Part shown: piece after piece, positions 1 to 64,000 of the stretch
Position numbering within the stretch: position 1 is the stretch's first letter
Layout: each line of letters opens with the position of its first letter
Source of the DNA: Flavihumibacter fluvii
GTDB lineage: Bacteria; Bacteroidota; Bacteroidia; Chitinophagales; Chitinophagaceae
Assembly (NCBI RefSeq): GCF_018595675.2
Contig: NZ_CP092333.1
Location: forward strand, 2,194,001-2,258,000
Direction of reading: 5' to 3'
Length of the DNA: 64,000 nt
Translations under genes and position numbers: made by a program
The notes under the pieces: generated by a model
What the model saw: only the letters and a program-made list of their open reading frames with translations
Database searches by the model: none
What the model was told of the DNA's origin: nothing

Positions 1-261
1 AAGCGTGCCGTACCTGCCTTAGAGGCAGCAATAGGTGCTGATCGCGTTGTTGAAGTGCCGTGGAAAACCGTTGCTGAAGATTTTTCCTTTTACGGTACAA
101 CCACCCCATCCTTCTTTTTCTTTTTAGGCGGAATGCCCAAAGGAACTGACCCGGATAAAGCGCCGGCCCACCACACAGCAGAATTTTCTATAGACGAAAG
201 TGGATTTGAAGCGGGTGTAAAAGCCTTCGTTCAACTCGTCTTTGATTTTAATAAAAAATAG
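1..261 (+). CDS. M20-family amidohydrolase, C-terminal fragment
   Basis: The reading frame is open from the first base of the window and stops at TAG 259-261, so only the last 86 residues of a larger protein are present. The fragment carries the end of an M20 zinc aminoacylase/carboxypeptidase fold: an AEDFSFYG stretch (the family's conserved E-D-F motif before the last metal ligand), a PSFFFFLGG strand, then APAHHTAEFSIDE with the paired histidines that close the active site. M20 proteins of this type hydrolyse N-acyl amino acids or N-acyl conjugates. The frame clearly continues upstream of a GTG at 55, so that GTG is not the start. The substrate cannot be judged from this part. Confidence 0.85.
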   Translation, partial: KRAVPALEAAIGADRVVEVPWKTVAEDFSFYGTTTPSFFFFLGGMPKGTDPDKAPAHHTAEFSIDESGFEAGVKAFVQLVFDFNKK

Positions 262-267
262 TGCTGT

Positions 268-1896
268 TTAAAATGCTTTTTTCTTTCCGGGCTCTGGTAA
301 TTTAATGCCATCCACAAAACTCTTATCGGCAATCATTTTCTCAACATCTTCTGTTTTCCGGGGGGCCAGGTGGCTCAATAACTCGAATTTTTCTTTACCG
401 ATCAGCACATCATCTTCTATTCGCACGGCAATCCCCCACCATTTTTTATCGCAGTTGCTGCCTTCAGGAATATAGATACCGGGCTCTACCGTGATCACTT
501 CGTTTTCCTTTACGTTAAGGTAATCGCCTTTATCATGTACATCCAGGCCAATATAATGCGAGCAACCATGGGGATAGTATTTGCGGAATTCTTCGGGCTT
601 GCTGATGAGGCCCAGTCGCAACAATCCACGTGTCACTACAGCAGCCGCAGTATCTTCTATTGCGCGAAAACTGGTACCTTCTTTAGAAATGGCAAATACG
701 GCTTCTTGGGCTTCATACACGATATCATACACCAGCTTCTGTTCTTTTGTGAATTTACCATTTGAAGGGAAGGTGCGGGTAACATCAGCAGAATAACCGT
801 GGTACTGTGCACCTACATCCATCAGCACCATTTGCTTACCGACCTGCGTTACTGAATTATCGATATAGTGCAGTACACAACCGTTATTACCGGCGCCTAC
901 AATGGAAGGATAACCCACATCTTCCGCACCCAGTTTCTTATGGATATATTCCTGGATGCCCTGCAATTCAAGTTCAGACATATCGGGCTTTACGGCTTTC
1001 ATGGCTTCATTATGCGCGAGGCAGGAAATATCCACCGCCTTGCGGATGAGGTCCAGCTCTTCCGGTGTTTTGATCTGGCGAAGGGAAGCCGTGAGTTCAT
1101 TGAACAACCCGATATCGTATTTAGTGTTTTTTATTTTTTCAACAACAACAGCAACATCCGCAGAATCTTTTGCAGCCAGTAATTCAGCGAATATGGGATC
1201 CTGTTTAAACTTCGGATTCTTTTCTGCCAGTCCGCCGAAATAATTTTTCATCCGGGTGAAATTGGCCTGGTTTCTTAGCCTTGGGTTTCTGACCAGCATG
1301 GCCAGGGTGCCATTCACTTCTTCATCGAAATAGGAAGGAATGGCCGCCTTGGTGCGAAAATTTTCCACCAGGTTGTATACATCCGCATCTTCACGCAGGT
1401 TATCGTAGAGGTCTTTTACCTGCTCAAAAATAATCTTGTCAAATTTTGACAGGTCAACCGGGAACTTTGCAAAGTCCTCCCCATTGAAAGCAGGCCTGAT
1501 GCCCAGCTTTTCCTGAACGCCCGTGGTACCCAGCCGCTTGCCGGTCCACCGTTCATTGGCGGAATCCCTTTTCTGTACAAAGAACAATTCTGTATAAGGT
1601 TGAGTGGAACCGGCGGTTTGTGGTTCTTTAAAGACCAGCAAAACTGCTTCAGGCTCCATATAACCCGTAAAATAATAGAGATCCGGATTGGGGTGGTATT
1701 TGTATTCCACATCATTGGCAAAATTGCGTACCGGTGCTGAGAAAAAGAGTGCAACAGAATTTGCAGGCATTAACTGGCGCAGGGCGTCGCGACGGCCTTT
1801 ATGGAATGCGGGTGTCAAATAATCTTTGGGTTGCGGAAGCTGGGCATAACTTTGGAGCGCACAACTGACTAACAGGAACAGGATGATTTTCTTCAT
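268..1896 (-). CDS. Exported M24 Xaa-Pro aminopeptidase (aminopeptidase P)
   Basis: This 542-residue metallopeptidase is expected to remove N-terminal residues that precede proline. A signal peptide (about 1-19, ending SYAQ) places it in the periplasm or outer membrane. Residues about 25-180 form the aminopeptidase P N-terminal domain, with a YYFTGY stretch near residue 74. The pita-bread catalytic domain follows. The dimetal ligands are visible: Asp360 and Asp371 (LMDVGAQ, SADVTRTF), His447 in GCSHYIG, Glu471 in VEPGIY and Glu494 in VRIEDDV. Length and order fit the family. It is convergent with the M20 gene and lies 3 bases downstream of cmk on the same strand, so the two could share a transcript. 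Confidence 0.93.
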   Translation of the reverse strand: MKKIILFLLVSCALQSYAQLPQPKDYLTPAFHKGRRDALRQLMPANSVALFFSAPVRNFANDVEYKYHPNPDLYYFTGYMEPEAVLLVFKEPQTAGSTQPYTELFFVQKRDSANERWTGKRLGTTGVQEKLGIRPAFNGEDFAKFPVDLSKFDKIIFEQVKDLYDNLREDADVYNLVENFRTKAAIPSYFDEEVNGTLAMLVRNPRLRNQANFTRMKNYFGGLAEKNPKFKQDPIFAELLAAKDSADVAVVVEKIKNTKYDIGLFNELTASLRQIKTPEELDLIRKAVDISCLAHNEAMKAVKPDMSELELQGIQEYIHKKLGAEDVGYPSIVGAGNNGCVLHYIDNSVTQVGKQMVLMDVGAQYHGYSADVTRTFPSNGKFTKEQKLVYDIVYEAQEAVFAISKEGTSFRAIEDTAAAVVTRGLLRLGLISKPEEFRKYYPHGCSHYIGLDVHDKGDYLNVKENEVITVEPGIYIPEGSNCDKKWWGIAVRIEDDVLIGKEKFELLSHLAPRKTEDVEKMIADKSFVDGIKLPEPGKKKAF

Positions 1897-1899
1897 ACG

Positions 1900-2580
1900 T
1901 TAAATTAATTCTTTTACCCATTTGGCAGCGATCTTTAATTGCTCTTCCATGGTAATATTTGAGTTGTCCAGGACCAATGCGTCTTCTGCCTGGCGAAGCG
2001 GACTCACTTCACGGTGACTGTCTATATAATCGCGCATTTCGAGGTTGCTCTTCACTTCCTCGATGGTAATATTCGGATTCTTGTCAAACAATTCCTTGAA
2101 GCGGCGTTCTACCCGGACCGCATTATCTGCAGTCATGAATATTTTCAATTCGGCTTTTGGAAAAACGACAGTACCAATATCCCGGCCATCCATCACGATG
2201 CCTTTTTTCCTGCCCATCTCCTGTTGCTGCTTTACGGCGAACCTGCGCACTTCCCGGATGGCGGCCACATCGCTTACTTTTTCTGCGATAACGAGGTCCC
2301 GTATCACATATTCCACGTTTTCATCATTCAGGTATATTTCCGTTTGCCCCGAATGCTCGTTGGGCCTGAATTCCAGCTGGATATTCTTCAGCGCTTCTTT
2401 CACCTGGCTGTCGTCGGTCCAGTCGATATGGTTCCTTAAAAAATACAAGGTGATCGCGCGGTACATGGCACCGCTGTCGATATATACATAATTCAGTTGC
2501 CTGGCCAGTTGTTTGGCCAGGGTGCTTTTTCCGCAGCTACTCCAGCCGTCGATGGTAATGATGATTTTCTTGGAGGGCAT
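1900..2580 (-). CDS. cmk: Cytidylate kinase
   Basis: This 226-residue cytoplasmic kinase phosphorylates CMP/dCMP with ATP in pyrimidine nucleotide salvage and synthesis. The N-terminus has the P-loop GWSSCGKST (about residues 9-17) followed by IDSGAMYRAIT, the typical CMP-kinase signature. MDGRDIGTVVFP and REVSPLRQAEDA are further conserved family blocks. I place the start at the ATG at 2578-2580. The frame stays open another 29 codons upstream, but that extension reads through an AGTGAGCAG-type intergenic repeat (translated as LLTAHCFLLTPP) and has no family similarity. The P-loop begins at the normal distance from the chosen start. Confidence 0.96.
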   Translation of the reverse strand: MPSKKIIITIDGWSSCGKSTLAKQLARQLNYVYIDSGAMYRAITLYFLRNHIDWTDDSQVKEALKNIQLEFRPNEHSGQTEIYLNDENVEYVIRDLVIAEKVSDVAAIREVRRFAVKQQQEMGRKKGIVMDGRDIGTVVFPKAELKIFMTADNAVRVERRFKELFDKNPNITIEEVKSNLEMRDYIDSHREVSPLRQAEDALVLDNSNITMEEQLKIAAKWVKELI

Positions 2581-2594
2581 GGGGCAAAGATAGG

Positions 2595-2630
2595 GAGGAG
2601 TGAGCAGGAAGCAGTGAGCAGTAAGCAGTG
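2595..2630 (+). repeat. AGTGAGCAG-type intergenic repeat, copy A
   Basis: GGAGTGAGCAGGAAGCAGTG continues into AGCAGTAAGCAGTGG just upstream of the cmk start. The same core recurs near clpC at 4681-4706 (same orientation) and 4769-4797 (inverted). It is built from repeated AGCAGTGAGCAG/AAGCAGTGAG units. It is non-coding, although it keeps the cmk frame open. Confidence 0.75.
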
Positions 2631-2690
2631 GAATACGCGTTATTTTTTTCGCTTTTTCTTTTGCCATTCAGGCCGTGTAATGGATATAGT

Positions 2691-4628
2691 TCAAATCTTA
2701 TCAGGGAAGTTCATTCGTTGTACCAATTCTTCAAAGCGGGGATCAGCGCGAAGGCCATCAAATTTCGGGTCAACCTTCAGGCTGCATAAGGAGATGTCAT
2801 GTTGCTGGAAACTTTTCTCCAGCAGACCAAAAGCCTTTTCTTTATCTCCGAGGGCCACATACACCAAGGCCATGCCACGATAATCAGTTTTGACGATGGC
2901 TTCATCCCCTTCAAACTGCACTACCAATTTTCGCGCTTCTTCCATACGCCCTGATGTTGCATAAATGAGCGCAAGTCCAATCGCGGTTTTAAAATGATTG
3001 CCCGTTAATTCCCCCCAGTGTTTATTCTCTTCGATAGCCTTATCATACATTCCTTTTGCAAGATATGCCAGGGAAAGCGTTCGGTAACTTGCCGCAAAAA
3101 GGGGATCGGCTTCAATCGTTTTATTTGCCTGGTAAATAGCTTTGTCATATTGCCGGTTATAATAAAAAACAAATGCCTTGTCTTTAATTATTCCAAGTGA
3201 AACCGGATCCAGTTCAGCGGCTAATGATATTTCCCTGAGGGACTCTTCAAACCTTCCGGTATACATTAACCATTCGGAATACCAATGGTGCCCGGTTGCA
3301 TAATTAGGATTGAGGTCAAAACCAAGTTTATACTCTTTTCCGGCCCCGATCCAATCCCACTCATACAAGGATAGCATCATAGCCAGGGAAATATGGGCTT
3401 CCCCTAGTGTCGCATCAATTTCCAAAGCTTTGTTCAGCGCCGCTTTTGCCAAAGGGAAAGTATTCTTTCTGGAGTACCCCCCATATTCGCAGAGAATATT
3501 ATAAGAATCAGCAATGCCCACCCAGGCAATGGCATAATTCGGATCTAATGCAATGGCTTCTTTATAGTATTTGATGGAAGTTTCCAACCCGGCAACATTT
3601 CTTTTATTCCAGAAATACCGTCCCTTTAAATAAAGTTGATATGCCTGGGTGTTCTCAGTGTAGGATTTTGTCATCTGTTCGCGGTCAAACTCCTGGAGTG
3701 TTACTTTCAATTTCTCGGTAATGGCAATGGCGATCTCATCCTGGATGGCGAAAATATCATCCATATCGCGGTCATATTTTTCACTCCATAAATGAAATCC
3801 ATCTTCTATATTGATCAATTGCGCGGTTATCCGTAGCCGGTTTCCCTGTCTCCTTACACTTCCTTCCAGCACTTTAGTAACGCCCAGCCTTTCTCCTAAT
3901 TCATGTAGATCAAAGTTTTTGCCCTTGTACTGAAATGAGGCTGTACGCCCTGCAACTTTCAGGTCTTTGAGGTGTGTCAGTGAATTCAGGATTTCCTCTG
4001 CCATTCCATCACTGAAATATTCCTGGTCGGGGTCATTGCTCATGTTGATGAATGGAAGCACCGCAATACTTTTTACAGGGATCTTTTTTAATTTCTGAAC
4101 GAAGGGTTTCACGCCGGGGATTGCCGTGGAAAAGGCGGTAACTACTTCATAAATGCGAACGGGGTCCTTTACATTTTTCAGCGTTTCTTCCCCTACAAAC
4201 TTTGCCTGGAAATCTTTTTTATTGGAAATATTCTGGTAAACGGCGTCAGAAATAAAAATACTACCCGGATGTGCAATAGCCTGGATACGGGAAGCTATAT
4301 TCACCCCGTCACCAAACACATCGTCGTTTTCTACCACCACTTCACCCAGGTGGATGCCAATTCTCAACTGGTATTCATTTGCGGCATGGCAGGCTTCCTG
4401 GATCTTTATTGCAGCGTTTACAGCATCTGTTACGGTATTGAAACTGGCCATCACGCCATCACCCAGTTCCTTGATCCATTTACCATCATATTGGCTGATG
4501 ATAGGCTTATGTAATTCCCTGTTTTTATTCAGTAAAGCGAAGGCTTTTTCTTCATCATTCCCCATTAAAGCCGTGTACCCGACAATGTCGGTAAAGATAA
4601 TTGCTGCAAGTTTGCGGGACTGAGACAT
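2691..4628 (-). CDS. Class III adenylyl cyclase fused to TolB-like and TPR domains
   Basis: This 645-residue protein probably makes cAMP. Residues 1-165 form a class III cyclase catalytic domain. Metal aspartates Asp14 (FTDIVGY) and Asp57 (KELGDGVM) are present, as are the adenine-specifying pair Lys53 and Asp103 and the transition-state residues Asn110 and Arg114 (GDGVNIASR). Residues about 185-320 (IAVLPFINMSND, YFSDGMAEEI) resemble the TolB-like domain found in many such cyclases. The rest is TPR-like helices. No membrane segment is obvious, so it is probably cytoplasmic. The frame opens at a TTG at 4634, but the ATG two codons later is the more credible start. An AACCTTTG element three bases before that ATG could be a -7 box. 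Confidence 0.9.
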   Translation of the reverse strand: MSQSRKLAAIIFTDIVGYTALMGNDEEKAFALLNKNRELHKPIISQYDGKWIKELGDGVMASFNTVTDAVNAAIKIQEACHAANEYQLRIGIHLGEVVVENDDVFGDGVNIASRIQAIAHPGSIFISDAVYQNISNKKDFQAKFVGEETLKNVKDPVRIYEVVTAFSTAIPGVKPFVQKLKKIPVKSIAVLPFINMSNDPDQEYFSDGMAEEILNSLTHLKDLKVAGRTASFQYKGKNFDLHELGERLGVTKVLEGSVRRQGNRLRITAQLINIEDGFHLWSEKYDRDMDDIFAIQDEIAIAITEKLKVTLQEFDREQMTKSYTENTQAYQLYLKGRYFWNKRNVAGLETSIKYYKEAIALDPNYAIAWVGIADSYNILCEYGGYSRKNTFPLAKAALNKALEIDATLGEAHISLAMMLSLYEWDWIGAGKEYKLGFDLNPNYATGHHWYSEWLMYTGRFEESLREISLAAELDPVSLGIIKDKAFVFYYNRQYDKAIYQANKTIEADPLFAASYRTLSLAYLAKGMYDKAIEENKHWGELTGNHFKTAIGLALIYATSGRMEEARKLVVQFEGDEAIVKTDYRGMALVYVALGDKEKAFGLLEKSFQQHDISLCSLKVDPKFDGLRADPRFEELVQRMNFPDKI

Positions 4629-4680
4629 GAACAAAGGTTAGTTGCTTGCTGCTGCTGTTGAAGGTATGAAATTATGGTGA

Positions 4681-4706
4681 GGAGTGAGCAGGTAGCAGTG
4701 AGCAGG
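4681..4706 (+). repeat. AGTGAGCAG-type intergenic repeat, copy B
   Basis: GGAGTGAGCAGGTAGCAGTG followed by AGCAG differs from copy A (2595-2630) by one base over the shared core. With the inverted copy C (4769-4797) it brackets the clpC terminator symmetrically, so the whole 4681-4797 interval could fold as one long hairpin. Confidence 0.75.
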
Positions 4707-4713
4707 GAACGAA

Positions 4714-4739
4714 AAGAGGCATCCAATTGGATGCCTCTT
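4714..4739 (-). terminator. Intrinsic terminator downstream of clpC
   Basis: A perfect 26-base palindrome reads AAGAGGCATCC, then AATT in the middle, then GGATGCCTCTT. On the minus strand it is followed by TTTTCG. It lies about 50 bases after the clpC stop codon and before the cyclase gene on the same strand, so it should separate their transcripts. Confidence 0.8.
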
Positions 4740-4768
4740 AAATGATGTTTTTTAAAGAAATTCTACAG

Positions 4769-4797
4769 CTCACTGCTTCCTGCTCACTGCTCACTCC
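4769..4797 (-). repeat. AGTGAGCAG-type intergenic repeat, copy C (inverted)
   Basis: On the minus strand this reads GGAGTGAGCAGTGAGCAGGA followed by AGCAGTGAG. It is the inverted counterpart of copies A and B. Its 5' end overlaps the clpC stop: the TGA at 4791-4793 lies inside the repeat. Confidence 0.75.
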
Positions 4798-7331
4798 TTC
4801 GCTTCACTCTTCTCTTTCTTTGGCGAAGACGATTCCTTCATGGTGAAGAAGATTTTCTGCTGCTCTTTGTCAAGTTCTGCGATGAGCACATCGCCTTGCT
4901 TGATCGTCATGTTCAGGATCTCTTCGGCCAACGGATCTTCGAGGTATTTTTGCAGGGCACGGTGTAATGGCCGCGCACCAAACTGCACATCATACCCTTT
5001 GTCAGCAATGAAGTTTTTCGCATCTTCTGTCAGCTCAAGGGTGAATCCCAGGTTATTGAGGCGCTTCGTCACGCCTTTCAGGAGGATATCAATGATCTGG
5101 AAGATATGTCCTTTGTCGAGTGAATTGAATACCACCACATCATCGATCCTGTTCAGGAATTCAGGTGAGAACGTGCGTTTCAGGGCTTTCTCGATAACTG
5201 CCTTGTTGTTTTCATCTGAACCGGCGGTACGCGCTGCAGTGGCGAAGCCAACACCATCACCAAAGTCCTTCAACTGGCGTACGCCGATATTAGAGGTCAT
5301 GATGATCAGGCTGTTTTTGAAATCCACTTTGCGACCCAGGCCATCCGTTAATTGTCCATCATCCAGCACCTGCAACAAAATATTGTAGATATCCGGATGG
5401 GCTTTTTCGATTTCATCCAGCAAAATAACAGAATACGGTTTACGACGTACTTTCTCGGTCAGCTGGCCGCCTTCTTCATATCCCACGTAACCCGGAGGCG
5501 CGCCGATCAATCGGCTGATGGTGAATTTTTCCATGTATTCACTCATATCGATACGGATCAGCGTATCCTCACTATCGAACATATATTTAGCCAGTGAGCG
5601 GGCCAGTTCGGTTTTACCCACACCGGTTGGACCCAGGAAGATAAAACTACCAACGGGTTTCCGGGGATCTTTCAGACCAACGCGATTCCGCTGGATGGCT
5701 TTCACCACTTTGCTGATCGCCTGGTCCTGGCCAATCACCATTCCGGCCATATCTTCCGCCATTTTCTTCAGCTTATCGCTTTCCGCCTGCACCATGCGTT
5801 TAACAGGGATGCCAGTCATCATGCTCACTACTTCCGCGATATCCTCTTCTGAGATGGGATAACGTTTGTTTTTACTTTCTTCTTCCCAGTTGTTCTTCGC
5901 TTTTTCCAGTTCTTCCTGCAGCCTTTTTTCGGTATCGCGCAGGGAAGCAGCTTCTTCGAACTTCTGGCTTTTCACCACCCGGTTCTTTTCATTCTTCACG
6001 TCTTCAATCTTCCTTTCGAGTTCCAGTATCTCTTCGGGGACATTAATATTTTTCAGGTGAACGCGGGCGCCCACTTCATCCAAAACATCAATGGCTTTGT
6101 CTGGCAACAGGCGGTCGGTCATATACCGATCACTTAGTTTAACACAGGCGTCGATGGCATCATCAGAATAGTTGACGTTGTGGTATTCTTCGTATTTCGA
6201 TTTGATATTGTTCAGGATGAGGATGGTCTCTTCCACGCTTGGCGGATCCACCATTACCTTCTGGAAACGGCGGTCGAGGGCGCCATCCTTTTCAATATAC
6301 ATACGGTATTCATCCAGGGTGGATGCACCGATGCATTGCAACTCGCCTCTTGCGAGGGCTGGTTTAAAAATATTGGAAGCATCCAGGGAACCACTGGCTC
6401 CACCGGCACCAACAATGGTATGGATCTCATCGATGAACAGGATGACGTCACGGTTCTTTTCGAGTTCGTTCATGATCGCTTTCATGCGCTCTTCGAACTG
6501 GCCGCGATATTTTGTACCGGCCACCAGGGCAGCCAGGTCAAGGGAGATCACGCGCTTGTCGAACAATACGCGCGACACCTTCCGCTGCACAATGCGCAGG
6601 GCCAGGCCTTCTACAATGGCGGTCTTACCAACACCTGGTTCACCGATCAGGATCGGGTTATTCTTTTTCCGGCGCGATAATATCTGGGATACCCTTTCGA
6701 TCTCATCTTCACGGCCTACAATTGGATCCAGTGATCCGGTCTCGGCCATGCGGGTGATGTCCCGACCGAAATTATCCAGGACGGGTGTTTTACTTTTTGT
6801 ATTTCCGGGCTGTTTCGCTTTTTGCTGGCTGTATTTCTTTTCCTCATCAAAATCATCTTCATTCTCTTCAGGATACTCAGCACGAACGTCGTTGCTTTTC
6901 ACTACACCCAGTTCATTGCGGAACAGGTCGTAATCCACATCAAACTGATTGAGGATCTGGGTGGCGATGTTTTCTTTGTTTTTCAAGATGGATAGCATTA
7001 AGTGTTCTGTTTCAACTGTCGGGCTTTTTAAGGCCTTAGCTTCGAGAACGGTTACACGAATTACTTTTTCGGCTTGTTTGGTCAGGGGCAGACTATTGAT
7101 ATTGGCAATATTCTTTCCTGTTTTATCCTTAACGGCGAGCTCTACTTCCTTTCGGAGTTCGTAGAGGTCAACATTAAAACTCTTAAGTATACGGACAGCG
7201 GTATTGTCACCTTCTCTTATCAGCCCCAGCAACAGGTGCTCGGTACCAATAAAATCATTCCCCAATCGCAACGCTTCCTCCCTGCTGAACGAGATGATCT
7301 CTTTAACCTGGGCTGAAAAATTGTTGTCCAT
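4791..7331 (-). CDS. clpC: ATP-dependent Clp protease ATP-binding subunit ClpC
   Basis: This 846-residue AAA+ unfoldase feeds substrates to ClpP in cytoplasmic protein quality control. Order: Clp N-domain repeats (about 1-150), first AAA+ module with Walker A GEPGVGKT and Walker B ILFIDEIH, a UVR-type coiled segment ([13 protein letters not shown]) near the middle, and a second AAA+ module with GPTGVGKT and [17 protein letters not shown] tripeptide in the second module matches the ClpP-docking loop. The start is the ATG at 7329-7331 ([12 protein letters not shown]), where family similarity begins; the 26 upstream codons that stay open look non-coding. The last codons run into an intergenic repeat that provides the TGA stop. 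Confidence 0.96.
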
Positions 7332-7483
7332 TTTACAAGTTGTTGTGTGTGATACAATAATAACGAATATTTTTGAGTTTAGGTTTGCTTCGCAAACCCA
7401 GTTTAACACTTGCCCAATGGCAGACTGATAGTGAATAACCTGTACTCAAAGAACGAAAAAACTGATGCTTAATTATATTACCT

Positions 7484-7876
7484 ATGCAGGTCAAAATTGA
7501 TACCAAGGAAAGATTTCATGTCATAACCATCCTGGATACCAAATTAACTGCTAATATGACAGCAGATATTGAAAATAGTTTAGGGATATACCTGCAAAAT
7601 GGCGTTAAAAGCCTCATACTTAACCTGGAGAAGGTGGAAGAAATGGATCTGGAAGTTGCAGAGCGAATTGTTAAACTGCAACAATCCTTCTACGAGCGCA
7701 ATGCTTCATTCGTGATTTGTGCGATCCAACCAAAGGTGGAATCATTCCTGGATGAGCAGCAATTGCTCGAGATCATGAGTGCAACCCCAACTGAATCTGA
7801 GGCCTGGGATATTGTGCAGATGGAAGAGATTGAACGGGAATTACTCGATGATGATGAACCAAGTTTTAAAGAATAA
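7484..7876 (+). CDS. STAS-domain protein without the usual phospho-acceptor serine
   Basis: The 130-residue protein has a STAS (SpoIIAA-like anti-anti-sigma) fold: an N-terminal strand (HVITILDTKLTA), LILNLEKVEEMD, and a final EAWDIV helix. In classical SpoIIAA/RsbV the loop after the second strand is D-S-S-G with the serine phosphorylated by an anti-sigma kinase. Here it is M-D-L-E-V-A, so that serine is absent. The acidic tail (ELLDDDEPSFKE) is unusual. No anti-sigma kinase or sigma factor is adjacent. It ends 2 bases before rnz, so the two are probably co-transcribed. A scaffolding or phosphorylation-independent role is plausible, but the partner is unknown. Confidence 0.75.
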   Translation: MQVKIDTKERFHVITILDTKLTANMTADIENSLGIYLQNGVKSLILNLEKVEEMDLEVAERIVKLQQSFYERNASFVICAIQPKVESFLDEQQLLEIMSATPTESEAWDIVQMEEIERELLDDDEPSFKE

Positions 7877-7878
7877 GC

Positions 7879-8781
7879 ATGCTGGCTGTAACCATATTAG
7901 GGAATAACTCTGCCTTACCGGCATTTGACAGGCATCCTACCGCGCAGATCATTACGCTGGATGAGTTCCTGTTTTTAGTGGATTGCGGGGAGGGTACCCA
8001 GATGCAAATGGCCAAATACAAGATAAGAAGGAGCCGTATCCAGCATATTTTCATTTCGCATTTGCATGGTGACCACTATTTCGGCCTGATCGGGTTATTG
8101 ACCAGTATGGGTCTCCTTGGCCGTGAACTCGACCTGCACCTCTTCGCCCCTGCAGCCCTTAAGGAAATAATTGACCTGCAATTGAAGGTGGCCGATACCG
8201 TGTTACCCTATACGCTGCATTTCCATCCATTGGAAGGCGACCGCCTCCTGGTGAAGAACGATAAGTTTTCTGTTCGCTCCTTTCCGGTGAGCCACCGGAT
8301 CCCCTGCTGGGGCTTCCGGTTCGAGCAGGTGAAAGCTCCCCGGAAGATCAATCCCGAACTGGCGAGGCTGAACGAAATACCCGCCGCATTTTTGGATCGG
8401 TTGAAATGGGGCGAGGACTATACCACGAAGGATGGCCGGGTGATTCCCAACGCGGCTGTAACTGAAGCAGCGGCCCCGCCCAAGTCATATGCTTATTCGG
8501 CAGACACCACCTATGATGAATCCATCATCAGCCAGGTACAAGGCGTTGACCTGTTATACCACGAAGCGACCTACCTGAAAGACCTGGAAGACCGCGCATT
8601 GAAACGCTTCCATTGCACGACGCACCAGGCAGCCCGGATTGCTGAAAAAGCTGGCGTGGCCCGGCTGATCATTGGCCATTTTAGTTCCAAATACGAAAAA
8701 CTCGACCTTTTTGAGGCTGAAGTGCGCGAAGTCTTCCCCAACAGCGCCCTCGCCCAGGAAGGCGTGAGCTACCGGATCTAA
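7879..8781 (+). CDS. rnz: Ribonuclease Z (tRNA 3'-processing endonuclease)
   Basis: The 300-residue metallo-beta-lactamase-fold enzyme should cleave pre-tRNA 3' trailers. The zinc motif SHLHGDHYFGL is at about residues 58-68. Downstream ligands include the YSADTTYD aspartate, the HEATY histidine and the HFSSKYE histidine near the C-terminus. The N-terminal VTILGNNSALPA strand is typical for RNase Z. The gene starts 2 bases after the STAS stop codon. The tRNA-Asp in this window has no encoded CCA, which fits a host that uses RNase Z to make 3' ends. Confidence 0.94.
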   Translation: MLAVTILGNNSALPAFDRHPTAQIITLDEFLFLVDCGEGTQMQMAKYKIRRSRIQHIFISHLHGDHYFGLIGLLTSMGLLGRELDLHLFAPAALKEIIDLQLKVADTVLPYTLHFHPLEGDRLLVKNDKFSVRSFPVSHRIPCWGFRFEQVKAPRKINPELARLNEIPAAFLDRLKWGEDYTTKDGRVIPNAAVTEAAAPPKSYAYSADTTYDESIISQVQGVDLLYHEATYLKDLEDRALKRFHCTTHQAARIAEKAGVARLIIGHFSSKYEKLDLFEAEVREVFPNSALAQEGVSYRI

Positions 8782-8825
8782 GTTTACGCCCGCCAGTAAG
8801 AAATTTCCACATAATGAATGGTCGA

Positions 8826-10061
8826 TCAATCATATTTTCTTCCACCCGTATAAAGGATGGAGGAAAGGCTGAGGTTAATATTGAATTCGACAAATTTCTC
8901 CTTCACCAGGGGATATGTGGATTTTCCCTTCTGCCCCGCCTTCACAGAAAAATGATACTGGTACAGGCCATTCCGGCTGGGTACAGAGATTCCGGCAGTT
9001 CCGGCAAGGGAATTGATCTGCACACCGTCGATCACCAGGTAGGACTGGTCCCAGGTAATACCGGCACTATAGGTTATGCCATCCACCACGCCAAATATGG
9101 TTTGCCTGGGTTTATGGTAACTGAAGCCGGCCGCCCAGTTGCTGGCATTAGTCGTCTGGAATCCTATGCCGGAATAGTTCACGGCAGACCAGTTCTGGCC
9201 GATATGGTCCACCCCGAATTTCCACTCCTTCCGTATCATGGTTAGTCCGGCGCCCCATTGCGCAGGATATTCAAAATGGCCAGACCTGGCCTTTTGCGCC
9301 ACCAGGGTATTGCCGCTGGCATCCGAAACCAGGTTATCAACGGTTGTATTTAGTGTCCGCCGGGGCTGGAAAGTGGCACCCGCAATCCATTTCACCTTCC
9401 CGGTCTTAAACTGGTATTGGATCCCGGTGTTCATGATAAAATTCTGGTATAAGGTATTTTTTTCCAGGGTCACCGCATCCGTAGCAGAAGAGAGTATCTC
9501 TTCGGTCCGGTTCACTGAACCGGAAATATACCCGATAGTGAGTCCGAGGTTGAGGTGCCTGCCAATTTTAAAACCATTGCTGAAAAAGAAATTATACAGT
9601 CCGCCATGGCCCTCGATCTTGCTGCTGAGTTTGCTTTCTGTCCCCAGCAGGTACCGGTCGCCCAAAGTGAGGTAATCAATATTTGAATAGCGCTTAATCC
9701 CAAAAGAAGTGCCCCAGTTTTTGAACAGGCTTACCCCCATCGCGGCTTTCTGGATGGTAAAATCCCCGCCGCTGGTATATTGACTGGAAGAGATATAGTT
9801 GATTGTTTTCCCACCTAATGACAATTCCATCGTCAGCCTGTTTGACGGAAAAAAACCGTAAGAGGCAGGATTGATATCATTTAAAGTTTTCTCTGATGGC
9901 ATAGCTACACCAAGTGCACCCATCCCACCATAACCGGAATAATCACGCATTTGTACATCACCGATCCCAAAGGCGGAGTATATTGAATTCAGTCCGCTCT
10001 GACTGATGGCCTGTCCAGTTAATGCGATACAAAATCCCAAACTAAGTGTTGCTTTTTTCAT
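8826..10061 (-). CDS. Outer-membrane beta-barrel protein, function unknown
   Basis: A 411-residue exported protein with a signal peptide (about 1-20, ending AISQ) and a barrel-like pattern of alternating hydrophobic and polar strands with many Gly and aromatic residues. The N-terminus (NSIYSAFGIGDVQ, YGGMGALGVA, DINPASYGFF) resembles the mature start of FadL/PorV-like barrels in Bacteroidota, but I cannot name the family. It begins 8 bases after the DUF4270 lipoprotein stop on the same strand, so the two are probably translated from one mRNA and may act together at the outer membrane. Confidence 0.75.
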   Translation of the reverse strand: MKKATLSLGFCIALTGQAISQSGLNSIYSAFGIGDVQMRDYSGYGGMGALGVAMPSEKTLNDINPASYGFFPSNRLTMELSLGGKTINYISSSQYTSGGDFTIQKAAMGVSLFKNWGTSFGIKRYSNIDYLTLGDRYLLGTESKLSSKIEGHGGLYNFFFSNGFKIGRHLNLGLTIGYISGSVNRTEEILSSATDAVTLEKNTLYQNFIMNTGIQYQFKTGKVKWIAGATFQPRRTLNTTVDNLVSDASGNTLVAQKARSGHFEYPAQWGAGLTMIRKEWKFGVDHIGQNWSAVNYSGIGFQTTNASNWAAGFSYHKPRQTIFGVVDGITYSAGITWDQSYLVIDGVQINSLAGTAGISVPSRNGLYQYHFSVKAGQKGKSTYPLVKEKFVEFNINLSLSSILYTGGRKYD

Positions 10062-10069
10062 TGTAGTGG

Positions 10070-11368
10070 TTATTGGTTGTTATAGACCAGGATGGATACA
10101 ATTAGCCTGGACCGCAGGTTGGACGAACCGGTCGTATTGCCGGCAAGGCGACTCATCAGGCTTTGGTTACCCGATGGAACCAGCACCAATTGTTGGGTGG
10201 TATAAGACGTTGCAGTCATTTCGGTAGCGAGGTAATCGGTCACATCAAATACATAATTTGTTTGCTGGCCATATAGGTTATCGAGGGATAAGTTTCCATT
10301 CTGCGCACTGCCCTCTGTATTCAATAATGCCGAGGACAATGTCTGGTCAGCTTTTCTCAGGTAAACATTCATCTCTGTTGGAAGTGGGTACATGGCCCAT
10401 GAACCGGCAACTGGTTTAATCTCAAGTTGCGCATTCAGAATCTTTACATAATCGGATGTTTTCAGGATCTCACTGATGTTGGGGAAGTTGATCCTGGTGC
10501 GGATCCTGAGTAACTCCTGCAGGAAAAAACGGTTCCCCAGGTCAGCAGCATTTATTTCTTTTGCCGATTGCAGGGCTGCCAGAGCTGAACCTGAAAAATT
10601 CCGCCTGATGCGATTGTACTGGTAATTAGATGTGGAGGATTGCAGGTCAATTGTTTTAGCGATTGTATTTCCTACATCTTCATGGTAATGCAACCTGAGT
10701 ACAAGGCTTTTCTTAAAACTGACCACCTGGCTGGTTTGCCCGGAATCAGCATAAATCCTGAGTCCCTTAAAGTATTCCTGGAACCGCTCGCTGCTGGTAA
10801 CCTCGGTGGCTTTTGCCTTGAAGAGGGAAAATAATTCAAGTCCGAAATCCTTATCCATTAAAATGCTCAGGCTGTCATTTAAATTAGGCCGCAAAACGGT
10901 TTGGCGATAGCCCAGCTCCCTGGGATAGGTTGCGAATTCTGTTGTATTATAAAATTTATTTGTCTCGTTGGAAATTGATGCTGAAAGCCTTTGAACGCTG
11001 AACTTCATCAAACCGGAAGAGTCCCCATACGACCGGTGGTCTGTAAGCAGGATGAGTTCGATGGAATCGAATTGGGCACTATTGGGGATATCGCCAAGTC
11101 CGGGTAATTCGAACCGGGTAAAATGTTCGCAGGAGGTTCTTCCAAACAGGGAGTCAATATGATGGCCTACCAGCGCGAAAGTGTCATTTGATGTAACAAA
11201 GGAGTCTTCACGAAATACCACAAAGTTGCCGGAAAATGAATCAACCTGCAAAACATAAGGATTTTCTGAAGGGCTTATTGTAGAAATAAACTGGGCCTGT
11301 TTTGTACAGGCGATAAGCAATGACAAAACCACACTTAGTAACAATATCATTTGCACTTTTTTGTCCAT
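10070..11368 (-). CDS. DUF4270 lipoprotein
   Basis: The 432-residue protein matches DUF4270, a Bacteroidota family of unknown role. A lipoprotein signal (VVLSLLIAC, lipidated Cys near residue 21) anchors it to a membrane, probably the outer one. The body is beta-rich, with recurring segments such as FTRFELPGLGDIP and LRLHYHED. The start is the ATG at 11366-11368 (MDKKVQ); a TTG five codons upstream also keeps the frame open but is less likely. It is upstream of the barrel gene and divergent from the Kelch lipoprotein across a 214-base gap. The three may form one surface system. Confidence 0.85.
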   Translation of the reverse strand: MDKKVQMILLLSVVLSLLIACTKQAQFISTISPSENPYVLQVDSFSGNFVVFREDSFVTSNDTFALVGHHIDSLFGRTSCEHFTRFELPGLGDIPNSAQFDSIELILLTDHRSYGDSSGLMKFSVQRLSASISNETNKFYNTTEFATYPRELGYRQTVLRPNLNDSLSILMDKDFGLELFSLFKAKATEVTSSERFQEYFKGLRIYADSGQTSQVVSFKKSLVLRLHYHEDVGNTIAKTIDLQSSTSNYQYNRIRRNFSGSALAALQSAKEINAADLGNRFFLQELLRIRTRINFPNISEILKTSDYVKILNAQLEIKPVAGSWAMYPLPTEMNVYLRKADQTLSSALLNTEGSAQNGNLSLDNLYGQQTNYVFDVTDYLATEMTATSYTTQQLVLVPSGNQSLMSRLAGNTTGSSNLRSRLIVSILVYNNQ

Positions 11369-11582
11369 ATATTTTTTGTGCAAAAAAAATGCGAACTGAA
11401 CGCTGTTTCATTGCTGCTGCCATTTTCCTGCCTTTTATTGCTACTTTAACAAGCTTTAACAGCTCCCCTTCCCCGTTCCTGCTTTGTTTGCATAAAAATG
11501 GATTTGATGGGTACATATCCCAACTATGTAGCAACTGGGATTTCATTAACATATTTAGCGGCCAGATTTACAAAAAAAATCT

Positions 11583-12584
11583 ATGGCGAAAAGTAATTAC
11601 GTATGGCTATTGTTAGTGGTAATTTCCACGGCTGGTTGCACAAAAGATACGACGACAACCACCGATACCATCGGGAACTGGATCAGGCGATCAGATTTTG
11701 AAGGGGTGGGCAGAAGCGAGGCCATAGCCGTGACACTTGATGGGAAAGCCTATGTAGGACTGGGTTATGATGGTGCCACCCGGCTTACCGATTTTTGGGA
11801 ATATGATGGAACCAGTGATTTCTGGAAAAAGAAAGCGGCCTTCCCGGGAACAGCCAGGAGTTCTGCCGTTGGCTTCAGTGCAAATGGAAAAATCTACGCC
11901 GGACTGGGTTATGATGGGGTAAATTCCCTGAATGATTTCTGGGAATACGATCCGGCAACAGACAAATGGACAAGGGTAGCCGATTTCGGCGGATCGGCCC
12001 GGTACGATGCCATTGCATTTGGCATCAACAAAAAAGGTTATGTATGCAGCGGATATGATGGCAATTACCTGAAAGACTTCTGGGAATATGATCCTAACAG
12101 TAATACCTGGACGCAAAAGGTTAGTCCGGGTGGCAGCAAACGTTCTGCCGCTGCCGTTTTCATCCTTGGTGAAAAAGCCTACCTGCTTACAGGCACTAAT
12201 AATGGTTCCTATTTAAATGATCTTTGGGAATTTGATCCCGCATTGGATAAGTGGACGGAGAAAAGAAAGATCAGCAATGTAAGTGATGAAGACTATGATG
12301 ATGATTATTCCATGACCAGATCCAATGCAGTTGCATTCGAGATGAATGGAAAGGGCTATCTCACCACCGGGTCTGTAGGCGGACTCAGCAATACCTGCTG
12401 GGAATATGATCCGGGTGCGGATATATGGACAGAAAAGACTTCCTTTGAAGGCGTTTCAAGGGAAGGCGCAGTGGGCTTTTCCATCAACGGCCGCGGTTAT
12501 GTAACCACCGGAAGGAGCGCTGGATTAAGGCTCGATGACCTGCTGGAATTCCTGCCGGCAATCGATTACAATGAAAATGATTGA
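11583..12584 (+). CDS. Kelch-repeat lipoprotein, six-bladed propeller
   Basis: The 333-residue protein has a lipoprotein signal ending STAGC (Cys at about 19). It then has six Kelch-like repeats, each with a G-Y/G-G turn followed by DFWEYDP-type segments (DFWEYDGTSD, DFWEYDPATD, DFWEYDPNSN, DLWEFDPALD, TCWEYDPGAD, and the diverged DDLLEFLP). Six repeats close one beta-propeller, so the protein is almost entirely a single propeller displayed from a membrane. It is divergent from DUF4270 and convergent with the LytTR regulator. The propeller probably binds a protein or glycan partner; no enzymatic residues are evident. Confidence 0.88.
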   Translation: MAKSNYVWLLLVVISTAGCTKDTTTTTDTIGNWIRRSDFEGVGRSEAIAVTLDGKAYVGLGYDGATRLTDFWEYDGTSDFWKKKAAFPGTARSSAVGFSANGKIYAGLGYDGVNSLNDFWEYDPATDKWTRVADFGGSARYDAIAFGINKKGYVCSGYDGNYLKDFWEYDPNSNTWTQKVSPGGSKRSAAAVFILGEKAYLLTGTNNGSYLNDLWEFDPALDKWTEKRKISNVSDEDYDDDYSMTRSNAVAFEMNGKGYLTTGSVGGLSNTCWEYDPGADIWTEKTSFEGVSREGAVGFSINGRGYVTTGRSAGLRLDDLLEFLPAIDYNEND

Positions 12585-12590
12585 CAGGAA

Positions 12591-13325
12591 TCAGAGTATA
12601 TTATTCCAGCTCACCCGCTGCATTAATAATTCCTTGTAGTGTTCACTGACCGGGACTTCCAGCTCACCCAATTTCACAAAGCTTTTGTGTATGGCGTCTA
12701 CCCTGGTCAGTGACACGATATAGGATTTATGGATACGCAGGAACTCAAAAGGAGCCAGTTTTTCTTCCAGCAGTTTCATGCTCATGCGGGTGATGACCGG
12801 GCGTTTCTGCGAGAACAAATGAATCTTTACATATTCCTTAAACCCTTCGATCAGTAACATATCATCGATCGCAATTTTGACCACATTGTATTCTACATGC
12901 ACAAAGAGGAATTTGGGCAGGGCGACCGGGGACTGGTGCTCAGGCAATACAGATTTTGTGGACTTACCCGAAAAAACATCAAGGGCTTTCATACAGGCTT
13001 CGAGGAAACGTTCAAAGGAAACCGGCTTGACCAGGTAATCGATGGCATTAACTGAATAACTTTCCAAAGCATACTGGTTAAAGGCAGTGAGGAAGATGAC
13101 CCTGGTCCTGGATTTCAGGTTGGCTGCGAGTTGCATGCCCGATAAGCCCGGCATCTGGATGTCCAGGAAAATTAGGTCAACCTGTTCTTTCTGGAGTATC
13201 TCAATTACATCAAGGGTATTTTTTGCAGTGCCGACCAGCTTCAGGAAAGGTATCTTACTGATATTATTTACCAGCAGGTCCAGGGAAAGGTGTTCATCAT
13301 CAACAGCCACGCAACGGATCATCAT
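12591..13325 (-). CDS. LytTR-family response regulator
   Basis: This 244-residue regulator has a CheY-like receiver (1-120) and a LytTR DNA-binding domain (about 140-240). Receiver residues are present: acidic pair Asp9/Asp10, phospho-acceptor Asp55 (LIFLDIQMPG), Thr80 and Lys100 (DYLVKPVSF). The LytTR part contains LLIEGFKEYVKIHL and FLRIHKSYIVS, typical of AgrA/LytR-type domains that bind paired direct repeats. Its ATG overlaps the histidine kinase stop in an ATGA, so translation should be coupled. Its targets may include the kinase operon itself, given the direct repeat at 14469-14507. Confidence 0.93.
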   Translation of the reverse strand: MMIRCVAVDDEHLSLDLLVNNISKIPFLKLVGTAKNTLDVIEILQKEQVDLIFLDIQMPGLSGMQLAANLKSRTRVIFLTAFNQYALESYSVNAIDYLVKPVSFERFLEACMKALDVFSGKSTKSVLPEHQSPVALPKFLFVHVEYNVVKIAIDDMLLIEGFKEYVKIHLFSQKRPVITRMSMKLLEEKLAPFEFLRIHKSYIVSLTRVDAIHKSFVKLGELEVPVSEHYKELLMQRVSWNNIL

Positions 13326-14443
13326 GGAAAATTAATTTGGAGTGATACAATATACATTCCGTTAGATTCAGAAATTAACAGGGAATGCTGGCTTTCATAC
13401 AGGAGGTTAAGTCGTCTTTTTACGTTGGCAAGACCAATCCCGGAAGTATGGTCGGCTGTCATCTTAAGATCAGCATCAAAACTATTTTTAACCTGCAAAT
13501 TCAAAATCCCCTGATGTACATGTAATGAAATGTCGATGATCCCTATATGGTGTAATGTGCTGCAATGTTTAAATGCGTTCTCTACGAAAGGGATCAACAG
13601 CATGGGTTCGATGAAATAATTCATATCGGGCAACTGGAAGTCTACTTTGATCAGCATATCATCCCCAAACCTTAATTTCTGCAGTTCAATATAGCTTTGC
13701 AGGTATTCGATTTCTTTGGTCAACAGCACTTTGGATTCATCGGATTCATACAGCATGTAGCGCATGAGTCCGGATAACCGTAAAAGTGAGGTTTCCATCA
13801 GGTCAGATTTTTTCCTGGCCAGGGAAACAAGGTTGTTCAGTACATTAAAAATAAAATGCGGACTGATTTGTGACCGAAGAAAGGATAATTCCGTTTGTAA
13901 TCCCACCGTCTCTTGTTCTTTTAACAGTTTATCAACTTTGATTTTATCGACGATCATCCTGAAGGCAATGCTAAAGGCCTGGATGAACAGGAAGGGGAAA
14001 ATATTCAGCAGAACCGGCATGGGAAAACGGAAACTATGGCTATCCGTTTTTATATTAATCAGGAAACTTACGGCAACTGCGACGGCCACAAAAAAGAACA
14101 GTTGGATACTGATGTACTGCAGCAATTTCCGTTGGTACACCAGGTGGGGAATAAGCAGGTAGGCATTGAGGTAAAATAACCCGATCCAGATGATATTCAG
14201 GCCCATGGCCAATGCGGTAAAAAAAATGCCATCTGGTCGCTTACCCTGAACCTCTGGTCTTGGTGCATGCTCAGGGGTTTTCCCCTCAAAATAGGCGACC
14301 TTATTTTGTGCAGGGCCTTTATAGTGGGGTGCCTGGTCAAATACCGGACGAACCAGGTACGGCAGGAAAAGCGTCATCAACCAGGTGAGGATATGGAATA
14401 AAAAAATGGCCCACCTTGATGAATACCAATTATTAAACTTCAT
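13322..14443 (-). CDS. LytS-like sensor histidine kinase (His_kinase type)
   Basis: A 373-residue membrane kinase. About four hydrophobic segments fill residues 10-175 (WAIFLFHILTWLMTLFLPY; GLNIIWIGLFYLNAYLLI; QLFFFVAVAVAVSFLI; LLNIFPFLFIQAF). The cytoplasmic part has the family H-box QISPHFIFNVLNNLVSLA with the phospho-histidine, then an ATPase domain (IPFVENAFKH N-box; TSGIGLANVKRRL G-box). There is no recognisable sensor domain other than the membrane part. The start is the ATG at 14441-14443; the frame also opens at a TTG three codons upstream. It forms an ATGA-coupled pair with the LytTR regulator. Confidence 0.92.
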   Translation of the reverse strand: MKFNNWYSSRWAIFLFHILTWLMTLFLPYLVRPVFDQAPHYKGPAQNKVAYFEGKTPEHAPRPEVQGKRPDGIFFTALAMGLNIIWIGLFYLNAYLLIPHLVYQRKLLQYISIQLFFFVAVAVAVSFLINIKTDSHSFRFPMPVLLNIFPFLFIQAFSIAFRMIVDKIKVDKLLKEQETVGLQTELSFLRSQISPHFIFNVLNNLVSLARKKSDLMETSLLRLSGLMRYMLYESDESKVLLTKEIEYLQSYIELQKLRFGDDMLIKVDFQLPDMNYFIEPMLLIPFVENAFKHCSTLHHIGIIDISLHVHQGILNLQVKNSFDADLKMTADHTSGIGLANVKRRLNLLYESQHSLLISESNGMYIVSLQINFP

Positions 14444-14468
14444 GCAGTTCAAAAATCGGTGAAATCAC

Positions 14469-14507
14469 GTGGGCCAAATGTTAAGTAACGACAGGTGGGC
14501 CAAATGT
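14469..14507 (-). promoter_or_regulatory. 13-bp direct repeat upstream of the LytS/LytTR operon
   Basis: GTGGGCCAAATGT occurs at 14469-14481 and 14495-14507, separated by 13 bases; on the coding strand each reads ACATTTGGCCCAC. Two identical sites on the same DNA face, one to two helical turns apart, are what LytTR regulators usually bind. Position (about 26-64 bases before the kinase ATG) suggests autoregulation. This is an inference from spacing; the bases themselves do not closely match a published LytTR consensus. Confidence 0.5.
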
Positions 14508-14528
14508 GTCGACGAAATGGCCTTTTGT

Positions 14529-15410
14529 CTATTTCAAAAGGTATGCTTTCACTTTTTCCCGCAGCTGGTCAGTAAGTGGTACCATGGGCAGGCGCAGGTA
14601 GTTTTCGATCAGTCCCAATTCCGACAAGAAAGCTTTTACACCCGCCGGGTTATTTTCCGCGAAAAGCAGGTGGTAGGCTTCGAGCATTGTATCATTCAGT
14701 TCTTTAGCCTTTACGAAATCGCCTTCCAGTGAGGTCCGCACCATATCAGAAAATTTGCGGGGCAGGCAGTTGGCAGCAACACTGATCACACCATCCATTC
14801 CGCAAGCGAGTTGTGGCATAGCCAGGTCATCGTCACCACTCACAATAAGGAAATGATCGGGACGGTCCTTTAACATTTGCATACACTGCACCATGTTGTT
14901 GGCAGCTTCTTTGATACCTCCGATATTCGGTACTTCATGAGCCAGCCGGAGTGTAGTGGATGCCTCCATGTTACGACCGGTACGGCCAGGAACATTATAC
15001 AGGATGATCGGTTTTGGTGATGCCTTTGCCAACACCTGGTAATGCTGGAAGATGCCTTCCTGGGTCGGCTTATTATAATACGGACAGGCACTCAGTACGG
15101 CCGTGGCCTTTTCCAGTGGCATTGATTCGATGTCTTTGGCCACTTCAAGGGTGTTATTACCACCAATACCCACAACCACCGGAACCCGGCTATCTACCTT
15201 TTCGTAGGTGAAATTGACGATATCAATTTTTTCTGATTTAGATAATGTAGGTGTTTCACCAGTTGTGCCCAGGGTTACAATATATTCCACACCATTTTTG
15301 ATAATAAAATTGATGAGGCTTTCGAGTGCAGAGAAATCAACTTTTCCTGTAGTAGTAAATGGTGTAACTATAGCCACACCGGTTCCGCGTAAAGATGTTC
15401 TGAGAGACAT
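14529..15410 (-). CDS. dapA: 4-hydroxy-tetrahydrodipicolinate synthase
   Basis: The 293-residue cytoplasmic aldolase condenses pyruvate with aspartate semialdehyde, the first committed step to diaminopimelate and lysine. Catalytic residues are in place: Thr50 (TLGTTGET), Tyr112, Tyr138 and Arg143 (YNVPGRTGRN) and the Schiff-base Lys167 (IGGIKEAANN). Length is standard. It lies 47 bases downstream of accA on the same strand and upstream of the LytS operon, with no obvious terminator in between. The ATG at 15408-15410 aligns with the family N-terminus (LRGTGVAIVTPF). Confidence 0.96.
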   Translation of the reverse strand: MSLRTSLRGTGVAIVTPFTTTGKVDFSALESLINFIIKNGVEYIVTLGTTGETPTLSKSEKIDIVNFTYEKVDSRVPVVVGIGGNNTLEVAKDIESMPLEKATAVLSACPYYNKPTQEGIFQHYQVLAKASPKPIILYNVPGRTGRNMEASTTLRLAHEVPNIGGIKEAANNMVQCMQMLKDRPDHFLIVSGDDDLAMPQLACGMDGVISVAANCLPRKFSDMVRTSLEGDFVKAKELNDTMLEAYHLLFAENNPAGVKAFLSELGLIENYLRLPMVPLTDQLREKVKAYLLK

Positions 15411-15457
15411 GAAATAAATAAGTTTTAATTGAATGATGTAATAATAGGTTACCGGGG

Positions 15458-16435
15458 TCAGACCGGTTGTTCATCCCAAAAGCCCATTTTGCTGAACTTG
15501 GAGATGCGTTGACGCACCCGCTCTTCTGCGGTGACCTGTTTGAGTTCCTGTAAGGTTTCAATTAAAACAGATTTGAGGTTGGCAGCGGCTTCGTCGTAAT
15601 CCCAGTGTGCACCACCGAATGGTTCGGGGACAACGCGGTCAACGAGGCCGAATTTCAACATATTATCAGAAGTGAGTTTCAATTCGTCGGCGGCCTTTTC
15701 TTTCTGGTCCCAGCTACGCCAAAGGATAGAGCTGCAGTTTTCCGGAGAGATCACGGTATACCAGGAGTTTTCGAGCATCAGAACCCGATCGCCAACGCCG
15801 ATACCCAATGCGCCACCAGATGCTCCCTCCCCAATGATCACACAGATCACGGGAACCTTGAGGCGCATCATTTCATAGATATTACGGGCGATGGCTTCCC
15901 CCTGCCCTCTTTCTTCGGCTTCCATGCCCGGGTAGGCACCAGGTGTATCTATTAATGTGATGATGGGTTTATTGAATTTTTCGGCCAGTTTCATCAGTCG
16001 AAGGGCCTTCCGATAGCCTTCCGGGTTGGCCATACCAAAATTGCGCAGCTGGCGCATTTTGGTGTTGATCCCTTTTTGTTGCCCGATGAACATAACCGTT
16101 TCACCATCGAGTTGCGCAAATCCGCCCACCATCGCTTTATCATCTTTAACATTGCGGTCGCCAAATAATTCCACAAAGTTGTCGCCCATTTTCTGGATAT
16201 ATTTCAGGGTATAAGGGCGATCCGGATGTCGGCTCAACTGTACTTTCTGCCAGCTGGTGAGGGTCTGTGTGACCTGTTTCCTGGTTTCGAAGACCTGGTT
16301 CTCCAGTTTGGCGATATAGTCTGAATTATCCAGTTTGGTTTTTTCCGCATGGGCTTTCAGGCGTTCAATTTCGTCAAACAGATCTTTTATAGGGCGTTCG
16401 AATTCAAGGAATTGTCTGTTTTTATTCTCCGGCAT
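15458..16435 (-). CDS. accA: Acetyl-CoA carboxylase carboxyltransferase subunit alpha
   Basis: The 325-residue subunit works with AccD to transfer carboxyl from biotin to acetyl-CoA, making malonyl-CoA for fatty acid synthesis. The N-terminal helical part ([17 protein letters not shown]) and the crotonase-like carboxyltransferase core are typical. Core motifs include [18 protein letters not shown] and [15 protein letters not shown], which line the CoA and carboxybiotin sites. Length fits AccA. No accD is nearby, as is common. It is divergent from tRNA-Asp. Confidence 0.96.
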
Positions 16436-16486
16436 ACTAGGTGGTTGTGGTGTAAAATTAAGGGTTGAAAAAAAATAAAGAAAAGT

Positions 16487-16519
16487 TTTGTTTGAAAGGG
16501 GTGTTTCCCTTTATCTTTG
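16487..16519 (+). promoter_or_regulatory. Bacteroidota-type promoter for tRNA-Asp
   Basis: TATCTTTG at 16512-16519 is an exact TAnnTTTG -7 element. TTTG occurs upstream at 16487-16490 and again at 16491-16494, giving 21- or 17-base spacing to the -7 element. Transcription would begin around 16525 and the mature tRNA starts at 16576. Confidence 0.7.
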
Positions 16520-16575
16520 CCATCCAATTTTGAGGAAATGCAGTGAAAATCTGTATTAAACCACAGGATTTGGAT

Positions 16576-16649
16576 GGATCGGTAGTTCAGTTGGTTAGAA
16601 TGCCGCCCTGTCACGGCGGAGGTCGCGGGTTCGAGTCCCGTCCGGTCCG
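16576..16649 (+). tRNA. tRNA-Asp (anticodon GTC)
   Basis: A complete cloverleaf is visible in 74 nucleotides. The acceptor GGATCGG pairs with CCGGTCC, with one G-U wobble at the fourth pair. The anticodon stem CCGCC/GGCGG encloses CTGTCAC with anticodon GTC at 16610-16612. The T arm is GCGGG-TTCGAGT-CCCGT. The discriminator base is G, as in other aspartate tRNAs. CCA is not encoded. Confidence 0.97.
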
Positions 16650-16672
16650 CTAGGTTGATCCGCTAGCATTTA

Positions 16673-16705
16673 AAACCCTTCAGTTTCCTGTAAGCTGAAG
16701 GGTTT
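16673..16705 (+). terminator. Intrinsic terminator after tRNA-Asp
   Basis: AAACCCTTCAG and CTGAAGGGTTT form a perfect 11-bp stem with an 11-base loop, followed by ACTTTTTG. It lies 24 bases after the tRNA. Confidence 0.88.
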
Positions 16706-16804
16706 ACTTTTTGCTGTCAATCGCTCCAATACACTGGGCATTTTGCCTATTACCAGCTCCCACAATAAAATTTTAAGCATACCTGAATAAGGCATTGCTG
16801 TGCG

Positions 16805-16812
16805 TAAATTTG
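16805..16812 (+). promoter_or_regulatory. -7 promoter element close to the CBM9-like gene start
   Basis: TAAATTTG matches TAnnTTTG exactly and ends only 7 bases before the ATG at 16820, so the transcript would have little or no 5' leader. No clear TTTG is seen at the -33 position. Confidence 0.5.
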
Positions 16813-16819
16813 GAATACT

Positions 16820-17719
16820 ATGAAATTGTATAAAAAACTTCTATTGTTCCCTGTGCTTGTTATATGCTGTTCCCTGCAGGTTTACGCGCATGGTTGTACA
16901 ATCGATACTATACCCTGCAAAGAAGAAGAGATTCCTCATTATACTGCCTATAAAGTAAAAAAAGCGCCGGTAATAGATGGCCGATTAGACGAGGAAATAT
17001 GGACAACTTCCATTCGCTCGCCGCAGTTTAAAGACCTTATATATGGTACAAACACCTTTTTAGATACCCGGGCTGCCGTCAGGTGGGACAATGAATACCT
17101 CTATGTTGCTTATTGGATAGATGAACCTGATTTGAAAGCTACGCATACGGTAAGGGATGCATTAATTTATGAGGACAATGATGTTGAACTTTTTGTAGCC
17201 GGCACTGACGGGTATTATGAATTTGAGATCAATGCATTGGGAACAATCTATGAGGTGCTATTTTTCTGGGAAGATGCATTTGAGAAAAAAGGCTATAGTA
17301 AAAAGCCGGAATTCAACAAAAATAGCACTGGCGCAAAACCATTTAATGGAGTAGGTTACCGGCATCCCCGCGGACAAAGAATTGGCTTTTGGAACTGGGA
17401 TTTTCCCGGCTTGAAAAAGGCCGTCCAGGTTAACGGAACCATTAATGATGGCAAGGATACCGACAAGGGCTGGACGGTTGAGCTGGCCTTGCCCTGGAAA
17501 GGATTCGACATACTCGCAAAAGGCGACGGCCGGGCTTTACCGCCAAAAAACAATGATACATGGAGAATGGATTTCTCCCGCTTTAATACTTATAAAGATA
17601 AAACTGGAAAGGATTCCGGCGGCTGGGCCTGGAGTCCGCATGGCGTATGGGATTCGCATGTCCCTGAATGTTTTACCTATATCCATTTTTCAACGGAACA
17701 CCAGGCAGCTGGTCAATAA
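16820..17719 (+). CDS. Exported carbohydrate-binding family 9-like protein
   Basis: The 299-residue protein has a signal peptide (about 1-24, ending VYAHG) and then a single CBM9-like beta-sandwich. Family blocks are visible: PVIDGRLDEEIW, AAVRWDNEYLYVAYWIDEPD, EDNDVELFVAG, YYEFEINALGTIYE and WTVELALPWKGF. Such modules usually bind the reducing end of sugars, and many exist free-standing in Bacteroidota with no linked enzyme, as here. It ends 52 bases before the WalJ-like gene, which has its own candidate promoter. Its ligand cannot be deduced. Confidence 0.88.
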   Translation: MKLYKKLLLFPVLVICCSLQVYAHGCTIDTIPCKEEEIPHYTAYKVKKAPVIDGRLDEEIWTTSIRSPQFKDLIYGTNTFLDTRAAVRWDNEYLYVAYWIDEPDLKATHTVRDALIYEDNDVELFVAGTDGYYEFEINALGTIYEVLFFWEDAFEKKGYSKKPEFNKNSTGAKPFNGVGYRHPRGQRIGFWNWDFPGLKKAVQVNGTINDGKDTDKGWTVELALPWKGFDILAKGDGRALPPKNNDTWRMDFSRFNTYKDKTGKDSGGWAWSPHGVWDSHVPECFTYIHFSTEHQAAGQ

Positions 17720-17759
17720 AACATGAATCCATCAGTACAGAAATGGTGAATGATTAGTG

Positions 17760-17767
17760 TACATTTG
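17760..17767 (+). promoter_or_regulatory. -7 promoter element immediately upstream of the WalJ-like gene
   Basis: TACATTTG fits TAnnTTTG exactly and ends 4 bases before the ATG at 17772, predicting a leaderless or nearly leaderless mRNA. Confidence 0.5.
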
Positions 17768-17771
17768 AACC

Positions 17772-18560
17772 ATGCCCCTTTTTATCAGTTCACTCAATTC
17801 TGGCAGCAATGGAAATTGCTATTATATCGGCAACCGGAAAGAAGCCGTATTGATCGATGCCGGTATCTCCTGCCGGGAAACGGAAAAAAGAATGAACCGG
17901 CTGGGGGTTCCAATATCATCAGTTAAAGCAATTTTTGTATCGCATGAACATGGGGATCATATCACTGGGATCCCGGCATTATCAAAAAAACATAGGATCC
18001 CGGTATATATAACCCCCGGTACTTTTAACAATAGCCATATCCCCATAGAACCCGAACTGGTGAAGCCTTTTACAGCCGGGGAAACCGTGCAGATTGGCCA
18101 TCTCAGCGTTACCCCTTTCCGTAAAGTACATGACGCCTGTGATCCGCATAGCTTTATCGTATCAGACCAAAACGTGAAAGTGGGCATCTTCACAGACCTC
18201 GGTATTTGCTGCGATCAGCTGAAAAAATATTTCCGGCAATGCCATGCTGCTTTCCTGGAATCCAATTATTGCCCTGAAATGCTGGAGAAAGGCAACTATC
18301 CTTTTCACCTGAAAAAAAGAATCAGTGGTGGCAAAGGACATCTTTCCAATAAACAGGCCCTGGACCTGTTTGTGCAACACCGCGGCAAACAACTCAGTCA
18401 TCTTATTTTGTCGCATTTATCAAAGAACAACAATCATCCGGAACTGGTCGCTCAATTATTTAATGCCGTACGCAAACAAACCCGGATTACGGTTGCTTCC
18501 CGTTACCATGAAATGCCGCTGCTCACGATATCACCCACAGCCCAACTGGCCATGTTTTGA
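17772..18560 (+). CDS. WalJ/YycJ-like metallo-beta-lactamase-fold hydrolase
   Basis: The 262-residue cytoplasmic protein has the YycJ/WalJ pattern: an N-terminal SSLNSGSNGNCYYIG, then LIDAGISCRE and the zinc motif FVSHEHGDHITG (near residue 60), with TDLG, ESNYC and HLILSHLSKNNNHPEL later. This is the exonuclease-like group of metallo-beta-lactamase proteins; in Firmicutes WalJ affects DNA replication/cell-division coupling. The precise substrate in Bacteroidota is not established. It has no signal peptide. The next gene starts 26 bases downstream. Confidence 0.88.
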   Translation: MPLFISSLNSGSNGNCYYIGNRKEAVLIDAGISCRETEKRMNRLGVPISSVKAIFVSHEHGDHITGIPALSKKHRIPVYITPGTFNNSHIPIEPELVKPFTAGETVQIGHLSVTPFRKVHDACDPHSFIVSDQNVKVGIFTDLGICCDQLKKYFRQCHAAFLESNYCPEMLEKGNYPFHLKKRISGGKGHLSNKQALDLFVQHRGKQLSHLILSHLSKNNNHPELVAQLFNAVRKQTRITVASRYHEMPLLTISPTAQLAMF

Positions 18561-18586
18561 CCTCAATTCTTTATTTTAGTTTTAAT

Positions 18587-20098
18587 ATGAAAAAGGTTAC
18601 TGTTATCCGGCTCCTTACCTGCTTATTGTTTTCTATTCCTTTGATGGCTGCTTCACAGACCAAAAAGATTACCTATAAAGAAACTGATGCAGATTTCGCC
18701 AACCCGGAAAGAGGCTTTTACGTTCCTTCGCAAACCACTACCAGCAAGTTTACAGCATTAGATGCAGATAGACTCACTGCATACAGGACCAAACTGCAAA
18801 AGCATGGCAAAGCCAGCTATTCAATTTATGCAACCTTATTATTCAGGTACTATATATTGGACCAGTTCACCGACAAGGCACTGTCCGAAGATTTACTGCT
18901 AGCACTGGACGAGGATTTTAACGCAGTAAGAAAGAGTGGACTGAAAATGATCATCCGCTTTTCTTATATCAACAAAGTGCATTCAGATGGCTGTGCGGAT
19001 AAAGAAGGCATTTGCCCACCTTATGGCGATGCACCAAAGGCAATTGTGTTGCAACACATCACCCAGCTCAAACCACTTTTACAAAAGCATGCAGATGTAA
19101 TTGCTGTTGCACAGCAGGGATTCATTGGCATCTGGGGTGAGAATTACTATACTGATTATTTCGGGGATGCCTCTAAGAATGGTACCGGAAGAATACTTGA
19201 CAGTAATTGGCGTGACCGGAATGAAGTACTGAAAGCCTTGCTGGATGCCTTACCGAAAGACCGGATGGTTCAGGTTCGTACCCCGCAGATGAAACAAAAA
19301 TATGTGTATGGCCCTTCGGCGACAACAGGTTCCAGGGCAATGACAACTGCAAATGCCCTGAATGGCAGTGATGCAGCAAGGATTGGCTTCCATAATGATT
19401 GCTTTTTAGCCAGCATAGATGATTATGGCACGTACCAGGATTATGGCAGCACAGACTCACCGCAACAACCCGCCAACGAAATCATGCGCAGCTATCTTCA
19501 AGAAGAGAGCCGCTATGTACCGGTTGGTGGAGAAACCTGTGATGATACATTCAGTCCGCAGAATGATTGTGCTCCCGCAGGCCATGCCGAGGAAGAAATG
19601 GCAGCTATGCACTTCAGCTACCTGAATACCTCATACAACAATACTGTCAACAATGATTGGGACTCCATGGGTTGTATGAACAGCATCAGGAAAAAGCTGG
19701 GCTACCGGATTGTTGTACAGGCAGCCACTATGCCCACCACAGGCAAAGCAGGAATGGCTTTTCAATTTTCAATTAATCTTGTGAATAAAGGTTACGCAGC
19801 ACCTTTCAATCCACGCACTGTTGAGCTCGTATTGCGGAATACAAGCACACTAAAAAATTACAGGATTCCCTGCAAGGTTGATGTACGGTCCTGGTTTACC
19901 GGTGCTATCGAATGGAAGGAAAACATACTGCTTCCGGAAACCCTTCCTGCAGGCCGGTACGAATTGTTGCTGAACCTGCCCGATCAATATGCATCAATTT
20001 CCGGGCGACCTGAATACAGTATAAGGTTGGCCAATGAAGGTGTATGGGAAGAATCCTCAGGGTATAATAAACTAAACCATACTATCACAATAAAATAA
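18587..20098 (+). CDS. Exported DUF4874/DUF4832 protein, possible glycan-active enzyme
   Basis: The 503-residue protein starts with a signal peptide (MKKVTVIRLLTC to about MAASQ). The first half (ADFANPERGFYVPSQ, LKMIIRFSYINK, AVAQQGFIGIWGENYY) matches DUF4874, which looks like a TIM barrel with glycoside-hydrolase features. The second half (SYLNTSYNNTVNNDWD, MNSIRKKLGYRIV) matches DUF4832, and the C-terminus is a beta-sandwich. The function is not established. I chose the ATG at 18587 because the signal peptide begins there; the frame also opens 10 codons earlier, overlapping the preceding gene. Confidence 0.8.
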   Translation: MKKVTVIRLLTCLLFSIPLMAASQTKKITYKETDADFANPERGFYVPSQTTTSKFTALDADRLTAYRTKLQKHGKASYSIYATLLFRYYILDQFTDKALSEDLLLALDEDFNAVRKSGLKMIIRFSYINKVHSDGCADKEGICPPYGDAPKAIVLQHITQLKPLLQKHADVIAVAQQGFIGIWGENYYTDYFGDASKNGTGRILDSNWRDRNEVLKALLDALPKDRMVQVRTPQMKQKYVYGPSATTGSRAMTTANALNGSDAARIGFHNDCFLASIDDYGTYQDYGSTDSPQQPANEIMRSYLQEESRYVPVGGETCDDTFSPQNDCAPAGHAEEEMAAMHFSYLNTSYNNTVNNDWDSMGCMNSIRKKLGYRIVVQAATMPTTGKAGMAFQFSINLVNKGYAAPFNPRTVELVLRNTSTLKNYRIPCKVDVRSWFTGAIEWKENILLPETLPAGRYELLLNLPDQYASISGRPEYSIRLANEGVWEESSGYNKLNHTITIK

Positions 20099-20109
20099 TG
20101 TAGTATCCC

Positions 20110-21006
20110 TTATTTCTGGTTCAGCAATTTTTCCTTGAAAAAATCAACCGTGCGTTGCCAGGCAAGTTCGGCGGCTGCTTTGTCATACCTTGGCGTGGTA
20201 TCATTATGGAAGCCATGGTTCACATCCGGATACATAAAGGCGGTATACGTTTTGTTATTGGCTTTTAAGGCCGCTTCGTAGGCTGGCCAGCCTTCGTTGA
20301 CCCGGGTATCCAGGCTTGCATAATGCAGTAATAGCGGTGCTTTTATTTTGGGCACATCATCTGCAGCGGGTTGCCCACCATAAAAGGGAACAGCGGCTGA
20401 GAGGCCAGGAATGCGCACGGCCATCATATTGGCGATCCATCCACCAAAACAGAAACCCACTACACCCGCCTTGCCATTGCAATCGGGATGATTCACCAGG
20501 TATTCGTAACCGGCAATAAAGTCCTCAAGCATCTCATTCCGGTCGCGTTTGCTTTGGAGTTCCCGGCCTTTGTCGTCATCTCCCGGATAACCGCCAAGAG
20601 GTGTCAGGGCATCCGGCGCCAGTGAGATAAACCCGGCCAGGGCCGCCCTTCGGGCCACATCCTCGATATGCGGATTCAGTCCACGGTTTTCGTGCACCAC
20701 CACAACACCGCCCCATTTGGGTTTTGATCCCGCGGGCTTTGTCAGCAGCGCTTTAATGGTGCCGCCCCCTTTTGGTGAGGGGTAAGTAATATAGGAAGAC
20801 TGAATGCGGGGATCATCGTTTTTCACCTGGATAGCATCGATATAGTCTGGTACCAGGAAACTCATCAAAGCAGTGACCGACATTCCGCCAACAGCATAAA
20901 GGGAAAGTTTCTGCATGAAATCCCGCCGGTTCAACCGGTTATGCGCATAGTCATCATACAGGTCAAAAACTTCCTGTTTGATATCTTCCTTCCTTATTTC
21001 TTCCAT
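20110..21006 (-). CDS. Dienelactone hydrolase family protein with Tat-type leader
   Basis: The 298-residue alpha/beta hydrolase has the dienelactone hydrolase catalytic cysteine in GFCFGG (Cys186), with Asp in LDTRVN and His in VNHGF completing the triad, and a conserved Glu106 in HENRG. An internal [15 protein letters not shown] stretch near residues 27-41 resembles a twin-arginine export signal after an unusually long hydrophilic N-terminus. It follows the TIM-barrel gene by 14 bases on the same strand, so they are probably co-transcribed. The true substrate is unknown; members act on lactones or esters. Confidence 0.85.
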
Positions 21007-21020
21007 GGTGATTACATTTA

Positions 21021-21971
21021 TTAGTGTAGCAACTTATTCAGGTAATTATAACTATTGGTAACATTTTGCAAGGGTTCCGGTGCGCCGTCCTGTTCTACAA
21101 AGAAATATTTCATCCCTGATTCTTTGGCATTATCAAATATGCGTTTAAAATCAACAACCCCTGTGCCCACTTCAGCAGGATTCATTTTGACTTTATCCAG
21201 GTCCTTTGCATGCCATAATGGATAACGACCGGGATGAAGTTTAAACAAAGCCACCGGATCCTGCTTTGCTTTGGTTGCCCAGGCAAGGTCCAGTTCCATC
21301 TTCACCTGGTCTTTATTGGTGTTGGAAAGGATAAAATCAAATGGTCGGTGTCCTTCTATTTCATCAAATTCACTGGTGTGGTTATGGTAAGCAAATTGTA
21401 CGCCTGCTTTTTTACATGCTTCTCCCGCTTTGCTGAATACCTCTACGGCTATTTTCATTTCATCCAAAGTGCTTACCGGTATGGAGGAACAAACCAGGTA
21501 ACTGACCCCACCTTCTGCAGCAGCATCAGCGAGTTCCTGGTAATTCTCTTTAAGGTTAAGTGATTTAGGAGCGTCTTTATACCGTTCCATCATTTTTTTG
21601 ATCCTTGCTGAATCCTCCGCAGTTTTAGCCATCTTCAAAATCTGTTCCACACTAAATGGAGCACCGCCCACATGTGCTGAGCGCCAGGTCATACCTGCCT
21701 CTTTAATCATCGCGGCTAATTCCTTTGGTTTGTACCCGTAAAAATTCCCTTTAGTTGATCCGGCGCTTTCCAATTCTTTATACCCGATGGCCGCCAGTTT
21801 TTGTAAAGTCCCTTTGGGATCTGTGGTCATCAGGTCGCCAAGCGTGTATAACTGAAGTCCAATGCCCCTGGCCGGTTTCCTGCCAGGGGATAATTCGGCA
21901 TTTGCGTATCGTCCAAGGAGCAATCCGGTAACGCCTAATGCTCCCGACTGTATAAATTTTCTCCTTTTCAT
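21021..21971 (-). CDS. Tat-exported sugar phosphate isomerase/epimerase-like TIM barrel
   Basis: The 316-residue protein begins with a twin-arginine leader ([20 protein letters not shown]), so it should be exported folded. The rest is a xylose isomerase-like TIM barrel with metal-binding side chains seen in family positions ([40 protein letters not shown]). It precedes the dienelactone hydrolase gene by 14 bases. Exported members of this family in Bacteroidota often occur with Gfo/Idh dehydrogenases that act on keto-glycosides; the substrate here is not known. A TTACCT-AA-AGGTAA palindrome lies 20 bases upstream of the start. Confidence 0.88.
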
Positions 21972-21990
21972 GATATAGGTGATTTACCTG

Positions 21991-22004
21991 TTACCTAAAG
22001 GTAA
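21991..22004. promoter_or_regulatory. Palindrome, possible operator for the TIM-barrel/hydrolase operon
   Basis: TTACCTAAAGGTAA is a perfect 6-bp inverted repeat with a 2-base centre, 20 bases before the ATG of the gene ending at 21971. A further TTACC half-site is at 21983-21987. The regulator is unknown. Confidence 0.4.
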
Positions 22005-22040
22005 GGCAATGGACAACCAATTGGTAACTGCCAGATTTAT

Positions 22041-23066
22041 TTAAGCACCCAGTGCCTTCTTTGCAAAATCCAGGCAAAGATGTGTTTCCTTCACGGCATC
22101 AGAGCCTGCAGGGATATCATACTCCAGTTCAATAGTTGCCGGGATAGCGTATTTTTTATCCTTCAGTAAATTGAGGATTTCTTTAATAGGCGTATCACCC
22201 TGGCCCCAGGGCATATTATTACCACCATTGTCTTTCGTGCGGCGGTCTTTGATATGCATGGTGGTAATACGATCATGTTTTGCCGCAATCAGTGCTAATA
22301 AGGTTTCTTTTGTATTATTACCGCCGGCAGCAATATAATGGCCGCAGTCGAGGTTCAGTGAATTGTATGGTGATTGGCTTAACGCCTCATCCCATGCAGT
22401 ATCGGTGGCTTGCGTGTGCGCATGATAACCAATGTACACCTTGTGTTTTGCAGCAAGGTCGCCCAGGCGCCTGGAATGGGCCGGATCCTTCGGTAATTCA
22501 ACAGTAACTGATGCAGCGCCCAAAGCTTTTGCGGCTTTCAATGCATACTCAATTTCAGCATCTGTATTCTTTTGCCCCAAAGCATTAGGCTTATAGGCAT
22601 AAATACTAACGCCTGCCTTGTTATACAGCTTTCTTAATTCTACAAACTTATCCATTGAAACAGTAGCCCGCCAATCCGCCATTTGTTTTTCATAAGCAGC
22701 GAGTTGGGCTTTCTCCTCATCTGAATATTTTGGTGGTTGCCCTGCCACCCAGGGTTGCATTTTAACCGGATTAACCGGTCTGCCGGCATATTCTTCCACC
22801 GCATCGCCCATCAGTTCAATGGCGCTGATACCACTGTCAATAATGAATTTCAGGATCTGTTCCGCATTACCCGGCATACTCCGGAAGGAATAAGTAATCA
22901 CGCCGATTTGTACACCATAAAATTTTGAATTGGGTTTTCCCTGGAAAGAAAAAGGCGTTGACCATGCAGAGGTACTGCCTATCAATAACCCAAGGGAAGT
23001 TATTGCTCCTTTTACCAGGAATTCCCGGCGGGATGGATTGGGGGTTTTGTTTTCATTTACTGGCAT
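22041..23066 (-). CDS. Exported sugar phosphate isomerase/epimerase-like TIM barrel
   Basis: The 341-residue protein has an SRREFLVKGAITSLGLLIG twin-arginine-type leader after a short hydrophilic N-terminus. The TIM-barrel part shows AIELMGDAVEEYAG, KVYIGYHAHTQ, LNLDCGHYIAAGG, TTMHIKDRRT and ATIELEYDIP, which supply the family's Glu/His/Asp metal ligands. The start is the ATG at 23064-23066 (MPVNENK); 31 further open codons upstream look non-coding. It is the second exported member within 2 kb and is divergent from the epimerase gene. Substrate unknown. Confidence 0.88.
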   Translation of the reverse strand: MPVNENKTPNPSRREFLVKGAITSLGLLIGSTSAWSTPFSFQGKPNSKFYGVQIGVITYSFRSMPGNAEQILKFIIDSGISAIELMGDAVEEYAGRPVNPVKMQPWVAGQPPKYSDEEKAQLAAYEKQMADWRATVSMDKFVELRKLYNKAGVSIYAYKPNALGQKNTDAEIEYALKAAKALGAASVTVELPKDPAHSRRLGDLAAKHKVYIGYHAHTQATDTAWDEALSQSPYNSLNLDCGHYIAAGGNNTKETLLALIAAKHDRITTMHIKDRRTKDNGGNNMPWGQGDTPIKEILNLLKDKKYAIPATIELEYDIPAGSDAVKETHLCLDFAKKALGA

Positions 23067-23204
23067 ATGGCAATTTTTCAACAATGAATGTATGAAAATT
23101 ATCCACCGCCGGATAATACATCGCCAATTAAGGATACCATCACACGGAAATAAACCCATATTTTTAGCAACTGCCTTTCTATATCATTTTAAACTGACTT
23201 TGCT

Positions 23205-24143
23205 ATGCGAGTTGTTGTAATTGGTGGCACCGGCCATGTAGGCACTTACCTGGTGCCCCGCCTGGTGGCTGAAGGATACGAAGTGAGTTGCATCACCAGG
23301 AACTTACGCACCGCCTACCATCCCGATCCATTATGGGCTAAGGTGAACATGGTGATGCTCGACCGGACGGCATCGGAACAAAAAGGCGATTTTGCTGGTG
23401 AGATCCGCAGGCTACAGCCGGATATTGTGATTGATATGATCTGCTTTACTGAAGCCAGTGCCAGGATGATGGTCGAAGGTTTAAAGGGAAGAATATCCCA
23501 TTACCTGCATTGTGGCTCCATGTGGGTGCATGGCTATGGCGTGGAACTTCCTGTTGAAGAAGACGATGAAAAATTTCCATTGTGTGAATATGGACATCAA
23601 AAACTTGCTATTGAACGGTACCTGCTGCATGAAGCGGCCCGGGGAAATTTTCCCGCAACAGTACTTCATCCGGGCCATATTGTAGGCGAAGGATGGGCAC
23701 CGGTCAATCCGGCCGGTAACCTGAATCGTGATGTCTTTAAAAAACTGGCCCATGGCGAGGAGCTCCTTTTACCCGACCATGGCCTGCACACCCTGCACCA
23801 TGTGCATGCAGATGATGTTGCGCAGGCATTCATGAATTCTATTCAGTCCAGGGAAAATGCATTAGGCCAGGCATTTCATGTATTGTCTCCAAAAGCCCTT
23901 ACCATGAGAGGCTATGCCGAAAAAGCGGCATCCTGGTATGGAAGGAAAGCAAACCTGCAATTTCTTCCCTGGAAGGAATGGAAGGAAACTGTTTCATCAG
24001 AAGATGCCAGCATTACCTGGGACCACCTGATCCATAGCATGAATGGTAGCATTGAAAAAGCTAAACGCCTGATCAGATATTCTCCCCGGTATACTTCGCT
24101 GCAGGCTATTCATGAAAGTGTAAGCAAGTGGATTAATTTATAA
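23205..24143 (+). CDS. NAD-dependent epimerase/dehydratase family protein
   Basis: The 312-residue extended short-chain dehydrogenase has a Rossmann GGTGHVGTYL at residues 7-16 and a catalytic YGHQK (YxxxK). LHPGHIVGEGW and LHHVHADDVAQAF are typical of NAD-dependent nucleotide-sugar or sugar epimerases. No signal peptide, so cytoplasmic. It is divergent from the exported TIM barrel and ends 2 bases before the membrane protein gene. Substrate specificity cannot be assigned. A TGACTTTG, one mismatch from the -7 consensus, ends 2 bases before the ATG. Confidence 0.87.
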   Translation: MRVVVIGGTGHVGTYLVPRLVAEGYEVSCITRNLRTAYHPDPLWAKVNMVMLDRTASEQKGDFAGEIRRLQPDIVIDMICFTEASARMMVEGLKGRISHYLHCGSMWVHGYGVELPVEEDDEKFPLCEYGHQKLAIERYLLHEAARGNFPATVLHPGHIVGEGWAPVNPAGNLNRDVFKKLAHGEELLLPDHGLHTLHHVHADDVAQAFMNSIQSRENALGQAFHVLSPKALTMRGYAEKAASWYGRKANLQFLPWKEWKETVSSEDASITWDHLIHSMNGSIEKAKRLIRYSPRYTSLQAIHESVSKWINL

Positions 24144-24145
24144 AC

Positions 24146-24760
24146 ATGTACTCAATTTTTATAGGTAGTTTCTTCTTAAGTGTATTACATGCCGTGATCC
24201 CTAATCATTGGCTGCCCATATTGGCTATTGGCAGGAAAGACAACTGGAGTTTGCAGGAAGTCACCAAAGTAACCTTCATTTCCGGATTGGCCCATGCTTT
24301 TAGTACTATTGGGATAGGATTGATCCTGGGCTATTTAGGGATACAAATTGCCCATGGAATACAATATTTCACACACTTTATAGCGCCGGCTATATTAATA
24401 CTTTTAGGTGTTTTTTTCATTTACCAGCATCACCGGCATAAACACTTCCACCTGCACCACCCTCCTGAACCTTCCTTACCAAAAAACAAAATCATTACGG
24501 CATTGATCGTATCGATGTTTTTATCGCCCTGCATGGAAATCGAAGCCTATTTCCTGTTGGCGGGTCCAATGGGATTTTGGGCCGTGGCCACCATAGCATT
24601 ATCCTACCTGGTTATTTCCGTAGCAGGAATGGTCATATGGGTAAGGCTTGCTTATAAAAATATTTTAAAATTAAATTGGCACACGTTGGTCCATAAAGCT
24701 GGCATCATAACGGGATGGACCTTAATTATAACCGGCATTATCTCCTTCTTCATTCATTAA
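24146..24760 (+). CDS. Integral membrane protein resembling nickel/cobalt efflux proteins
   Basis: The 204-residue protein has about six membrane segments. LHAVIPNHWLPILAIGR at the first segment and GLAHAFSTIGIGLILG in the second resemble the conserved cores of RcnA/UreH-like transition-metal transporters. The middle loop is strongly His-rich (HHRHKHFHLHH), a likely metal-binding patch. FLSPCMEIEAYF in a later segment adds further possible ligands. It starts 2 bases after the epimerase gene, so it is co-transcribed, which is odd for a metal transporter. Substrate not proven; sulfite or other small-solute transport remains possible. Confidence 0.72.
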   Translation: MYSIFIGSFFLSVLHAVIPNHWLPILAIGRKDNWSLQEVTKVTFISGLAHAFSTIGIGLILGYLGIQIAHGIQYFTHFIAPAILILLGVFFIYQHHRHKHFHLHHPPEPSLPKNKIITALIVSMFLSPCMEIEAYFLLAGPMGFWAVATIALSYLVISVAGMVIWVRLAYKNILKLNWHTLVHKAGIITGWTLIITGIISFFIH

Positions 24761-25026
24761 GGAATTAATAGGACACCTGCGAAGTTTTCCGGGTCCTTTT
24801 GCCGTTGCGGATTCAGCCGGATATAATCATGCGATCTTGTATAATCTATATGCACTTCCAGGTCTTCAGCCAGCCGCATGGTTTTTGAAATGGTCATAAA
24901 ATGTTGCCGAATTGAGAAAATCAATCGCATCATAAGCGCCAAGGTCCTGCAATGCGGGCAACCATTCCCGGTGAGTGGCTTTCTCGCCCACCACCAATGA
25001 AGAAAGATAAAAAGAAAATAAACCGG
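24757..25026 (-). pseudogene. Possible decayed gene remnant, family not identified
   Basis: The 310 bases between the membrane protein and the Nudix gene hold two reading frames that look protein-like and overlap. One (about 25026-24860) reads SSLVVGEKATHREWLPALQ then LGAYDAIDFLNSATFYDHF before a stop. The other, in the next frame, reads RLAEDLEVHIDYTRSHDYIR and ends DPENFAGVLLIP at 24757. Joined by one frameshift near 24870 they would form the C-terminal part of one protein. No start codon with a plausible leader is present. The 92-codon open frame over this interval is therefore more likely a damaged remnant than an intact small gene. Confidence 0.4.
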
Positions 25027-25071
25027 CCAGGCCATTTCATATGCAATTATAATTGGCTTAAAACTAAATAA

Positions 25072-25848
25072 TTAAAACTGTACAGCAAGTCCTTCCTGCA
25101 AGGCCCTATTATAATTCCGCATATCGAAACGGTATAAGAAAGGTGACCGGTGTGCCCCGATATTCCTGGTCTCTGCCAGTTTTTTAATAATGCCGAGGGC
25201 CAATAATTTTTTAGGGAAATTCCTTCTGTCAAGCGATTTGCCAAGCAGGGTCTCATAAAGATCATGTATCTCGGGAAGGGTGAATTTCTTTGGTAACAAA
25301 TTAGAACCTATGGGCAGGTAGGATAATTCCTGCCTTAACGTTTTCTGGGCCAGATCCACCATTTCATTATGGTCGAACAATAATTCCGGCAATTCATTGA
25401 TATCGCACCAGTTGCATTCTTCAGTAAAGAGGTCTGGTTTGGGATCTACTTCGGAATATTCCACGAGGGCATAGAAGCCAATGGAAAAGGTCCGGTCTGC
25501 CAGCCAGTTGTTTTTGGGCACCGTGATCTTCATCGCTTTCAGCAAGTTCGTCATTTCGGGTTGCTTCACCCTGAAATCACTATCGCCAAAGACCTGGTAC
25601 TGTTTCAGGAATATATTGGCAAGACCAGTCCTTTCCTGCAGGATTCTCGCGGCGGCAGCCTGCAGTGTTTCAGTTTTTTTTATCCGCCCGCCAGGCAAAC
25701 TCCAGCCTTCAATACCTTTCCACTTCAGCAATAAAACCTTTAGCCGGCGTTCGTGATAACCAAAAATTGTGCAATCAATTGACAGGTTACCTATATAGGT
25801 CTTATGCCCGTTATCAATTAAATCCTGGATAAGTTTTTCAGTATCCAT
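25072..25848 (-). CDS. Nudix-fold transcriptional regulator (NrtR-like), degenerate Nudix box
   Basis: The 258-residue protein has an N-terminal Nudix fold (about 15-165) and a C-terminal winged-helix region (FTLPEIHDLYETLLG, DRRNFPKKLLALGII), the NrtR layout. The Nudix box starts at Gly54 (GRIKKTE), but the REUXEE core reads RILQER at 68-73: the catalytic positions 69 and 73 are Ile and Arg, and only Glu72 remains. Hydrolysis is therefore unlikely, and it probably senses a ligand and represses transcription, as known NrtR-type regulators of NAD or sugar metabolism do. It is divergent from the exported TIM-barrel gene at 25924, a probable target. Confidence 0.87.
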   Translation of the reverse strand: MDTEKLIQDLIDNGHKTYIGNLSIDCTIFGYHERRLKVLLLKWKGIEGWSLPGGRIKKTETLQAAAARILQERTGLANIFLKQYQVFGDSDFRVKQPEMTNLLKAMKITVPKNNWLADRTFSIGFYALVEYSEVDPKPDLFTEECNWCDINELPELLFDHNEMVDLAQKTLRQELSYLPIGSNLLPKKFTLPEIHDLYETLLGKSLDRRNFPKKLLALGIIKKLAETRNIGAHRSPFLYRFDMRNYNRALQEGLAVQF

Positions 25849-25923
25849 GGTGAAAATATTTCATTGCGTAAATTATACAGAATAATTCATTAACCACTAT
25901 ATTTAGGCATACAATTGCACACC

Positions 25924-26925
25924 ATGATAAAAGATCGCAGAAATTTCATTAAACAATGCAGTTTAACTGCAGCCTCGCTTGCGCTGGCCAACCCGCTTTT
26001 GAATAATGCCTTCGCAGGTTCACCTCCTCCTAAATTATTCTTTGAAATTTCGCTGGCGGAATTTTCTTTCGCCAGTGATCTCTGGGGCGGTAAAATGACC
26101 AATCTTGATTTTCCGGCAAAAGCGAAAAAGGATTTCGGCATCAGCACCGTTGAATATGTGGCGATGTTTTTCAATAACAAACATACCAGTACAGAATACC
26201 TGGCTGACCTTAAAAAAAGGGCCGAAGATGTGGGTGTGAAAAACAACCTGATCATGGTGGACGGCGAAAACTTATCTGACCTGGATGATGTAAAAAGGAA
26301 AAAGGCAGTAGAGTCCCATTACAGTTGGGTAGATGCAGCAAAATACCTGGGATGCTCTGCCATCAGGGTGAACCTGGGTACGATGGACATGTTTGGTTCT
26401 GCGGAAGATGAAGCCAAAGCTTCAGTAGATGGCTATGGCCGACTACTCGAATATGGTGCGAAAAACGATATGGATATTATTGTCGAAAACCATACCGGAA
26501 GATCCTGCGATGCACAATGGCTTACGGCCATCATGAAAGAAGTAAATCATCCGCGTGCAGGCGTCTTACCAGATTTTGGTAATTTCTGTATCAACCGAAC
26601 AAAGCCGGCCACACAGGATATTGCCGGCTATATGGCCACCAAATGCCTTGAGCAATATGACCTTTACAAAGGCGTGGAAGAACTAATGCCGTATGCAAAA
26701 GGGGTGAGTGCGAAAACACATAAATTCAAAGCCAATGGCGATGAAGCAGAGATGGATTTTAATCGGTTATTTACCATTATCAAAAAATCGGGCTTTTCAG
26801 GATATGTGGGAATTGAATATGAAGGCGGACTCATGCGCACCATGGGCAAGGATGAATCTTACCTCCTGAATGATGAGGGCGTGATGGCCACTAAGAAATT
26901 GCTGGAAAAAGTTGGTAAAGCCTAG
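25924..26925 (+). CDS. Exported sugar phosphate isomerase/epimerase-like TIM barrel
   Basis: The 333-residue protein has a leader with KDRRNFIKQCSLTAASLALA, a twin-arginine type. The TIM-barrel body includes IIVENHTGRSCD, AGVLPDFGNFC, VSAKTHKF and GYVGIEYEGG, giving the family's metal-binding Glu/Asp/His set. The start is the ATG at 25924; the frame opens three codons earlier at a TTG. It is the third exported member in this region and faces the Nudix regulator across a short shared promoter gap. A good terminator follows at 26943-26972. Confidence 0.88.
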   Translation: MIKDRRNFIKQCSLTAASLALANPLLNNAFAGSPPPKLFFEISLAEFSFASDLWGGKMTNLDFPAKAKKDFGISTVEYVAMFFNNKHTSTEYLADLKKRAEDVGVKNNLIMVDGENLSDLDDVKRKKAVESHYSWVDAAKYLGCSAIRVNLGTMDMFGSAEDEAKASVDGYGRLLEYGAKNDMDIIVENHTGRSCDAQWLTAIMKEVNHPRAGVLPDFGNFCINRTKPATQDIAGYMATKCLEQYDLYKGVEELMPYAKGVSAKTHKFKANGDEAEMDFNRLFTIIKKSGFSGYVGIEYEGGLMRTMGKDESYLLNDEGVMATKKLLEKVGKA

Positions 26926-26942
26926 TCCAATATTAAAAATGC

Positions 26943-26972
26943 AATAAGCCGCCATGATCATAGCGGCTTATT
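26943..26972 (+). terminator. Intrinsic terminator
   Basis: AATAAGCCGC and GCGGCTTATT form a perfect 10-bp stem around a CATGATCATA loop, 18 bases after the TIM-barrel stop. The sequence after the stem is TAGATC, so the T-tract is short. Confidence 0.75.
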
Positions 26973-27002
26973 TAGATCTGGTAAATCGTCCGGGTGACGG
27001 AC

Positions 27003-27033
27003 TTTCTGCCGGTAAAAAATGAATGTATATTTG
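27003..27033 (+). promoter_or_regulatory. Promoter of the GNAT gene, leaderless
   Basis: TATATTTG at 27026-27033 is an exact TAnnTTTG box. TTTC at 27003-27006 lies 19 bases upstream in the -33 position. The box ends 4 bases before the ATG at 27038, so the mRNA should be leaderless or nearly so. Confidence 0.6.
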
Positions 27034-27037
27034 ATGC

Positions 27038-27550
27038 ATGCGTATAGAAACCACACGGCTTTTCCTTTTACCTCTCAGTTACGACCAACTGGTAAAATAT
27101 ATGCGGTGCGACAATTCCCTGGAAGAAGAATTGCACCTGCAGCATCAGGAAAGGATTATGGCACCGGCATTGAAAGAGGCATTTGAGGAAACCATCCTGC
27201 CTAATGTTGCCGACCCGGCTAAAAACTATTTATACAATACCTTATGGACCGCCATTTCCAAAGCCGGCAATTTAATGGTAGGCGATATCTGTATTGTTGG
27301 TGAACCAACTGCAGCCGGTGAGATCGAGATCGGTTATGGTACTTATGATCAATTCAAGGGAAAAGGGTTTATGACAGAAGCCGTAGGTGGCATCATTGAA
27401 TGGGCTAAAACACAAGTAGATGTGAAAGCCATAATTGCTTCTACCGAAAAAACCAATACGGCTTCATTCAGGGTACTTGAAAAAAATGGTTTTGTACGAT
27501 CCGGTGAAACAGATACATTGTTTAAATGGACACTGCCAATCCTTGTATAG
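27038..27550 (+). CDS. GNAT family N-acetyltransferase
   Basis: The 170-residue protein has the RimJ/RimL-like GNAT pattern: TTRLFLLPLSYDQL at the start, GEIEIGYGTYDQFKGKGFMTEA (contains the acetyl-CoA pyrophosphate loop QFKGKG), and ASTEKTNTASFRVLEKNGF at the end. Acceptor unknown, presumably an amino group on a small molecule or protein N-terminus. The gene is monocistronic, with its own promoter, and is convergent with the PagL-like gene. Confidence 0.9.
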   Translation: MRIETTRLFLLPLSYDQLVKYMRCDNSLEEELHLQHQERIMAPALKEAFEETILPNVADPAKNYLYNTLWTAISKAGNLMVGDICIVGEPTAAGEIEIGYGTYDQFKGKGFMTEAVGGIIEWAKTQVDVKAIIASTEKTNTASFRVLEKNGFVRSGETDTLFKWTLPILV

Positions 27551-27554
27551 TAAT

Positions 27555-28736
27555 TCAGCGCTTGCCGTTGTACCGGGAATAATACATCTTGTACCCCAGG
27601 CCCCACTCCACCCAATCTGCGGTTGCACCATTCATGGTCTTTAATCCAAGCTGGGCATAGAATTTTTTGGAAATATTATATTGAATGGCCGGACGGATGA
27701 ATGTATTTCCTTTTAATTCGCGGCCAATTGAGGTGAGGTTAAAGCCAAGCTGAAACCTGAAGGACATACGCCAGAACATCAGGTCATAGCCAATATGAAC
27801 AGCCGGAAAAAATGTTTCCATCTCTTCTTTATTAGCGGTGAATTCTGCAGTATCGCGGGCACTTGGATCAAAAAATGCATCAAAGCCAATATTTGCGGCA
27901 TGCTTGGTATTGAACTTATGCTGGTATTCCACCACGGTGGAGGTAGTAAGGTATCGGTTATTGGTACCCGCATCATCTTTATTCTGGACGGTTCCAAAGG
28001 CCTGGTAAAAAGAAACATTATCCTCCCTGATCTTATCAGGATTTTCAGTCTTACCAAATGTTGGCCGGGCTTCCAGGATGGTGGTGGGATGAATGGATTT
28101 GTCCACCTTCCTTTGCATCGAATTATAATTATAGCGTGCCCCAAGACTAAAACCCAACATATTCAGGCCAAGATTGGGTGTTACCGTACGACCATTACTG
28201 AAATGTGTCAGGTCAAATCCGTACAATAAATCAATTTCCCGGTTCAATTCGTATTTACCGCCGGCATGGATCGCAAAATAGGCGGCGAGCTTTGCCCCGA
28301 TAGCATCATTGATGCTGTTATGATCGGGATTATAAGGATGAAGGTTAAAGGTTACCCCAAGGGATGGTTCAACCTGGAAGGTATTGCGCTGGTTTTTGGT
28401 AAGCGGGAAAGTAATAAATCCAAAAAGTGCGTGGGGACTCCCAAAAATATCCACATCCCCTACATAGCCGCTGTACCATCCCAAACCATAAGAAGGAAAA
28501 TTGTATTGTCTCTGCCAGTCCGCCTTACCCTGGGATTGCCAGCCGGTGCGAAGTTCAATGGCCCCATAGCCATTTTTAAGTTTATCCGTTAAAGCTTCCC
28601 CGGTATAAATGTGTTTTCCCGTATGCAACTTCAAACTAAAGAACTTAAATGTTCCATCATTGGGGTCGGATTGGGCAGCTAGTTTTATCGAAATAAACAG
28701 GCACGATATTACCTTAAGGATAAAGGGGTATCGCAT
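27555..28736 (-). CDS. Acyloxyacyl hydrolase / PagL-like lipid A 3-O-deacylase
   Basis: The 393-residue outer-membrane protein has a signal peptide (about 1-21, ending KLAAQ). A barrel part follows with the PagL-type motif LTHFSNG, which supplies the catalytic His and Ser; the GLNMLGFS strand follows. PagL enzymes remove the 3-linked acyl chain of lipid A at the outer leaflet, altering immunogenicity and permeability. This protein is about twice the length of classical PagL; the C-terminal half (about 230-393) looks like additional barrel strands, as in other Bacteroidota members. Activity on this organism's lipid A is untested. Confidence 0.82.
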   Translation of the reverse strand: MRYPFILKVISCLFISIKLAAQSDPNDGTFKFFSLKLHTGKHIYTGEALTDKLKNGYGAIELRTGWQSQGKADWQRQYNFPSYGLGWYSGYVGDVDIFGSPHALFGFITFPLTKNQRNTFQVEPSLGVTFNLHPYNPDHNSINDAIGAKLAAYFAIHAGGKYELNREIDLLYGFDLTHFSNGRTVTPNLGLNMLGFSLGARYNYNSMQRKVDKSIHPTTILEARPTFGKTENPDKIREDNVSFYQAFGTVQNKDDAGTNNRYLTTSTVVEYQHKFNTKHAANIGFDAFFDPSARDTAEFTANKEEMETFFPAVHIGYDLMFWRMSFRFQLGFNLTSIGRELKGNTFIRPAIQYNISKKFYAQLGLKTMNGATADWVEWGLGYKMYYSRYNGKR

Positions 28737-28852
28737 GAATTCGGTTTAATTACCATATTAAAATAAAGGTATTCACTTATACAAAGTGACAAATTTAACC
28801 ATAAATAATTATTTTTATACATTAATATATTCTTATTGATTATAATACAAGA

Positions 28853-29893
28853 ATGCTAAAACTGAATTTATTCCTCCTAGCATTTGCCCCCCTTTACCTT
28901 TTTGCCCAGGAGAAACAGTCGGATACAATTAATATCCACCCCCCGCAAAAATGGGTCCAGTCCATGAACAACTATATTACCCTGAAACTGACCCAGAGTT
29001 CAGATGTAGAAACACTTGGGGTGGAGACTGGCACGAATAGTATCCAACTCAGCCCAAACAGCAAGAGTACCACGAGTTTGGCCTTTGGTTACCGGTTCAT
29101 TACCTACAGTCTTAAATATACTGCCAAATTCCTGCCCGGTAATGATGATGATGATACCAGGGGTAAGACCAAGAGTGGCGGAATGGGCTTCGGATTTAAT
29201 TTTAATCACTGGCAGCAGTTCTTATCATTTTCTAAAACAACGGGTTATTACCTGGAGAATACTGCTGATTATGACCCTGACTGGGAAAACGGTAAGCCTT
29301 ACATACAGTTTCCTAACCTCGTTTATAAAAACTATGAGGGCATTACGGCTTATAATTTCAACCCGAATTTTTCGGTCAGTGCGATCGCCACCCAATCCAC
29401 CAGGCAATTAAAAAGCGCAGGCAGTTTCATTCCCCACGCCCTATACCGGTATTATATTATTGATGACCAATCACCTATAACAGGAACTTCCCAAACCCAG
29501 AAGTCAGACAACTTCGAATTCCTGGTTGGTGCGGGATATTACTATACCTATGTTTTGAGGCAATCCTTTTATGTTTCCCTGGGCCTTACACCCGCGGCAG
29601 GCATAGTGATTAGCCATTTGGATACGCGGTCTGCCGATGAAACAATCCATACCAAATCGCAAAATGCAATTTTCCGCATAGATGGACGCGCTGGATTGGG
29701 CTATAATGGGCAGCGTTTTTTTTCCGGGGCCTATATGAAATTTTCGGGATCCAGTTTTCAACAGGGAAGTACAACTGCAATAACCGAGGATAACCGGGTG
29801 ATTGTCCAGGTCTTTTTAGGTTACCGGCTAAATGCCCCGAAATGGATGCGGGAACCAGTTCAGGCCGTAATTGACAAGGCAAGTTTTAAATGA
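28853..29893 (+). CDS. DUF4421 outer-membrane barrel protein
   Basis: The 346-residue protein has a signal peptide ending near YLFAQ and a DUF4421-type barrel: ITLKLTQSSDVETLG, TTSLAFGYRFITYS, GMGFGFNFNHW, VGAGYYYTYVLRQSFYVSLG and DNRVIVQVFLGYRLNAP are amphipathic strands. A short acidic loop (NDDDD) lies between strands. Role unknown; the family is restricted to Bacteroidota. It is followed at 29929 and 30839 by two envelope proteins on the same strand. Confidence 0.85.
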   Translation: MLKLNLFLLAFAPLYLFAQEKQSDTINIHPPQKWVQSMNNYITLKLTQSSDVETLGVETGTNSIQLSPNSKSTTSLAFGYRFITYSLKYTAKFLPGNDDDDTRGKTKSGGMGFGFNFNHWQQFLSFSKTTGYYLENTADYDPDWENGKPYIQFPNLVYKNYEGITAYNFNPNFSVSAIATQSTRQLKSAGSFIPHALYRYYIIDDQSPITGTSQTQKSDNFEFLVGAGYYYTYVLRQSFYVSLGLTPAAGIVISHLDTRSADETIHTKSQNAIFRIDGRAGLGYNGQRFFSGAYMKFSGSSFQQGSTTAITEDNRVIVQVFLGYRLNAPKWMREPVQAVIDKASFK

Positions 29894-29928
29894 GTTTTAC
29901 CAAATATAATTCCTGATTATTAAAAGTA

Positions 29929-30801
29929 ATGATTATGAAAAGAATATTAGTATTGTTGACGGCATTGATATTTTCAATAGTTGTCTTTGCCCAGGGGGCA
30001 GCCAAAGCTGATGTGATTTTAAAACTAAATGGTGATGAATTAACAGGTAAAGTAGTAGACATTTCAGACAATGATATTAAGTTTTCCTATACCGGTGAAA
30101 ACCTGGTGTATACAATAAAAAAAGTGGATATCTTCAAAATTACATTTGCAAGTGGCAGGATTGAAGTCATCAACAAACAACCCTTGCCATCGGAATCCAG
30201 GTCCGAACCAGCTAATAATACTAATGCAGCAAGTCCCACCGGGCAGGGCACAATGGAAAGCCACCACAATAAGGTTGCTGTATTACCATTTGCATTTGTG
30301 AAAGATGGCCAGGAGGCTGTTAATGTTTTGAGTGAGAAAGCCCAGCAGGAAACCTATGCTTACCTCACCAAACATGCCGGTATATTCAATATTATTGAAC
30401 CTCGCACATCCAATGCAGTATTGATCAAAGCGGGGATCAATAAAGAAAATATTAAAGGTTATACGATGGAAGATCTTTGTAACCTGTTGGGGGTGGAATA
30501 TGTGATTGAAGGTATTGTGATGGTGAACAAAGGTACTCAAACGAATTATACCTCTAATAGTGGAAAAATTAACAACAACAATTCCAATAATAAATCAACA
30601 GATAAGAATAAGACGACTTATAACAGTTCTTCTTATAGTACCAGTACCCAGAATTTTGAAACAAGCCTGAACCTTAAAATTTATAATGATAAAGGTACGA
30701 GTGTATTCAGCCAGGAAAGGAAATCATTCTGGAGTACAGCGGACGCTTATAAAATCACCCTCGAATATTTATTAAAAAGGACCCCGCTCTATTCAAAATA
30801 A
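29929..30801 (+). CDS. Exported TolB/CsgG-like protein with an Asn/Ser-rich insert
   Basis: The 290-residue protein has a signal peptide (MKRILVLLTALIFS to VFAQG). Residues about 25-80 form a small beta domain (ILKLNGDELTGKVVDI, VDIFKITFASGR) found in several Bacteroidota envelope proteins. Residues about 110-290 resemble the CsgG/TolB-like fold (KVAVLPFAFVKDG, LLGVEYVIEGIVMVNKG). This second domain is interrupted near residue 205 by a low-complexity Asn/Ser/Thr-rich stretch of about 40 residues. Either ATG at 29929 or 29935 could start translation. It is followed 37 bases later by the MscS-like gene. Function not known. Confidence 0.75.
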   Translation: MIMKRILVLLTALIFSIVVFAQGAAKADVILKLNGDELTGKVVDISDNDIKFSYTGENLVYTIKKVDIFKITFASGRIEVINKQPLPSESRSEPANNTNAASPTGQGTMESHHNKVAVLPFAFVKDGQEAVNVLSEKAQQETYAYLTKHAGIFNIIEPRTSNAVLIKAGINKENIKGYTMEDLCNLLGVEYVIEGIVMVNKGTQTNYTSNSGKINNNNSNNKSTDKNKTTYNSSSYSTSTQNFETSLNLKIYNDKGTSVFSQERKSFWSTADAYKITLEYLLKRTPLYSK

Positions 30802-30838
30802 TTACTGATATTTCAGATTATTCTAATATTTCCCATCA

Positions 30839-33280
30839 ATGAATTCAAATTGCCGGAGAAAACTGCTTTTATTAGTCCTGCTCTCTGGATTTTTCGGGTG
30901 GGTGAATGCACAGCAGCCGGATACAGCTGTGGAGTCTTCTTTTATCGAAAAATGGAAAAAAATCGGCGCCCAGGAAACCTACCATAGTGAGGAGAAATAT
31001 AAAGCTGGCAGGATCGCAATCAGGCAACAATTCTTAATAGATGAAATCAGGGCAACATCGCAGCGAGCAAAAATTTACCTCAGGAAGGGAATTGACACCC
31101 TGGCCGTAAATGGTATCCTTGACAATGCAGAGGCATCTGTCGGCATTGTCAACGACGGCGTTTTTGAAAATACGGGCACTTACCAGACACAAAGGAACCT
31201 GACGGTTTCCGCAGCCATTCTGACCGAATTACTATATGAGGTCACAAAGCAAAAAAACCTTGTAGTCAACTACACACGAAACCTGGTCAATTTCAGGGAC
31301 AGGATCGATTCCTTATCTAATGATTCAGCACTGTACACCTTTCCAAAAGATTCCCTTGGAATCGTAAAATATATAAACAAGTTGAGGGTTGTTGCAAAAG
31401 AGATCGGACCGGTCGATACGGCCCTTGACATATCGATTGCAAATATCCAGACTTTACGGAACAGGGTTGAATTAATGGTCTTTTCCCTGGGGTCTTCGCT
31501 GGAAGAAGTGGAAAGAAGAAGTAATGAATTAACTGCGAGGGCCTTCGACCGGGAATTTCCCGATATCACCGGTCCGGTGTATTCTTCCCGGCCTTTCCCG
31601 GAAATCATAAAAGCATCTAAAGCCAAAGAAAAGTTAGCCCTGAGCTTTTATGTACATGACAATCAGGGAAGACTTTTGATATTTCTTTTGTTAACTGCTG
31701 CCCTGGCCCAATTGATCAGGTCATTACGGAAACGGGTTTCAGAAAGTAATGCACTGCAACCCGAATTAAAAGATAAACGGGTATTACAACGCCCCGTCCT
31801 GTCAGCCATTATTCTTGCCATAAGTTTATTCCAGTTCATCTTCCTTGACCCCCCTTTTATTTTCAGTTTTATATTTTGGCTTATTGCTGCCATATGCCTG
31901 GCAGTCGTTTTCAGGGGATTCATTTCGAACTACTGGATGGGATTCTGGATCGCCATGATCATTTTATTTGTGCTGGCCAGTACAGATAATATGATCCTGC
32001 AGGCCTCAAGGACGGAAAGATGGATCATGCTGGGATTGAGCGTCATCGGGATGGTATATGGTTCTTATATCCTGCTGAAGGGTCACCGCCATGAATTAAA
32101 AGAAAAAGGCATTTTATATTTTATCGGTTTTGTAATCCTAATGGAAATTGGAGCTACCTTTTTTAACGTTTATGGCCGGTATAACTTTTCCAAGACCCTG
32201 TTGATCAGCGGGTATTCAGGACTAGTAATTGCGATTTTATTCCTATGGACAGTGCGGTTTATCAATGAACTCCTGGGCTTAACATCAAGGTTGTATAAAC
32301 ATCCGGAAAAGAGAATGTTTTATATCAATTTTGACCGCATTGGCGATGAGGTACCCAAAATATTTTACGTATTCCTTGTTTTAGGCTGGTTCATCCTGGT
32401 CGGCAGGAATTCCTATGCTTTCAAACAACTTGTAAACCCCTTTATTGAATTCCTGAACACCGAAAGAACACTTGGGGATTACAGTTTTACCATTAATGGG
32501 CTCTTTATATTCATCCTGATCCTGACCTGTTCCATGCTATTATCCAGGATCATATCTTTTTTCGCTTCAGAACCCGGGGAACGCGGTAATGATAGTAAAG
32601 TAACCGGCAGGATAGAACTGGGAAGCTGGATCCTACTGATCAGGATATTTATCATCAGCACCGGGCTTTTCCTGGCATTTGCCGCATCAGGCATACCATT
32701 AGATAGAATCACGATTATTATTGGTGCGCTGGGTGTTGGTATCGGACTTGGACTACAGGGGCTGGTCAATAACCTTGTCAGCGGACTGATCATTGCTTTT
32801 GAGAAGCCGGTAAATGTAGGTGACGCCATCGAAGTAAATGGTAAACCAGGTACCATGAAATCTATTGGTTTCAGGAGTAGCGTGGTCACCCTTGCAGATG
32901 GGGCCTGCCTGATCATACCCAACGGGGACCTCCTGAGCCAGCATCTAGTTAACTGGACCATGGGCAAAAACACCAGGCGTTTAACAGTAGTGGTGGGTGT
33001 GGCTTATGGCACGGACCTGAAAAAGGCCCTTGAAATGCTGCAACAGATCCTTACGACCGATGACCGGATCCTCAGGTCCCCTGCACCGGCAATTGCTGCG
33101 CGGGAGTTTAACACCAGCACCATAGATATTGAATTATTCTTTTGGGTGAACCAGCTTAAATATGCCCTTGAGATCAAGGGTGATGTCATCACCAGGATTG
33201 ATGCTGCTTTCAAAGCCGAAGGCATCTCCATTCCGCGGCCCCAACAGGATGTTTATATCAGGTCATTTCCGAAACAATAG
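30839..33280 (+). CDS. Large mechanosensitive channel of the MscS family (MscK-like architecture)
   Basis: The 813-residue protein begins with a signal peptide (ending NAQQ), a long periplasmic helical domain (about 25-270), then about 11 membrane segments. The pore is the MscS TM3 signature GALGVGIGLGLQGLVNNLVSG, followed by the soluble beta domain (IIAFEKPVNVGDAIEVNG, SVVTLADGACLIIPNGD) and a C-terminal alpha/beta domain. Such channels open under membrane tension to release osmolytes. The periplasmic extension is the MscK/MscM layout. No potassium-related gene lies nearby. Confidence 0.9.
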   Translation: MNSNCRRKLLLLVLLSGFFGWVNAQQPDTAVESSFIEKWKKIGAQETYHSEEKYKAGRIAIRQQFLIDEIRATSQRAKIYLRKGIDTLAVNGILDNAEASVGIVNDGVFENTGTYQTQRNLTVSAAILTELLYEVTKQKNLVVNYTRNLVNFRDRIDSLSNDSALYTFPKDSLGIVKYINKLRVVAKEIGPVDTALDISIANIQTLRNRVELMVFSLGSSLEEVERRSNELTARAFDREFPDITGPVYSSRPFPEIIKASKAKEKLALSFYVHDNQGRLLIFLLLTAALAQLIRSLRKRVSESNALQPELKDKRVLQRPVLSAIILAISLFQFIFLDPPFIFSFIFWLIAAICLAVVFRGFISNYWMGFWIAMIILFVLASTDNMILQASRTERWIMLGLSVIGMVYGSYILLKGHRHELKEKGILYFIGFVILMEIGATFFNVYGRYNFSKTLLISGYSGLVIAILFLWTVRFINELLGLTSRLYKHPEKRMFYINFDRIGDEVPKIFYVFLVLGWFILVGRNSYAFKQLVNPFIEFLNTERTLGDYSFTINGLFIFILILTCSMLLSRIISFFASEPGERGNDSKVTGRIELGSWILLIRIFIISTGLFLAFAASGIPLDRITIIIGALGVGIGLGLQGLVNNLVSGLIIAFEKPVNVGDAIEVNGKPGTMKSIGFRSSVVTLADGACLIIPNGDLLSQHLVNWTMGKNTRRLTVVVGVAYGTDLKKALEMLQQILTTDDRILRSPAPAIAAREFNTSTIDIELFFWVNQLKYALEIKGDVITRIDAAFKAEGISIPRPQQDVYIRSFPKQ

Positions 33281-33319
33281 GCACTTTGCTGCCTGCGCGG
33301 CAATAATGACCGATTCCCC

Positions 33320-34351
33320 TTATTTGAGGCTCCAGCCCAATTTTACATTCAGGATATAATCTGACTTACTGCTGTTCACCGGTGGCTTACTGTCATAGTT
33401 CAGTGTATAGCCGATACCAAAATGAAAATGCCTGATTACTTTAATCCTGGTCTCTATATTAAAATAGGACCTTACCCGGTTAGTCTCTGTAAGGCTTGGG
33501 AAAATCACCAGGTCAGATACAACGTTTAAGCCCTTCGGCAGGTAATATTCATAACGGAAACTGCCAAAAGCCTCAGTGCTGCCGAATTTTTCCGTGGAAG
33601 ATGTATATTTTTCCTGGTTATTGTTAATGCCCATGAATAAACGTAATAATTGGTTATTCTTCCGGATGGCATACTTACCAAACCCGATAGCGTTATTCAC
33701 ACGGTAATCGATCTGCTGTTCCGAACTTCTGAAGATAGAACTATTACCAACAAGAAACCAATTCCGGGGCAGGAAGTAAGAAATGCTTAATCCCAGGTTT
33801 CCCCTGGAACTCATGATCGTGTCGACCAGCGAAGCAAAACTGTAATAATTAAGGTTAAGCTCCCATCTTTTTGCTTCATAACCAATATTGGTACCCAGGT
33901 CCAGTTGCCTAGTATTGTTGGCTTTTACTTTCACAAAGCCCACGTCAATATTCCAATTGAATCTATCCCTGAAAGTATTGGTTTCATATTTGGAGAGCTG
34001 CCCGATGTCTTTGCGCGGGATGAAATAGGCAGTATCCCTGGTAAAAATATATATCCCCGGAACAATGGACGTATCCATCCTGATCTTCCCCACCAGGATG
34101 TTCCCTTTCCTGTCAAATACCTTGAACTGTTTTTGGGTCTTTACCATTGCCACTTCGCTCCATTTGATGGGAAAGGCATCATAGGTATAATCGGTGGACA
34201 GGGTAAGCCTGCCATGTACAAAAGATGAAATTGAACCGATAAGTAAGGCGCCCTGTTTGGTGATGATGGTATCTTTTTGCGCATGGGCTGTGGATCCGGA
34301 AAATATGACCACTAATAAAAAGCCAGCCATGTTAAGGAAGGAAAATTTCAT
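33320..34351 (-). CDS. DUF481 outer-membrane protein
   Basis: The 343-residue protein has a signal peptide (MKFSFLNMAGFLLV to AHAQK) followed by a small beta domain (ITKQGALLIGSISSF, IKWSEVAMVKTQKQF) that resembles the N-domain of the 29929 protein, and a DUF481-type barrel (LDLGTNIGYEAKRWEL, GNLGLSISYFLPRNW, SFRYEYYLPKGL). The start is the ATG at 34349-34351; 16 open codons upstream do not look coding. It is convergent with the MscS-like channel. Role unknown. Confidence 0.85.
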   Translation of the reverse strand: MKFSFLNMAGFLLVVIFSGSTAHAQKDTIITKQGALLIGSISSFVHGRLTLSTDYTYDAFPIKWSEVAMVKTQKQFKVFDRKGNILVGKIRMDTSIVPGIYIFTRDTAYFIPRKDIGQLSKYETNTFRDRFNWNIDVGFVKVKANNTRQLDLGTNIGYEAKRWELNLNYYSFASLVDTIMSSRGNLGLSISYFLPRNWFLVGNSSIFRSSEQQIDYRVNNAIGFGKYAIRKNNQLLRLFMGINNNQEKYTSSTEKFGSTEAFGSFRYEYYLPKGLNVVSDLVIFPSLTETNRVRSYFNIETRIKVIRHFHFGIGYTLNYDSKPPVNSSKSDYILNVKLGWSLK

Positions 34352-34499
34352 TACAACCAAAAATATATCATTAGTATTTCTTTCCCAACAAAGTCGCAAT
34401 CCATAGATTCCAATGTATAGATTACGCCTGCAGGAAGGCAGGTTGCAGTGATTGATGCTGCAAAATTAAAATCTTACCTTGCCGCCTTAAATTTACGGT

Positions 34500-35081
34500 A
34501 TGCAGGAAACTCAGCTCAGGGAAAGAAGCGGTAACAAATGTGAATTATGCCAGTCAGGTCAGTCATTAAGCAAATACGGAGTGGGGCCCGAATCAGCCAC
34601 CAAACTGGATATTGATATTCTGGTATGTGATAAATGCAAGGCGCAGATCGAAAAGAAGGAATCCCTGGACAGTAAGCATTGGGCTTGTTTGACAGAATCC
34701 ATGTGGAGTGAGGTACCTGCCGTGCAGGTCATGTCGTGGCGCATGCTGAACCGCCTGAAACAGGAAAGCTGGGCGATGGACAACCTCGATATGATGTACC
34801 TGGCGGATGACGTCCTGGCCTGGGCTAAAGCCAGCGGGGACCAGGACAACGATACTGCAGTTGAATTACACAAAGATGCAAATGGGAATATATTGGCTGA
34901 GGGTGATACAGTTGTGCTGACCAAATCGCTGGATGTGAAAGGTTCGACCCTGAATGCCAAATTGGGTACGGTGGTAAAGAATATCCGGCTGGTGGAAAAT
35001 AATACTGAACAAATTGAAGGGAAAATAGAAGGCCAGGTCATTGTGATCCTGACCAAATATGTCAGAAAACAAAGTAGTTAG
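34500..35081 (+). CDS. PhnA-like zinc-ribbon protein (YjdM family)
   Basis: The 193-residue cytoplasmic protein has an N-terminal zinc ribbon with two CxxC pairs (CELC and CDKC, residues about 14-45), a helical middle part, and a C-terminal PhnA domain (GNILAEGDTVVLTKSLDVKG, LNAKLGTVVKNIRL, QVIVILTKYVRK). Despite the old phosphonate name, no phosphonate gene is nearby and the biochemical role of the family is not established. It is followed 14 bases later by the antiporter gene. A TAAATTTA, one mismatch from the -7 consensus, ends 4 bases before the ATG. Confidence 0.88.
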   Translation: MQETQLRERSGNKCELCQSGQSLSKYGVGPESATKLDIDILVCDKCKAQIEKKESLDSKHWACLTESMWSEVPAVQVMSWRMLNRLKQESWAMDNLDMMYLADDVLAWAKASGDQDNDTAVELHKDANGNILAEGDTVVLTKSLDVKGSTLNAKLGTVVKNIRLVENNTEQIEGKIEGQVIVILTKYVRKQSS

Positions 35082-35095
35082 CCACACGCATCCGG

Positions 35096-36700
35096 ATGGA
35101 AAATATAACAATCATAATTTTATTACTTTTTGGGATTGCCTTCATTGGCATTCTTTCGAATAAATACAAGTTCCCCTTCCCTATTGCACTCGTCCTTTGC
35201 GGTGTGGTGATCAGCCTTATTCCTGGCTTGCCGGTGGTTGAATTAAGTCCGGAAGTTGTCTTCATCATTTTCCTGCCACCGCTTTTATATGCAGCAGCAT
35301 GGAATACCAGCTGGCATGATTTCAAAGCCAATATCCGGCCGATCGGACTTGCAGCTATCGGGCTTGTTTTATTTACAACAGCGTTGGTTGCGGTGGCTGC
35401 ACATGTTATCATTCCGGGACTGGACTGGCCCACCGCATTCCTGATCGGCGCTATCGTTTCGCCGCCTGATGCCGTTGCGGCAACATCCGTTACGAAAGGC
35501 CTGGGGTTGCATCCACGCATCATCGCCATCCTGGAAGGTGAGAGCCTGGTGAATGATGCAAGCGGCCTGGTGGCCTATAAATATGCGCTTGCCGCTATTA
35601 CTGCGGGAAATTTTGTTTTATGGAAAGCCGGATTGAATTTCCTGGTGATTGCCGCTGCCGGAATTGCCATCGGCCTTGTATTGGGATACATTATGTACCT
35701 TATCCATAAAAAATTTGTATGTGATCCGATAGTTGAAGTGACCCTCACATTTCTTACCCCATTTGCCGGTTACCTGCTGGCGGAACATTTCCATTTTTCA
35801 GGCGTACTGGCGGTGGTAACCACGGGGCTCTACCTTTCCTACCAGTCCTCGGTAATGTTTACGCACCAAAGCCGTATCATGGCCTATGCCGTATGGGATG
35901 TCGTTATCTATATTCTGAATGGACTGATATTTATCCTGATCGGACTACAGCTTCGCAATGTGATGGCAGGTATCAGGACAGATTATTCTGTGCAGGAATT
36001 ATTGTTATATGGAATAGTCATTAGTTTGGTGGTGATCTTTGTTCGATTTATCTGGGCGATACCTGCAGCGCTCCTTCCCCGTATGCTCAGCAAACGGATC
36101 AGGCAGAAGGAAAATTTTGACCGGCGCAATATGGTGGTATTCGGCTGGGCAGGCATGCGTGGCGTAGTATCTATGGCAGCAGCACTGGCCTTACCGCTTG
36201 TACTTCCTTCCGGTGAAGCCTTCCCATACCGCAACCTGATCATCTTCATCACATTTTGTGTGATCCTTTTCACCCTTGTATTGCAGGGACTCACTTTGCC
36301 CTGGATCATCAAAAAAATGAAGTTACCCCCGCATTCCATTGCAGCTGAAGAATATGAAATACGTACACAGGTGGTCAGCGAAACCATATCACATATTGAA
36401 GAAAACCTCTCCCTGTTACAGGATGAATTATTGAATAATATAAAAAGCAAATACGAAGTCAAATACAACAGGTTACAGCGCACCGACCTGCCGGCCAATT
36501 ATTTCAGTAATGGTAAAAAACTACCGGGAAATATTTTTAATGAATATACCCAACTCCAGATTGACCTCATTTCCATAGAACGTCAAACCGTTGAAAAACT
36601 CCATCGCAATGGAAATGCCAGCGAAGAGATCCTGCGCAAGCTGGAACACGAACTGGACCTTGAAGAAACCAGGCTGAATATGGAACTGTATAATCAGTGA
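35096..36700 (+). CDS. Na+/H+ antiporter (CPA1 family)
   Basis: The 534-residue inner-membrane protein has about 12 transmembrane helices in residues 1-415 and a cytoplasmic helical tail. The CPA1 ion-binding signature is present: GAIVSPPDAVAATSV and GESLVNDASGLVAYK contain the acidic residues used for exchange. GWAGMRGVVSMAAALALP matches the conserved later helix. It probably exports Na+ in exchange for H+ for pH and salt balance. It starts 14 bases after the PhnA-like gene, suggesting one operon, and its 3' end overlaps the convergent gene at 36694 by 7 bases. Confidence 0.93.
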   Translation: MENITIIILLLFGIAFIGILSNKYKFPFPIALVLCGVVISLIPGLPVVELSPEVVFIIFLPPLLYAAAWNTSWHDFKANIRPIGLAAIGLVLFTTALVAVAAHVIIPGLDWPTAFLIGAIVSPPDAVAATSVTKGLGLHPRIIAILEGESLVNDASGLVAYKYALAAITAGNFVLWKAGLNFLVIAAAGIAIGLVLGYIMYLIHKKFVCDPIVEVTLTFLTPFAGYLLAEHFHFSGVLAVVTTGLYLSYQSSVMFTHQSRIMAYAVWDVVIYILNGLIFILIGLQLRNVMAGIRTDYSVQELLLYGIVISLVVIFVRFIWAIPAALLPRMLSKRIRQKENFDRRNMVVFGWAGMRGVVSMAAALALPLVLPSGEAFPYRNLIIFITFCVILFTLVLQGLTLPWIIKKMKLPPHSIAAEEYEIRTQVVSETISHIEENLSLLQDELLNNIKSKYEVKYNRLQRTDLPANYFSNGKKLPGNIFNEYTQLQIDLISIERQTVEKLHRNGNASEEILRKLEHELDLEETRLNMELYNQ

Positions 36701-37134
36701 TGTTTGCTGTGGCCTTTACCTTGTCCATTTCCATGCCCCTCTTTATAGCCCTTTGCATAGATTGTCTTTTGCTTTCCATGCCAACCTTTGTACCTACCAT
36801 ACCTGCTCCGGTAGTAATCATTGCGGCGATACGGATGGGGTTCATTGATCACTACTTTATAGCCGCCATATAGATCATAGCCGCGACACCTAGCAGGCAG
36901 GGAAGTTGCAAATATCCAGCGTCCGCTCACCATATAGACAAACTGGCGCCTGGGAACAAAATAATACATCTCCACATCGGGTAAATAGTAATACTCCACA
37001 AGGTCATATCCTACAGGGCCCCATGCTGGTTGCATGCCAACATTCACATTCAAATTAACACTAACCTGTGAATTTGCCTTATTGCTGATAAAAGTCCCAA
37101 ATACAAATAGTAAAGATACTAAATACGTTTTCAT
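36694..37134 (-). CDS. Small exported protein with a His/Lys/Gly-rich tail
   Basis: The 146-residue protein has a signal peptide (about 1-22, KANSQ). The centre (DLVEYYYLPDVEMYYFVP, QFVYMVSGRWIF) is a motif seen in several small exported Bacteroidota proteins; I cannot name the family. The last 30 residues are basic and rich in His, Gly and Lys (GHGNGQGKGHSKHH), which may bind metal or nucleic acid or simply be disordered. It ends inside the last codons of the antiporter gene on the other strand. Function unknown. Confidence 0.75.
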   Translation of the reverse strand: MKTYLVSLLFVFGTFISNKANSQVSVNLNVNVGMQPAWGPVGYDLVEYYYLPDVEMYYFVPRRQFVYMVSGRWIFATSLPARCRGYDLYGGYKVVINEPHPYRRNDYYRSRYGRYKGWHGKQKTIYAKGYKEGHGNGQGKGHSKHH

Positions 37135-37321
37135 AAGGTTGAATGATTATGGGTCCGTACCGGCAAAATGGATGCCACCATTATTTCTTTAAAGATTTTA
37201 GTTAAACATTTTTTATCTGGACGCAATGGCATTCTTTTTGCGTGTTAGTGATCTTACCCAACCGTACCTGTTTTTTCCAAGAATATAGAACAGGAATTTT
37301 TCCATCTGTTAAATAACTAAT

Positions 37322-38206
37322 ATGAAAACTAGATTCAGTAAACTGGTCTTTCCTTTATTGCTCCTCCTCACTATCACCGTTTTTTATGCCTGTCAAAAAG
37401 AAACCTCTTCCAATGCAGGCATGATAGTTCCAGTAAACGCGGGCAAACTTTCTGTTTATTTAACAGATGGCCCATATGATTTCCAGAAAGTACTGGTAGA
37501 TATTAAAAGCATTGATGTAAAACTGGATACCTGCCATCGTTTTGGCGATGCCGACAATGATGATGATGAACAATATGAGGGAAATCGTGATTCATCAGGA
37601 AATTGTATTATCTGGACCCCCCTGCAGATTAACCCGGGCGTTTACGACCTGTTGCAATTGAGAAACGGCGTAGATACACTCTTAGGTACAACTGCCATTC
37701 CGCAAGGCAAGATCAGGGCTGTTAAAATAACAATGGGTACGAACAATAGTATTATGGCAGACAGTGTGGTAAGTCCACTGAACATCTGGAAGGACAAAAA
37801 TTTTGTGATCATAAAGATCCGGAATGAACACCTCGATTCCGTTGCCCTCAACAATTTCCATTTATTCCTTGATTTCAACCTCGCAAAATCCATACAATTT
37901 GACAATGGCACTTATTGGCTGAGACCATACCTGAAACCATTTTGCAGGAGCAACAGCGGTGAGATTGAAGGTAAAGTGAGGCCGGACAGTGCTTACGGGA
38001 TGATCACCGCTTTCAATGCAACAGATACGGCCAATGCATTACCCGACCACAACAGGGAAGGTGAATTTAAAATACGGGGGTTGAAAGAAGGCAGCTACTC
38101 TGTCCTGATTACCGGTAAGAACGGCTACCGCGACACAACAATAAAAGAAGTAAGGGTTTTCAATAGCATGGAGACCGACCTGGGCAAGATTATCTTGCAC
38201 AAATAA
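37322..38206 (+). CDS. DUF4382 lipoprotein
   Basis: The 294-residue protein has a lipoprotein signal with Cys at about residue 22 (TVFYAC) and a DUF4382 domain: GKLSVYLTDGPYDFQKVLVDIKSI is interrupted by an acidic loop, then WTPLQINPGVYDLLQLRNGVD follows. The C-terminal part (about 205-294) is a small carboxypeptidase-regulatory-like beta domain (GEFKIRGLKEGSYSVLI). Function unknown; the family is exported and beta-rich. A clear terminator follows. Confidence 0.87.
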   Translation: MKTRFSKLVFPLLLLLTITVFYACQKETSSNAGMIVPVNAGKLSVYLTDGPYDFQKVLVDIKSIDVKLDTCHRFGDADNDDDEQYEGNRDSSGNCIIWTPLQINPGVYDLLQLRNGVDTLLGTTAIPQGKIRAVKITMGTNNSIMADSVVSPLNIWKDKNFVIIKIRNEHLDSVALNNFHLFLDFNLAKSIQFDNGTYWLRPYLKPFCRSNSGEIEGKVRPDSAYGMITAFNATDTANALPDHNREGEFKIRGLKEGSYSVLITGKNGYRDTTIKEVRVFNSMETDLGKIILHK

Positions 38207-38222
38207 ATTTATGCTCACCAGG

Positions 38223-38253
38223 AAAGCCCATAGTTAAAATAGCTGTGGGCTTT
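38223..38253. terminator. Bidirectional terminator between DUF4382 and M61 genes
   Basis: AAAGCCCATAG and CTGTGGGCTTT pair (one G-U) around a 9-base loop, followed by TTC on the plus strand and TTTCC on the minus strand. It sits between two convergent genes and could serve both. Confidence 0.8.
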
Positions 38254-38255
38254 TT

Positions 38256-40067
38256 CTATTCACCCAACCATCCTTTCAAAATAGCCCCCTGTAACGCATC
38301 CGGCTTTGACTGCCTGGTAATAGTGAATGTTTTTTCCTTTTTAATACCCAGGATAATGGTTTTATCCCAGGTTCTGCCCTCCGATACCAAACGGAGATTC
38401 AGCTGGTCTCCCGAATGTGCGGCACCGGCCAGTTCATTGAATTGACGCGCATTCACCGATTGCCCGTTTACCGATACAACGGCATACCCGCCCCGGATGC
38501 CTGCCTTCCATGCCGGGGATTCCCACTCAACATGGCTAACACGCAAGGTATCTTTTCTATCTGCCACTGCAATACCAGACCAGCCTTCCGGTAAAACACG
38601 GGTACTGGTATCGATCGCTAATCCCGCATAATTCAGGTAGGTCGTGTAATCCACCGGTTTTACCGTATAAATATAGTCGAAGAAATCCCCTAGAGAAACC
38701 CCGGCGATGGTTTCGGCCGCGTTACGGAATTCATCTTCGGTAAAGCCCCGGGCCTTTCCCTTATAATATTTTTGGTATAACAGCCGCATCAGGTCATCCA
38801 ATGATTTTTCATTTTTTGTTTCATGCCTGATCTTGAAATCCAATAATAATCCTAATGCCGGCCCTTTATCATAAGGTGAAATCGTCTTATAATAATCATC
38901 GCCGGTCCTGCCAAATGGTCCATCTTCCCAGGTCGAATAACTGGCTTCTGCAGGTGTCTGGAAGAATTTACCAGGTTTGTCTTCATAATTTTTAATGGCA
39001 GATTGAAATGAAGTGAAAACATCATCAGTAGTAATAAGGCCGGCCCTTTTAAGGATGAGGTTCTCATAGTAAACTGTAACGCCTTCTGAAAACCAAAGCA
39101 TTTTAGTCCGGCTGCCGTTGTCATAATCAAATGGACCAAGCTCAATGGGCCGGATGCGTTTTACATTATAATGGTGGAAGTATTCATGGGTTAAAAAATG
39201 ATATGTTCGCAACCTGGATGTAGGATCATTCAATTCTTTACCGGTAAAGGCAACCGATGTTGAGTTTAGGTGTTCAATGCCGCCGCCACCCGGACCAATA
39301 CCAATGAATGTATAGTGTTTGTAAGGCATCTCGCCGATGATGCCGGAAGCCGTGGTGATGATCCTTTTAAGGTCGGCCATCAGCAGGTTACGGTCAAACA
39401 GGTCGGCTTGATAAGCATAAAAATAATGCGGGATATTATTCACGGAAAAAGAAGGAAAGGAATCGAGGTTTCCGATCAGGACAGGGCAATCATATAATAT
39501 ATCAAAGTTGGGTGCAGAAAATGTATTTCCCTTTCCATTAACCGGATCCAGTCCGGTCGCAATAGCAGACCAGTTACCAAAAGGGGCAAACTGCACGGTT
39601 ACTTTTGTATTCAGGTGGTTGGCAGGATACAGGAAAGTACCTGGCGGGGAAATATAAGCCCTGTTGGGATCGACATAGTTTTTTGCAACGAAGGGTACGG
39701 TAGCAGCAATCGAATAAGTAATCACAAAAGACTGGTTGCCTTTTGTATGCACCATCCAGCCGTTCTTAGAGGACTTTCGCCAGCGGAGTAGTTTACCGCC
39801 TTTACCTGTAACCTGGAAATCAGCAACAAAGTTAGCAAAATTGAGCAACTGATAATACCCTGGGGTCCAGGCCGGCATTTTAAATTCCATGCTGTCTGTT
39901 TTTATGCCAGAACAAGACATAGCTACCTGAATCTTTTGAGCTTCGGGTCGTGGCATCGAGACGAAGAAAGTAATTGATTTATTTTTCTGCGCATAAACGG
40001 CCTGGGAAAGTCCTTTAGAAAGCAAAAAAATTATGGAAAATAATATAGCGGCTACAGCTGATTTCAT
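38256..40067 (-). CDS. M61-family metallopeptidase with PDZ domain
   Basis: The 603-residue exported peptidase has a signal peptide ending VYAQK, an N-terminal beta domain (about 30-190), a thermolysin-like catalytic domain with the zinc motif HEYFHHYNVKRIRP (near residue 300) and the third ligand region WFSEGVTVYYENL. A C-terminal PDZ domain follows (AVADRKDTLRVSHVEWES, GIRGGYAVVSVNGQ). M61 enzymes are glycyl aminopeptidases; the PDZ may guide substrate or chain ends. It is convergent with the DUF4382 gene. Role in peptide scavenging is an inference. Confidence 0.93.
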   Translation of the reverse strand: MKSAVAAILFSIIFLLSKGLSQAVYAQKNKSITFFVSMPRPEAQKIQVAMSCSGIKTDSMEFKMPAWTPGYYQLLNFANFVADFQVTGKGGKLLRWRKSSKNGWMVHTKGNQSFVITYSIAATVPFVAKNYVDPNRAYISPPGTFLYPANHLNTKVTVQFAPFGNWSAIATGLDPVNGKGNTFSAPNFDILYDCPVLIGNLDSFPSFSVNNIPHYFYAYQADLFDRNLLMADLKRIITTASGIIGEMPYKHYTFIGIGPGGGGIEHLNSTSVAFTGKELNDPTSRLRTYHFLTHEYFHHYNVKRIRPIELGPFDYDNGSRTKMLWFSEGVTVYYENLILKRAGLITTDDVFTSFQSAIKNYEDKPGKFFQTPAEASYSTWEDGPFGRTGDDYYKTISPYDKGPALGLLLDFKIRHETKNEKSLDDLMRLLYQKYYKGKARGFTEDEFRNAAETIAGVSLGDFFDYIYTVKPVDYTTYLNYAGLAIDTSTRVLPEGWSGIAVADRKDTLRVSHVEWESPAWKAGIRGGYAVVSVNGQSVNARQFNELAGAAHSGDQLNLRLVSEGRTWDKTIILGIKKEKTFTITRQSKPDALQGAILKGWLGE

Positions 40068-40268
40068 TTTGGTTCAATTTATTCACCAGCTCACTAAATT
40101 ACCGTAAAAAAAAGTCAGGTCTTTGCAAATATTAACCAAACAAGGCAGGAAAATAATTCTGCTGCAACCCTCAGCCGTTTATGCACTGGCAAAGGATGGT
40201 AAATACTGAAGAAAATAAAAGTAATTTGAGGAAACCATTCAAATATTGAAAAAGTGCAATAATATAAT

Positions 40269-42413
40269 ATGCTGAGATTATTTACAGGCAGGCAGGCTAT
40301 TACCCTTTCGATGTATTGGACTATCGCTATAATAATACTATCCTGCAAAGAAAATATTGAACCCTATAATACCTGGCCGGTTTATCGTGGCGACAAAGGC
40401 AGTTCCGGATACTCATCCCTTTCCCAGATCAATACAGGCAACCTGGATAAACTTGAACTAGCCTGGACCTACCATTCGGGAGATGCCCGGGAAGGCAACA
40501 GGTCCAACATAGAATGTAACCCAATCATTGTAAACGGAATGATGTATGTGACATCCCCGAAACTGAAACTGGTTGCGCTGGACCCTGAAACGGGTAAAGA
40601 GATCTGGACCTTCGATCCTTTTCTAAACCAGGAAGCCACAGGGGTTAACCGCGGTGTCACCTATTGGTCTGATGGCAAAAAAGATAAAAGGATATTTTTT
40701 TCTGCAGGGCCATATGTTTATGCATTGCAGGCAGATCATGGAAATCTGGTCTCCGGTTTTGGCGATAGCGGAAGGATCGACCTCCGTATTGGATTAGGAA
40801 GAGACCCGGTAAAATTATCTGTCTGGAGTTCTTCGCCAGGAATCATCTATAAGAATTTATTGATCCAGGGCAGTGCTCTGGAAGAAGGCTATAATGCTGC
40901 GCCAGGTTTTGTGCGGGCGTATAATGTACAAACAGGGAAAGTAGCATGGACATTCAATACGATTCCCCAACCAGGCGAATTTGGTTATGATACCTGGGAA
41001 AAAAATTCTTACAAAGAAGTTGGCGGAACCAATTCATGGGCAGGCATGAGCATAGATGAAAAAAGGGGAATTGTTTTCATTCCACTTGGTTCACCTGCAT
41101 TTGATTTTTATGGTGGTAACCGGAAAGGGGAAAACCTGTTTGGAAATTGCCTGCTGGCTGTTGATGCAGCAACAGGGCAACGAAAATGGCATTACCAGCT
41201 CGTGCACCACGACCTGTGGGATTATGATTTACCGGCGCCGCCAACCCTGGTCACTGTTCAGCATGGAAATAAAAAAACTGAAGCAGTTGCCCAGGTCACA
41301 AAAATGGGAATGGTCTTCCTCTTCGACCGGATAACAGGCAAACCTTTATTTCCCATTGAAGAAAGGCCCGTACCCAAATCAAACCTGTTGGGCGAGGAAA
41401 CATGGGCCACACAACCATTCCCTTTAAAGCCTGTGCCATTTGTGCGGCAAAGTTTTTCTGAAAACGATATCACCAATATCTCAGATTCAGCACATGCGTT
41501 TATTAGAGCAAGGATTGGCAACAGCCAGCTGGGCAGCATTTTTACCCCACCAGATACCACAGGTGTCGTTCAGCTCCCAGGCACCCGTGGTGGCGCTGAA
41601 TGGGGTGGCGCCTCTTTCGATCCAGAAACTGGTATTTTATACGTTAATGCCAATGAACTTCCCCTGCTATTGAAAATGAAAGCCGTGCCTGTAAATGAGG
41701 AAAGCAGTTCCCCCGGAGAGAAAATATTTACTATGAATAACTGTGCCATGTGCCATGGTGCTAACCGCACAGGTACCAACGTATTTCCTTCCCTGCTCAA
41801 CCTGGCAGCAAGACTTAGTCCCGCAAAAGCCGACAGTATCATCCAGAATGGAAAAGGACAAATGCCTGCATTCCCTAACATCACCGGCGCAGAAAAAAAA
41901 GCTTTGCTTGACTTTCTTTACGATAAAAAGTGGAACCCTGTAATAACAAAAAACAACCATAGAGATAGTGCGAAACAATACCGCTATGTGAATAACGGAT
42001 GGGTGCAATTAACTGATCAAGATGGCTATCCCGGCATTAAGCCACCATGGGGAACTTTGAATGCCATCGACCTGAATAAGGGTGAAATTCTTTGGAAGAT
42101 CCCTCTCGGTGAATATGATGCATTAACCAAAAGAGGAATCCCGCCAACAGGTACGCAAAACCTGGGCGGCGCCATTGTAACTGCGGGCGGGTTGGTGATT
42201 ATTGCTGCAACAGCCGATGAAAAACTCAGGATATTCGATAAACGTACCGGCAAATTATTATGGCAGTACAAGTTACCTGCAGCAGGTTATGCAACCCCTT
42301 CCACTTACATGCTGAATGGTAAACAGTACATCGTTATCGCCGCAGGTGGCGGCGGGAAGGTTGGTACGCCATCTGGAGATGCCTATGTTGCTTTTTGCAT
42401 TAAGAACAATTAA
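40269..42413 (+). CDS. PQQ-dependent dehydrogenase lipoprotein with inserted cytochrome c
   Basis: The 714-residue protein has a lipoprotein leader (IAIIILSC, Cys near 25), so it faces the periplasm. It is a PQQ-type eight-bladed propeller (WPVYRGDKGSSGYS, ALDPETGKEIWTFDP, AINTLD-type repeats, and the closing GKLLWQYKLP). A cytochrome c domain is inserted at about 475-560, with CAMCH (Cys492, His496) and a distal Met in GQMPAFP. Sugar or alcohol oxidation would be coupled through the heme to the respiratory chain. It is the first gene of a tightly spaced run ending at 50004; GH88 begins 18 bases later. Exact substrate unknown. Confidence 0.9.
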   Translation: MLRLFTGRQAITLSMYWTIAIIILSCKENIEPYNTWPVYRGDKGSSGYSSLSQINTGNLDKLELAWTYHSGDAREGNRSNIECNPIIVNGMMYVTSPKLKLVALDPETGKEIWTFDPFLNQEATGVNRGVTYWSDGKKDKRIFFSAGPYVYALQADHGNLVSGFGDSGRIDLRIGLGRDPVKLSVWSSSPGIIYKNLLIQGSALEEGYNAAPGFVRAYNVQTGKVAWTFNTIPQPGEFGYDTWEKNSYKEVGGTNSWAGMSIDEKRGIVFIPLGSPAFDFYGGNRKGENLFGNCLLAVDAATGQRKWHYQLVHHDLWDYDLPAPPTLVTVQHGNKKTEAVAQVTKMGMVFLFDRITGKPLFPIEERPVPKSNLLGEETWATQPFPLKPVPFVRQSFSENDITNISDSAHAFIRARIGNSQLGSIFTPPDTTGVVQLPGTRGGAEWGGASFDPETGILYVNANELPLLLKMKAVPVNEESSSPGEKIFTMNNCAMCHGANRTGTNVFPSLLNLAARLSPAKADSIIQNGKGQMPAFPNITGAEKKALLDFLYDKKWNPVITKNNHRDSAKQYRYVNNGWVQLTDQDGYPGIKPPWGTLNAIDLNKGEILWKIPLGEYDALTKRGIPPTGTQNLGGAIVTAGGLVIIAATADEKLRIFDKRTGKLLWQYKLPAAGYATPSTYMLNGKQYIVIAAGGGGKVGTPSGDAYVAFCIKNN

Positions 42414-42431
42414 TTAAAACCAGGATTTTGT

Positions 42432-43814
42432 ATGATAAAAATAAACGAAGCACTTGCCCCCGAAGATCTTTCTTTAAAATTGGCACACTTCTGGCAAATT
42501 TCCGGCGAGAAGATCAACCTGATCAATCAACAGTATGACGAAACAAAAGGTTCACCGGTTTTTACCATCGATGGAAAATATACGACACGGGGCTGGACCG
42601 AATGGACACAGGGATTCCAGTACGGTTCCGAAATCTTGCAGTTTGAAGTTACCGGTGAGCAAAAATATTTGGATTCCGCCCGGAATAAAACCCTCACCAA
42701 AATGGCACCGCACATCAGCCACATAGGTGTGCATGACCATGGCTTTAATAATGTGAGCACCTATGGTAATTTATTGCGCCTGATGAAGGAAGGGAAAACC
42801 GGTTACAATGAATGGGAAAAAAATTTTTATGAACTCGCCTTAAAAATTTCCGGTGCTGTGCAGGCTTCTCGATGGACCACCATAAAAACCGGCGGTTTCA
42901 TCCATTCATTCAATGGCCCCCATTCATTATTTGTAGATACAGTCCGGTCTGTCCGGGCATTGTCCGTCAGCCATGTACTCGGGCATGTTTTCCAGGCGGA
43001 AGGTGATGTAAAGATCAACCTGCTGGAACGAGCCATTCAACACCTGCATGCCACTGCCAATTATTCAATATTCTATGGTGAGGGCCGCGACCGGTACGAC
43101 ACATGGGGCCGTACAGCGCATGAAAGTATTTTCAACATAAAAGACGGCAATTTCAGGTGCCCTAATTCACAGCAAGGTTATTCTGGATTTACCACCTGGA
43201 CAAGAGGGCTGGCCTGGGCCATGTGCGGGTTTCCCGAGCAACTCGAATGGCTCGACACTATTGAGGAAAAAACTTTTGAACCTTATGGAGGCAAGTCAGC
43301 CATTATGAATACCTGCCTGAAAGCTGCAAAAGCCACTTGTGATTATTATATCGAAAACACCCCCATAGACGGTATTCCTTATTGGGATACAGGGGCACCA
43401 AACCTGCATAAACTAGGTGACTACATGGGCAAATTGGCCAACCCGTTCAATGAGTATGAACCAGTAGATAGTTCTGCAGCAGCCATTGGTGCACAAGGAT
43501 TATTAAGGCTGGGCAATTTCCTTAGTAAAAAGGGCGATGTAAAAGCGGGTGGGCATTACCGGCAGGCAGGGTTATCTGTTCTGGATACATTACTGCAGGA
43601 GCCATATTTAAGTACAGATAAAGATCACCAGGGACTGTTGTTACATTCCATATACCACGAGCCCAATGGCTGGGACCATGTACCGAAAGGCAGTAAAATT
43701 GCCAACGGTGAATCATGCATGTGGGGGGATTACCATTTCCGGGAACTTTGTCTTTATGTGCAGCGCATGATCAATAAAGAAAACTATTATTGTTTCTTCA
43801 ATTGTGTACAATGA
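42432..43814 (+). CDS. GH88-like unsaturated glucuronyl hydrolase
   Basis: The 460-residue enzyme has no signal peptide, so it is cytoplasmic. It has the alpha6/alpha6 barrel signatures of GH88: TTRGWTEWTQGFQYG, IGVHDHGFNN with catalytic Asp102, FVDTVRSV with Asp169, TWTRGLAWAMCGF and DSSAAAIGAQGLLRLG. These residues match the two aspartates of unsaturated glucuronyl hydrolases, which hydrate the 4,5-double bond of lyase-produced oligosaccharides. No polysaccharide lyase is in the window. The stop overlaps the next gene's ATG in an ATGA. Its C-terminus ends about 60 residues beyond the core; no extra domain is obvious. GH105-type rhamnogalacturonyl activity is an alternative. Confidence 0.85.
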   Translation: MIKINEALAPEDLSLKLAHFWQISGEKINLINQQYDETKGSPVFTIDGKYTTRGWTEWTQGFQYGSEILQFEVTGEQKYLDSARNKTLTKMAPHISHIGVHDHGFNNVSTYGNLLRLMKEGKTGYNEWEKNFYELALKISGAVQASRWTTIKTGGFIHSFNGPHSLFVDTVRSVRALSVSHVLGHVFQAEGDVKINLLERAIQHLHATANYSIFYGEGRDRYDTWGRTAHESIFNIKDGNFRCPNSQQGYSGFTTWTRGLAWAMCGFPEQLEWLDTIEEKTFEPYGGKSAIMNTCLKAAKATCDYYIENTPIDGIPYWDTGAPNLHKLGDYMGKLANPFNEYEPVDSSAAAIGAQGLLRLGNFLSKKGDVKAGGHYRQAGLSVLDTLLQEPYLSTDKDHQGLLLHSIYHEPNGWDHVPKGSKIANGESCMWGDYHFRELCLYVQRMINKENYYCFFNCVQ

Positions 43815-44641
43815 GCGATCCCATTACCAATTTATCAAAGCTTTGCATCCATACCATCACTACAAAGCCCTGGCCTATTGAAACAGCTGCAGCAAATTTC
43901 GCTGTAAAAGGTGCTAAAGGAATGACCGTATGGCGTGATGCCCTGAACGGCAGGAATATCAAAGCAACCGGTGAAATGGTCAGGAGTCATGGACTTGAGA
44001 TCGTATCATTATGCCGAGGAGGATTTTTTCCAAATGCTGATCCTGTTAAAAGAAAGATCGCAATTGATGATAACCGCCGGGCCATTGAAGAGGCACATGA
44101 ACTGGGCACCAAAATGATTGTGCTGGTATGCGGATCAGATCCCACCCAACCATTAGAAACTTCGCGCGACCAGATACAGGAAGGTATTGCCACTATTATA
44201 CCCGATGCGGCCGCTGCGGGTATTCAACTGGCCATCGAGCCATTGCATCCCATGTACGCCGATAACCGTTCAGCTATCAACACGCTGGCCCAGGCCAATA
44301 CCATGACTGAAGTGCTGAACTCGCCCTGGGTAGGTGTTGCCATTGACGTATACCATCTCTGGTGGGACCCTGACCTCGAACAGGAAATCATCCGATGTGG
44401 AAAAAACAAAGCCTTACTGGCCTTTCATGTTTGCGACTGGAAATCGCCTACGACAGATTTTCTGAACGACCGTGGCCTGATGGGCGAAGGCTGTATTCCT
44501 ATTAAGAAAATAAGGGGCTGGGTAGAAGCAACAGGATTTAACGGTTTTAACGAAGTGGAAATATTCTCCACAGCATACTGGCAAACAGATCAATCCATAT
44601 TCCTGGATAATATTATAACAGCATACAAAAATTTCACTTAA
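43811..44641 (+). CDS. Cytoplasmic sugar phosphate isomerase/epimerase-like TIM barrel
   Basis: The 276-residue TIM barrel has no leader, unlike the three exported relatives at 21-27 kb. Metal-binding positions are visible (QLAIEPLHPMYADN, GVAIDVYHLWWDP, LLAFHVCDW, FNEVEIFS). The ATG at 43811 overlaps the GH88 stop by 4 bases, so translation is coupled. It probably isomerises or epimerises the product of its operon neighbours; hydroxypyruvate isomerase or tagatose epimerase-like chemistry is possible. Substrate not shown. Confidence 0.87.
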   Translation: MSDPITNLSKLCIHTITTKPWPIETAAANFAVKGAKGMTVWRDALNGRNIKATGEMVRSHGLEIVSLCRGGFFPNADPVKRKIAIDDNRRAIEEAHELGTKMIVLVCGSDPTQPLETSRDQIQEGIATIIPDAAAAGIQLAIEPLHPMYADNRSAINTLAQANTMTEVLNSPWVGVAIDVYHLWWDPDLEQEIIRCGKNKALLAFHVCDWKSPTTDFLNDRGLMGEGCIPIKKIRGWVEATGFNGFNEVEIFSTAYWQTDQSIFLDNIITAYKNFT

Positions 44642-44656
44642 ATAATTATACAATCT

Positions 44657-45802
44657 ATGACACAACATACAATAGGCATTATCATGAATGGGGTAACCGG
44701 CCGGATGGGTACCAACCAGCACCTGTTGCGCTCTATTGCTGAGATCATCAAACAAGGCGGCGTACAGATCAGTCCGGGCGAAACCATTATGCCCGATCCC
44801 ATCCTGATTGGCCGTGATGAAAACAAATTGAAAAAATTATGTAAGCTGACCGGTATCAATAAAATGAGCACCAATGTCGATGAAGCATTGGCTGATCCGC
44901 ATAACATCATTTATTTCGATGCACAGACAACGGGCAGAAGGGCCGATGCCGTGCGTAAGGCAGTTAAAGCCGGAAAACATATTTATTGTGAAAAACCCAT
45001 TGCTATAAGCACGCAGGTGGCTATGGAATTATATGACCTGTGCACCAAAGCCGGATTGAAGAATGGCGTAGTACAAGATAAGCTCTGGCTTCCGGGCATT
45101 GTTAAACTTAAGCGGCTGATCCAGCAGGGATTTTTTGGTCAAATACTTTCCATACGCGGGGAATTCGGGTATTGGGTATTTGAAGGTGATTCCATTGCAG
45201 CCCAGCGGCCTTCCTGGAATTACCGCAAGGAAGATGATGGTGGCATCATAGTAGATATGCTTTGCCACTGGCGTTACGTATTGGATGAAGTGTTTGGAAA
45301 AGTAAAAGCAGTGTCTTGCATGGGTACCACGCATATTAAGCAACGTGTAGATGAAAATGGCAAAGCTTATGCCTGTACTGCAGATGACGCTGCTTATGCT
45401 ACATTTGAACTGGAAGGCGGCATTATTGCACACTTCAATTCTTCCTGGGCAGTGCGGGTGCGTCGCGACGACCTGCTCACCCTGCAGGTGGATGGCACAA
45501 AAGGTTCTGCTGTAGCCGGTTTGCGGGAATGTTATACCCAACATTATGGCAATACACCGAAACCGGTCTGGAATCCCGATATTGAACAACCGATCAATTT
45601 CTATGAAGGATGGTCAAAGGTTCCCCAACAGGAGATCCATGACAATGCCTTTAAAGTACAGTGGGAATTATTTTTAAAACATGTGGTGAAAGACGAACCC
45701 TTTCCATGGAACCTGAAAGCAGGCGCGAAGGGTGTACAATTGGCTGAGAAGGGATTGGAAAGCTGGGCCAAAAGATGCTGGGTAGATATTCCGGAATTAT
45801 AA
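44657..45802 (+). CDS. Gfo/Idh/MocA-family oxidoreductase
   Basis: The 381-residue NAD(P)-dependent dehydrogenase has a Rossmann start (GIIMNGVTGRMGTN) and the family EKP motif (IYCEKPIAIS, near residue 115), followed by the alpha/beta substrate domain (YRKEDDGGIIVDMLCHWRYV). The VDMLCHW segment holds the usual catalytic Asp/His. No export signal. These enzymes oxidise a sugar hydroxyl, often to a keto sugar. It sits 15 bases after the TIM barrel and 10 before the SDR, so three successive genes could oxidise, isomerise and reduce one sugar. Confidence 0.9.
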   Translation: MTQHTIGIIMNGVTGRMGTNQHLLRSIAEIIKQGGVQISPGETIMPDPILIGRDENKLKKLCKLTGINKMSTNVDEALADPHNIIYFDAQTTGRRADAVRKAVKAGKHIYCEKPIAISTQVAMELYDLCTKAGLKNGVVQDKLWLPGIVKLKRLIQQGFFGQILSIRGEFGYWVFEGDSIAAQRPSWNYRKEDDGGIIVDMLCHWRYVLDEVFGKVKAVSCMGTTHIKQRVDENGKAYACTADDAAYATFELEGGIIAHFNSSWAVRVRRDDLLTLQVDGTKGSAVAGLRECYTQHYGNTPKPVWNPDIEQPINFYEGWSKVPQQEIHDNAFKVQWELFLKHVVKDEPFPWNLKAGAKGVQLAEKGLESWAKRCWVDIPEL

Positions 45803-45812
45803 TTGATAATAT

Positions 45813-46583
45813 ATGAAACAAGTCGCATTGGTTACAGGCGGAAGCAGGGGCATTGGATATGGTATCGTAAAACAGCTGGCCCAACTTGGTTTTGACCTGG
45901 CCATCAATGGTGTAAGGCCGGAAAATGAGGTTATAGAAGTAATGGACAACATAAAAGCATTGGGTGCTGGTGTGATTTACTGTCCCGGCAATGTGGCAAA
46001 AACAGCCGACCGGAAAAATATACTGCAGCAGGTCAAAGACCACTATAAAAAAATAAATATCCTGGTGAACAATGCCGGTATTGCACCCAGGGAAAGACGT
46101 GATATCCTGGCCACTTCTGAAGAAAGTTTTGATGAGGTGCTGGCAACCAACCTGAAATCCAACTATTTTCTAACGCAGGATGTGGCCAATTGGATGATCG
46201 AACAAAAAAATACTGATAATAATTATTCTGGTTGCATCATCAATATCTCTTCCATTTCAGCAACCGTAGCGTCTGTAAACCGGGGTGAGTATTGTATTTC
46301 AAAAGCAGGCATCAGTATGGCCACTCAACTTTTTGCTGTCCGCCTGGGTGAATACAATATCCCGGTATATGAAGTAAGGCCTGGTATCATCAGCACAGAC
46401 ATGACATCGGGCGTGAAGGATAAATATGATACCCTCATTGCAGATGGTTTATGTGTCCAGAAGCGGTGGGGGCTACCTGAAGATGTGGGAAAATGCGTAG
46501 GCGCTTTGGCAATGGGTAGTTTTCCCTATTCAACCGGCCAGGTTTTTATGGTTGACGGCGGATTAACTATCCCAAGATTATAA
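45813..46583 (+). CDS. Short-chain dehydrogenase/reductase
   Basis: The 256-residue classical SDR has the cofactor motif TGGSRGIGYG at residues 8-17, NNAG near 90, the catalytic Ser in NISSISATVAS and YCISK (YxxxK). The family includes 3-ketoacyl-ACP reductases and 2-keto-3-deoxy-gluconate 5-dehydrogenases (KduD); the operon context favours a sugar substrate over fatty acid synthesis. It starts 10 bases after the Gfo/Idh gene. Substrate is inferred only from neighbours. Confidence 0.9.
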   Translation: MKQVALVTGGSRGIGYGIVKQLAQLGFDLAINGVRPENEVIEVMDNIKALGAGVIYCPGNVAKTADRKNILQQVKDHYKKINILVNNAGIAPRERRDILATSEESFDEVLATNLKSNYFLTQDVANWMIEQKNTDNNYSGCIINISSISATVASVNRGEYCISKAGISMATQLFAVRLGEYNIPVYEVRPGIISTDMTSGVKDKYDTLIADGLCVQKRWGLPEDVGKCVGALAMGSFPYSTGQVFMVDGGLTIPRL

Positions 46584-46601
46584 ATAAATAAACAAGCTAT
46601 A

Positions 46602-48773
46602 ATGAAAATAAAATCTCATTTCATACTAACAGCATGTCTTTTGGTCGCATGCTGTATGCGTGTTTTTCCCGCACCACTACCCCATCCGTTTAAGATCCTT
46701 CCCCAACCCCAGCAAGTGACCCTGGCTGGCGGACAAGGTATGCAGGCTGACAAACTGATTCAGTTGTTCACTCAAGAGCATATAAAAGTACCTGTACTCG
46801 GTCCTATACTCTCCCGGCTTCTTGTTGCAAAAAAAGACGGGAAGGGAACACTCAGCCTTGTCCTCGATAAAACAACCTCCTCCATTTCTTCAGATGAAGG
46901 TTATATCTTAACGATCTCCGCCGAAAAAATAACCATCACTGCAAAAGGTGAAGCCGGATTATTCTATGGCTGCCAGTCACTGGAACAATTGCTGGAAGAT
47001 GCAAAAGCATACAAAAAACCCCTTCCTGCCTGTACGATTACGGACTACCCAACACTCGCCTACCGTGCTGTCCATTTTGATGTGAAACACCACCTGGACC
47101 ATATGAATTATTATTACGAAAGCATCGACAGGCTGGCACGTTATAAGATCAATGCCGTGGTATTTGAATATGAAGACAAACTCCGTTACCAGTTGCAGCC
47201 TCTTGTTGGAGCACCACAGAGCATTAGTATCGATGAAATGGCGGCCCTTACAAAATACGCGCGCCAGCGAAATATTGAAATCACGCCACTGGTGCAGGGA
47301 TTGGGTCATGCCACTTTTATTTTGAAACATGAGCAGTACGCCGGACTACGCGAATTACCCTGGAATGACTGGGCTTTCTGTCCATTACACGAAGGCACCT
47401 ATCAAGTATTATTTGATCTGTACAGGGATGCTATTAAAGCCACGCCCGGATCAAAATACCTGCATATCGGCGGGGATGAAATTGGGAATATCGGTTTGTG
47501 CCCCCGGTGCAAACCAACTGCCGATAAGGAAGGCATAATGGCACTGAATCTGTACTGGTTGAAAAGGGTTTGTGAATTTGCAAAAGACAATAACCGCATC
47601 CCGATTTTCTGGGATGATATGCCCCTGCAACATGCAGGTTTATACAAAACAACCTGGAGTGATGAAGTAACAGCATCAGAGGCCGAAGAGGCCTGGAAAA
47701 AAGGGGTTTCCGTACTCGACAGCCTCCAGACAGATTTCCCCAAGAACTGTGTGTATATGCGCTGGAATTATTCCATGGCCACGCAACCCGGGAATATCCA
47801 TGCACTGGACTGGTACCAGAAAAACGGATTAAAGGCGATGATCGCTACTGCCACCAATGCAGAAGGCGGTATGTTATTCCAGGCAGATGAACGCAACAAG
47901 GGAATGGCGTCATCTGGCATTGTTTCTATCAGGAGTTTTATACAACTGGCAGCACAAAAAAGCATTTCAGGCATGCTTTGTACAGCCTGGGATGATAAAT
48001 CCCCACACATGGAAAATTACTGGCGGGGGTTTATTGCAGCTGCTGAATACAGCTGGTCACCCAAAGGCCGGAATCTGGAAGAATACGATGAAGCCTGGGC
48101 CCAGAAAGAGTTTGGCACAGCCATTAAAAACTACTCCAGTTTAAATGAACAATTAAGAAGCGGATCGGTCTTGTGGTACGAAGCCCTTTTCAAAAATGGC
48201 AACCTCCTTGATGATGATAATGGCCTTCAAAGCATGAAGCAGGTGGAACATTGGCTAAAGCCTCTGGAAGGACAGGAAAAAAGGCAGTTTGATTATACTA
48301 CAAAACTGATTGAATTACCAGACCTGAAATCGCCTGGAACATGGAGTAAAAAATATAGTGAGAAGCTAAACAGGTCTGCTACGCAAATAAATAATTACGA
48401 AGCATTATCTCGACAACTGCAGGAAATACAATACAATTCCACCAGGAATAAATATTACTGGCGACTTGCAGCAGCTTTACACCGGTTCCAAACATCGACC
48501 CCCCGGATACTGGTAGCCTTGAAACAATGCGACCAGGCAGGAGAGGCTGCACAGAAAACCGGATTTGATGCAGTACATAAAGCAATTGGTGAATTCCACC
48601 AAAGCTGGTCAGCCTTGCAGGATGTGTATAGTGAAACAAGATTCATTACCTATCCCTCAAATTATGTGAAGGACAGGTATTTCCATTTGGCCAGCCAGCG
48701 CGAAGACCTCTCCTGGATGGTACAGGCACAGCAATTATATGAAGGAATGATCACCAAATGGATGACCAAATAA
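46602..48773 (+). CDS. GH20-like beta-hexosaminidase
   Basis: The 723-residue exported enzyme starts with a signal peptide (MKIKSHFILTACLLV to VFPAP); the LVAC within it could alternatively be a lipobox. The N-terminal GH20b-type domain (ILPQPQQVTLAGGQG, AGLFYGCQSLEQLL) precedes a TIM barrel with catalytic Asp292-Glu293 in HIGGDE. The long C-terminal helical domain (about 480-723) is atypical. The barrel is diverged (VVFEYEDKLRYQ replaces the usual H-L-T-D-D strand), so its specificity may not be N-acetylhexosamine. It sits between the SDR and the MFS gene. Confidence 0.83.
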   Translation: MKIKSHFILTACLLVACCMRVFPAPLPHPFKILPQPQQVTLAGGQGMQADKLIQLFTQEHIKVPVLGPILSRLLVAKKDGKGTLSLVLDKTTSSISSDEGYILTISAEKITITAKGEAGLFYGCQSLEQLLEDAKAYKKPLPACTITDYPTLAYRAVHFDVKHHLDHMNYYYESIDRLARYKINAVVFEYEDKLRYQLQPLVGAPQSISIDEMAALTKYARQRNIEITPLVQGLGHATFILKHEQYAGLRELPWNDWAFCPLHEGTYQVLFDLYRDAIKATPGSKYLHIGGDEIGNIGLCPRCKPTADKEGIMALNLYWLKRVCEFAKDNNRIPIFWDDMPLQHAGLYKTTWSDEVTASEAEEAWKKGVSVLDSLQTDFPKNCVYMRWNYSMATQPGNIHALDWYQKNGLKAMIATATNAEGGMLFQADERNKGMASSGIVSIRSFIQLAAQKSISGMLCTAWDDKSPHMENYWRGFIAAAEYSWSPKGRNLEEYDEAWAQKEFGTAIKNYSSLNEQLRSGSVLWYEALFKNGNLLDDDNGLQSMKQVEHWLKPLEGQEKRQFDYTTKLIELPDLKSPGTWSKKYSEKLNRSATQINNYEALSRQLQEIQYNSTRNKYYWRLAAALHRFQTSTPRILVALKQCDQAGEAAQKTGFDAVHKAIGEFHQSWSALQDVYSETRFITYPSNYVKDRYFHLASQREDLSWMVQAQQLYEGMITKWMTK

Positions 48774-48804
48774 TATTCAACCCCAGCATTAATCATAAAC
48801 AAAT

Positions 48805-50004
48805 ATGCCAACTGAAAAATTAACTAAAGGCCAGTATAAAGTAGCTGCCACCGGATTTTTAAGTTTGTTCTCGATCGTTGGCATTATGTTCTATGGATTA
48901 CCCTTCTTCTTTGATTTCTGGGTAAAAGATTTTGGATGGACACGGGCCACGGTTACCTCAGGAAATGTTTTCGGCAAAGTGATCATCGGGCCATTATTCG
49001 GTTTTGCCGCCGGATGGATCGTGGACCGATTCGGACCTAAACGATTGATGTTGTTTGGGATCTTTATTTGTGGCATGGCCGTAATCGGGCTAAGTAAAAT
49101 GAACTCGCTGTTTGAGTTCTATGCATTGTACATGCTGATGGCATTAGGTTATATGTGCGGTGGCCCATTGCCCAACCAGGTATTGACATCAAGGTGGTTC
49201 AATAAATCCCGGGGAAAGGCCATGGGATTTGCTTACCTGGGTATCGGCATTGGCGGTATGCTGGTACCGCAGATCGCCAGGTGGCTGAACAAGCAAATGG
49301 ACTGGCGTTCATCCCTGGTCATGCTGGGTAGTTTGATGATTCTGGTGGCGTTACCCATGGCTTTGTTTGTAAAGGAAAACCCTGCAGATAAAACAACCGA
49401 AGATAAGCTCAATAATCCCGCTATTCCTTTCAGTAGTATCTTAAAAAACAGGTCTTTCTATTTTTTGGCGCTTGGCAGTATGTGTTCAATCGGAGCGGTG
49501 GCCGGTGTAAGCCAGAACCTTAAATTATTTTTCAGTCTTGATTTAAAATACAGCCAAAGTGAAGCAGCCAATGTGATCTCATTGGTTCTGGGCGCCAGTA
49601 TCATAGGCAGATTACTCATGGGCTGGCTGGCCGACAGATATTCCAAGAAATATGTGATGATGCTCATTTACACACTGATCTCACTGTCTATCGTGCTGTT
49701 ATTCTTTGTGCAAACCCCGGGTGTCATATATCTGTTTGCCTTAATTTTCGGAATTGGTCTAGGTGGCGATTACATGATCATCCCGTTGATGGCAGCAGAA
49801 TTATTTGGTATTAAAGTGATGGGCCGGGTTATGGGCCTTGTATTAACCGTGGATGGATTAGCTGAAGCATTTGGACCTGTTCTTGCCGGATGGTTAAGGG
49901 ATCGTAATGGTAGTTATGCCATTGGGTTCTCTGCATTGATCCTTTTATCAGTTATCGGCACATTTGCTGTCTGGATGTTACCTGCAAAAAAGACTCTCCA
50001 ATAA
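48805..50004 (+). CDS. MFS transporter
   Basis: The 399-residue inner-membrane carrier has 12 predicted helices with a cytoplasmic loop near residue 200 (FVKENPADKTTEDK). The MFS motif A-like loop AGWIVDRFGPKRL lies after helix 2, and RWFNKSRGKAMGF and WLADRYSKKYVMM after helices 4 and 8. The organisation resembles the oxalate/formate and monocarboxylate carrier group, so an acidic sugar is a reasonable substrate. It is the last gene of the PQQ-GH88 run, 31 bases after the GH20-like gene, and could import the product of the periplasmic dehydrogenase. Confidence 0.9.
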   Translation: MPTEKLTKGQYKVAATGFLSLFSIVGIMFYGLPFFFDFWVKDFGWTRATVTSGNVFGKVIIGPLFGFAAGWIVDRFGPKRLMLFGIFICGMAVIGLSKMNSLFEFYALYMLMALGYMCGGPLPNQVLTSRWFNKSRGKAMGFAYLGIGIGGMLVPQIARWLNKQMDWRSSLVMLGSLMILVALPMALFVKENPADKTTEDKLNNPAIPFSSILKNRSFYFLALGSMCSIGAVAGVSQNLKLFFSLDLKYSQSEAANVISLVLGASIIGRLLMGWLADRYSKKYVMMLIYTLISLSIVLLFFVQTPGVIYLFALIFGIGLGGDYMIIPLMAAELFGIKVMGRVMGLVLTVDGLAEAFGPVLAGWLRDRNGSYAIGFSALILLSVIGTFAVWMLPAKKTLQ

Positions 50005-50013
50005 TCCGGTAAT

Positions 50014-52425
50014 TCATTCTGTGGCAGGAACACCATGCCAGACACTGGAACCATAGGTGGTGATGAACACCTTTTCAGGATTATACTGATCAACAATTAC
50101 CCGATGTCCCCAATGGAAATCGTAATCCCTGAGTTTTTTCCAGCTCTTACCCCGGTCATCGCTTCGCCAGGCAACTTTATTATAGGTATTGCAATATAGC
50201 CTGCCGGGATGATGTGGATCAGCTGTTACATCATAAACATACTGTTTCTGGTCAAAAATGGAAGTCCAGCTGTCACCACCATCCACCGATAAAAATATTC
50301 CTCCAGGCATATCCAACAATTTATTGCCACCGGCTTCGCGGACAACATCACCACCAACGAGGTCGCTTAAGCTGATGGCAGCCCAGCAAGCCAGGTAAAT
50401 GCGTTTGGGATCATCCGGGTCAATTTCCATTCCATTCGGGAATAACAGTCCTTTGCTGATAGTTAATTTGGTCCAGGTTTCAGCACCATCCGTAGAACGG
50501 TAAACAGCCCCTGAATAAAAAGCCGGCCCCTTTTTGCCATCTTTATGTGCAGGGGTTGGACTAACGGTGAGGTACAAGTTTCCATTTGAAGCCAGTGTCA
50601 GTTCAAAAGCACAGGTATTGCTATCAATGCCTTTGTTTTTTATTTGCCAGGTCTTGCCATCATCAATTGACTTGAACACTCCCTTATTGTATACAGCGGC
50701 ATACAAAGTACGGCGACTAATAGCCGATTTTGGGTCAAGGACAATTGAAGTGGCTGGGGAATTCATACCCATGCCTTCAACTGTGGGTTTCCATGTTCTT
50801 CCGCCATCTGTTGATACACAAACCCCACCGCGGCCTTTATCCTTCCACTGAGGATTGCGGGTCATTTTACCCCGGGGAAAATCATGAAGTCCAGACCATA
50901 CTGACCATACCTTGTTTTTAACACCCGGGTCAAAAACCACCCAGTAACAGGTATTCACCCAATCAGATGGGACACCGGCTGCCGAACGTTTCCAGCTTTT
51001 TCCACCATCATAAGAATGGTGATACCCAATATCAGTATAACTTATTGCCAGGTGGCTGCTATCATAGGGATCGAAATGCACACCGTAGGTAGTCGTAACA
51101 TCCATGCCCCGGCTGGTATAGGTGGTATCCGGATTCATATGGCTGTAAATTTCCTGCCAGGTAATTCCACCATCCATGGTTTTCATGGTACGGTACCAAT
51201 CTGTAACAATAGCAATATTTCCATCTCGAGGTGATACTCCTGCGTCGAACAATTGAATGAACTCACCACCAAAAGCTTTGTGGACCCAGGCATCGTTCAG
51301 ATTAGGTGCATCTGTCGCGTCCTGCACACCGTATTGCCCGGAACCGCCGCCACCCTTCCAGACCCAATGCCAGGATTTACCGGCATCACTTGTTTTTAAG
51401 GCTCCATACCAGTCAATCAATTTATCGGATAATAATTTTTCCTGGTACCGGTTGGTTACTACATATGCATTGGCCGCATCAAACTCAGAACAATTGATCA
51501 TGCTGAGACTGGGTGATATACCCAGGTACCCATTGGTGATCACAGTATCATTATTCTTTTCCCAGGTAAGTCCAAGGTCTTTAGAGGACCAAACTTCACT
51601 ATGCCCGAAATCCCAGGGGTTTTGCTTTTTGAAATCATGGTGCAGTGCATACAGCATGGTTGCTGATGAATTCTTCAGAGTACCGGCAGTAAAGGAATAG
51701 GCCGGTGACATGGATACAGGGATCTCCCTGGCAGTAATTCTTTTTGAATCCTTATTGAAAATAAAGACCTTTTCCTGAGTAAAAATATACAGGTCGTTTT
51801 TAGCGGCACCGGTATTCGTGTATAAATAATCAATGTGGTAGCCGAGGTTCTCTTTTGACCAGGAATCACCTGCATTGGTAGAATAAAAAAAATAGTTGCC
51901 CATTGAAAAATACAGGGAACCTGATTTCGAAGGATCAACGCGAATAGTGGATATTTTTTCCGGTTCTTTTACATACAGGGATGTATTCTCAGTTGTGATT
52001 TCATATTCAGCATGATCGCCAATATAAATTTCGCTGGTGACCTCTGATTTCTTTGGGAATATTTGTGTCCAGCTTTTCCCGCCATCCGCCGACCTGTGCA
52101 ATACTGCCGATCCTAAATATATTGAATTCGAATCAACCGGATCAAAAGCATAACAAGAAGTCCCACCCGCAATATTTATTAACTGGTAGCTGTTGCCACC
52201 ATCTTTAGTAAGGTAAGAACCGGTCATATCACAACGGACCATGAACATATCCGGAGTATGGTAGGAAAAACGTGGAATGAATGTAGAGCCACCACCACCT
52301 GGACCAATTCTTTGCCAGGTGCCGGACTCGGGTAATGCAACGGCTTTTTGTGTGGCTGGCTTACAATTCATTATTAAAATAAAGAGAGAAATATACAGGC
52401 AGGTTTTATAGGCACATTTAAGCAT
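50014..52425 (-). CDS. Asp-box (BNR) beta-propeller lipoprotein
   Basis: The 803-residue protein has a lipoprotein leader (LFILIMNC, Cys near 21) and at least eleven Asp-box motifs of the S-x-D-x-G-x-x-W type (RSADGGKSW, STNAGDSW, SSKDLGLTW, KTSDAGKSW, KTMDGGITW, YDGGKSW, STDGGRTW, SIDDGKTW, STDGAETW, VDGGDSW, RSDDRGKSW). Such repeats form two propellers, as in GH74 xyloglucanases and related exo-enzymes. GH74 catalytic aspartates cannot be assigned with confidence. Position next to the sugar operon suggests glycan binding or hydrolysis at the cell surface. It is 17 bases downstream of the esterase gene on the same strand. Confidence 0.85.
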   Translation of the reverse strand: MLKCAYKTCLYISLFILIMNCKPATQKAVALPESGTWQRIGPGGGGSTFIPRFSYHTPDMFMVRCDMTGSYLTKDGGNSYQLINIAGGTSCYAFDPVDSNSIYLGSAVLHRSADGGKSWTQIFPKKSEVTSEIYIGDHAEYEITTENTSLYVKEPEKISTIRVDPSKSGSLYFSMGNYFFYSTNAGDSWSKENLGYHIDYLYTNTGAAKNDLYIFTQEKVFIFNKDSKRITAREIPVSMSPAYSFTAGTLKNSSATMLYALHHDFKKQNPWDFGHSEVWSSKDLGLTWEKNNDTVITNGYLGISPSLSMINCSEFDAANAYVVTNRYQEKLLSDKLIDWYGALKTSDAGKSWHWVWKGGGGSGQYGVQDATDAPNLNDAWVHKAFGGEFIQLFDAGVSPRDGNIAIVTDWYRTMKTMDGGITWQEIYSHMNPDTTYTSRGMDVTTTYGVHFDPYDSSHLAISYTDIGYHHSYDGGKSWKRSAAGVPSDWVNTCYWVVFDPGVKNKVWSVWSGLHDFPRGKMTRNPQWKDKGRGGVCVSTDGGRTWKPTVEGMGMNSPATSIVLDPKSAISRRTLYAAVYNKGVFKSIDDGKTWQIKNKGIDSNTCAFELTLASNGNLYLTVSPTPAHKDGKKGPAFYSGAVYRSTDGAETWTKLTISKGLLFPNGMEIDPDDPKRIYLACWAAISLSDLVGGDVVREAGGNKLLDMPGGIFLSVDGGDSWTSIFDQKQYVYDVTADPHHPGRLYCNTYNKVAWRSDDRGKSWKKLRDYDFHWGHRVIVDQYNPEKVFITTYGSSVWHGVPATE

Positions 52426-52442
52426 AGTGTAATTTTAAACGC

Positions 52443-53360
52443 CTATTTTTTTATGATCCATCCATTAGCGGCCATCCAGTTAAATACGGCACCCATCCAC
52501 TCATCAGTAGGTATTCCTAATACAAAACCATGATCGCCTTTTGGAAAAAGGTGCATTTCTGCGGGTACTTTTTTTCGCAGTAGAGCTTTGTAAAAAAGTA
52601 TACTATTATCCACCACCACTACTTTATCATCGCCGCTATGCGTTATCCAGGCTGGTGGTGTTTTTTCATTTACGTGCAATTCATTGGAGAAATCCTGTAT
52701 TATTTCTGCGGTGGGATGTTCACCCAGCAGGTTTTGTCTTGAACCAGCATGTGTAAGGCTATCAGCCATACTGATCACCGGGTATACCAATACCATGAAA
52801 TCGGGTCGAAGGTTGGTCATTTCAGGATTAGGAATAAAAGCTTTGTTAAAATGTGTACCGGCAGTCGAAGCAAGATGCCCGCCGGCAGAAAATCCCATAA
52901 TGCCTACCTTATTGATATCAACTCCCCATTGTTTGGCATTATCCCGCACCAGTTTAATGGCCTGCTGGGCATCCTGTAATGGCCCGATACTTTTTACTGC
53001 CATAATGGAATCAGATGGCAGGCGATACTTCAGGATAAAAGCAGCAATACCATGCCTGGCAAAAGTTTTGGCTATTTTGGTCCCTTCCAGCCGGTAACTT
53101 AACATCCCATATCCTCCACCCGGACAAATCACTACTGCAGCGCCACTGACCTTTTCTTTATCCGGCAGGAAAATCTCCAATGTCGGTTGCGAAACATTCT
53201 GGTAGCCACCAAATTCTCCATCCCAATACAAGGTGGTTTCCTTCATAGCATAGGGTATGGAATTGGGTATGGCCTGCCCGTACAATGAGATGATCTTTTG
53301 TGCATACAGGCTAAGGGAAAGAATTGTAAAAACGCCAGAAATTAAGAATTGCTTTTTCAT
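52443..53360 (-). CDS. Exported alpha/beta hydrolase (BD-FAE-like esterase)
   Basis: The 305-residue enzyme has a signal peptide (MKKQFLISGVFTIL to LYAQK) and a serine-hydrolase core: oxyanion-hole CPGGGYGMLSY, nucleophile in GFSAGG, Asp in HSGDDKVVVVDN and His in GDHGF. It resembles xylan esterases and BD-FAE feruloyl esterases. The start is the ATG at 53358-53360; 13 open codons upstream precede the signal peptide. It is upstream of the propeller gene and probably co-transcribed. Sugar-ester substrate is an inference from family and context. Confidence 0.88.
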   Translation of the reverse strand: MKKQFLISGVFTILSLSLYAQKIISLYGQAIPNSIPYAMKETTLYWDGEFGGYQNVSQPTLEIFLPDKEKVSGAAVVICPGGGYGMLSYRLEGTKIAKTFARHGIAAFILKYRLPSDSIMAVKSIGPLQDAQQAIKLVRDNAKQWGVDINKVGIMGFSAGGHLASTAGTHFNKAFIPNPEMTNLRPDFMVLVYPVISMADSLTHAGSRQNLLGEHPTAEIIQDFSNELHVNEKTPPAWITHSGDDKVVVVDNSILFYKALLRKKVPAEMHLFPKGDHGFVLGIPTDEWMGAVFNWMAANGWIIKK

Positions 53361-53494
53361 AATTACGTTTATAAAAGACAAGTTCAGGAAGCTTCTCACT
53401 ACTGAAAATACAATTAGAATCCGGGCTTTTCAATGATTTGTCGCAACATCTTTCCTGTTCATCTCATTTTGAAATCAGCAGTAAAGAAGGAAGG

Positions 53495-53502
53495 TACATT
53501 TG
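53495..53502 (+). promoter_or_regulatory. -7 promoter element upstream of the PepSY-like gene
   Basis: TACATTTG fits TAnnTTTG exactly. A TTTG at 53468-53471 lies 23 bases upstream, slightly long for the -33 element. The ATG is 46 bases after the box, leaving a conventional leader. Confidence 0.5.
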
Positions 53503-53548
53503 TGCAAGAAATGAATGAAAATTATATCATCCACCTAAAAATAGAAAT

Positions 53549-53989
53549 ATGAAAAAGAAACTATTCCCCATCATGCTTGGATTAATACTTGTATCTGGCT
53601 TTACTTTCGCTAATAATGAAAACGTTACTCCGGTTGTGTTAAATAATTTCACAACTTCCTTTAACCACGCGACTAATGTTAACTGGGAAAAAACAGGCAA
53701 CTTCTATAAAGCAACATTCTGGATGGATGGAAAAGAATTATATGCCATTTTTTCGAAGGAAGGCCATAAGGTTGCAATTGCAAGAAATATCCTTTCTACA
53801 GAATTGCCAGACCAACTGCATGCATCATTAAATAACAATTTTCCAAAGTATTGGATCACAGATTTATTTGAATACAATTCCCATGGTGAAACCAGGTATT
53901 ATGTAACCATTGAAAATTCAGAAGATACACAGATCCTGGAAAGTATTGGAACAATTGAATGGTCATTGTTTAAGAAAACAACTAAATAG
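53549..53989 (+). CDS. Small exported PepSY-like protein
   Basis: The 146-residue protein has a signal peptide (MKKKLFPIMLGLIL to TFANN). The mature part has the pattern of PepSY-like/BLIP-like domains common in Bacteroidota: VNWEKTGNFYKATFWMDGKELYA followed by a helix (LPDQLHASLNNNFP) and a final strand pair. These small proteins are often induced with envelope enzymes, but the function is unknown. It is separated from the neighbouring esterase by a divergent 188-base gap holding a candidate promoter. Confidence 0.78.
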   Translation: MKKKLFPIMLGLILVSGFTFANNENVTPVVLNNFTTSFNHATNVNWEKTGNFYKATFWMDGKELYAIFSKEGHKVAIARNILSTELPDQLHASLNNNFPKYWITDLFEYNSHGETRYYVTIENSEDTQILESIGTIEWSLFKKTTK

Positions 53990-54058
53990 GCCAGCTGAGG
54001 CGGAAATACCCTTATTTTTCAGTTACTTCATAAAGCCGAATCCCAAATGGCCTGAATT

Positions 54059-56059
54059 ATGAAGTATAACATTATTCGCGGTTTTCTGATCCTTACTATA
54101 TTAAACTTCTACCAAATTAGCCAGGCCCAAACCAACCCATACTATATTACCAACCAGCCCCCCCTGCATCCACAACAATATACAGCATTGCCATTAGGCA
54201 GTATATACCCCAAGGGATGGTTATTAGAAATGCTTGAATTGCAAAGGAATGGACTAACAAGTAACCTGGATAGTGTGTATGCAGAAGTATGCGGTCCCAC
54301 CAATGCATGGCTGGGTGGAAATGGTGATGCCTGGGAAAGAGGACCTTACTGGCTGGATGGATTAGTGCCGCTCGCTTATATCCTTGATGATCCGCAATTA
54401 AAAAACAAAGCAAAACAATGGATCGAATGGAGCCTTACGCACCAGCGGGATGATGGTTATTTCGGTCCGCAGCCACCAGCAAAAGCCCTGCCCTATGTAA
54501 AAGGCGTACAGAATACTGATCACGAAGACTGGTGGCCTAAAATGGTGATGTTAAAAGTGCTGCAGCAGTATTATACTGCAACAGAAGATAAGCGGGTGTT
54601 GCAACTGATGTCGCGCTATTTTAAATACATGCTGAAACAGCTACCGCAACAACCACTTGACCACTGGACCTTCTGGGGCGCACAGCGCGGCGGGGATAAC
54701 CTTGCGGTAGTATATTGGTTATATAATATCACCAGGGAGTCCTTCCTGATTGAATTAGGTGACCTGATCTACAAACAAACAACACCCTGGAAATCAATTT
54801 TTACCGACGGCACGATGGCCCGTATCAATCCATACCCCCAATTCCATTGTGTAAATGTGGCGCAGGGTATCAAAACCCCTGCGATTTATTTCCAGCGAAC
54901 TGGTGACAGCAGTTATCTAAGGTCGGTGAAAACCGGATTGGAAACTATCCGGAATGTACACGGATTTGCTAACGGCATGTATGGTGCTGATGAAAATATG
55001 CATGGCAATGATCCTACCCAGGGCTCAGAATTATGCAGTGCGGTGGAAATGATGTTCTCATTTGAAAGTTTGTTACCCATCACCGGGGATGTGGCTTATG
55101 CAGATTACCTGGAAAAGATCGCATTCAACGTATTACCAGCGCAGCACAATGATAATTTTACATTAAGGCAATATTTTCAGCAACCCAACCAGATAAAAAT
55201 CACTTACGACCATCATAACTTTTTTGATGAAAATGATGGCCGGTTGGCCATGGGTTTATTAACAGGATATCCCTGTTGTACAGCCAATATGCACCAGGGT
55301 TATCCCAAGTATATCCAAAATCTATGGTATGCGAGTGCCGATGAAGGTGTTGCAGCCCTTGTTTATGGAAGCAGCGAAGTGACACTAAAAGTTCGAGGTG
55401 GCCATACCGTTAGTTTCAGCGAAGAAACCAATTATCCGTTTGAAGACCGGATCAGGTTTAAATATACGGCCAACAAAGCTGTGGAAATGCCTTTCCACCT
55501 GCGCATACCAGCCTGGTGCCAGCAAGCATCCATCACTATCAATGGCAAACCGGAGCAGCAGCCAAAAGGCAATCAGGTGATCGTAATCAACCGCATATGG
55601 AATCCGGGTGACGTAATCGAGCTGCATTTGCCAATGGAAATAAGCACCAGCCGTTGGGCGGAGAATTCAATAGCTATTGAACGCGGTCCAATTTTATATG
55701 CGCTGAAAATTTCAGAAGAATGGAAATCGAAAAAAAATAATGATTTCCCGCAGGCCTACAATGAGGTATTACCAAAATCACCCTGGAATTATGGTATCAC
55801 TGAAGATGCCATAAAAAACAGGCAATTCAATGTGATTCAAAACAAATTGGTTGCCGCTATGCCATGGAATCTGAAAAACGCACCAATCAGCATAACAGTA
55901 AAAGGAAAACGACTGGATCAATGGAAAGAATACAATCATTCAGCTGGGAAATTACCAGTAAGTCGCGTTGCCAGTAATGGAGCCAAGGAAGAGACAATCA
56001 CTCTCATCCCCTACGGCTGTACCACCTTAAGAATAAGTGAATTCCCGGTAACAGATTAA
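54059..56059 (+). CDS. GH127-like beta-L-arabinofuranosidase (DUF1680 type)
   Basis: The 666-residue exported protein has a signal peptide (MKYNIIRGFLILT to ISQAQ). It contains the GH127 alpha/alpha barrel (YPKGWLLEMLELQRNGLT, DGYFGPQPP) and the cysteine-glutamate active site: Glu330 in CSAVEMMF and the vicinal Cys406-Cys407 in GYPCCTANMHQGYPKY. In characterised GH127 enzymes a zinc-bound Cys is the nucleophile. C-terminal beta-sandwich (about 450-660) is typical. DUF1680 is broad, so GH146-type arabinofuranosidase or another sugar is possible. The thioredoxin ATG follows 58 bases later. Confidence 0.88.
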   Translation: MKYNIIRGFLILTILNFYQISQAQTNPYYITNQPPLHPQQYTALPLGSIYPKGWLLEMLELQRNGLTSNLDSVYAEVCGPTNAWLGGNGDAWERGPYWLDGLVPLAYILDDPQLKNKAKQWIEWSLTHQRDDGYFGPQPPAKALPYVKGVQNTDHEDWWPKMVMLKVLQQYYTATEDKRVLQLMSRYFKYMLKQLPQQPLDHWTFWGAQRGGDNLAVVYWLYNITRESFLIELGDLIYKQTTPWKSIFTDGTMARINPYPQFHCVNVAQGIKTPAIYFQRTGDSSYLRSVKTGLETIRNVHGFANGMYGADENMHGNDPTQGSELCSAVEMMFSFESLLPITGDVAYADYLEKIAFNVLPAQHNDNFTLRQYFQQPNQIKITYDHHNFFDENDGRLAMGLLTGYPCCTANMHQGYPKYIQNLWYASADEGVAALVYGSSEVTLKVRGGHTVSFSEETNYPFEDRIRFKYTANKAVEMPFHLRIPAWCQQASITINGKPEQQPKGNQVIVINRIWNPGDVIELHLPMEISTSRWAENSIAIERGPILYALKISEEWKSKKNNDFPQAYNEVLPKSPWNYGITEDAIKNRQFNVIQNKLVAAMPWNLKNAPISITVKGKRLDQWKEYNHSAGKLPVSRVASNGAKEETITLIPYGCTTLRISEFPVTD

Positions 56060-56117
56060 TGTGATAAATCTCACTAACTGGCCCAAAACCCTTATATACT
56101 TTTACAAAAATGATAAA

Positions 56118-56477
56118 ATGGCAACAATTCAATTAAGCTTACAGGATTTTAAGGATAAAATATTCAACTTCGAAGAGTCACAGGATTGGAATTACAAAGG
56201 CAGTTTACCTGCTATTATTGATTTTTATGCTGACTGGTGTGGACCATGCAAAATGGTTGCGCCAGTATTGGAAGAACTTGCTAAAGAATACGAAGGCCAG
56301 CTGGTCATTTATAAAGTAAATACTGAAACGGAAGTTGATTTGGCAGGGTTATTTGGCATACAAAGCATTCCAACATTTCTATTCATACCTGCTGAAGGAC
56401 AACCCATGATGCAACCCGGCGCATTTCCCAAAAAAATATTCAAACAGATTATAGACGAGCATTTGATCCATAATTAA
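56118..56477 (+). CDS. Thioredoxin
   Basis: The 119-residue protein is a compact thioredoxin fold with the redox motif WCGPC in YADWCGPCKM (near residue 38), the cis-proline in IQSIPTFLFIP and no signal peptide. It reduces disulfides or persulfides in the cytoplasm. The ATG at 56118 fits; a GTG 19 codons upstream keeps the frame open but no family similarity begins there. It lies directly next to the remnant of a DUF1634-TSUP pair and 2.5 kb from the CstB-like gene, a grouping seen in persulfide-handling clusters. Confidence 0.92.
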   Translation: MATIQLSLQDFKDKIFNFEESQDWNYKGSLPAIIDFYADWCGPCKMVAPVLEELAKEYEGQLVIYKVNTETEVDLAGLFGIQSIPTFLFIPAEGQPMMQPGAFPKKIFKQIIDEHLIHN

Positions 56478-56739
56478 TTTGTTGAGATAAGCATCAGGAT
56501 TCCTAATTGAATACTGCTTCTGCCACTGCACTTAATTGCTGCCTCAAACATAGCAGTCAATTCAATCAGCTTTTGTAGCTCACCAGTAAATCTCGTTTAA
56601 TGCGGTGCTTCCTGGCCATGTTGCCTGAAATAAATTAATGCCCAATTAATACAATTGTTGCAGATAGCAAAACTCCAAATCGTAGCATATTGCCCATAAT
56701 CCTTTCAATGAACCTGTCGTCTTATGCATACTTTGACAT
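56478..56739 (-). pseudogene. DUF1634 membrane protein, pseudogene
   Basis: On the minus strand, from an ATG at 56739, the frame reads DDRFIERIMGNMLRFGVLLS and continues to ATIVLIG. A one-base deletion near 56641 shifts it to IYFRQHGQEAPH, then a TAA (56597-56599) and TRFTGELQKLIELTAMFEA follow, ending QLGILMLIST. Another TAA (56722-56724) lies after the first five codons. The C-terminal end of the family is missing, cut where the thioredoxin gene ends. DUF1634 proteins usually accompany TauE/SafE exporters, and the next remnant upstream is exactly that. Confidence 0.82.
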
Positions 56740-56834
56740 ATACATAGTTAAAGCTGGTGGGAAATTCCATTATAAATCATCTCTAGTGAAAGGAAAACAA
56801 TGACAATGGAAAATAATATTTTTAATGACCCAGT

Positions 56835-57581
56835 TTAAAATCTAATCACCACTTAGAACCCCACAAAAACACCCAGTAAAACTCCTAAAACAATTGGCAT
56901 AGTGAGGCCTGGGTATATAATCACGCTTCATGTAAATAACGACACTTGCTGCAGCAGTTACTCTAATCAAAAAATTACTTGTAGTGGTGGACACCTTAAA
57001 AGGTATGCGCATAATATTGTCCATTGCAATAACTTTTAATGCACCAGATCCAATCCCCAATAGTCCGGAAATAATGCCGGCAATATTCATCATGAAAAAA
57101 CCACCCGCCACCTTTTTAACAGTATACGCCTGAATATTATTTTCAGAAGTGAGACTGCTATTTAATTTCAGAATTTAAGAAAACAGTCCTGAAGGAGCAA
57201 TATTGAATTTCTCATTATGATGTATAAACGTTGCTATGGCCGAAAAAATTAATTTACCGCTTAATATTATAGCAATTATTGAGGTAGATTAATAATCAGC
57301 CAAAAAGGCACCAGCAATTGCACCGATAGTACCAGCCACTTCCAGGAACATTCCCAAACGGATATTTGTAATACCCTCTTTAACAAATGCTGCAGCAGCT
57401 CCTGATAAAGTAGCGATCACGCCAATTTAGGAAGCACCTATACCATAGTGAATATATTTTTTAAAAACATGAGTGAGTTATAGAATCAAAACAACAACAC
57501 CAACAAGGCCCGATAATGAACCGAATAATCCTGCTAAAGCTACATTTAAAAAACAAACAGTGAAAAGATTAAAACCGACAT
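56835..57581 (-). pseudogene. TauE/SafE (TSUP) sulfite/thiosulfate exporter, pseudogene
   Basis: Nearly the whole exporter can be read in one minus-strand frame: LAGLFGSLSGLVGVVVLIL, then LTHVFKKYIHYGIGAS, IGVIATLSGAAAAFVKEG, NIRLGMFLEVAGTIGAIAG, and NIAGIISGLLGIGSGALK. Four in-frame TAA codons interrupt it (57478-57480, 57427-57429, 57289-57291, 57175-57177). A T-run near 57550 appears one base short after the probable ATG at 57581 (MSVLIFSLFVF), and a frameshift near 56913 separates the last segment (LTMPIVLGVLLGVFVGF). The 90-codon open frame at 56842-57111 is only one piece of it. It cannot make a full protein. Confidence 0.88.
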
Positions 57582-57640
57582 CTGGCTATATATGTTTTTA
57601 AAAAAAGAGAACTGGCAACAATAAAATAATGCCAGGAAAA

Positions 57641-58051
57641 TTACTTCAATGATAAAATATATTTTACCATTGTTTCAGCATCTTCTGGTGATAATTTAGG
57701 ATGCGGTAACATTACTGATTTACCCCAAGAGCCACTCCCGCCATTTATGACCCGCAAGCCCAGCAATTTAATATATCCGTTAGTTACCGGGTATCTTTTA
57801 GCTATGTCAGTAAAGGCAGGGCCTTTTGACCTGACCTCCCTGGTATGACATTCGTAACAGTCAGAATAGGCTATCAGCACTTCGCCACGCTGGGCAACCA
57901 AAACAGGAATGCTGTCACTCGGGCCTTCGATTTTTCGGATATAATCGACCTTTTTATGGGGCAACTCCTTTGCTTCCTGCTGGCAGGCTGCAAGCAGAGT
58001 GATCCTTGCGAGAAAAACAAAAAGGGTTAGTATAGATATTTTCTCAGGCAT
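57641..58051 (-). CDS. Lipoprotein cytochrome c
   Basis: The 136-residue protein has a lipoprotein leader (ITLLAAC, Cys near 23). The mature part is one c-type heme domain: CYECH supplies the heme cysteines and proximal histidine, GPAFTDIAKRY follows, and the distal Met is probably in SVMLPHP. It should pass electrons in the periplasm, possibly from a sulfur- or sugar-oxidising enzyme. The ATG at 58049-58051 puts the leader at the N-terminus; another ATG 17 codons upstream is possible. It is intact although it sits between pseudogenes. Confidence 0.85.
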   Translation of the reverse strand: MPEKISILTLFVFLARITLLAACQQEAKELPHKKVDYIRKIEGPSDSIPVLVAQRGEVLIAYSDCYECHTREVRSKGPAFTDIAKRYPVTNGYIKLLGLRVINGGSGSWGKSVMLPHPKLSPEDAETMVKYILSLK

Positions 58052-58519
58052 TTTTGAACAGGTATGGGAATAAAAGTACCATGACTTATTTAAACTAATC
58101 AAAATCAGTGAATCACCTTTTTCATGTCATAAATTCAGGTAAATATAAACACATAATTTACAGAAACATATCTGTAACATAAATAAGATCATGAAACGAA
58201 AACATGTATTAAAACTATTATTAAATGAAATACCTGGCAAAAAGATGCTTTAAATAATTCTTGGGAAATCATAACTTGAAAGCTTGGGGTGGTACCTCAG
58301 CATTAGATATTACAAAAGGAAAAGATGTATTTATCCTCACCCGGAAAGCAACAAGAGCCATGGATAAAGGATATTATGACCAATAGTAAACTTACTAAGT
58401 CCGGATACTTCACACAAACAGGCTATAAAGGCATATGCAAAGGCAAAATATACCGCATTGCTAAAAATAATTATTTCTAATTTATATAAAACAATTGTGG
58501 TGATACTATAAAACGAGCA
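58052..58519. other. AT-rich non-coding stretch with a small decayed coding trace
   Basis: No complete gene is visible here. A short plus-strand frame at about 58265-58386 reads GNHNLKAWGGTSALDITKGK and then FILTRKATRAMDKGYYDQ, ending in TAG and preceded by TAA. It looks like the remnant of an unidentified protein; LKAWGG resembles a segment near the C-terminus of class I fructose-bisphosphate aldolases, but this is not enough to assign it. The rest (for example 58141-58200) is AT-rich and shows nothing I can name. Confidence 0.45.
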
Positions 58520-58978
58520 ATGAAAAAGAAGTATATTATCCTACTTTTTATATTGGCTGCAGGAATACCAGCAACTATTCATTTTATTAAGTCTAAAGTC
58601 AAAGTGCAGCCAGTAACTTTTATTACTGCGAGGGCATCTATGGGATATATCTCAAAGAGCATTGCAGCTAAAGGAACCATTAAACCTGTTGATACTGTAT
58701 CTGTAGGCGCGCAAGTTTCCGGATTGGTAAAGAAAGTATTGGTTTATTTTAATAGTGAGGTAAAAAAAGGGCAATTACTTGCGCAGATAGATCCTTCCAT
58801 TCTAACAGCACAATTGGAACAATCGAAGGCCAACCTGGAAAGTGCAAATAGTAACCTCGAATTCCAGAAAAGCAGCTTTGAAAGGCAAAGCCAGTTATTC
58901 AATATTTGTGCAATAAGTAAAGCCAACTTCCAGCTTGCATTGAACCAATATAAATATGGTTATGTCTTAGCGCTATAA
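58520..58978 (+). pseudogene. Truncated RND efflux adaptor (MacA/HlyD-like)
   Basis: The frame encodes the first 152 residues of a periplasmic adaptor: a membrane anchor (KKYIILLFILAAGIPATI), then TARASMGYISKSIAAKGTI, the lipoyl half-motif SVGAQVSGLVKKVLVYFNSE with VKKGQLLAQIDPS, and the start of the coiled hairpin (LEQSKANLESANSNLEF). It stops after ALNQYKYGYVLAL, where intact proteins have about 230 more residues. No inner-membrane pump or TolC gene follows; a terminator and the CstB-like gene come next. It is most likely a truncated gene. Confidence 0.82.
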
Positions 58979-58981
58979 ATA

Positions 58982-59006
58982 AAGCCCCGGTTTTAAACCG
59001 GAGCTT
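58982..59006 (-). terminator. Terminator of the CstB-like gene
   Basis: AAGCCCCGG and CCGGAGCTT pair with one C-A mismatch around a TTTTAAA loop, and the minus strand continues TTTATTTATAG. It lies 25 bases after the stop at 59031. Confidence 0.65.
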
Positions 59007-59030
59007 ATTCACAACCGACCCTTTAAACAC

Positions 59031-60446
59031 TTATAAAAGTGTAGTAGGACAAACATATTCCGTTTTAGGAACACGGGTCTCCTTAATGGCAGCAAAACCA
59101 CCCACAACATCTATAAAATTTTCCCAACCCCTTTGTTTCAGAATGGATGCCGCAATCATGCTGCGATATCCTCCACCACAATAAATAACAAATGGCTTCT
59201 GCTTAGGGAATTCCGCCAGGTGGCTATTGATCTGGTTCAAAGGGATATTAATGGCATCAATAACATGTTCGGAATCATATTCACTTTTTTTCCGTACATC
59301 AAAGATGACCGGTTTTGAGGCTGTATAAGAATTCTCAAACTCTTTTGCTGATTCTCTTTGTACAGTATCAATTTCTTTTCCTGCTGATTTCCAGGCTGGC
59401 AATCCACCTTCGAGATAACCCAGGGTATTATCATATCCAACACGTGATAACCTGATGATACATTCTTCTTCCCTGCCAGTATCCGTTACCAGCAATATCT
59501 GCTGTTTTACATCAGGGATCATTTCTCCTACCCATTGTGCAAAACTACCATCAATACCAATATTGATACTATTCGGAATAAAGCCTTTTGCAAAAACAGA
59601 TGCTTCCCTCGTATCAAGTATCAGCGCCCTTGTTTCATTAGCAGCAGCTTCAAACTCCTCAACTTTAAGTGGATGCTTACCCCTTGTCATGATGGTATCA
59701 AGGCTTTCATATCCTTTGATATTCATCAGCACGTTTTGGGGAAAATAACCTGGAGGTGCTGTTAATCCGGTTAAAAGTTTTTTAATGAAGGCTTCTTTGG
59801 TAAGCGTTGGATCAAGTGCATAGTTCACTTTTTTCTGGTGCCCCAGGGTGTCTGTGGTTTCCTTACTCATCATTTTACCACAGGCACTACCTGCTCCATG
59901 GTTTGGATATACAATGAGATCGTCACTTAAAGGCATAATCCGGTTACGAAGGGAATCATATAAGTGCCCGGCCAGTTTTTCTTCGGTCAACTCTGCAATC
60001 ACATGCTGTGCCAGGTCAGGCCTGCCCACATCACCAATAAACAAGGTATCACCGGTAATGAGTCCATGCTCTTTCCCATTTTCATCAATTAGCAAATAGG
60101 TTGTGCTTTCCATCGTATGCCCAGGTGTATGAATCACTTTTACCTTACAATCTCCCACCGTGAATACCTGATTATCTTCAGCAATAATGGCTTCATAGGC
60201 CGGCTTGGCGGTAGGTCCGAAAACGATTTTCGCCCCGGCTTTATGCATCAGGTCGAGGTGTCCGCTCACAAAGTCTGCGTGGAAATGTGTTTCAAACACG
60301 TACTTGATCCTCGCCTTATCTTTTTCAGCTTTGGCAATGTAAGGCTCTACTTCCCTTAGGGGATCAAAAATTGCTGCTTCACCCTTACTTTCCAGGTAAT
60401 ATGCCGCATGTGCGATACAACCGGTATAAATTTGTTCTATTTTCAT
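59031..60446 (-). CDS. CstB-like persulfide dioxygenase-rhodanese fusion
   Basis: The 471-residue protein has an N-terminal metallo-beta-lactamase-fold persulfide dioxygenase (HFHADFVSGH metal site, HTPGHT, TGDTLFIGDVGRPD) and two rhodanese-like domains. The first (about 250-350) lacks the catalytic Cys, reading VTDTGREEE in the active loop. The second has it in YCGGGYRS (Cys423). This three-part layout matches CstB, which oxidises low-molecular-weight persulfides and produces thiosulfate in the cytoplasm. The ATG at 60444-60446 is the start. A Crp/Fnr-type operator lies 52 bases upstream. The sulfite/thiosulfate exporter that usually accompanies it is present only as a pseudogene. Confidence 0.92.
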   Translation of the reverse strand: MKIEQIYTGCIAHAAYYLESKGEAAIFDPLREVEPYIAKAEKDKARIKYVFETHFHADFVSGHLDLMHKAGAKIVFGPTAKPAYEAIIAEDNQVFTVGDCKVKVIHTPGHTMESTTYLLIDENGKEHGLITGDTLFIGDVGRPDLAQHVIAELTEEKLAGHLYDSLRNRIMPLSDDLIVYPNHGAGSACGKMMSKETTDTLGHQKKVNYALDPTLTKEAFIKKLLTGLTAPPGYFPQNVLMNIKGYESLDTIMTRGKHPLKVEEFEAAANETRALILDTREASVFAKGFIPNSINIGIDGSFAQWVGEMIPDVKQQILLVTDTGREEECIIRLSRVGYDNTLGYLEGGLPAWKSAGKEIDTVQRESAKEFENSYTASKPVIFDVRKKSEYDSEHVIDAINIPLNQINSHLAEFPKQKPFVIYCGGGYRSMIAASILKQRGWENFIDVVGGFAAIKETRVPKTEYVCPTTLL

Positions 60447-60497
60447 AATTGGCAATGTTTTTCAGGAATAAAATTGGCCAAAAACTTAAATATGAAC

Positions 60498-60513
60498 TGT
60501 TACAAAAGTTACA
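60498..60513. promoter_or_regulatory. Crp/Fnr-type operator upstream of the CstB-like gene
   Basis: TGTTACAAAAGTTACA matches the symmetric pattern TGTNAC-N4-GTNACA at every fixed position. It lies 52 bases before the start of the CstB-like gene and 72 before the lactonase gene on the other strand, so it could control either. Crp/Fnr-family regulators of sulfur or nitrosative stress bind such sites in Bacteroidota. Confidence 0.65.
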
Positions 60514-60584
60514 TTCCGACATGATTTTGGTCAGGTTTTGGCTGGTTCTTATTTATCCATTCATATTAACAAAATCCTCTAATA

Positions 60585-61640
60585 ATGAAAAAAATCTTGC
60601 TGTTGGTAACGCTTTTCGCAACAATTATTAGTCCCGGTTGTCACAACCAACCGGCAAAGGTTCCTGGAAATGAACTGGTTAACGATAGTATGCCTGGCAG
60701 GATTGAAATATATGACCCGCAGGCCATTCCCTTGATAGACAGTAATGCAACGATAGAAATAATTGGCAGAAATTATACCTGGTCTGAAGGCCCGGTATGG
60801 CTACCTGCTGAAAAGGCGCTGATTTTTTCCGATGTTCCGGAGAATAAGATATACATGTGGAAACCAGGTGGTACAGTTTCCTTGTTTTTGACACCTTCAG
60901 GTTATACAGATACAGCAAAACGTGATGGTGAAAATGGATCCAATGGCCTTGCGCTTGACAAAGAGGGCCATTTGCTGCTTTGCCAATCGGGTAATAGGAT
61001 GGTTGCCCGTTTAAACAGTTCTTTTCTCGCACCAAAACCCGAGTTTACCATCCTGTCCGCCAACTATAATGGAAAGCGGTTCAACAGTCCAAATGATCTG
61101 GTTGCAGACAGCAGGAACAATATTTATTTTACTGATCCAATCTACGGTTTGCCCTTACATGAAAATGATCCCACCAGAGAATTATCGTTTGAAGGAGTGT
61201 ATAAAATCAGTCCGGATGGAACCACCACATTGTTGATAGACACTATTAAAAGGCCCAATGGCATTGCCCTGTCCCCAGATGAAAAGACCTTATATGTTGC
61301 GAGCAGCGATAGTGAACACCCCCGTTGGCTAGCTTACAAGTTGAATGATGCAGGTCAAATATTAAGCGGAGGTGTACTCCTCGATGCTACCGACATAATA
61401 AAAATGGCCACGGTAAAACAAGGGGCTGATGGATTTAAAGTTGATAACCTGGGTAATATTTTTAGTTCCGGGCCTGATGGCGTGAACATCATTTCACCTG
61501 AGGGAAAGCGATTGGCGCTGATCAAAATTTATAACCGGAGTACTTCCAATTGTGCATTTAATGAAACAAAAGATATTCTTTTCATCACGGCAGATGATGT
61601 TGTGCTAAAAGTGACACTTCATCCAAAAATCAGCCAATAA
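60585..61640 (+). CDS. SMP-30/gluconolactonase-like lipoprotein
   Basis: The 351-residue protein has a lipoprotein leader (ATIISPGC, Cys near 19) and a six-bladed SMP-30-type propeller. Metal ligands are visible: Glu in WSEGPVW, Asn in NSPNDLVAD, Asn in RPNGIALSPDE and Asp in YVASSDSE. This family hydrolyses sugar lactones such as gluconolactone in the periplasm, with a divalent metal. A lactone would be the expected product of a PQQ sugar dehydrogenase such as the one at 40269, but the genes are 18 kb apart. It is divergent from the CstB-like gene. Confidence 0.88.
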   Translation: MKKILLLVTLFATIISPGCHNQPAKVPGNELVNDSMPGRIEIYDPQAIPLIDSNATIEIIGRNYTWSEGPVWLPAEKALIFSDVPENKIYMWKPGGTVSLFLTPSGYTDTAKRDGENGSNGLALDKEGHLLLCQSGNRMVARLNSSFLAPKPEFTILSANYNGKRFNSPNDLVADSRNNIYFTDPIYGLPLHENDPTRELSFEGVYKISPDGTTTLLIDTIKRPNGIALSPDEKTLYVASSDSEHPRWLAYKLNDAGQILSGGVLLDATDIIKMATVKQGADGFKVDNLGNIFSSGPDGVNIISPEGKRLALIKIYNRSTSNCAFNETKDILFITADDVVLKVTLHPKISQ

Positions 61641-61647
61641 CAGTCAA

Positions 61648-62454
61648 TCAATAGGTATAATTAAAAGTAATAGACGGTTGAGGTTGACCGTTGGTTTCAA
61701 TTTGCTGCACCTTTTGGATGGGATACCCGGCATCATTATAGGTATAGTTCATTCGCCATAAAATTTCGCGGCTATCACCAGGTGAATTATCCTTGATAAG
61801 GGTTGGATTATTCCTGTACAACCTAACCCCCGGAAGGTGATGGGTTATAATCATTGAAGGCTCCGGATTGACCCTATCATCATAACTTAGATATGTCCTA
61901 GTATACGACAACTTGTATTTATCCTGGCCAAACAGCTGATAATAAATAGCCATTTTTTGCAGGTTGCCATCCGGATAATAGGCATAGGTGATCTTGGTCC
62001 TTTGGGCGCCTTCTTCAACAGGACTGGCAATATTCTCAATCACCTGGGTGATTCTGTCATTAGCATCATAGGTATATTCATTATCGGCCATCTTTGTGCC
62101 ATTCAGGTAAAAATTTTTAGTGATAGCAATTTTATCACCGAAATAAGCAAATTCAGCGCGCCCAGCAGGGTTTGACCATGCCATTAACCTGTTATTCAGG
62201 TAAAGGTAATTGCCTACAATTCTGGTTACTCCCCCATTACTGCTGTTTTTCCATTGGGAGATATACTTCGTAACATTTTTCTGGGCATTATATTCGAAAG
62301 CCATAAAATCGATTTCACTGGCTGTGATTCTTTTAACCAGTACTGAAGGTCCAGGATTGGGTTCGGGGCTAATAATATCAGGCTTATTGCAGGAACTACC
62401 CAATACGATAATCATGACCGCCAGGGGAATAGCCATATCAAATTTTAAGAACAT
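61648..62454 (-). CDS. Lipoprotein with YD-like repeats, paralogue 1
   Basis: The 268-residue protein has a lipoprotein leader (IIVLGSSC, Cys near 22), a Pro-rich linker (SPEPNPGPS) and a chain of Tyr-rich beta repeats (YNAQKNVTKYISQWKN, YTYDANDRITQVIE, YYPDGNLQKMAIYY, YTYNDAGYPIQKVQQ) that resemble RHS/YD repeats. It probably displays a beta-rich stem at the surface; no toxin or core domain is attached. A paralogue follows at 62660-63468 with the same repeats. Function unknown. Confidence 0.78.
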   Translation of the reverse strand: MFLKFDMAIPLAVMIIVLGSSCNKPDIISPEPNPGPSVLVKRITASEIDFMAFEYNAQKNVTKYISQWKNSSNGGVTRIVGNYLYLNNRLMAWSNPAGRAEFAYFGDKIAITKNFYLNGTKMADNEYTYDANDRITQVIENIASPVEEGAQRTKITYAYYPDGNLQKMAIYYQLFGQDKYKLSYTRTYLSYDDRVNPEPSMIITHHLPGVRLYRNNPTLIKDNSPGDSREILWRMNYTYNDAGYPIQKVQQIETNGQPQPSITFNYTY

Positions 62455-62659
62455 AAGAAAGGTTTATACATGTTGACCAAAAAAAACCAGCCATCATTGC
62501 ATAGGTCTTTGAATTACCAGTGGATTATGATGAACGGCAAATAAGCGGGATGGCACAACTTCGTTTTTTTGAACCATTCATGTTATACCAGCATGGCAAC
62601 ATTTAATATTGAAAATGGATTCAAAAGCATGGAAAATGCAGAACACCCGATTTTAAAAG

Positions 62660-63468
62660 TTAATACACATAATCATAGCTGATCGACGGCTTAGGAATTC
62701 CGTTTATTTCTATTTGTTGCACTCGCCTGATAGGGTAACCGGCAGAGTTATAGGTGTAATTTATCCGTAGTAAATAATCGAGGTTATCGTTTGGCGTTAT
62801 ATCCCTGATCTGGGTTGGGTTATTAAACCAAAGATAGATACCAGGCAGAAAGTGGCCCGAGAAGATTGCAGGTTCAGGATTCTTTTTATCATCATACGCT
62901 TCATAAACCCGGGAGTAAGACAATTCAAAATCGTTGTGGTTCACTATCTGGAAATAGGTGTCCATTTTCCAGAGATTTCCATTGGGGTAATAGGAATATA
63001 AAAGTTTAACTTTTTTGGCACCATTTGCAGCAGGCTTTGCAATTGTTTCAATAAGAACTTTTAACCTGTTTGAGGCATCAAACTGAAACTGGTATTCCGA
63101 CATTGTTGATCCGTTGGAATAATAGCTAGTTGCAGATGCTAATTTATTGCCGGAATATCCATAATTCGTGTAACCGGACTGGGTGGACCATTGTTTCAAC
63201 CGGCTATTTTCATAGGCATAGTTGCTTTCCTTCCTGGTGATGCCCCTTCAACACTACTTTTCCATTGGGAAACATATCTGGTGACATGATTATTATCATT
63301 ATAGGTAAAGGATAAAAAATCATTTTCACTGGCTTGCAATTTTTTGACCATTATTTCCGCTGGTACCGGAATAGGCTTAGGCTCCACCTCTATTGGTTTC
63401 TGGCAGGAATTACCAAATACCATTAATATGGAAAGCAGGCACAATACTGCCGTAAATTTTAATGTCAT
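62660..63468 (-). pseudogene. Lipoprotein with YD-like repeats, paralogue 2, frameshifted
   Basis: The N-terminal frame (63468-63196) encodes a leader (MVFGNSC), a PKPIPVP linker and YNDNNHVTRYVSQWKSSVEG before it drifts off. The second frame (63199-62660, downstream on the minus strand) continues the alignment with paralogue 1 (SNYAYENSRLKQW, YYPNGNLWKMDTYF, YTYNSAGYPIRRVQQ). The break lies at 63243-63246, where the minus strand has GGGG and one extra G would restore GGITRKESN. It is either a one-base deletion, a sequencing error, or a phase-variable G run. Confidence 0.82.
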
Positions 63469-63594
63469 AAGAAAGGTTTAGGTTATGATGACACAAAATT
63501 AAAAGCAGGTAATTGTAGCCACCAAATCAGTACGGTCGTATTTTGACCAACGGTCAATAAACCATACTGCCGGCCCAAAAAGTTAATGCATTAA

Positions 63595-64000
63595 TTATTT
63601 TTTCATTTTTTTCTTAACTACATCAAACGGGTACTTCAGCGCCAGTTGCCGGATCTCATAACTGAATTCCGTAAAGGTTTCTTCCCATAACCTGGCTTCT
63701 TCGGGAGTATAATCATAGAACCCTTTAGCATTGGCGACTCCCTTGCCGCCTTCCCGTACAATTTTATCGATGAGTTCGGGAACTTCAGTACTGTTATTCA
63801 AGGTTGGGAACAGGTCCTTCATCACTGTGTGGTAAGCAGGCACACCTGTAAGGTCCATCCACCGGAATACACCAACCAGGGTCATCCAGTATCCAGTATT
63901 GTTGCGACATACACGGTCCACGTCCTCAACAGTAGCGTATCCGTTCTCCACCAGGTAAAAAGCCTCACGATACATGGCATACATCAGTCGGTTGGTGATA
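63595..64000 (-). CDS. 3-hydroxyacyl-CoA dehydrogenase, C-terminal part (cut by window end)
   Basis: The frame is open to the last base and stops at 63595, so the N-terminal Rossmann domain lies outside the window. What is visible is the C-terminal helical domain of 3-hydroxyacyl-CoA dehydrogenases: NRLMYAMYREAFYLVENG, TVEDVDRVCRNNTGYWMT, VGVFRWMDLTGVPAYH and GFYDYTPEEARLW. These enzymes oxidise 3-hydroxyacyl-CoA with NAD+ in fatty-acid beta-oxidation or butanoate metabolism. Specificity and length cannot be judged. Confidence 0.88.
   Translation of the reverse strand, partial: ITNRLMYAMYREAFYLVENGYATVEDVDRVCRNNTGYWMTLVGVFRWMDLTGVPAYHTVMKDLFPTLNNSTEVPELIDKIVREGGKGVANAKGFYDYTPEEARLWEETFTEFSYEIRQLALKYPFDVVKKKMKK

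Follow-up and report, generated by a model that had tools for sequence, protein, structure and literature searches.

A conserved four-gene core with a GH88-like protein in a quinoprotein-bearing operon of Flavihumibacter fluvii: a candidate module for the breakdown of acidic glycosides

As a tight run of genes in Flavihumibacter fluvii combines a PQQ-dependent dehydrogenase, a GH88-like protein and a GH20-type hydrolase, we were interested which compound such a set might serve and whether its genes form one conserved unit.

The seven genes of the window

The window, i.e. the whole analysed stretch of 64 kb, contains seven genes on the forward strand between positions 40269 and 50004 (Table 1). 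ORF analysis reproduced exactly the coordinates and all six intergenic gaps (18, -4, 15, 10, 18 and 31 bases) given by the first-pass annotation, and by their spacing the genes are inferred to form one transcript. Both flanking genes lie on the reverse strand (38256-40067 and 50014-52425). For TIM the ATG at 43811 was taken as start, the ORF listing beginning upstream at TTG 43790. A promoter/terminator scan gave no clear excess over shuffled sequences (24 versus 21.7 +/- 4.9; 15 versus 10.8 +/- 3.6). The operon had been described as free of SusC/SusD, and tblastn with five SusC/SusD queries indeed found none in the 64-kb window, leaving it without the pair that marks a PUL; a SusC/SusD-like match occurs somewhere in 9 of 94 relatives' loci. 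Downstream, the BNR/sortilin-like gene possibly belongs to the same regulon, and the esterase is a possible accessory.

Table 1. Genes of the operon and its downstream neighbours (positions in the window)
Feature	Position	Strand	Basis
PQQ-dependent dehydrogenase with inserted cytochrome c domain, heme c motif CAMCH; possible lipoprotein (signal by eye)	40269..42413	+	PF01011, cytochrome c
GH88L, GH88-like (alpha/alpha)6 protein; probably cytoplasmic (visual inspection showed no signal)	42432..43814	+	profile, Foldseek, residues
TIM, AP_endonuc_2 TIM-barrel isomerase/epimerase-type protein; overlaps GH88L by 4 bases	43811..44641	+	PF01261 9e-39
GFO, Gfo/Idh/MocA oxidoreductase	44657..45802	+	PF22725/PF02894/PF01408
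SDR, short-chain dehydrogenase/reductase	45813..46583	+	NCBIfam PRK12745 353.7 bits (cut-off 250)
GH20-type glycoside hydrolase, predicted exported (signal by eye); accessory	46602..48773	+	PF00728 (4.8e-18) + PF02838 (GH20b domain)
MFS carrier, best model L-lactate type; putative importer	48805..50004	+	PF07690 2e-44
BNR/sortilin-like protein, convergent with the operon	50014..52425	-	PF15902, PF02012
BD-FAE/pectin-acetylesterase-like esterase	52443..53399	-	PF20434 1.8e-26; PaeX model 228 bits (cut-off 550)

The enzyme classes named in the first-pass annotation were borne out by family models. In the PQQ dehydrogenase (PF01011, 1.6e-195) the cytochrome c domain lies within the propeller sequence at residues 482-550; both models score over their cut-offs, indicating a quinohemoprotein, and among solved structures the protein is closest to quinohemoprotein alcohol dehydrogenases. 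The GH20-type protein carries the motif GGDE, whose D-E pair we take to be catalytic. TIM is nearest to the solved structures 3qc0, 3ju2 and 7vpf, with its E/D/H/E positions near-invariant in 58 sequences, and GFO matches 3oqb (E 3.7e-151), with E112-K113 and D200/H204 near-invariant in 61. SDR keeps Y160/K164 near-invariant in 69 sequences and reaches 133 bits against two KduD models (cut-offs 338.85 and 369). For TIM, GFO and the carriers the best NCBIfam models score far under their cut-offs. An acid-carrier type had been claimed for the MFS protein; its nearest models are indeed lactate, bile-salt, phosphoglycerate and oxalate/formate carriers, but all stay below cut-off (NCBIfam SfMCT: 146 bits, cut-off 320).

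GH88L scores 25.6 bits against Pfam GH88, just under the gathering cut-off of 26.6, and is therefore called GH88-like rather than filed as a member. Its profile nevertheless finds the solved unsaturated glucuronyl hydrolase (UGL) 1vd5 (hmmsearch, E 5e-14), and the top Foldseek matches of a structure model of modest confidence (pLDDT 66.6) are GH88 UGLs (3wiw: E 4e-7, TM 0.56/0.68), consistent with a related (alpha/alpha)6 fold. Residues W58, H230, Q248, W256, R258 and W262 align with UGL W42, H193, Q211, W219, R221 and W225, and D102 aligns with D115 of the Streptococcus UGL, a D115N mutant of which is named in a PDB title. D102, D169, H230, Q248, R258, W58, W256 and W262 are conserved in 12/12 orthologs and in 9/9 paralogs (from 15 GH88 paralog loci, six of which yielded no frame by the rule of the script). 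GH88L would thus carry both the catalytic acidic pair, presumably corresponding to D88/D149, and the uronate-site residues, the roles of the matched UGL residues being our assumption. Together, profile and residues support the annotated GH88-like enzyme and describe a predicted distinct GH88 subfamily of the same fold group, with its catalytic residues kept. As the UGL residues are retained, an acidic, uronide-type substrate is favoured, and they point to a uronate end-group. The part of PMC3827465 consulted gave no roles for UGL residues.

The conserved core and its exchangeable neighbours

Of 195 family genomes, 15 have a GH88L ortholog that scores at least 191.9 bits (in one a fragment at a contig end), the next match falling to 65.7 bits and 29% identity, so by score GH88L is a sharply bounded family. 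In the Bacteroidota sample it is present in roughly 7% of genomes (29/395, E <= 1e-80), with no assigned substrate in the open-access literature searched, and in none of three other genomes sampled from the same genus. In 9/14 family loci all four genes stand on one strand in the order GH88L-TIM-GFO-SDR; the other five are cut by a contig end, have SDR reversed or contain a flavoprotein. A wider set of named loci comprised the best 80 of at least 561 relatives. After removal of L075, in which the ORF filter gave no core frame, and of 25 loci whose downstream frames covered less than 6.5 kb, 55 of 80 remained with the window included, and every count out of 55 below refers to this sample of the best 80 of at least 561 relatives. 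Its loci are not independent, many coming from Dyadobacter and Spirosoma, and family and named loci share some contigs. Counts within 7 kb take genes on either strand and exceed those for the same-strand run.

TIM, GFO and SDR directly follow GH88L in 34 of the 55 full-flank loci, window included; GFO was found in 40 and TIM in 37, the ORF filter mis-calling some frames. An old-yellow-enzyme-like flavoprotein replaces TIM and Gfo in 13/55 loci and never occurs with Gfo, while L090 and L122 have neither GFO nor flavoprotein. In L054 a UxuA gene follows SDR. A different, signal-bearing TIM-barrel protein (C11) lies near some flavoprotein loci. The full seven-gene set, in turn, was seen in the window only, among the window and 79 named loci (from the best 80 of at least 561) and the 14 family loci. 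The conservation proposed as a check on the operon thus holds for its four inner genes and fails for the set of seven; judged by these loci, GH88L-TIM-GFO-SDR is a conserved core, and the conserved unit has four genes, not seven.

Outside the core, similar slots are filled by different proteins. The window's PQQ type lies inside the operon in the window alone among the 55 loci and is close by but separate from the core in L065 and L096; six other loci have a cytochrome c-GSDH, a different quinoprotein fold, in the operon. A quinoprotein of either fold occurs within 7 kb in 10/55 loci and in the same-strand run in 7/55, leaving 48/55 without a recognised one in that run. In the window's own genome, four loci with a PQQ propeller and 13 matches to GSDH were counted; a pqqC model matched none of the 14 core genomes and was equally silent in controls including S. 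meliloti Ak57 pSymB, chosen as the intended positive. The place of the importer is taken by members of three carrier families, a carrier being present within 7 kb in 41/55 loci and in the same-strand run in 35/55. The type of the window's MFS adjoins the core in four of the 55 (window included), and in Gemmatirosa a 57% relative lies next to GFO.

For GH20, the six non-self family genomes with the best scores all bear the core (genus-level chance 3e-5), although the cut at six was picked after the ranking was known (G112 at 92 bits, the next, coreless G119 at 90) and the chance becomes 5e-4 without G112. Close GH20 relatives are absent in 8/14 non-self core genomes (G107, G098, G063, G038, G183, G158, G043 and G129). 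With long frames they were found by blastp only in L151 (38%) and L152 (39%), L158 having a short piece (40%) and the remaining six loci a 25-29% subfamily; in L152 a 60% relative of the BNR/sortilin-like protein adjoins the GH20 relative. By this distribution PQQ dehydrogenase and GH20 are lineage-specific accessories. That the core is a real pathway around which PQQ dehydrogenase, GH20 and MFS were inserted for a separate substrate would agree with the single occurrence of the seven-gene set and with G123, where core and GH20-PQQ-MFS set lie on different contigs. We consider this improbable, as all seven genes sit in one tight unit, the best GH20 relatives are found in core genomes, and MFS carriers of the window's type adjoin the core or GFO elsewhere.

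Substrate and possible order of steps

The reading we prefer, at a probability of roughly 0.38, is that the operon serves the breakdown of a small acidic glycoside, probably of the uronide type. The PQQ-cytochrome c dehydrogenase would act in the periplasm on an aldose or a sugar hydroxyl, oxidising it and passing the electrons to the respiratory chain, GH20 might trim the substrate outside the cell, and the MFS carrier would take up the acid. Inside, GH88L would cleave the molecule by hydrating the enol ether at its unsaturated uronate end; TIM with GFO (or the replacing flavoprotein) and SDR may isomerise and reduce the released keto-acids to 2-keto-3-deoxygluconate, the breakdown of which KDG/KDPG-type aldolases would complete. 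A PF01081 aldolase occurs in 13/14 core genomes but also in 8/14 controls. In favour of this reading we also count the UxuA gene of L054, the GH20 ranking and, outside Bacteroidota, the DUF993, enolase-like and tricarboxylate-carrier genes beside GFO and TIM. Periplasmic oxidation and carrier import are the better-supported steps, since some relatives have, in the equivalent positions, quinoproteins that share no homology and carriers from three families; GH20 trimming and the assignment of fragments to TIM, GFO and SDR are guesses. Of the sequence proposed by the first-pass annotation (oxidation outside, import as acid or uronide, dismantling inside), oxidation and import thus gain support from slot replacement, while PQQ dehydrogenase and GH20 turn out to be accessory to the core. 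Among the genes examined, no lyase or uronate dehydratase was recognised that could generate the unsaturated uronide. Further points against this reading are KduI genes elsewhere in the genomes, the single operon with this PQQ type, the patchy GH20, the PF06439 genes in L071 and Gemmatirosa, the low NCBIfam scores of carriers, TIM and GFO, and the modest confidence of the GH88L model.

A strong rival, although unlikely by our estimate, is a 3-keto-glycoside route as in Agrobacterium and levoglucosan users, in which the substrate would be oxidised at C3 and imported, TIM would carry out the beta-elimination, GH88L would hydrate 2-hydroxy-3-keto-glucal, and GFO or SDR would reduce 3-keto-glucose. 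The published order of oxidation, elimination, hydration and reduction uses Gfo and TIM-type enzymes, as far as the consulted parts of PMC10628242 and PMC10066097 describe it. An exported-type Gfo/Idh protein, whose best model is the BT_2158 glycoside 3-dehydrogenase (175.7 bits, cut-off 750), occurs in 17/55 loci. PF06439 3-keto-disaccharide hydrolase genes were confirmed close to the core of L071 and, in Gemmatirosa (L133), close to GFO, related genes occurring in 4/55 loci; under their old name DUF1080, such proteins are linked to periplasmic 3-keto-glycoside hydrolysis in the portion consulted of PMC9007349. As the PF06439 check also revealed a GMC oxidoreductase next after the carrier in L068, we raised our estimate for this route slightly and lowered that for the uronide-type reading to the same degree. 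Against it, GH88L retains the UGL uronate site and both acidic residues, the best models of the window's carrier are acid carriers, no eliminase was among the seven solved matches in the TIM search, and a single flavoprotein in place of TIM and GFO fits elimination plus reduction poorly. The window's seven genes lack PF06439, and the BT_2158 model is not among the matches of GFO.

A pathway for cyclic acids (quinate/shikimate-like) or aldarates, with TIM, SDR and GFO as its basis, would suit the best models of the PQQ protein (glucose/quinate/shikimate family) and of the MFS4 carrier (aromatic-acid symport), both below cut-off, and an E. coli cluster in which relatives of SDR (39%) and TIM (42%) accompany CoA-transferase and enoyl-CoA hydratase genes. 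It leaves no obvious role for GH88L and GH20, and we regard it as very unlikely. The E. coli cluster is present in 3143 of 5426 genomes, and following its distribution revealed no function.

Returning to the uronide-type reading, the isomerase-type gene of the cluster is a PF01261 TIM barrel and not KduI/DhuI. TIM as a simple KduI substitute was rejected, because KduI-family genes are present elsewhere in 7/14 core genomes, among them the window's own, and these genomes would not need TIM for the classical route. In a bolder and rather unlikely form, the core would be a third, unrecognised bacterial route for unsaturated uronates besides KduI and DhuI, in which the TIM/Gfo pair or one flavoprotein does the isomerase-reductase work and which is quinoprotein-fed in some lineages; respiration and glycan breakdown would then be coupled outside the cell in these lineages. 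If uronide use is true, Bacteroidota would possess, besides glycan uptake by SusC/SusD, an alternative linked to quinoproteins, one that surveys counting only KduI and DhuI would overlook. Substrate, step order and the swap of two enzymes for one flavoprotein lend themselves to direct tests, since the enzymes of the core appear to be small, soluble proteins.

Relation to known systems

No description of the exact gene set was found among the matches listed from the open-access literature, only related pathways at most, in line with the first-pass annotation, which knew of none. Searches by PDB code returned, among the matches listed, only papers unrelated by title. We regard the catabolic module as real, conserved and apparently undescribed, and the exchanged outer genes around four recurring inner ones suggest a route new to the literature that would start with oxidation of a sugar outside the cell, followed by its import and dismantling inside.

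In the modules described in the available part of PMC12838403, a GH88 unsaturated glucuronyl hydrolase with KduI/DhuI and KduD/DhuD feeds 2-keto-3-deoxygluconate. The window likewise joins genes for a GH88-type hydrolase, an isomerase-type protein and a short-chain reductase, but has a TIM barrel for KduI or the RpiB-like DhuI, an additional Gfo/Idh, MFS and quinoprotein, and no SusC/SusD. PUL25 of Bacteroides caccae, as far as PMC12269599 was available, is also a Bacteroidota locus with GH88 and a hexosaminidase (GH109 in PUL25); its PL35 lyase and GH154 glucuronate dehydratase were not recognised in the window. With the Agrobacterium glycoside operon (PMC10628242) and the levoglucosan operon (PMC10066097) the window shares Gfo/Idh and TIM-barrel partners and, as predicted, sugar oxidation as a first step, whereas these operons have two TIM-type proteins, and GH88, GH20 and a quinoprotein are unmentioned in the portions consulted. 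Outside Bacteroidota, rhizobial, rhodobacterial and enterobacterial clusters (L131, L135, L136, L137 and L139) have relatives of GFO (57-63% identical) and TIM (39-50%) near each other, but neither GH88L nor a close relative of the core SDR within the stretches compared. DUF993 genes, for which a name search of the open-access literature found no paper, lie beside them in four of the five (none is annotated in L136), with enolase-like genes in two, and in Nitratireductor GFO and TIM stand beside a tricarboxylate carrier.

Operon layout and conservation of the core

The seven open reading frames of the operon had the same strands and gaps as reported in the first-pass annotation, with gene 3 starting at an ATG (43811) and overlapping gene 2 by 4 bases; operon status was judged from the gene spacing, and a promoter and terminator scan gave no clear excess. 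Domain searches bore out the family of each gene with two refinements: the PQQ protein carries its cytochrome c domain as an insertion in the propeller sequence, and the GH88-like protein (GH88L, gene 2) gave a marginal GH88 match in Pfam (25.6 of 26.6 bits), unlike its clear match to solved unsaturated glucuronyl hydrolases (UGLs). The description of the operon as free of SusC/SusD also held, five such queries finding no match within the window.

GH88L forms a sharply bounded family: 15 of 195 sampled Chitinophagaceae genomes (own included; one match a fragment at a contig end) scored at least 191.9 bits, and the next best 65.7 bits. In the phylum sample, 29 of 395 genomes matched at E <= 1e-80, with identity as low as 48%; the three other sampled genomes of the same genus (G008, G108, G179) lacked it. 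The complete order of GH88L, TIM-barrel protein (TIM), Gfo/Idh/MocA oxidoreductase (GFO) and short-chain dehydrogenase/reductase (SDR) was found at nine of 14 family loci. A genome-collection scan gave the best 80 of 561 relatives, mostly Bacteroidota going by title. From the window and 79 named loci, the 55 with at least 6.5 kb downstream were taken as the full-flank set, and TIM-GFO-SDR directly followed GH88L in 34 of these (window counted). Conservation applies to the four-gene core, the additions in the window being lineage-specific. The module is a real, conserved catabolic one and apparently undescribed; its apparent novelty lies in the gene combination and exchange pattern, the enzyme families being already known.

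Conserved residues of the core enzymes

HMMER alignments placed GH88L W58, H230, Q248, W256, R258 and W262 position by position on UGL W42, H193, Q211, W219, R221 and W225. D102 fell on the Streptococcus UGL residue D115, while D169 was the second conserved Asp of the family in a MAFFT alignment with nine paralogs. All of these residues, which belong to the UGL active site, were kept in 12/12 orthologs and 9/9 paralogs. In the Bacillus enzyme, the counterparts of D102 and D169 are presumably D88 and D149; the title of PDB entry 3vxd, naming a D115N mutant, backs the first acid. The AlphaFold model of GH88L was modest (pLDDT 66.6), with UGLs as top structural matches. TIM keeps its acid/histidine positions (58 sequences), a pattern expected of metal-dependent isomerases, and GFO E112-K113 and D200/H204 (61 sequences) and SDR Y160/K164 (69 sequences) are likewise kept. 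The closest solved structures bear generic names only (GFO, 3oqb; TIM, 3qc0, 3ju2 and 7vpf; SDR, 4da9 and 4one).

Exchangeable parts around the core

Within 7 kb of GH88L on either strand, TIM and GFO were both present in 37 of the 55 full-flank loci, an old-yellow-enzyme-like flavoprotein (PF00724) replaced them in 13, and two had neither GFO nor flavoprotein; flavoprotein and GFO never occurred together (0/55). The flavoprotein (about 481 aa) lies between GH88L and SDR, where TIM and GFO otherwise stand, and the three frames examined have Lys where old yellow enzymes carry their first catalytic His. By the same count, 41 loci had a carrier, the families represented being two of MFS type and one sodium:solute symporter, ten a quinoprotein (seven fusions of cytochrome c with GSDH, a second quinoprotein fold, and three of the window's PQQ type) and 32 a quinoprotein or an exported-type Gfo/Idh, a call for which the signal was assessed by eye in examples only. 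When the count was limited to the same-strand run that contains GH88L, 35 loci had a carrier, six the GSDH fusion, one (the window) its PQQ type and 23 any of the oxidoreductases. The earlier proposal of oxidation outside the cell is supported because two unrelated quinoprotein folds occupy the same place; the lack of a quinoprotein in most loci is the chief argument against one being essential.

No counterpart of the window's GH20 adjoined the core elsewhere in the family and the named loci examined. The six top non-self GH20 scorers among the 195 family genomes (G081, G059, G028, G123, G142, G112) all carry the core, with a genus-level chance of co-occurrence of 3e-5 (5e-4 minus the weakest genome) at a cut set after the ranking was seen; the next genome lacks the core and scores almost equal to G112. 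Eight of 14 non-self core genomes had no close GH20, and relatives by blastp were mostly distant (25-29%). Locus L156 of G123 has a GH20 relative close to a PQQ dehydrogenase (49%) and an MFS relative (57%), in G142 (L158) GH20 stands head to head with a 49% PQQ dehydrogenase, and in G059 (L152) the gene after GH20 encodes a relative (60%) of the BNR protein that is convergent with the operon in the window. The window may therefore combine two gene sets able to sit apart in one genome. The host genome (single contig, 5.0 Mb) holds four PQQ-propeller loci, one additional weak match and 13 GSDH matches; pqqC searches found no match in any genome, controls being equally silent. The SMP-30-type gene downstream could open quinoprotein-made lactones.

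Table. Locations of features in the window, its genome and relatives' loci
Feature	Location	Description
SMP-30/gluconolactonase-type gene	window 60585-61640	about 10 kb downstream
GH127-like protein	window 54059-56059	top NCBIfam model aceric acid hydrolase, score well under cut-off
KduI-family gene	G000:C1:4673265-4674026	separate gene in the window's genome
Second locus in a core genome	L156:637-18500	exported-type Gfo, GSDH-cytochrome c, GH20, PQQ dehydrogenase, transglutaminase-like protein, MFS relative
Sinorhizobium pSymB cluster	L131:9191-15922	TetR-GFO-DUF993-mandelate racemase-TIM-Gfo; GFO and TIM common with the window
E. coli cluster	L144:8107-14156	SDR, TIM-barrel, enoyl-CoA hydratase, CoA transferase, FAD protein
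Flavoprotein loci		L053, L055, L056, L059, L062, L067, L070, L073, L074, L077, L087, L093, L095

Possible routes and known systems

In the favoured route, a sugar would be oxidised outside the cell and imported as an acid, GH88L would cleave the unsaturated uronate end by hydration, and the fragments would be isomerised and reduced, with KDG/KDPG-type aldolases downstream; PF01081, the family of such aldolases, was found in 13/14 core genomes, yet also in 8/14 controls. Against it speak KduI-family genes elsewhere in 7/14 core genomes, the one in the window's genome meaning that a classical unsaturated-uronate isomerase is probably present there, and no maker of unsaturated uronide was recognised among the nearby genes examined. 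Examples of such makers are ulvan dehydratase (PMC8511951) and, in B. caccae, a glucuronate dehydratase that provides for GH88 (PMC12269599).

A 3-keto-glycoside route, comparable to those in PMC10628242, PMC10066097 and PMC9007349, is the chief alternative, and in its favour are PF06439 genes (3-keto-disaccharide hydrolase) in relatives' locus L071 and in Gemmatirosa, a GMC oxidoreductase in L068 and BT_2158-like Gfo proteins. Outside Bacteroidota, GFO (57-65% identity) lies near TIM (37-50%) in Sinorhizobium, Nitratireductor, Chimaeribacter, Erwinia, Paracoccus and Gemmatirosa; in Pseudomonas silvicola, TIM (43%) has a 40% GFO relative beside it. The stretches fetched from two haloarchaea and one Arthrobacter showed GFO but no TIM. 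Genes named as dihydrodipicolinate-synthase family, in fact DUF993 (PF06187), occur in Sinorhizobium, Nitratireductor, Erwinia and Paracoccus, with one also in Gemmatirosa; enolase-like or mandelate racemase genes in the Sinorhizobium and Nitratireductor stretches; and a tripartite tricarboxylate carrier in the latter. Gemmatirosa combines GFO with a 57% MFS relative and its PF06439 gene. These contexts point to sugar acids and 3-keto sugars alike, the Sinorhizobium pSymB cluster being likely a sugar-acid pathway. The SDR and TIM-barrel proteins of the E. coli cluster, matched in 3143/5426 genomes, are related to the SDR and TIM encoded in the window.

Known unsaturated-uronate modules, as PMC12838403 describes them, combine KduI or DhuI with KduD or DhuD; compared with these, TIM and GFO would be new in unsaturated-uronate use.
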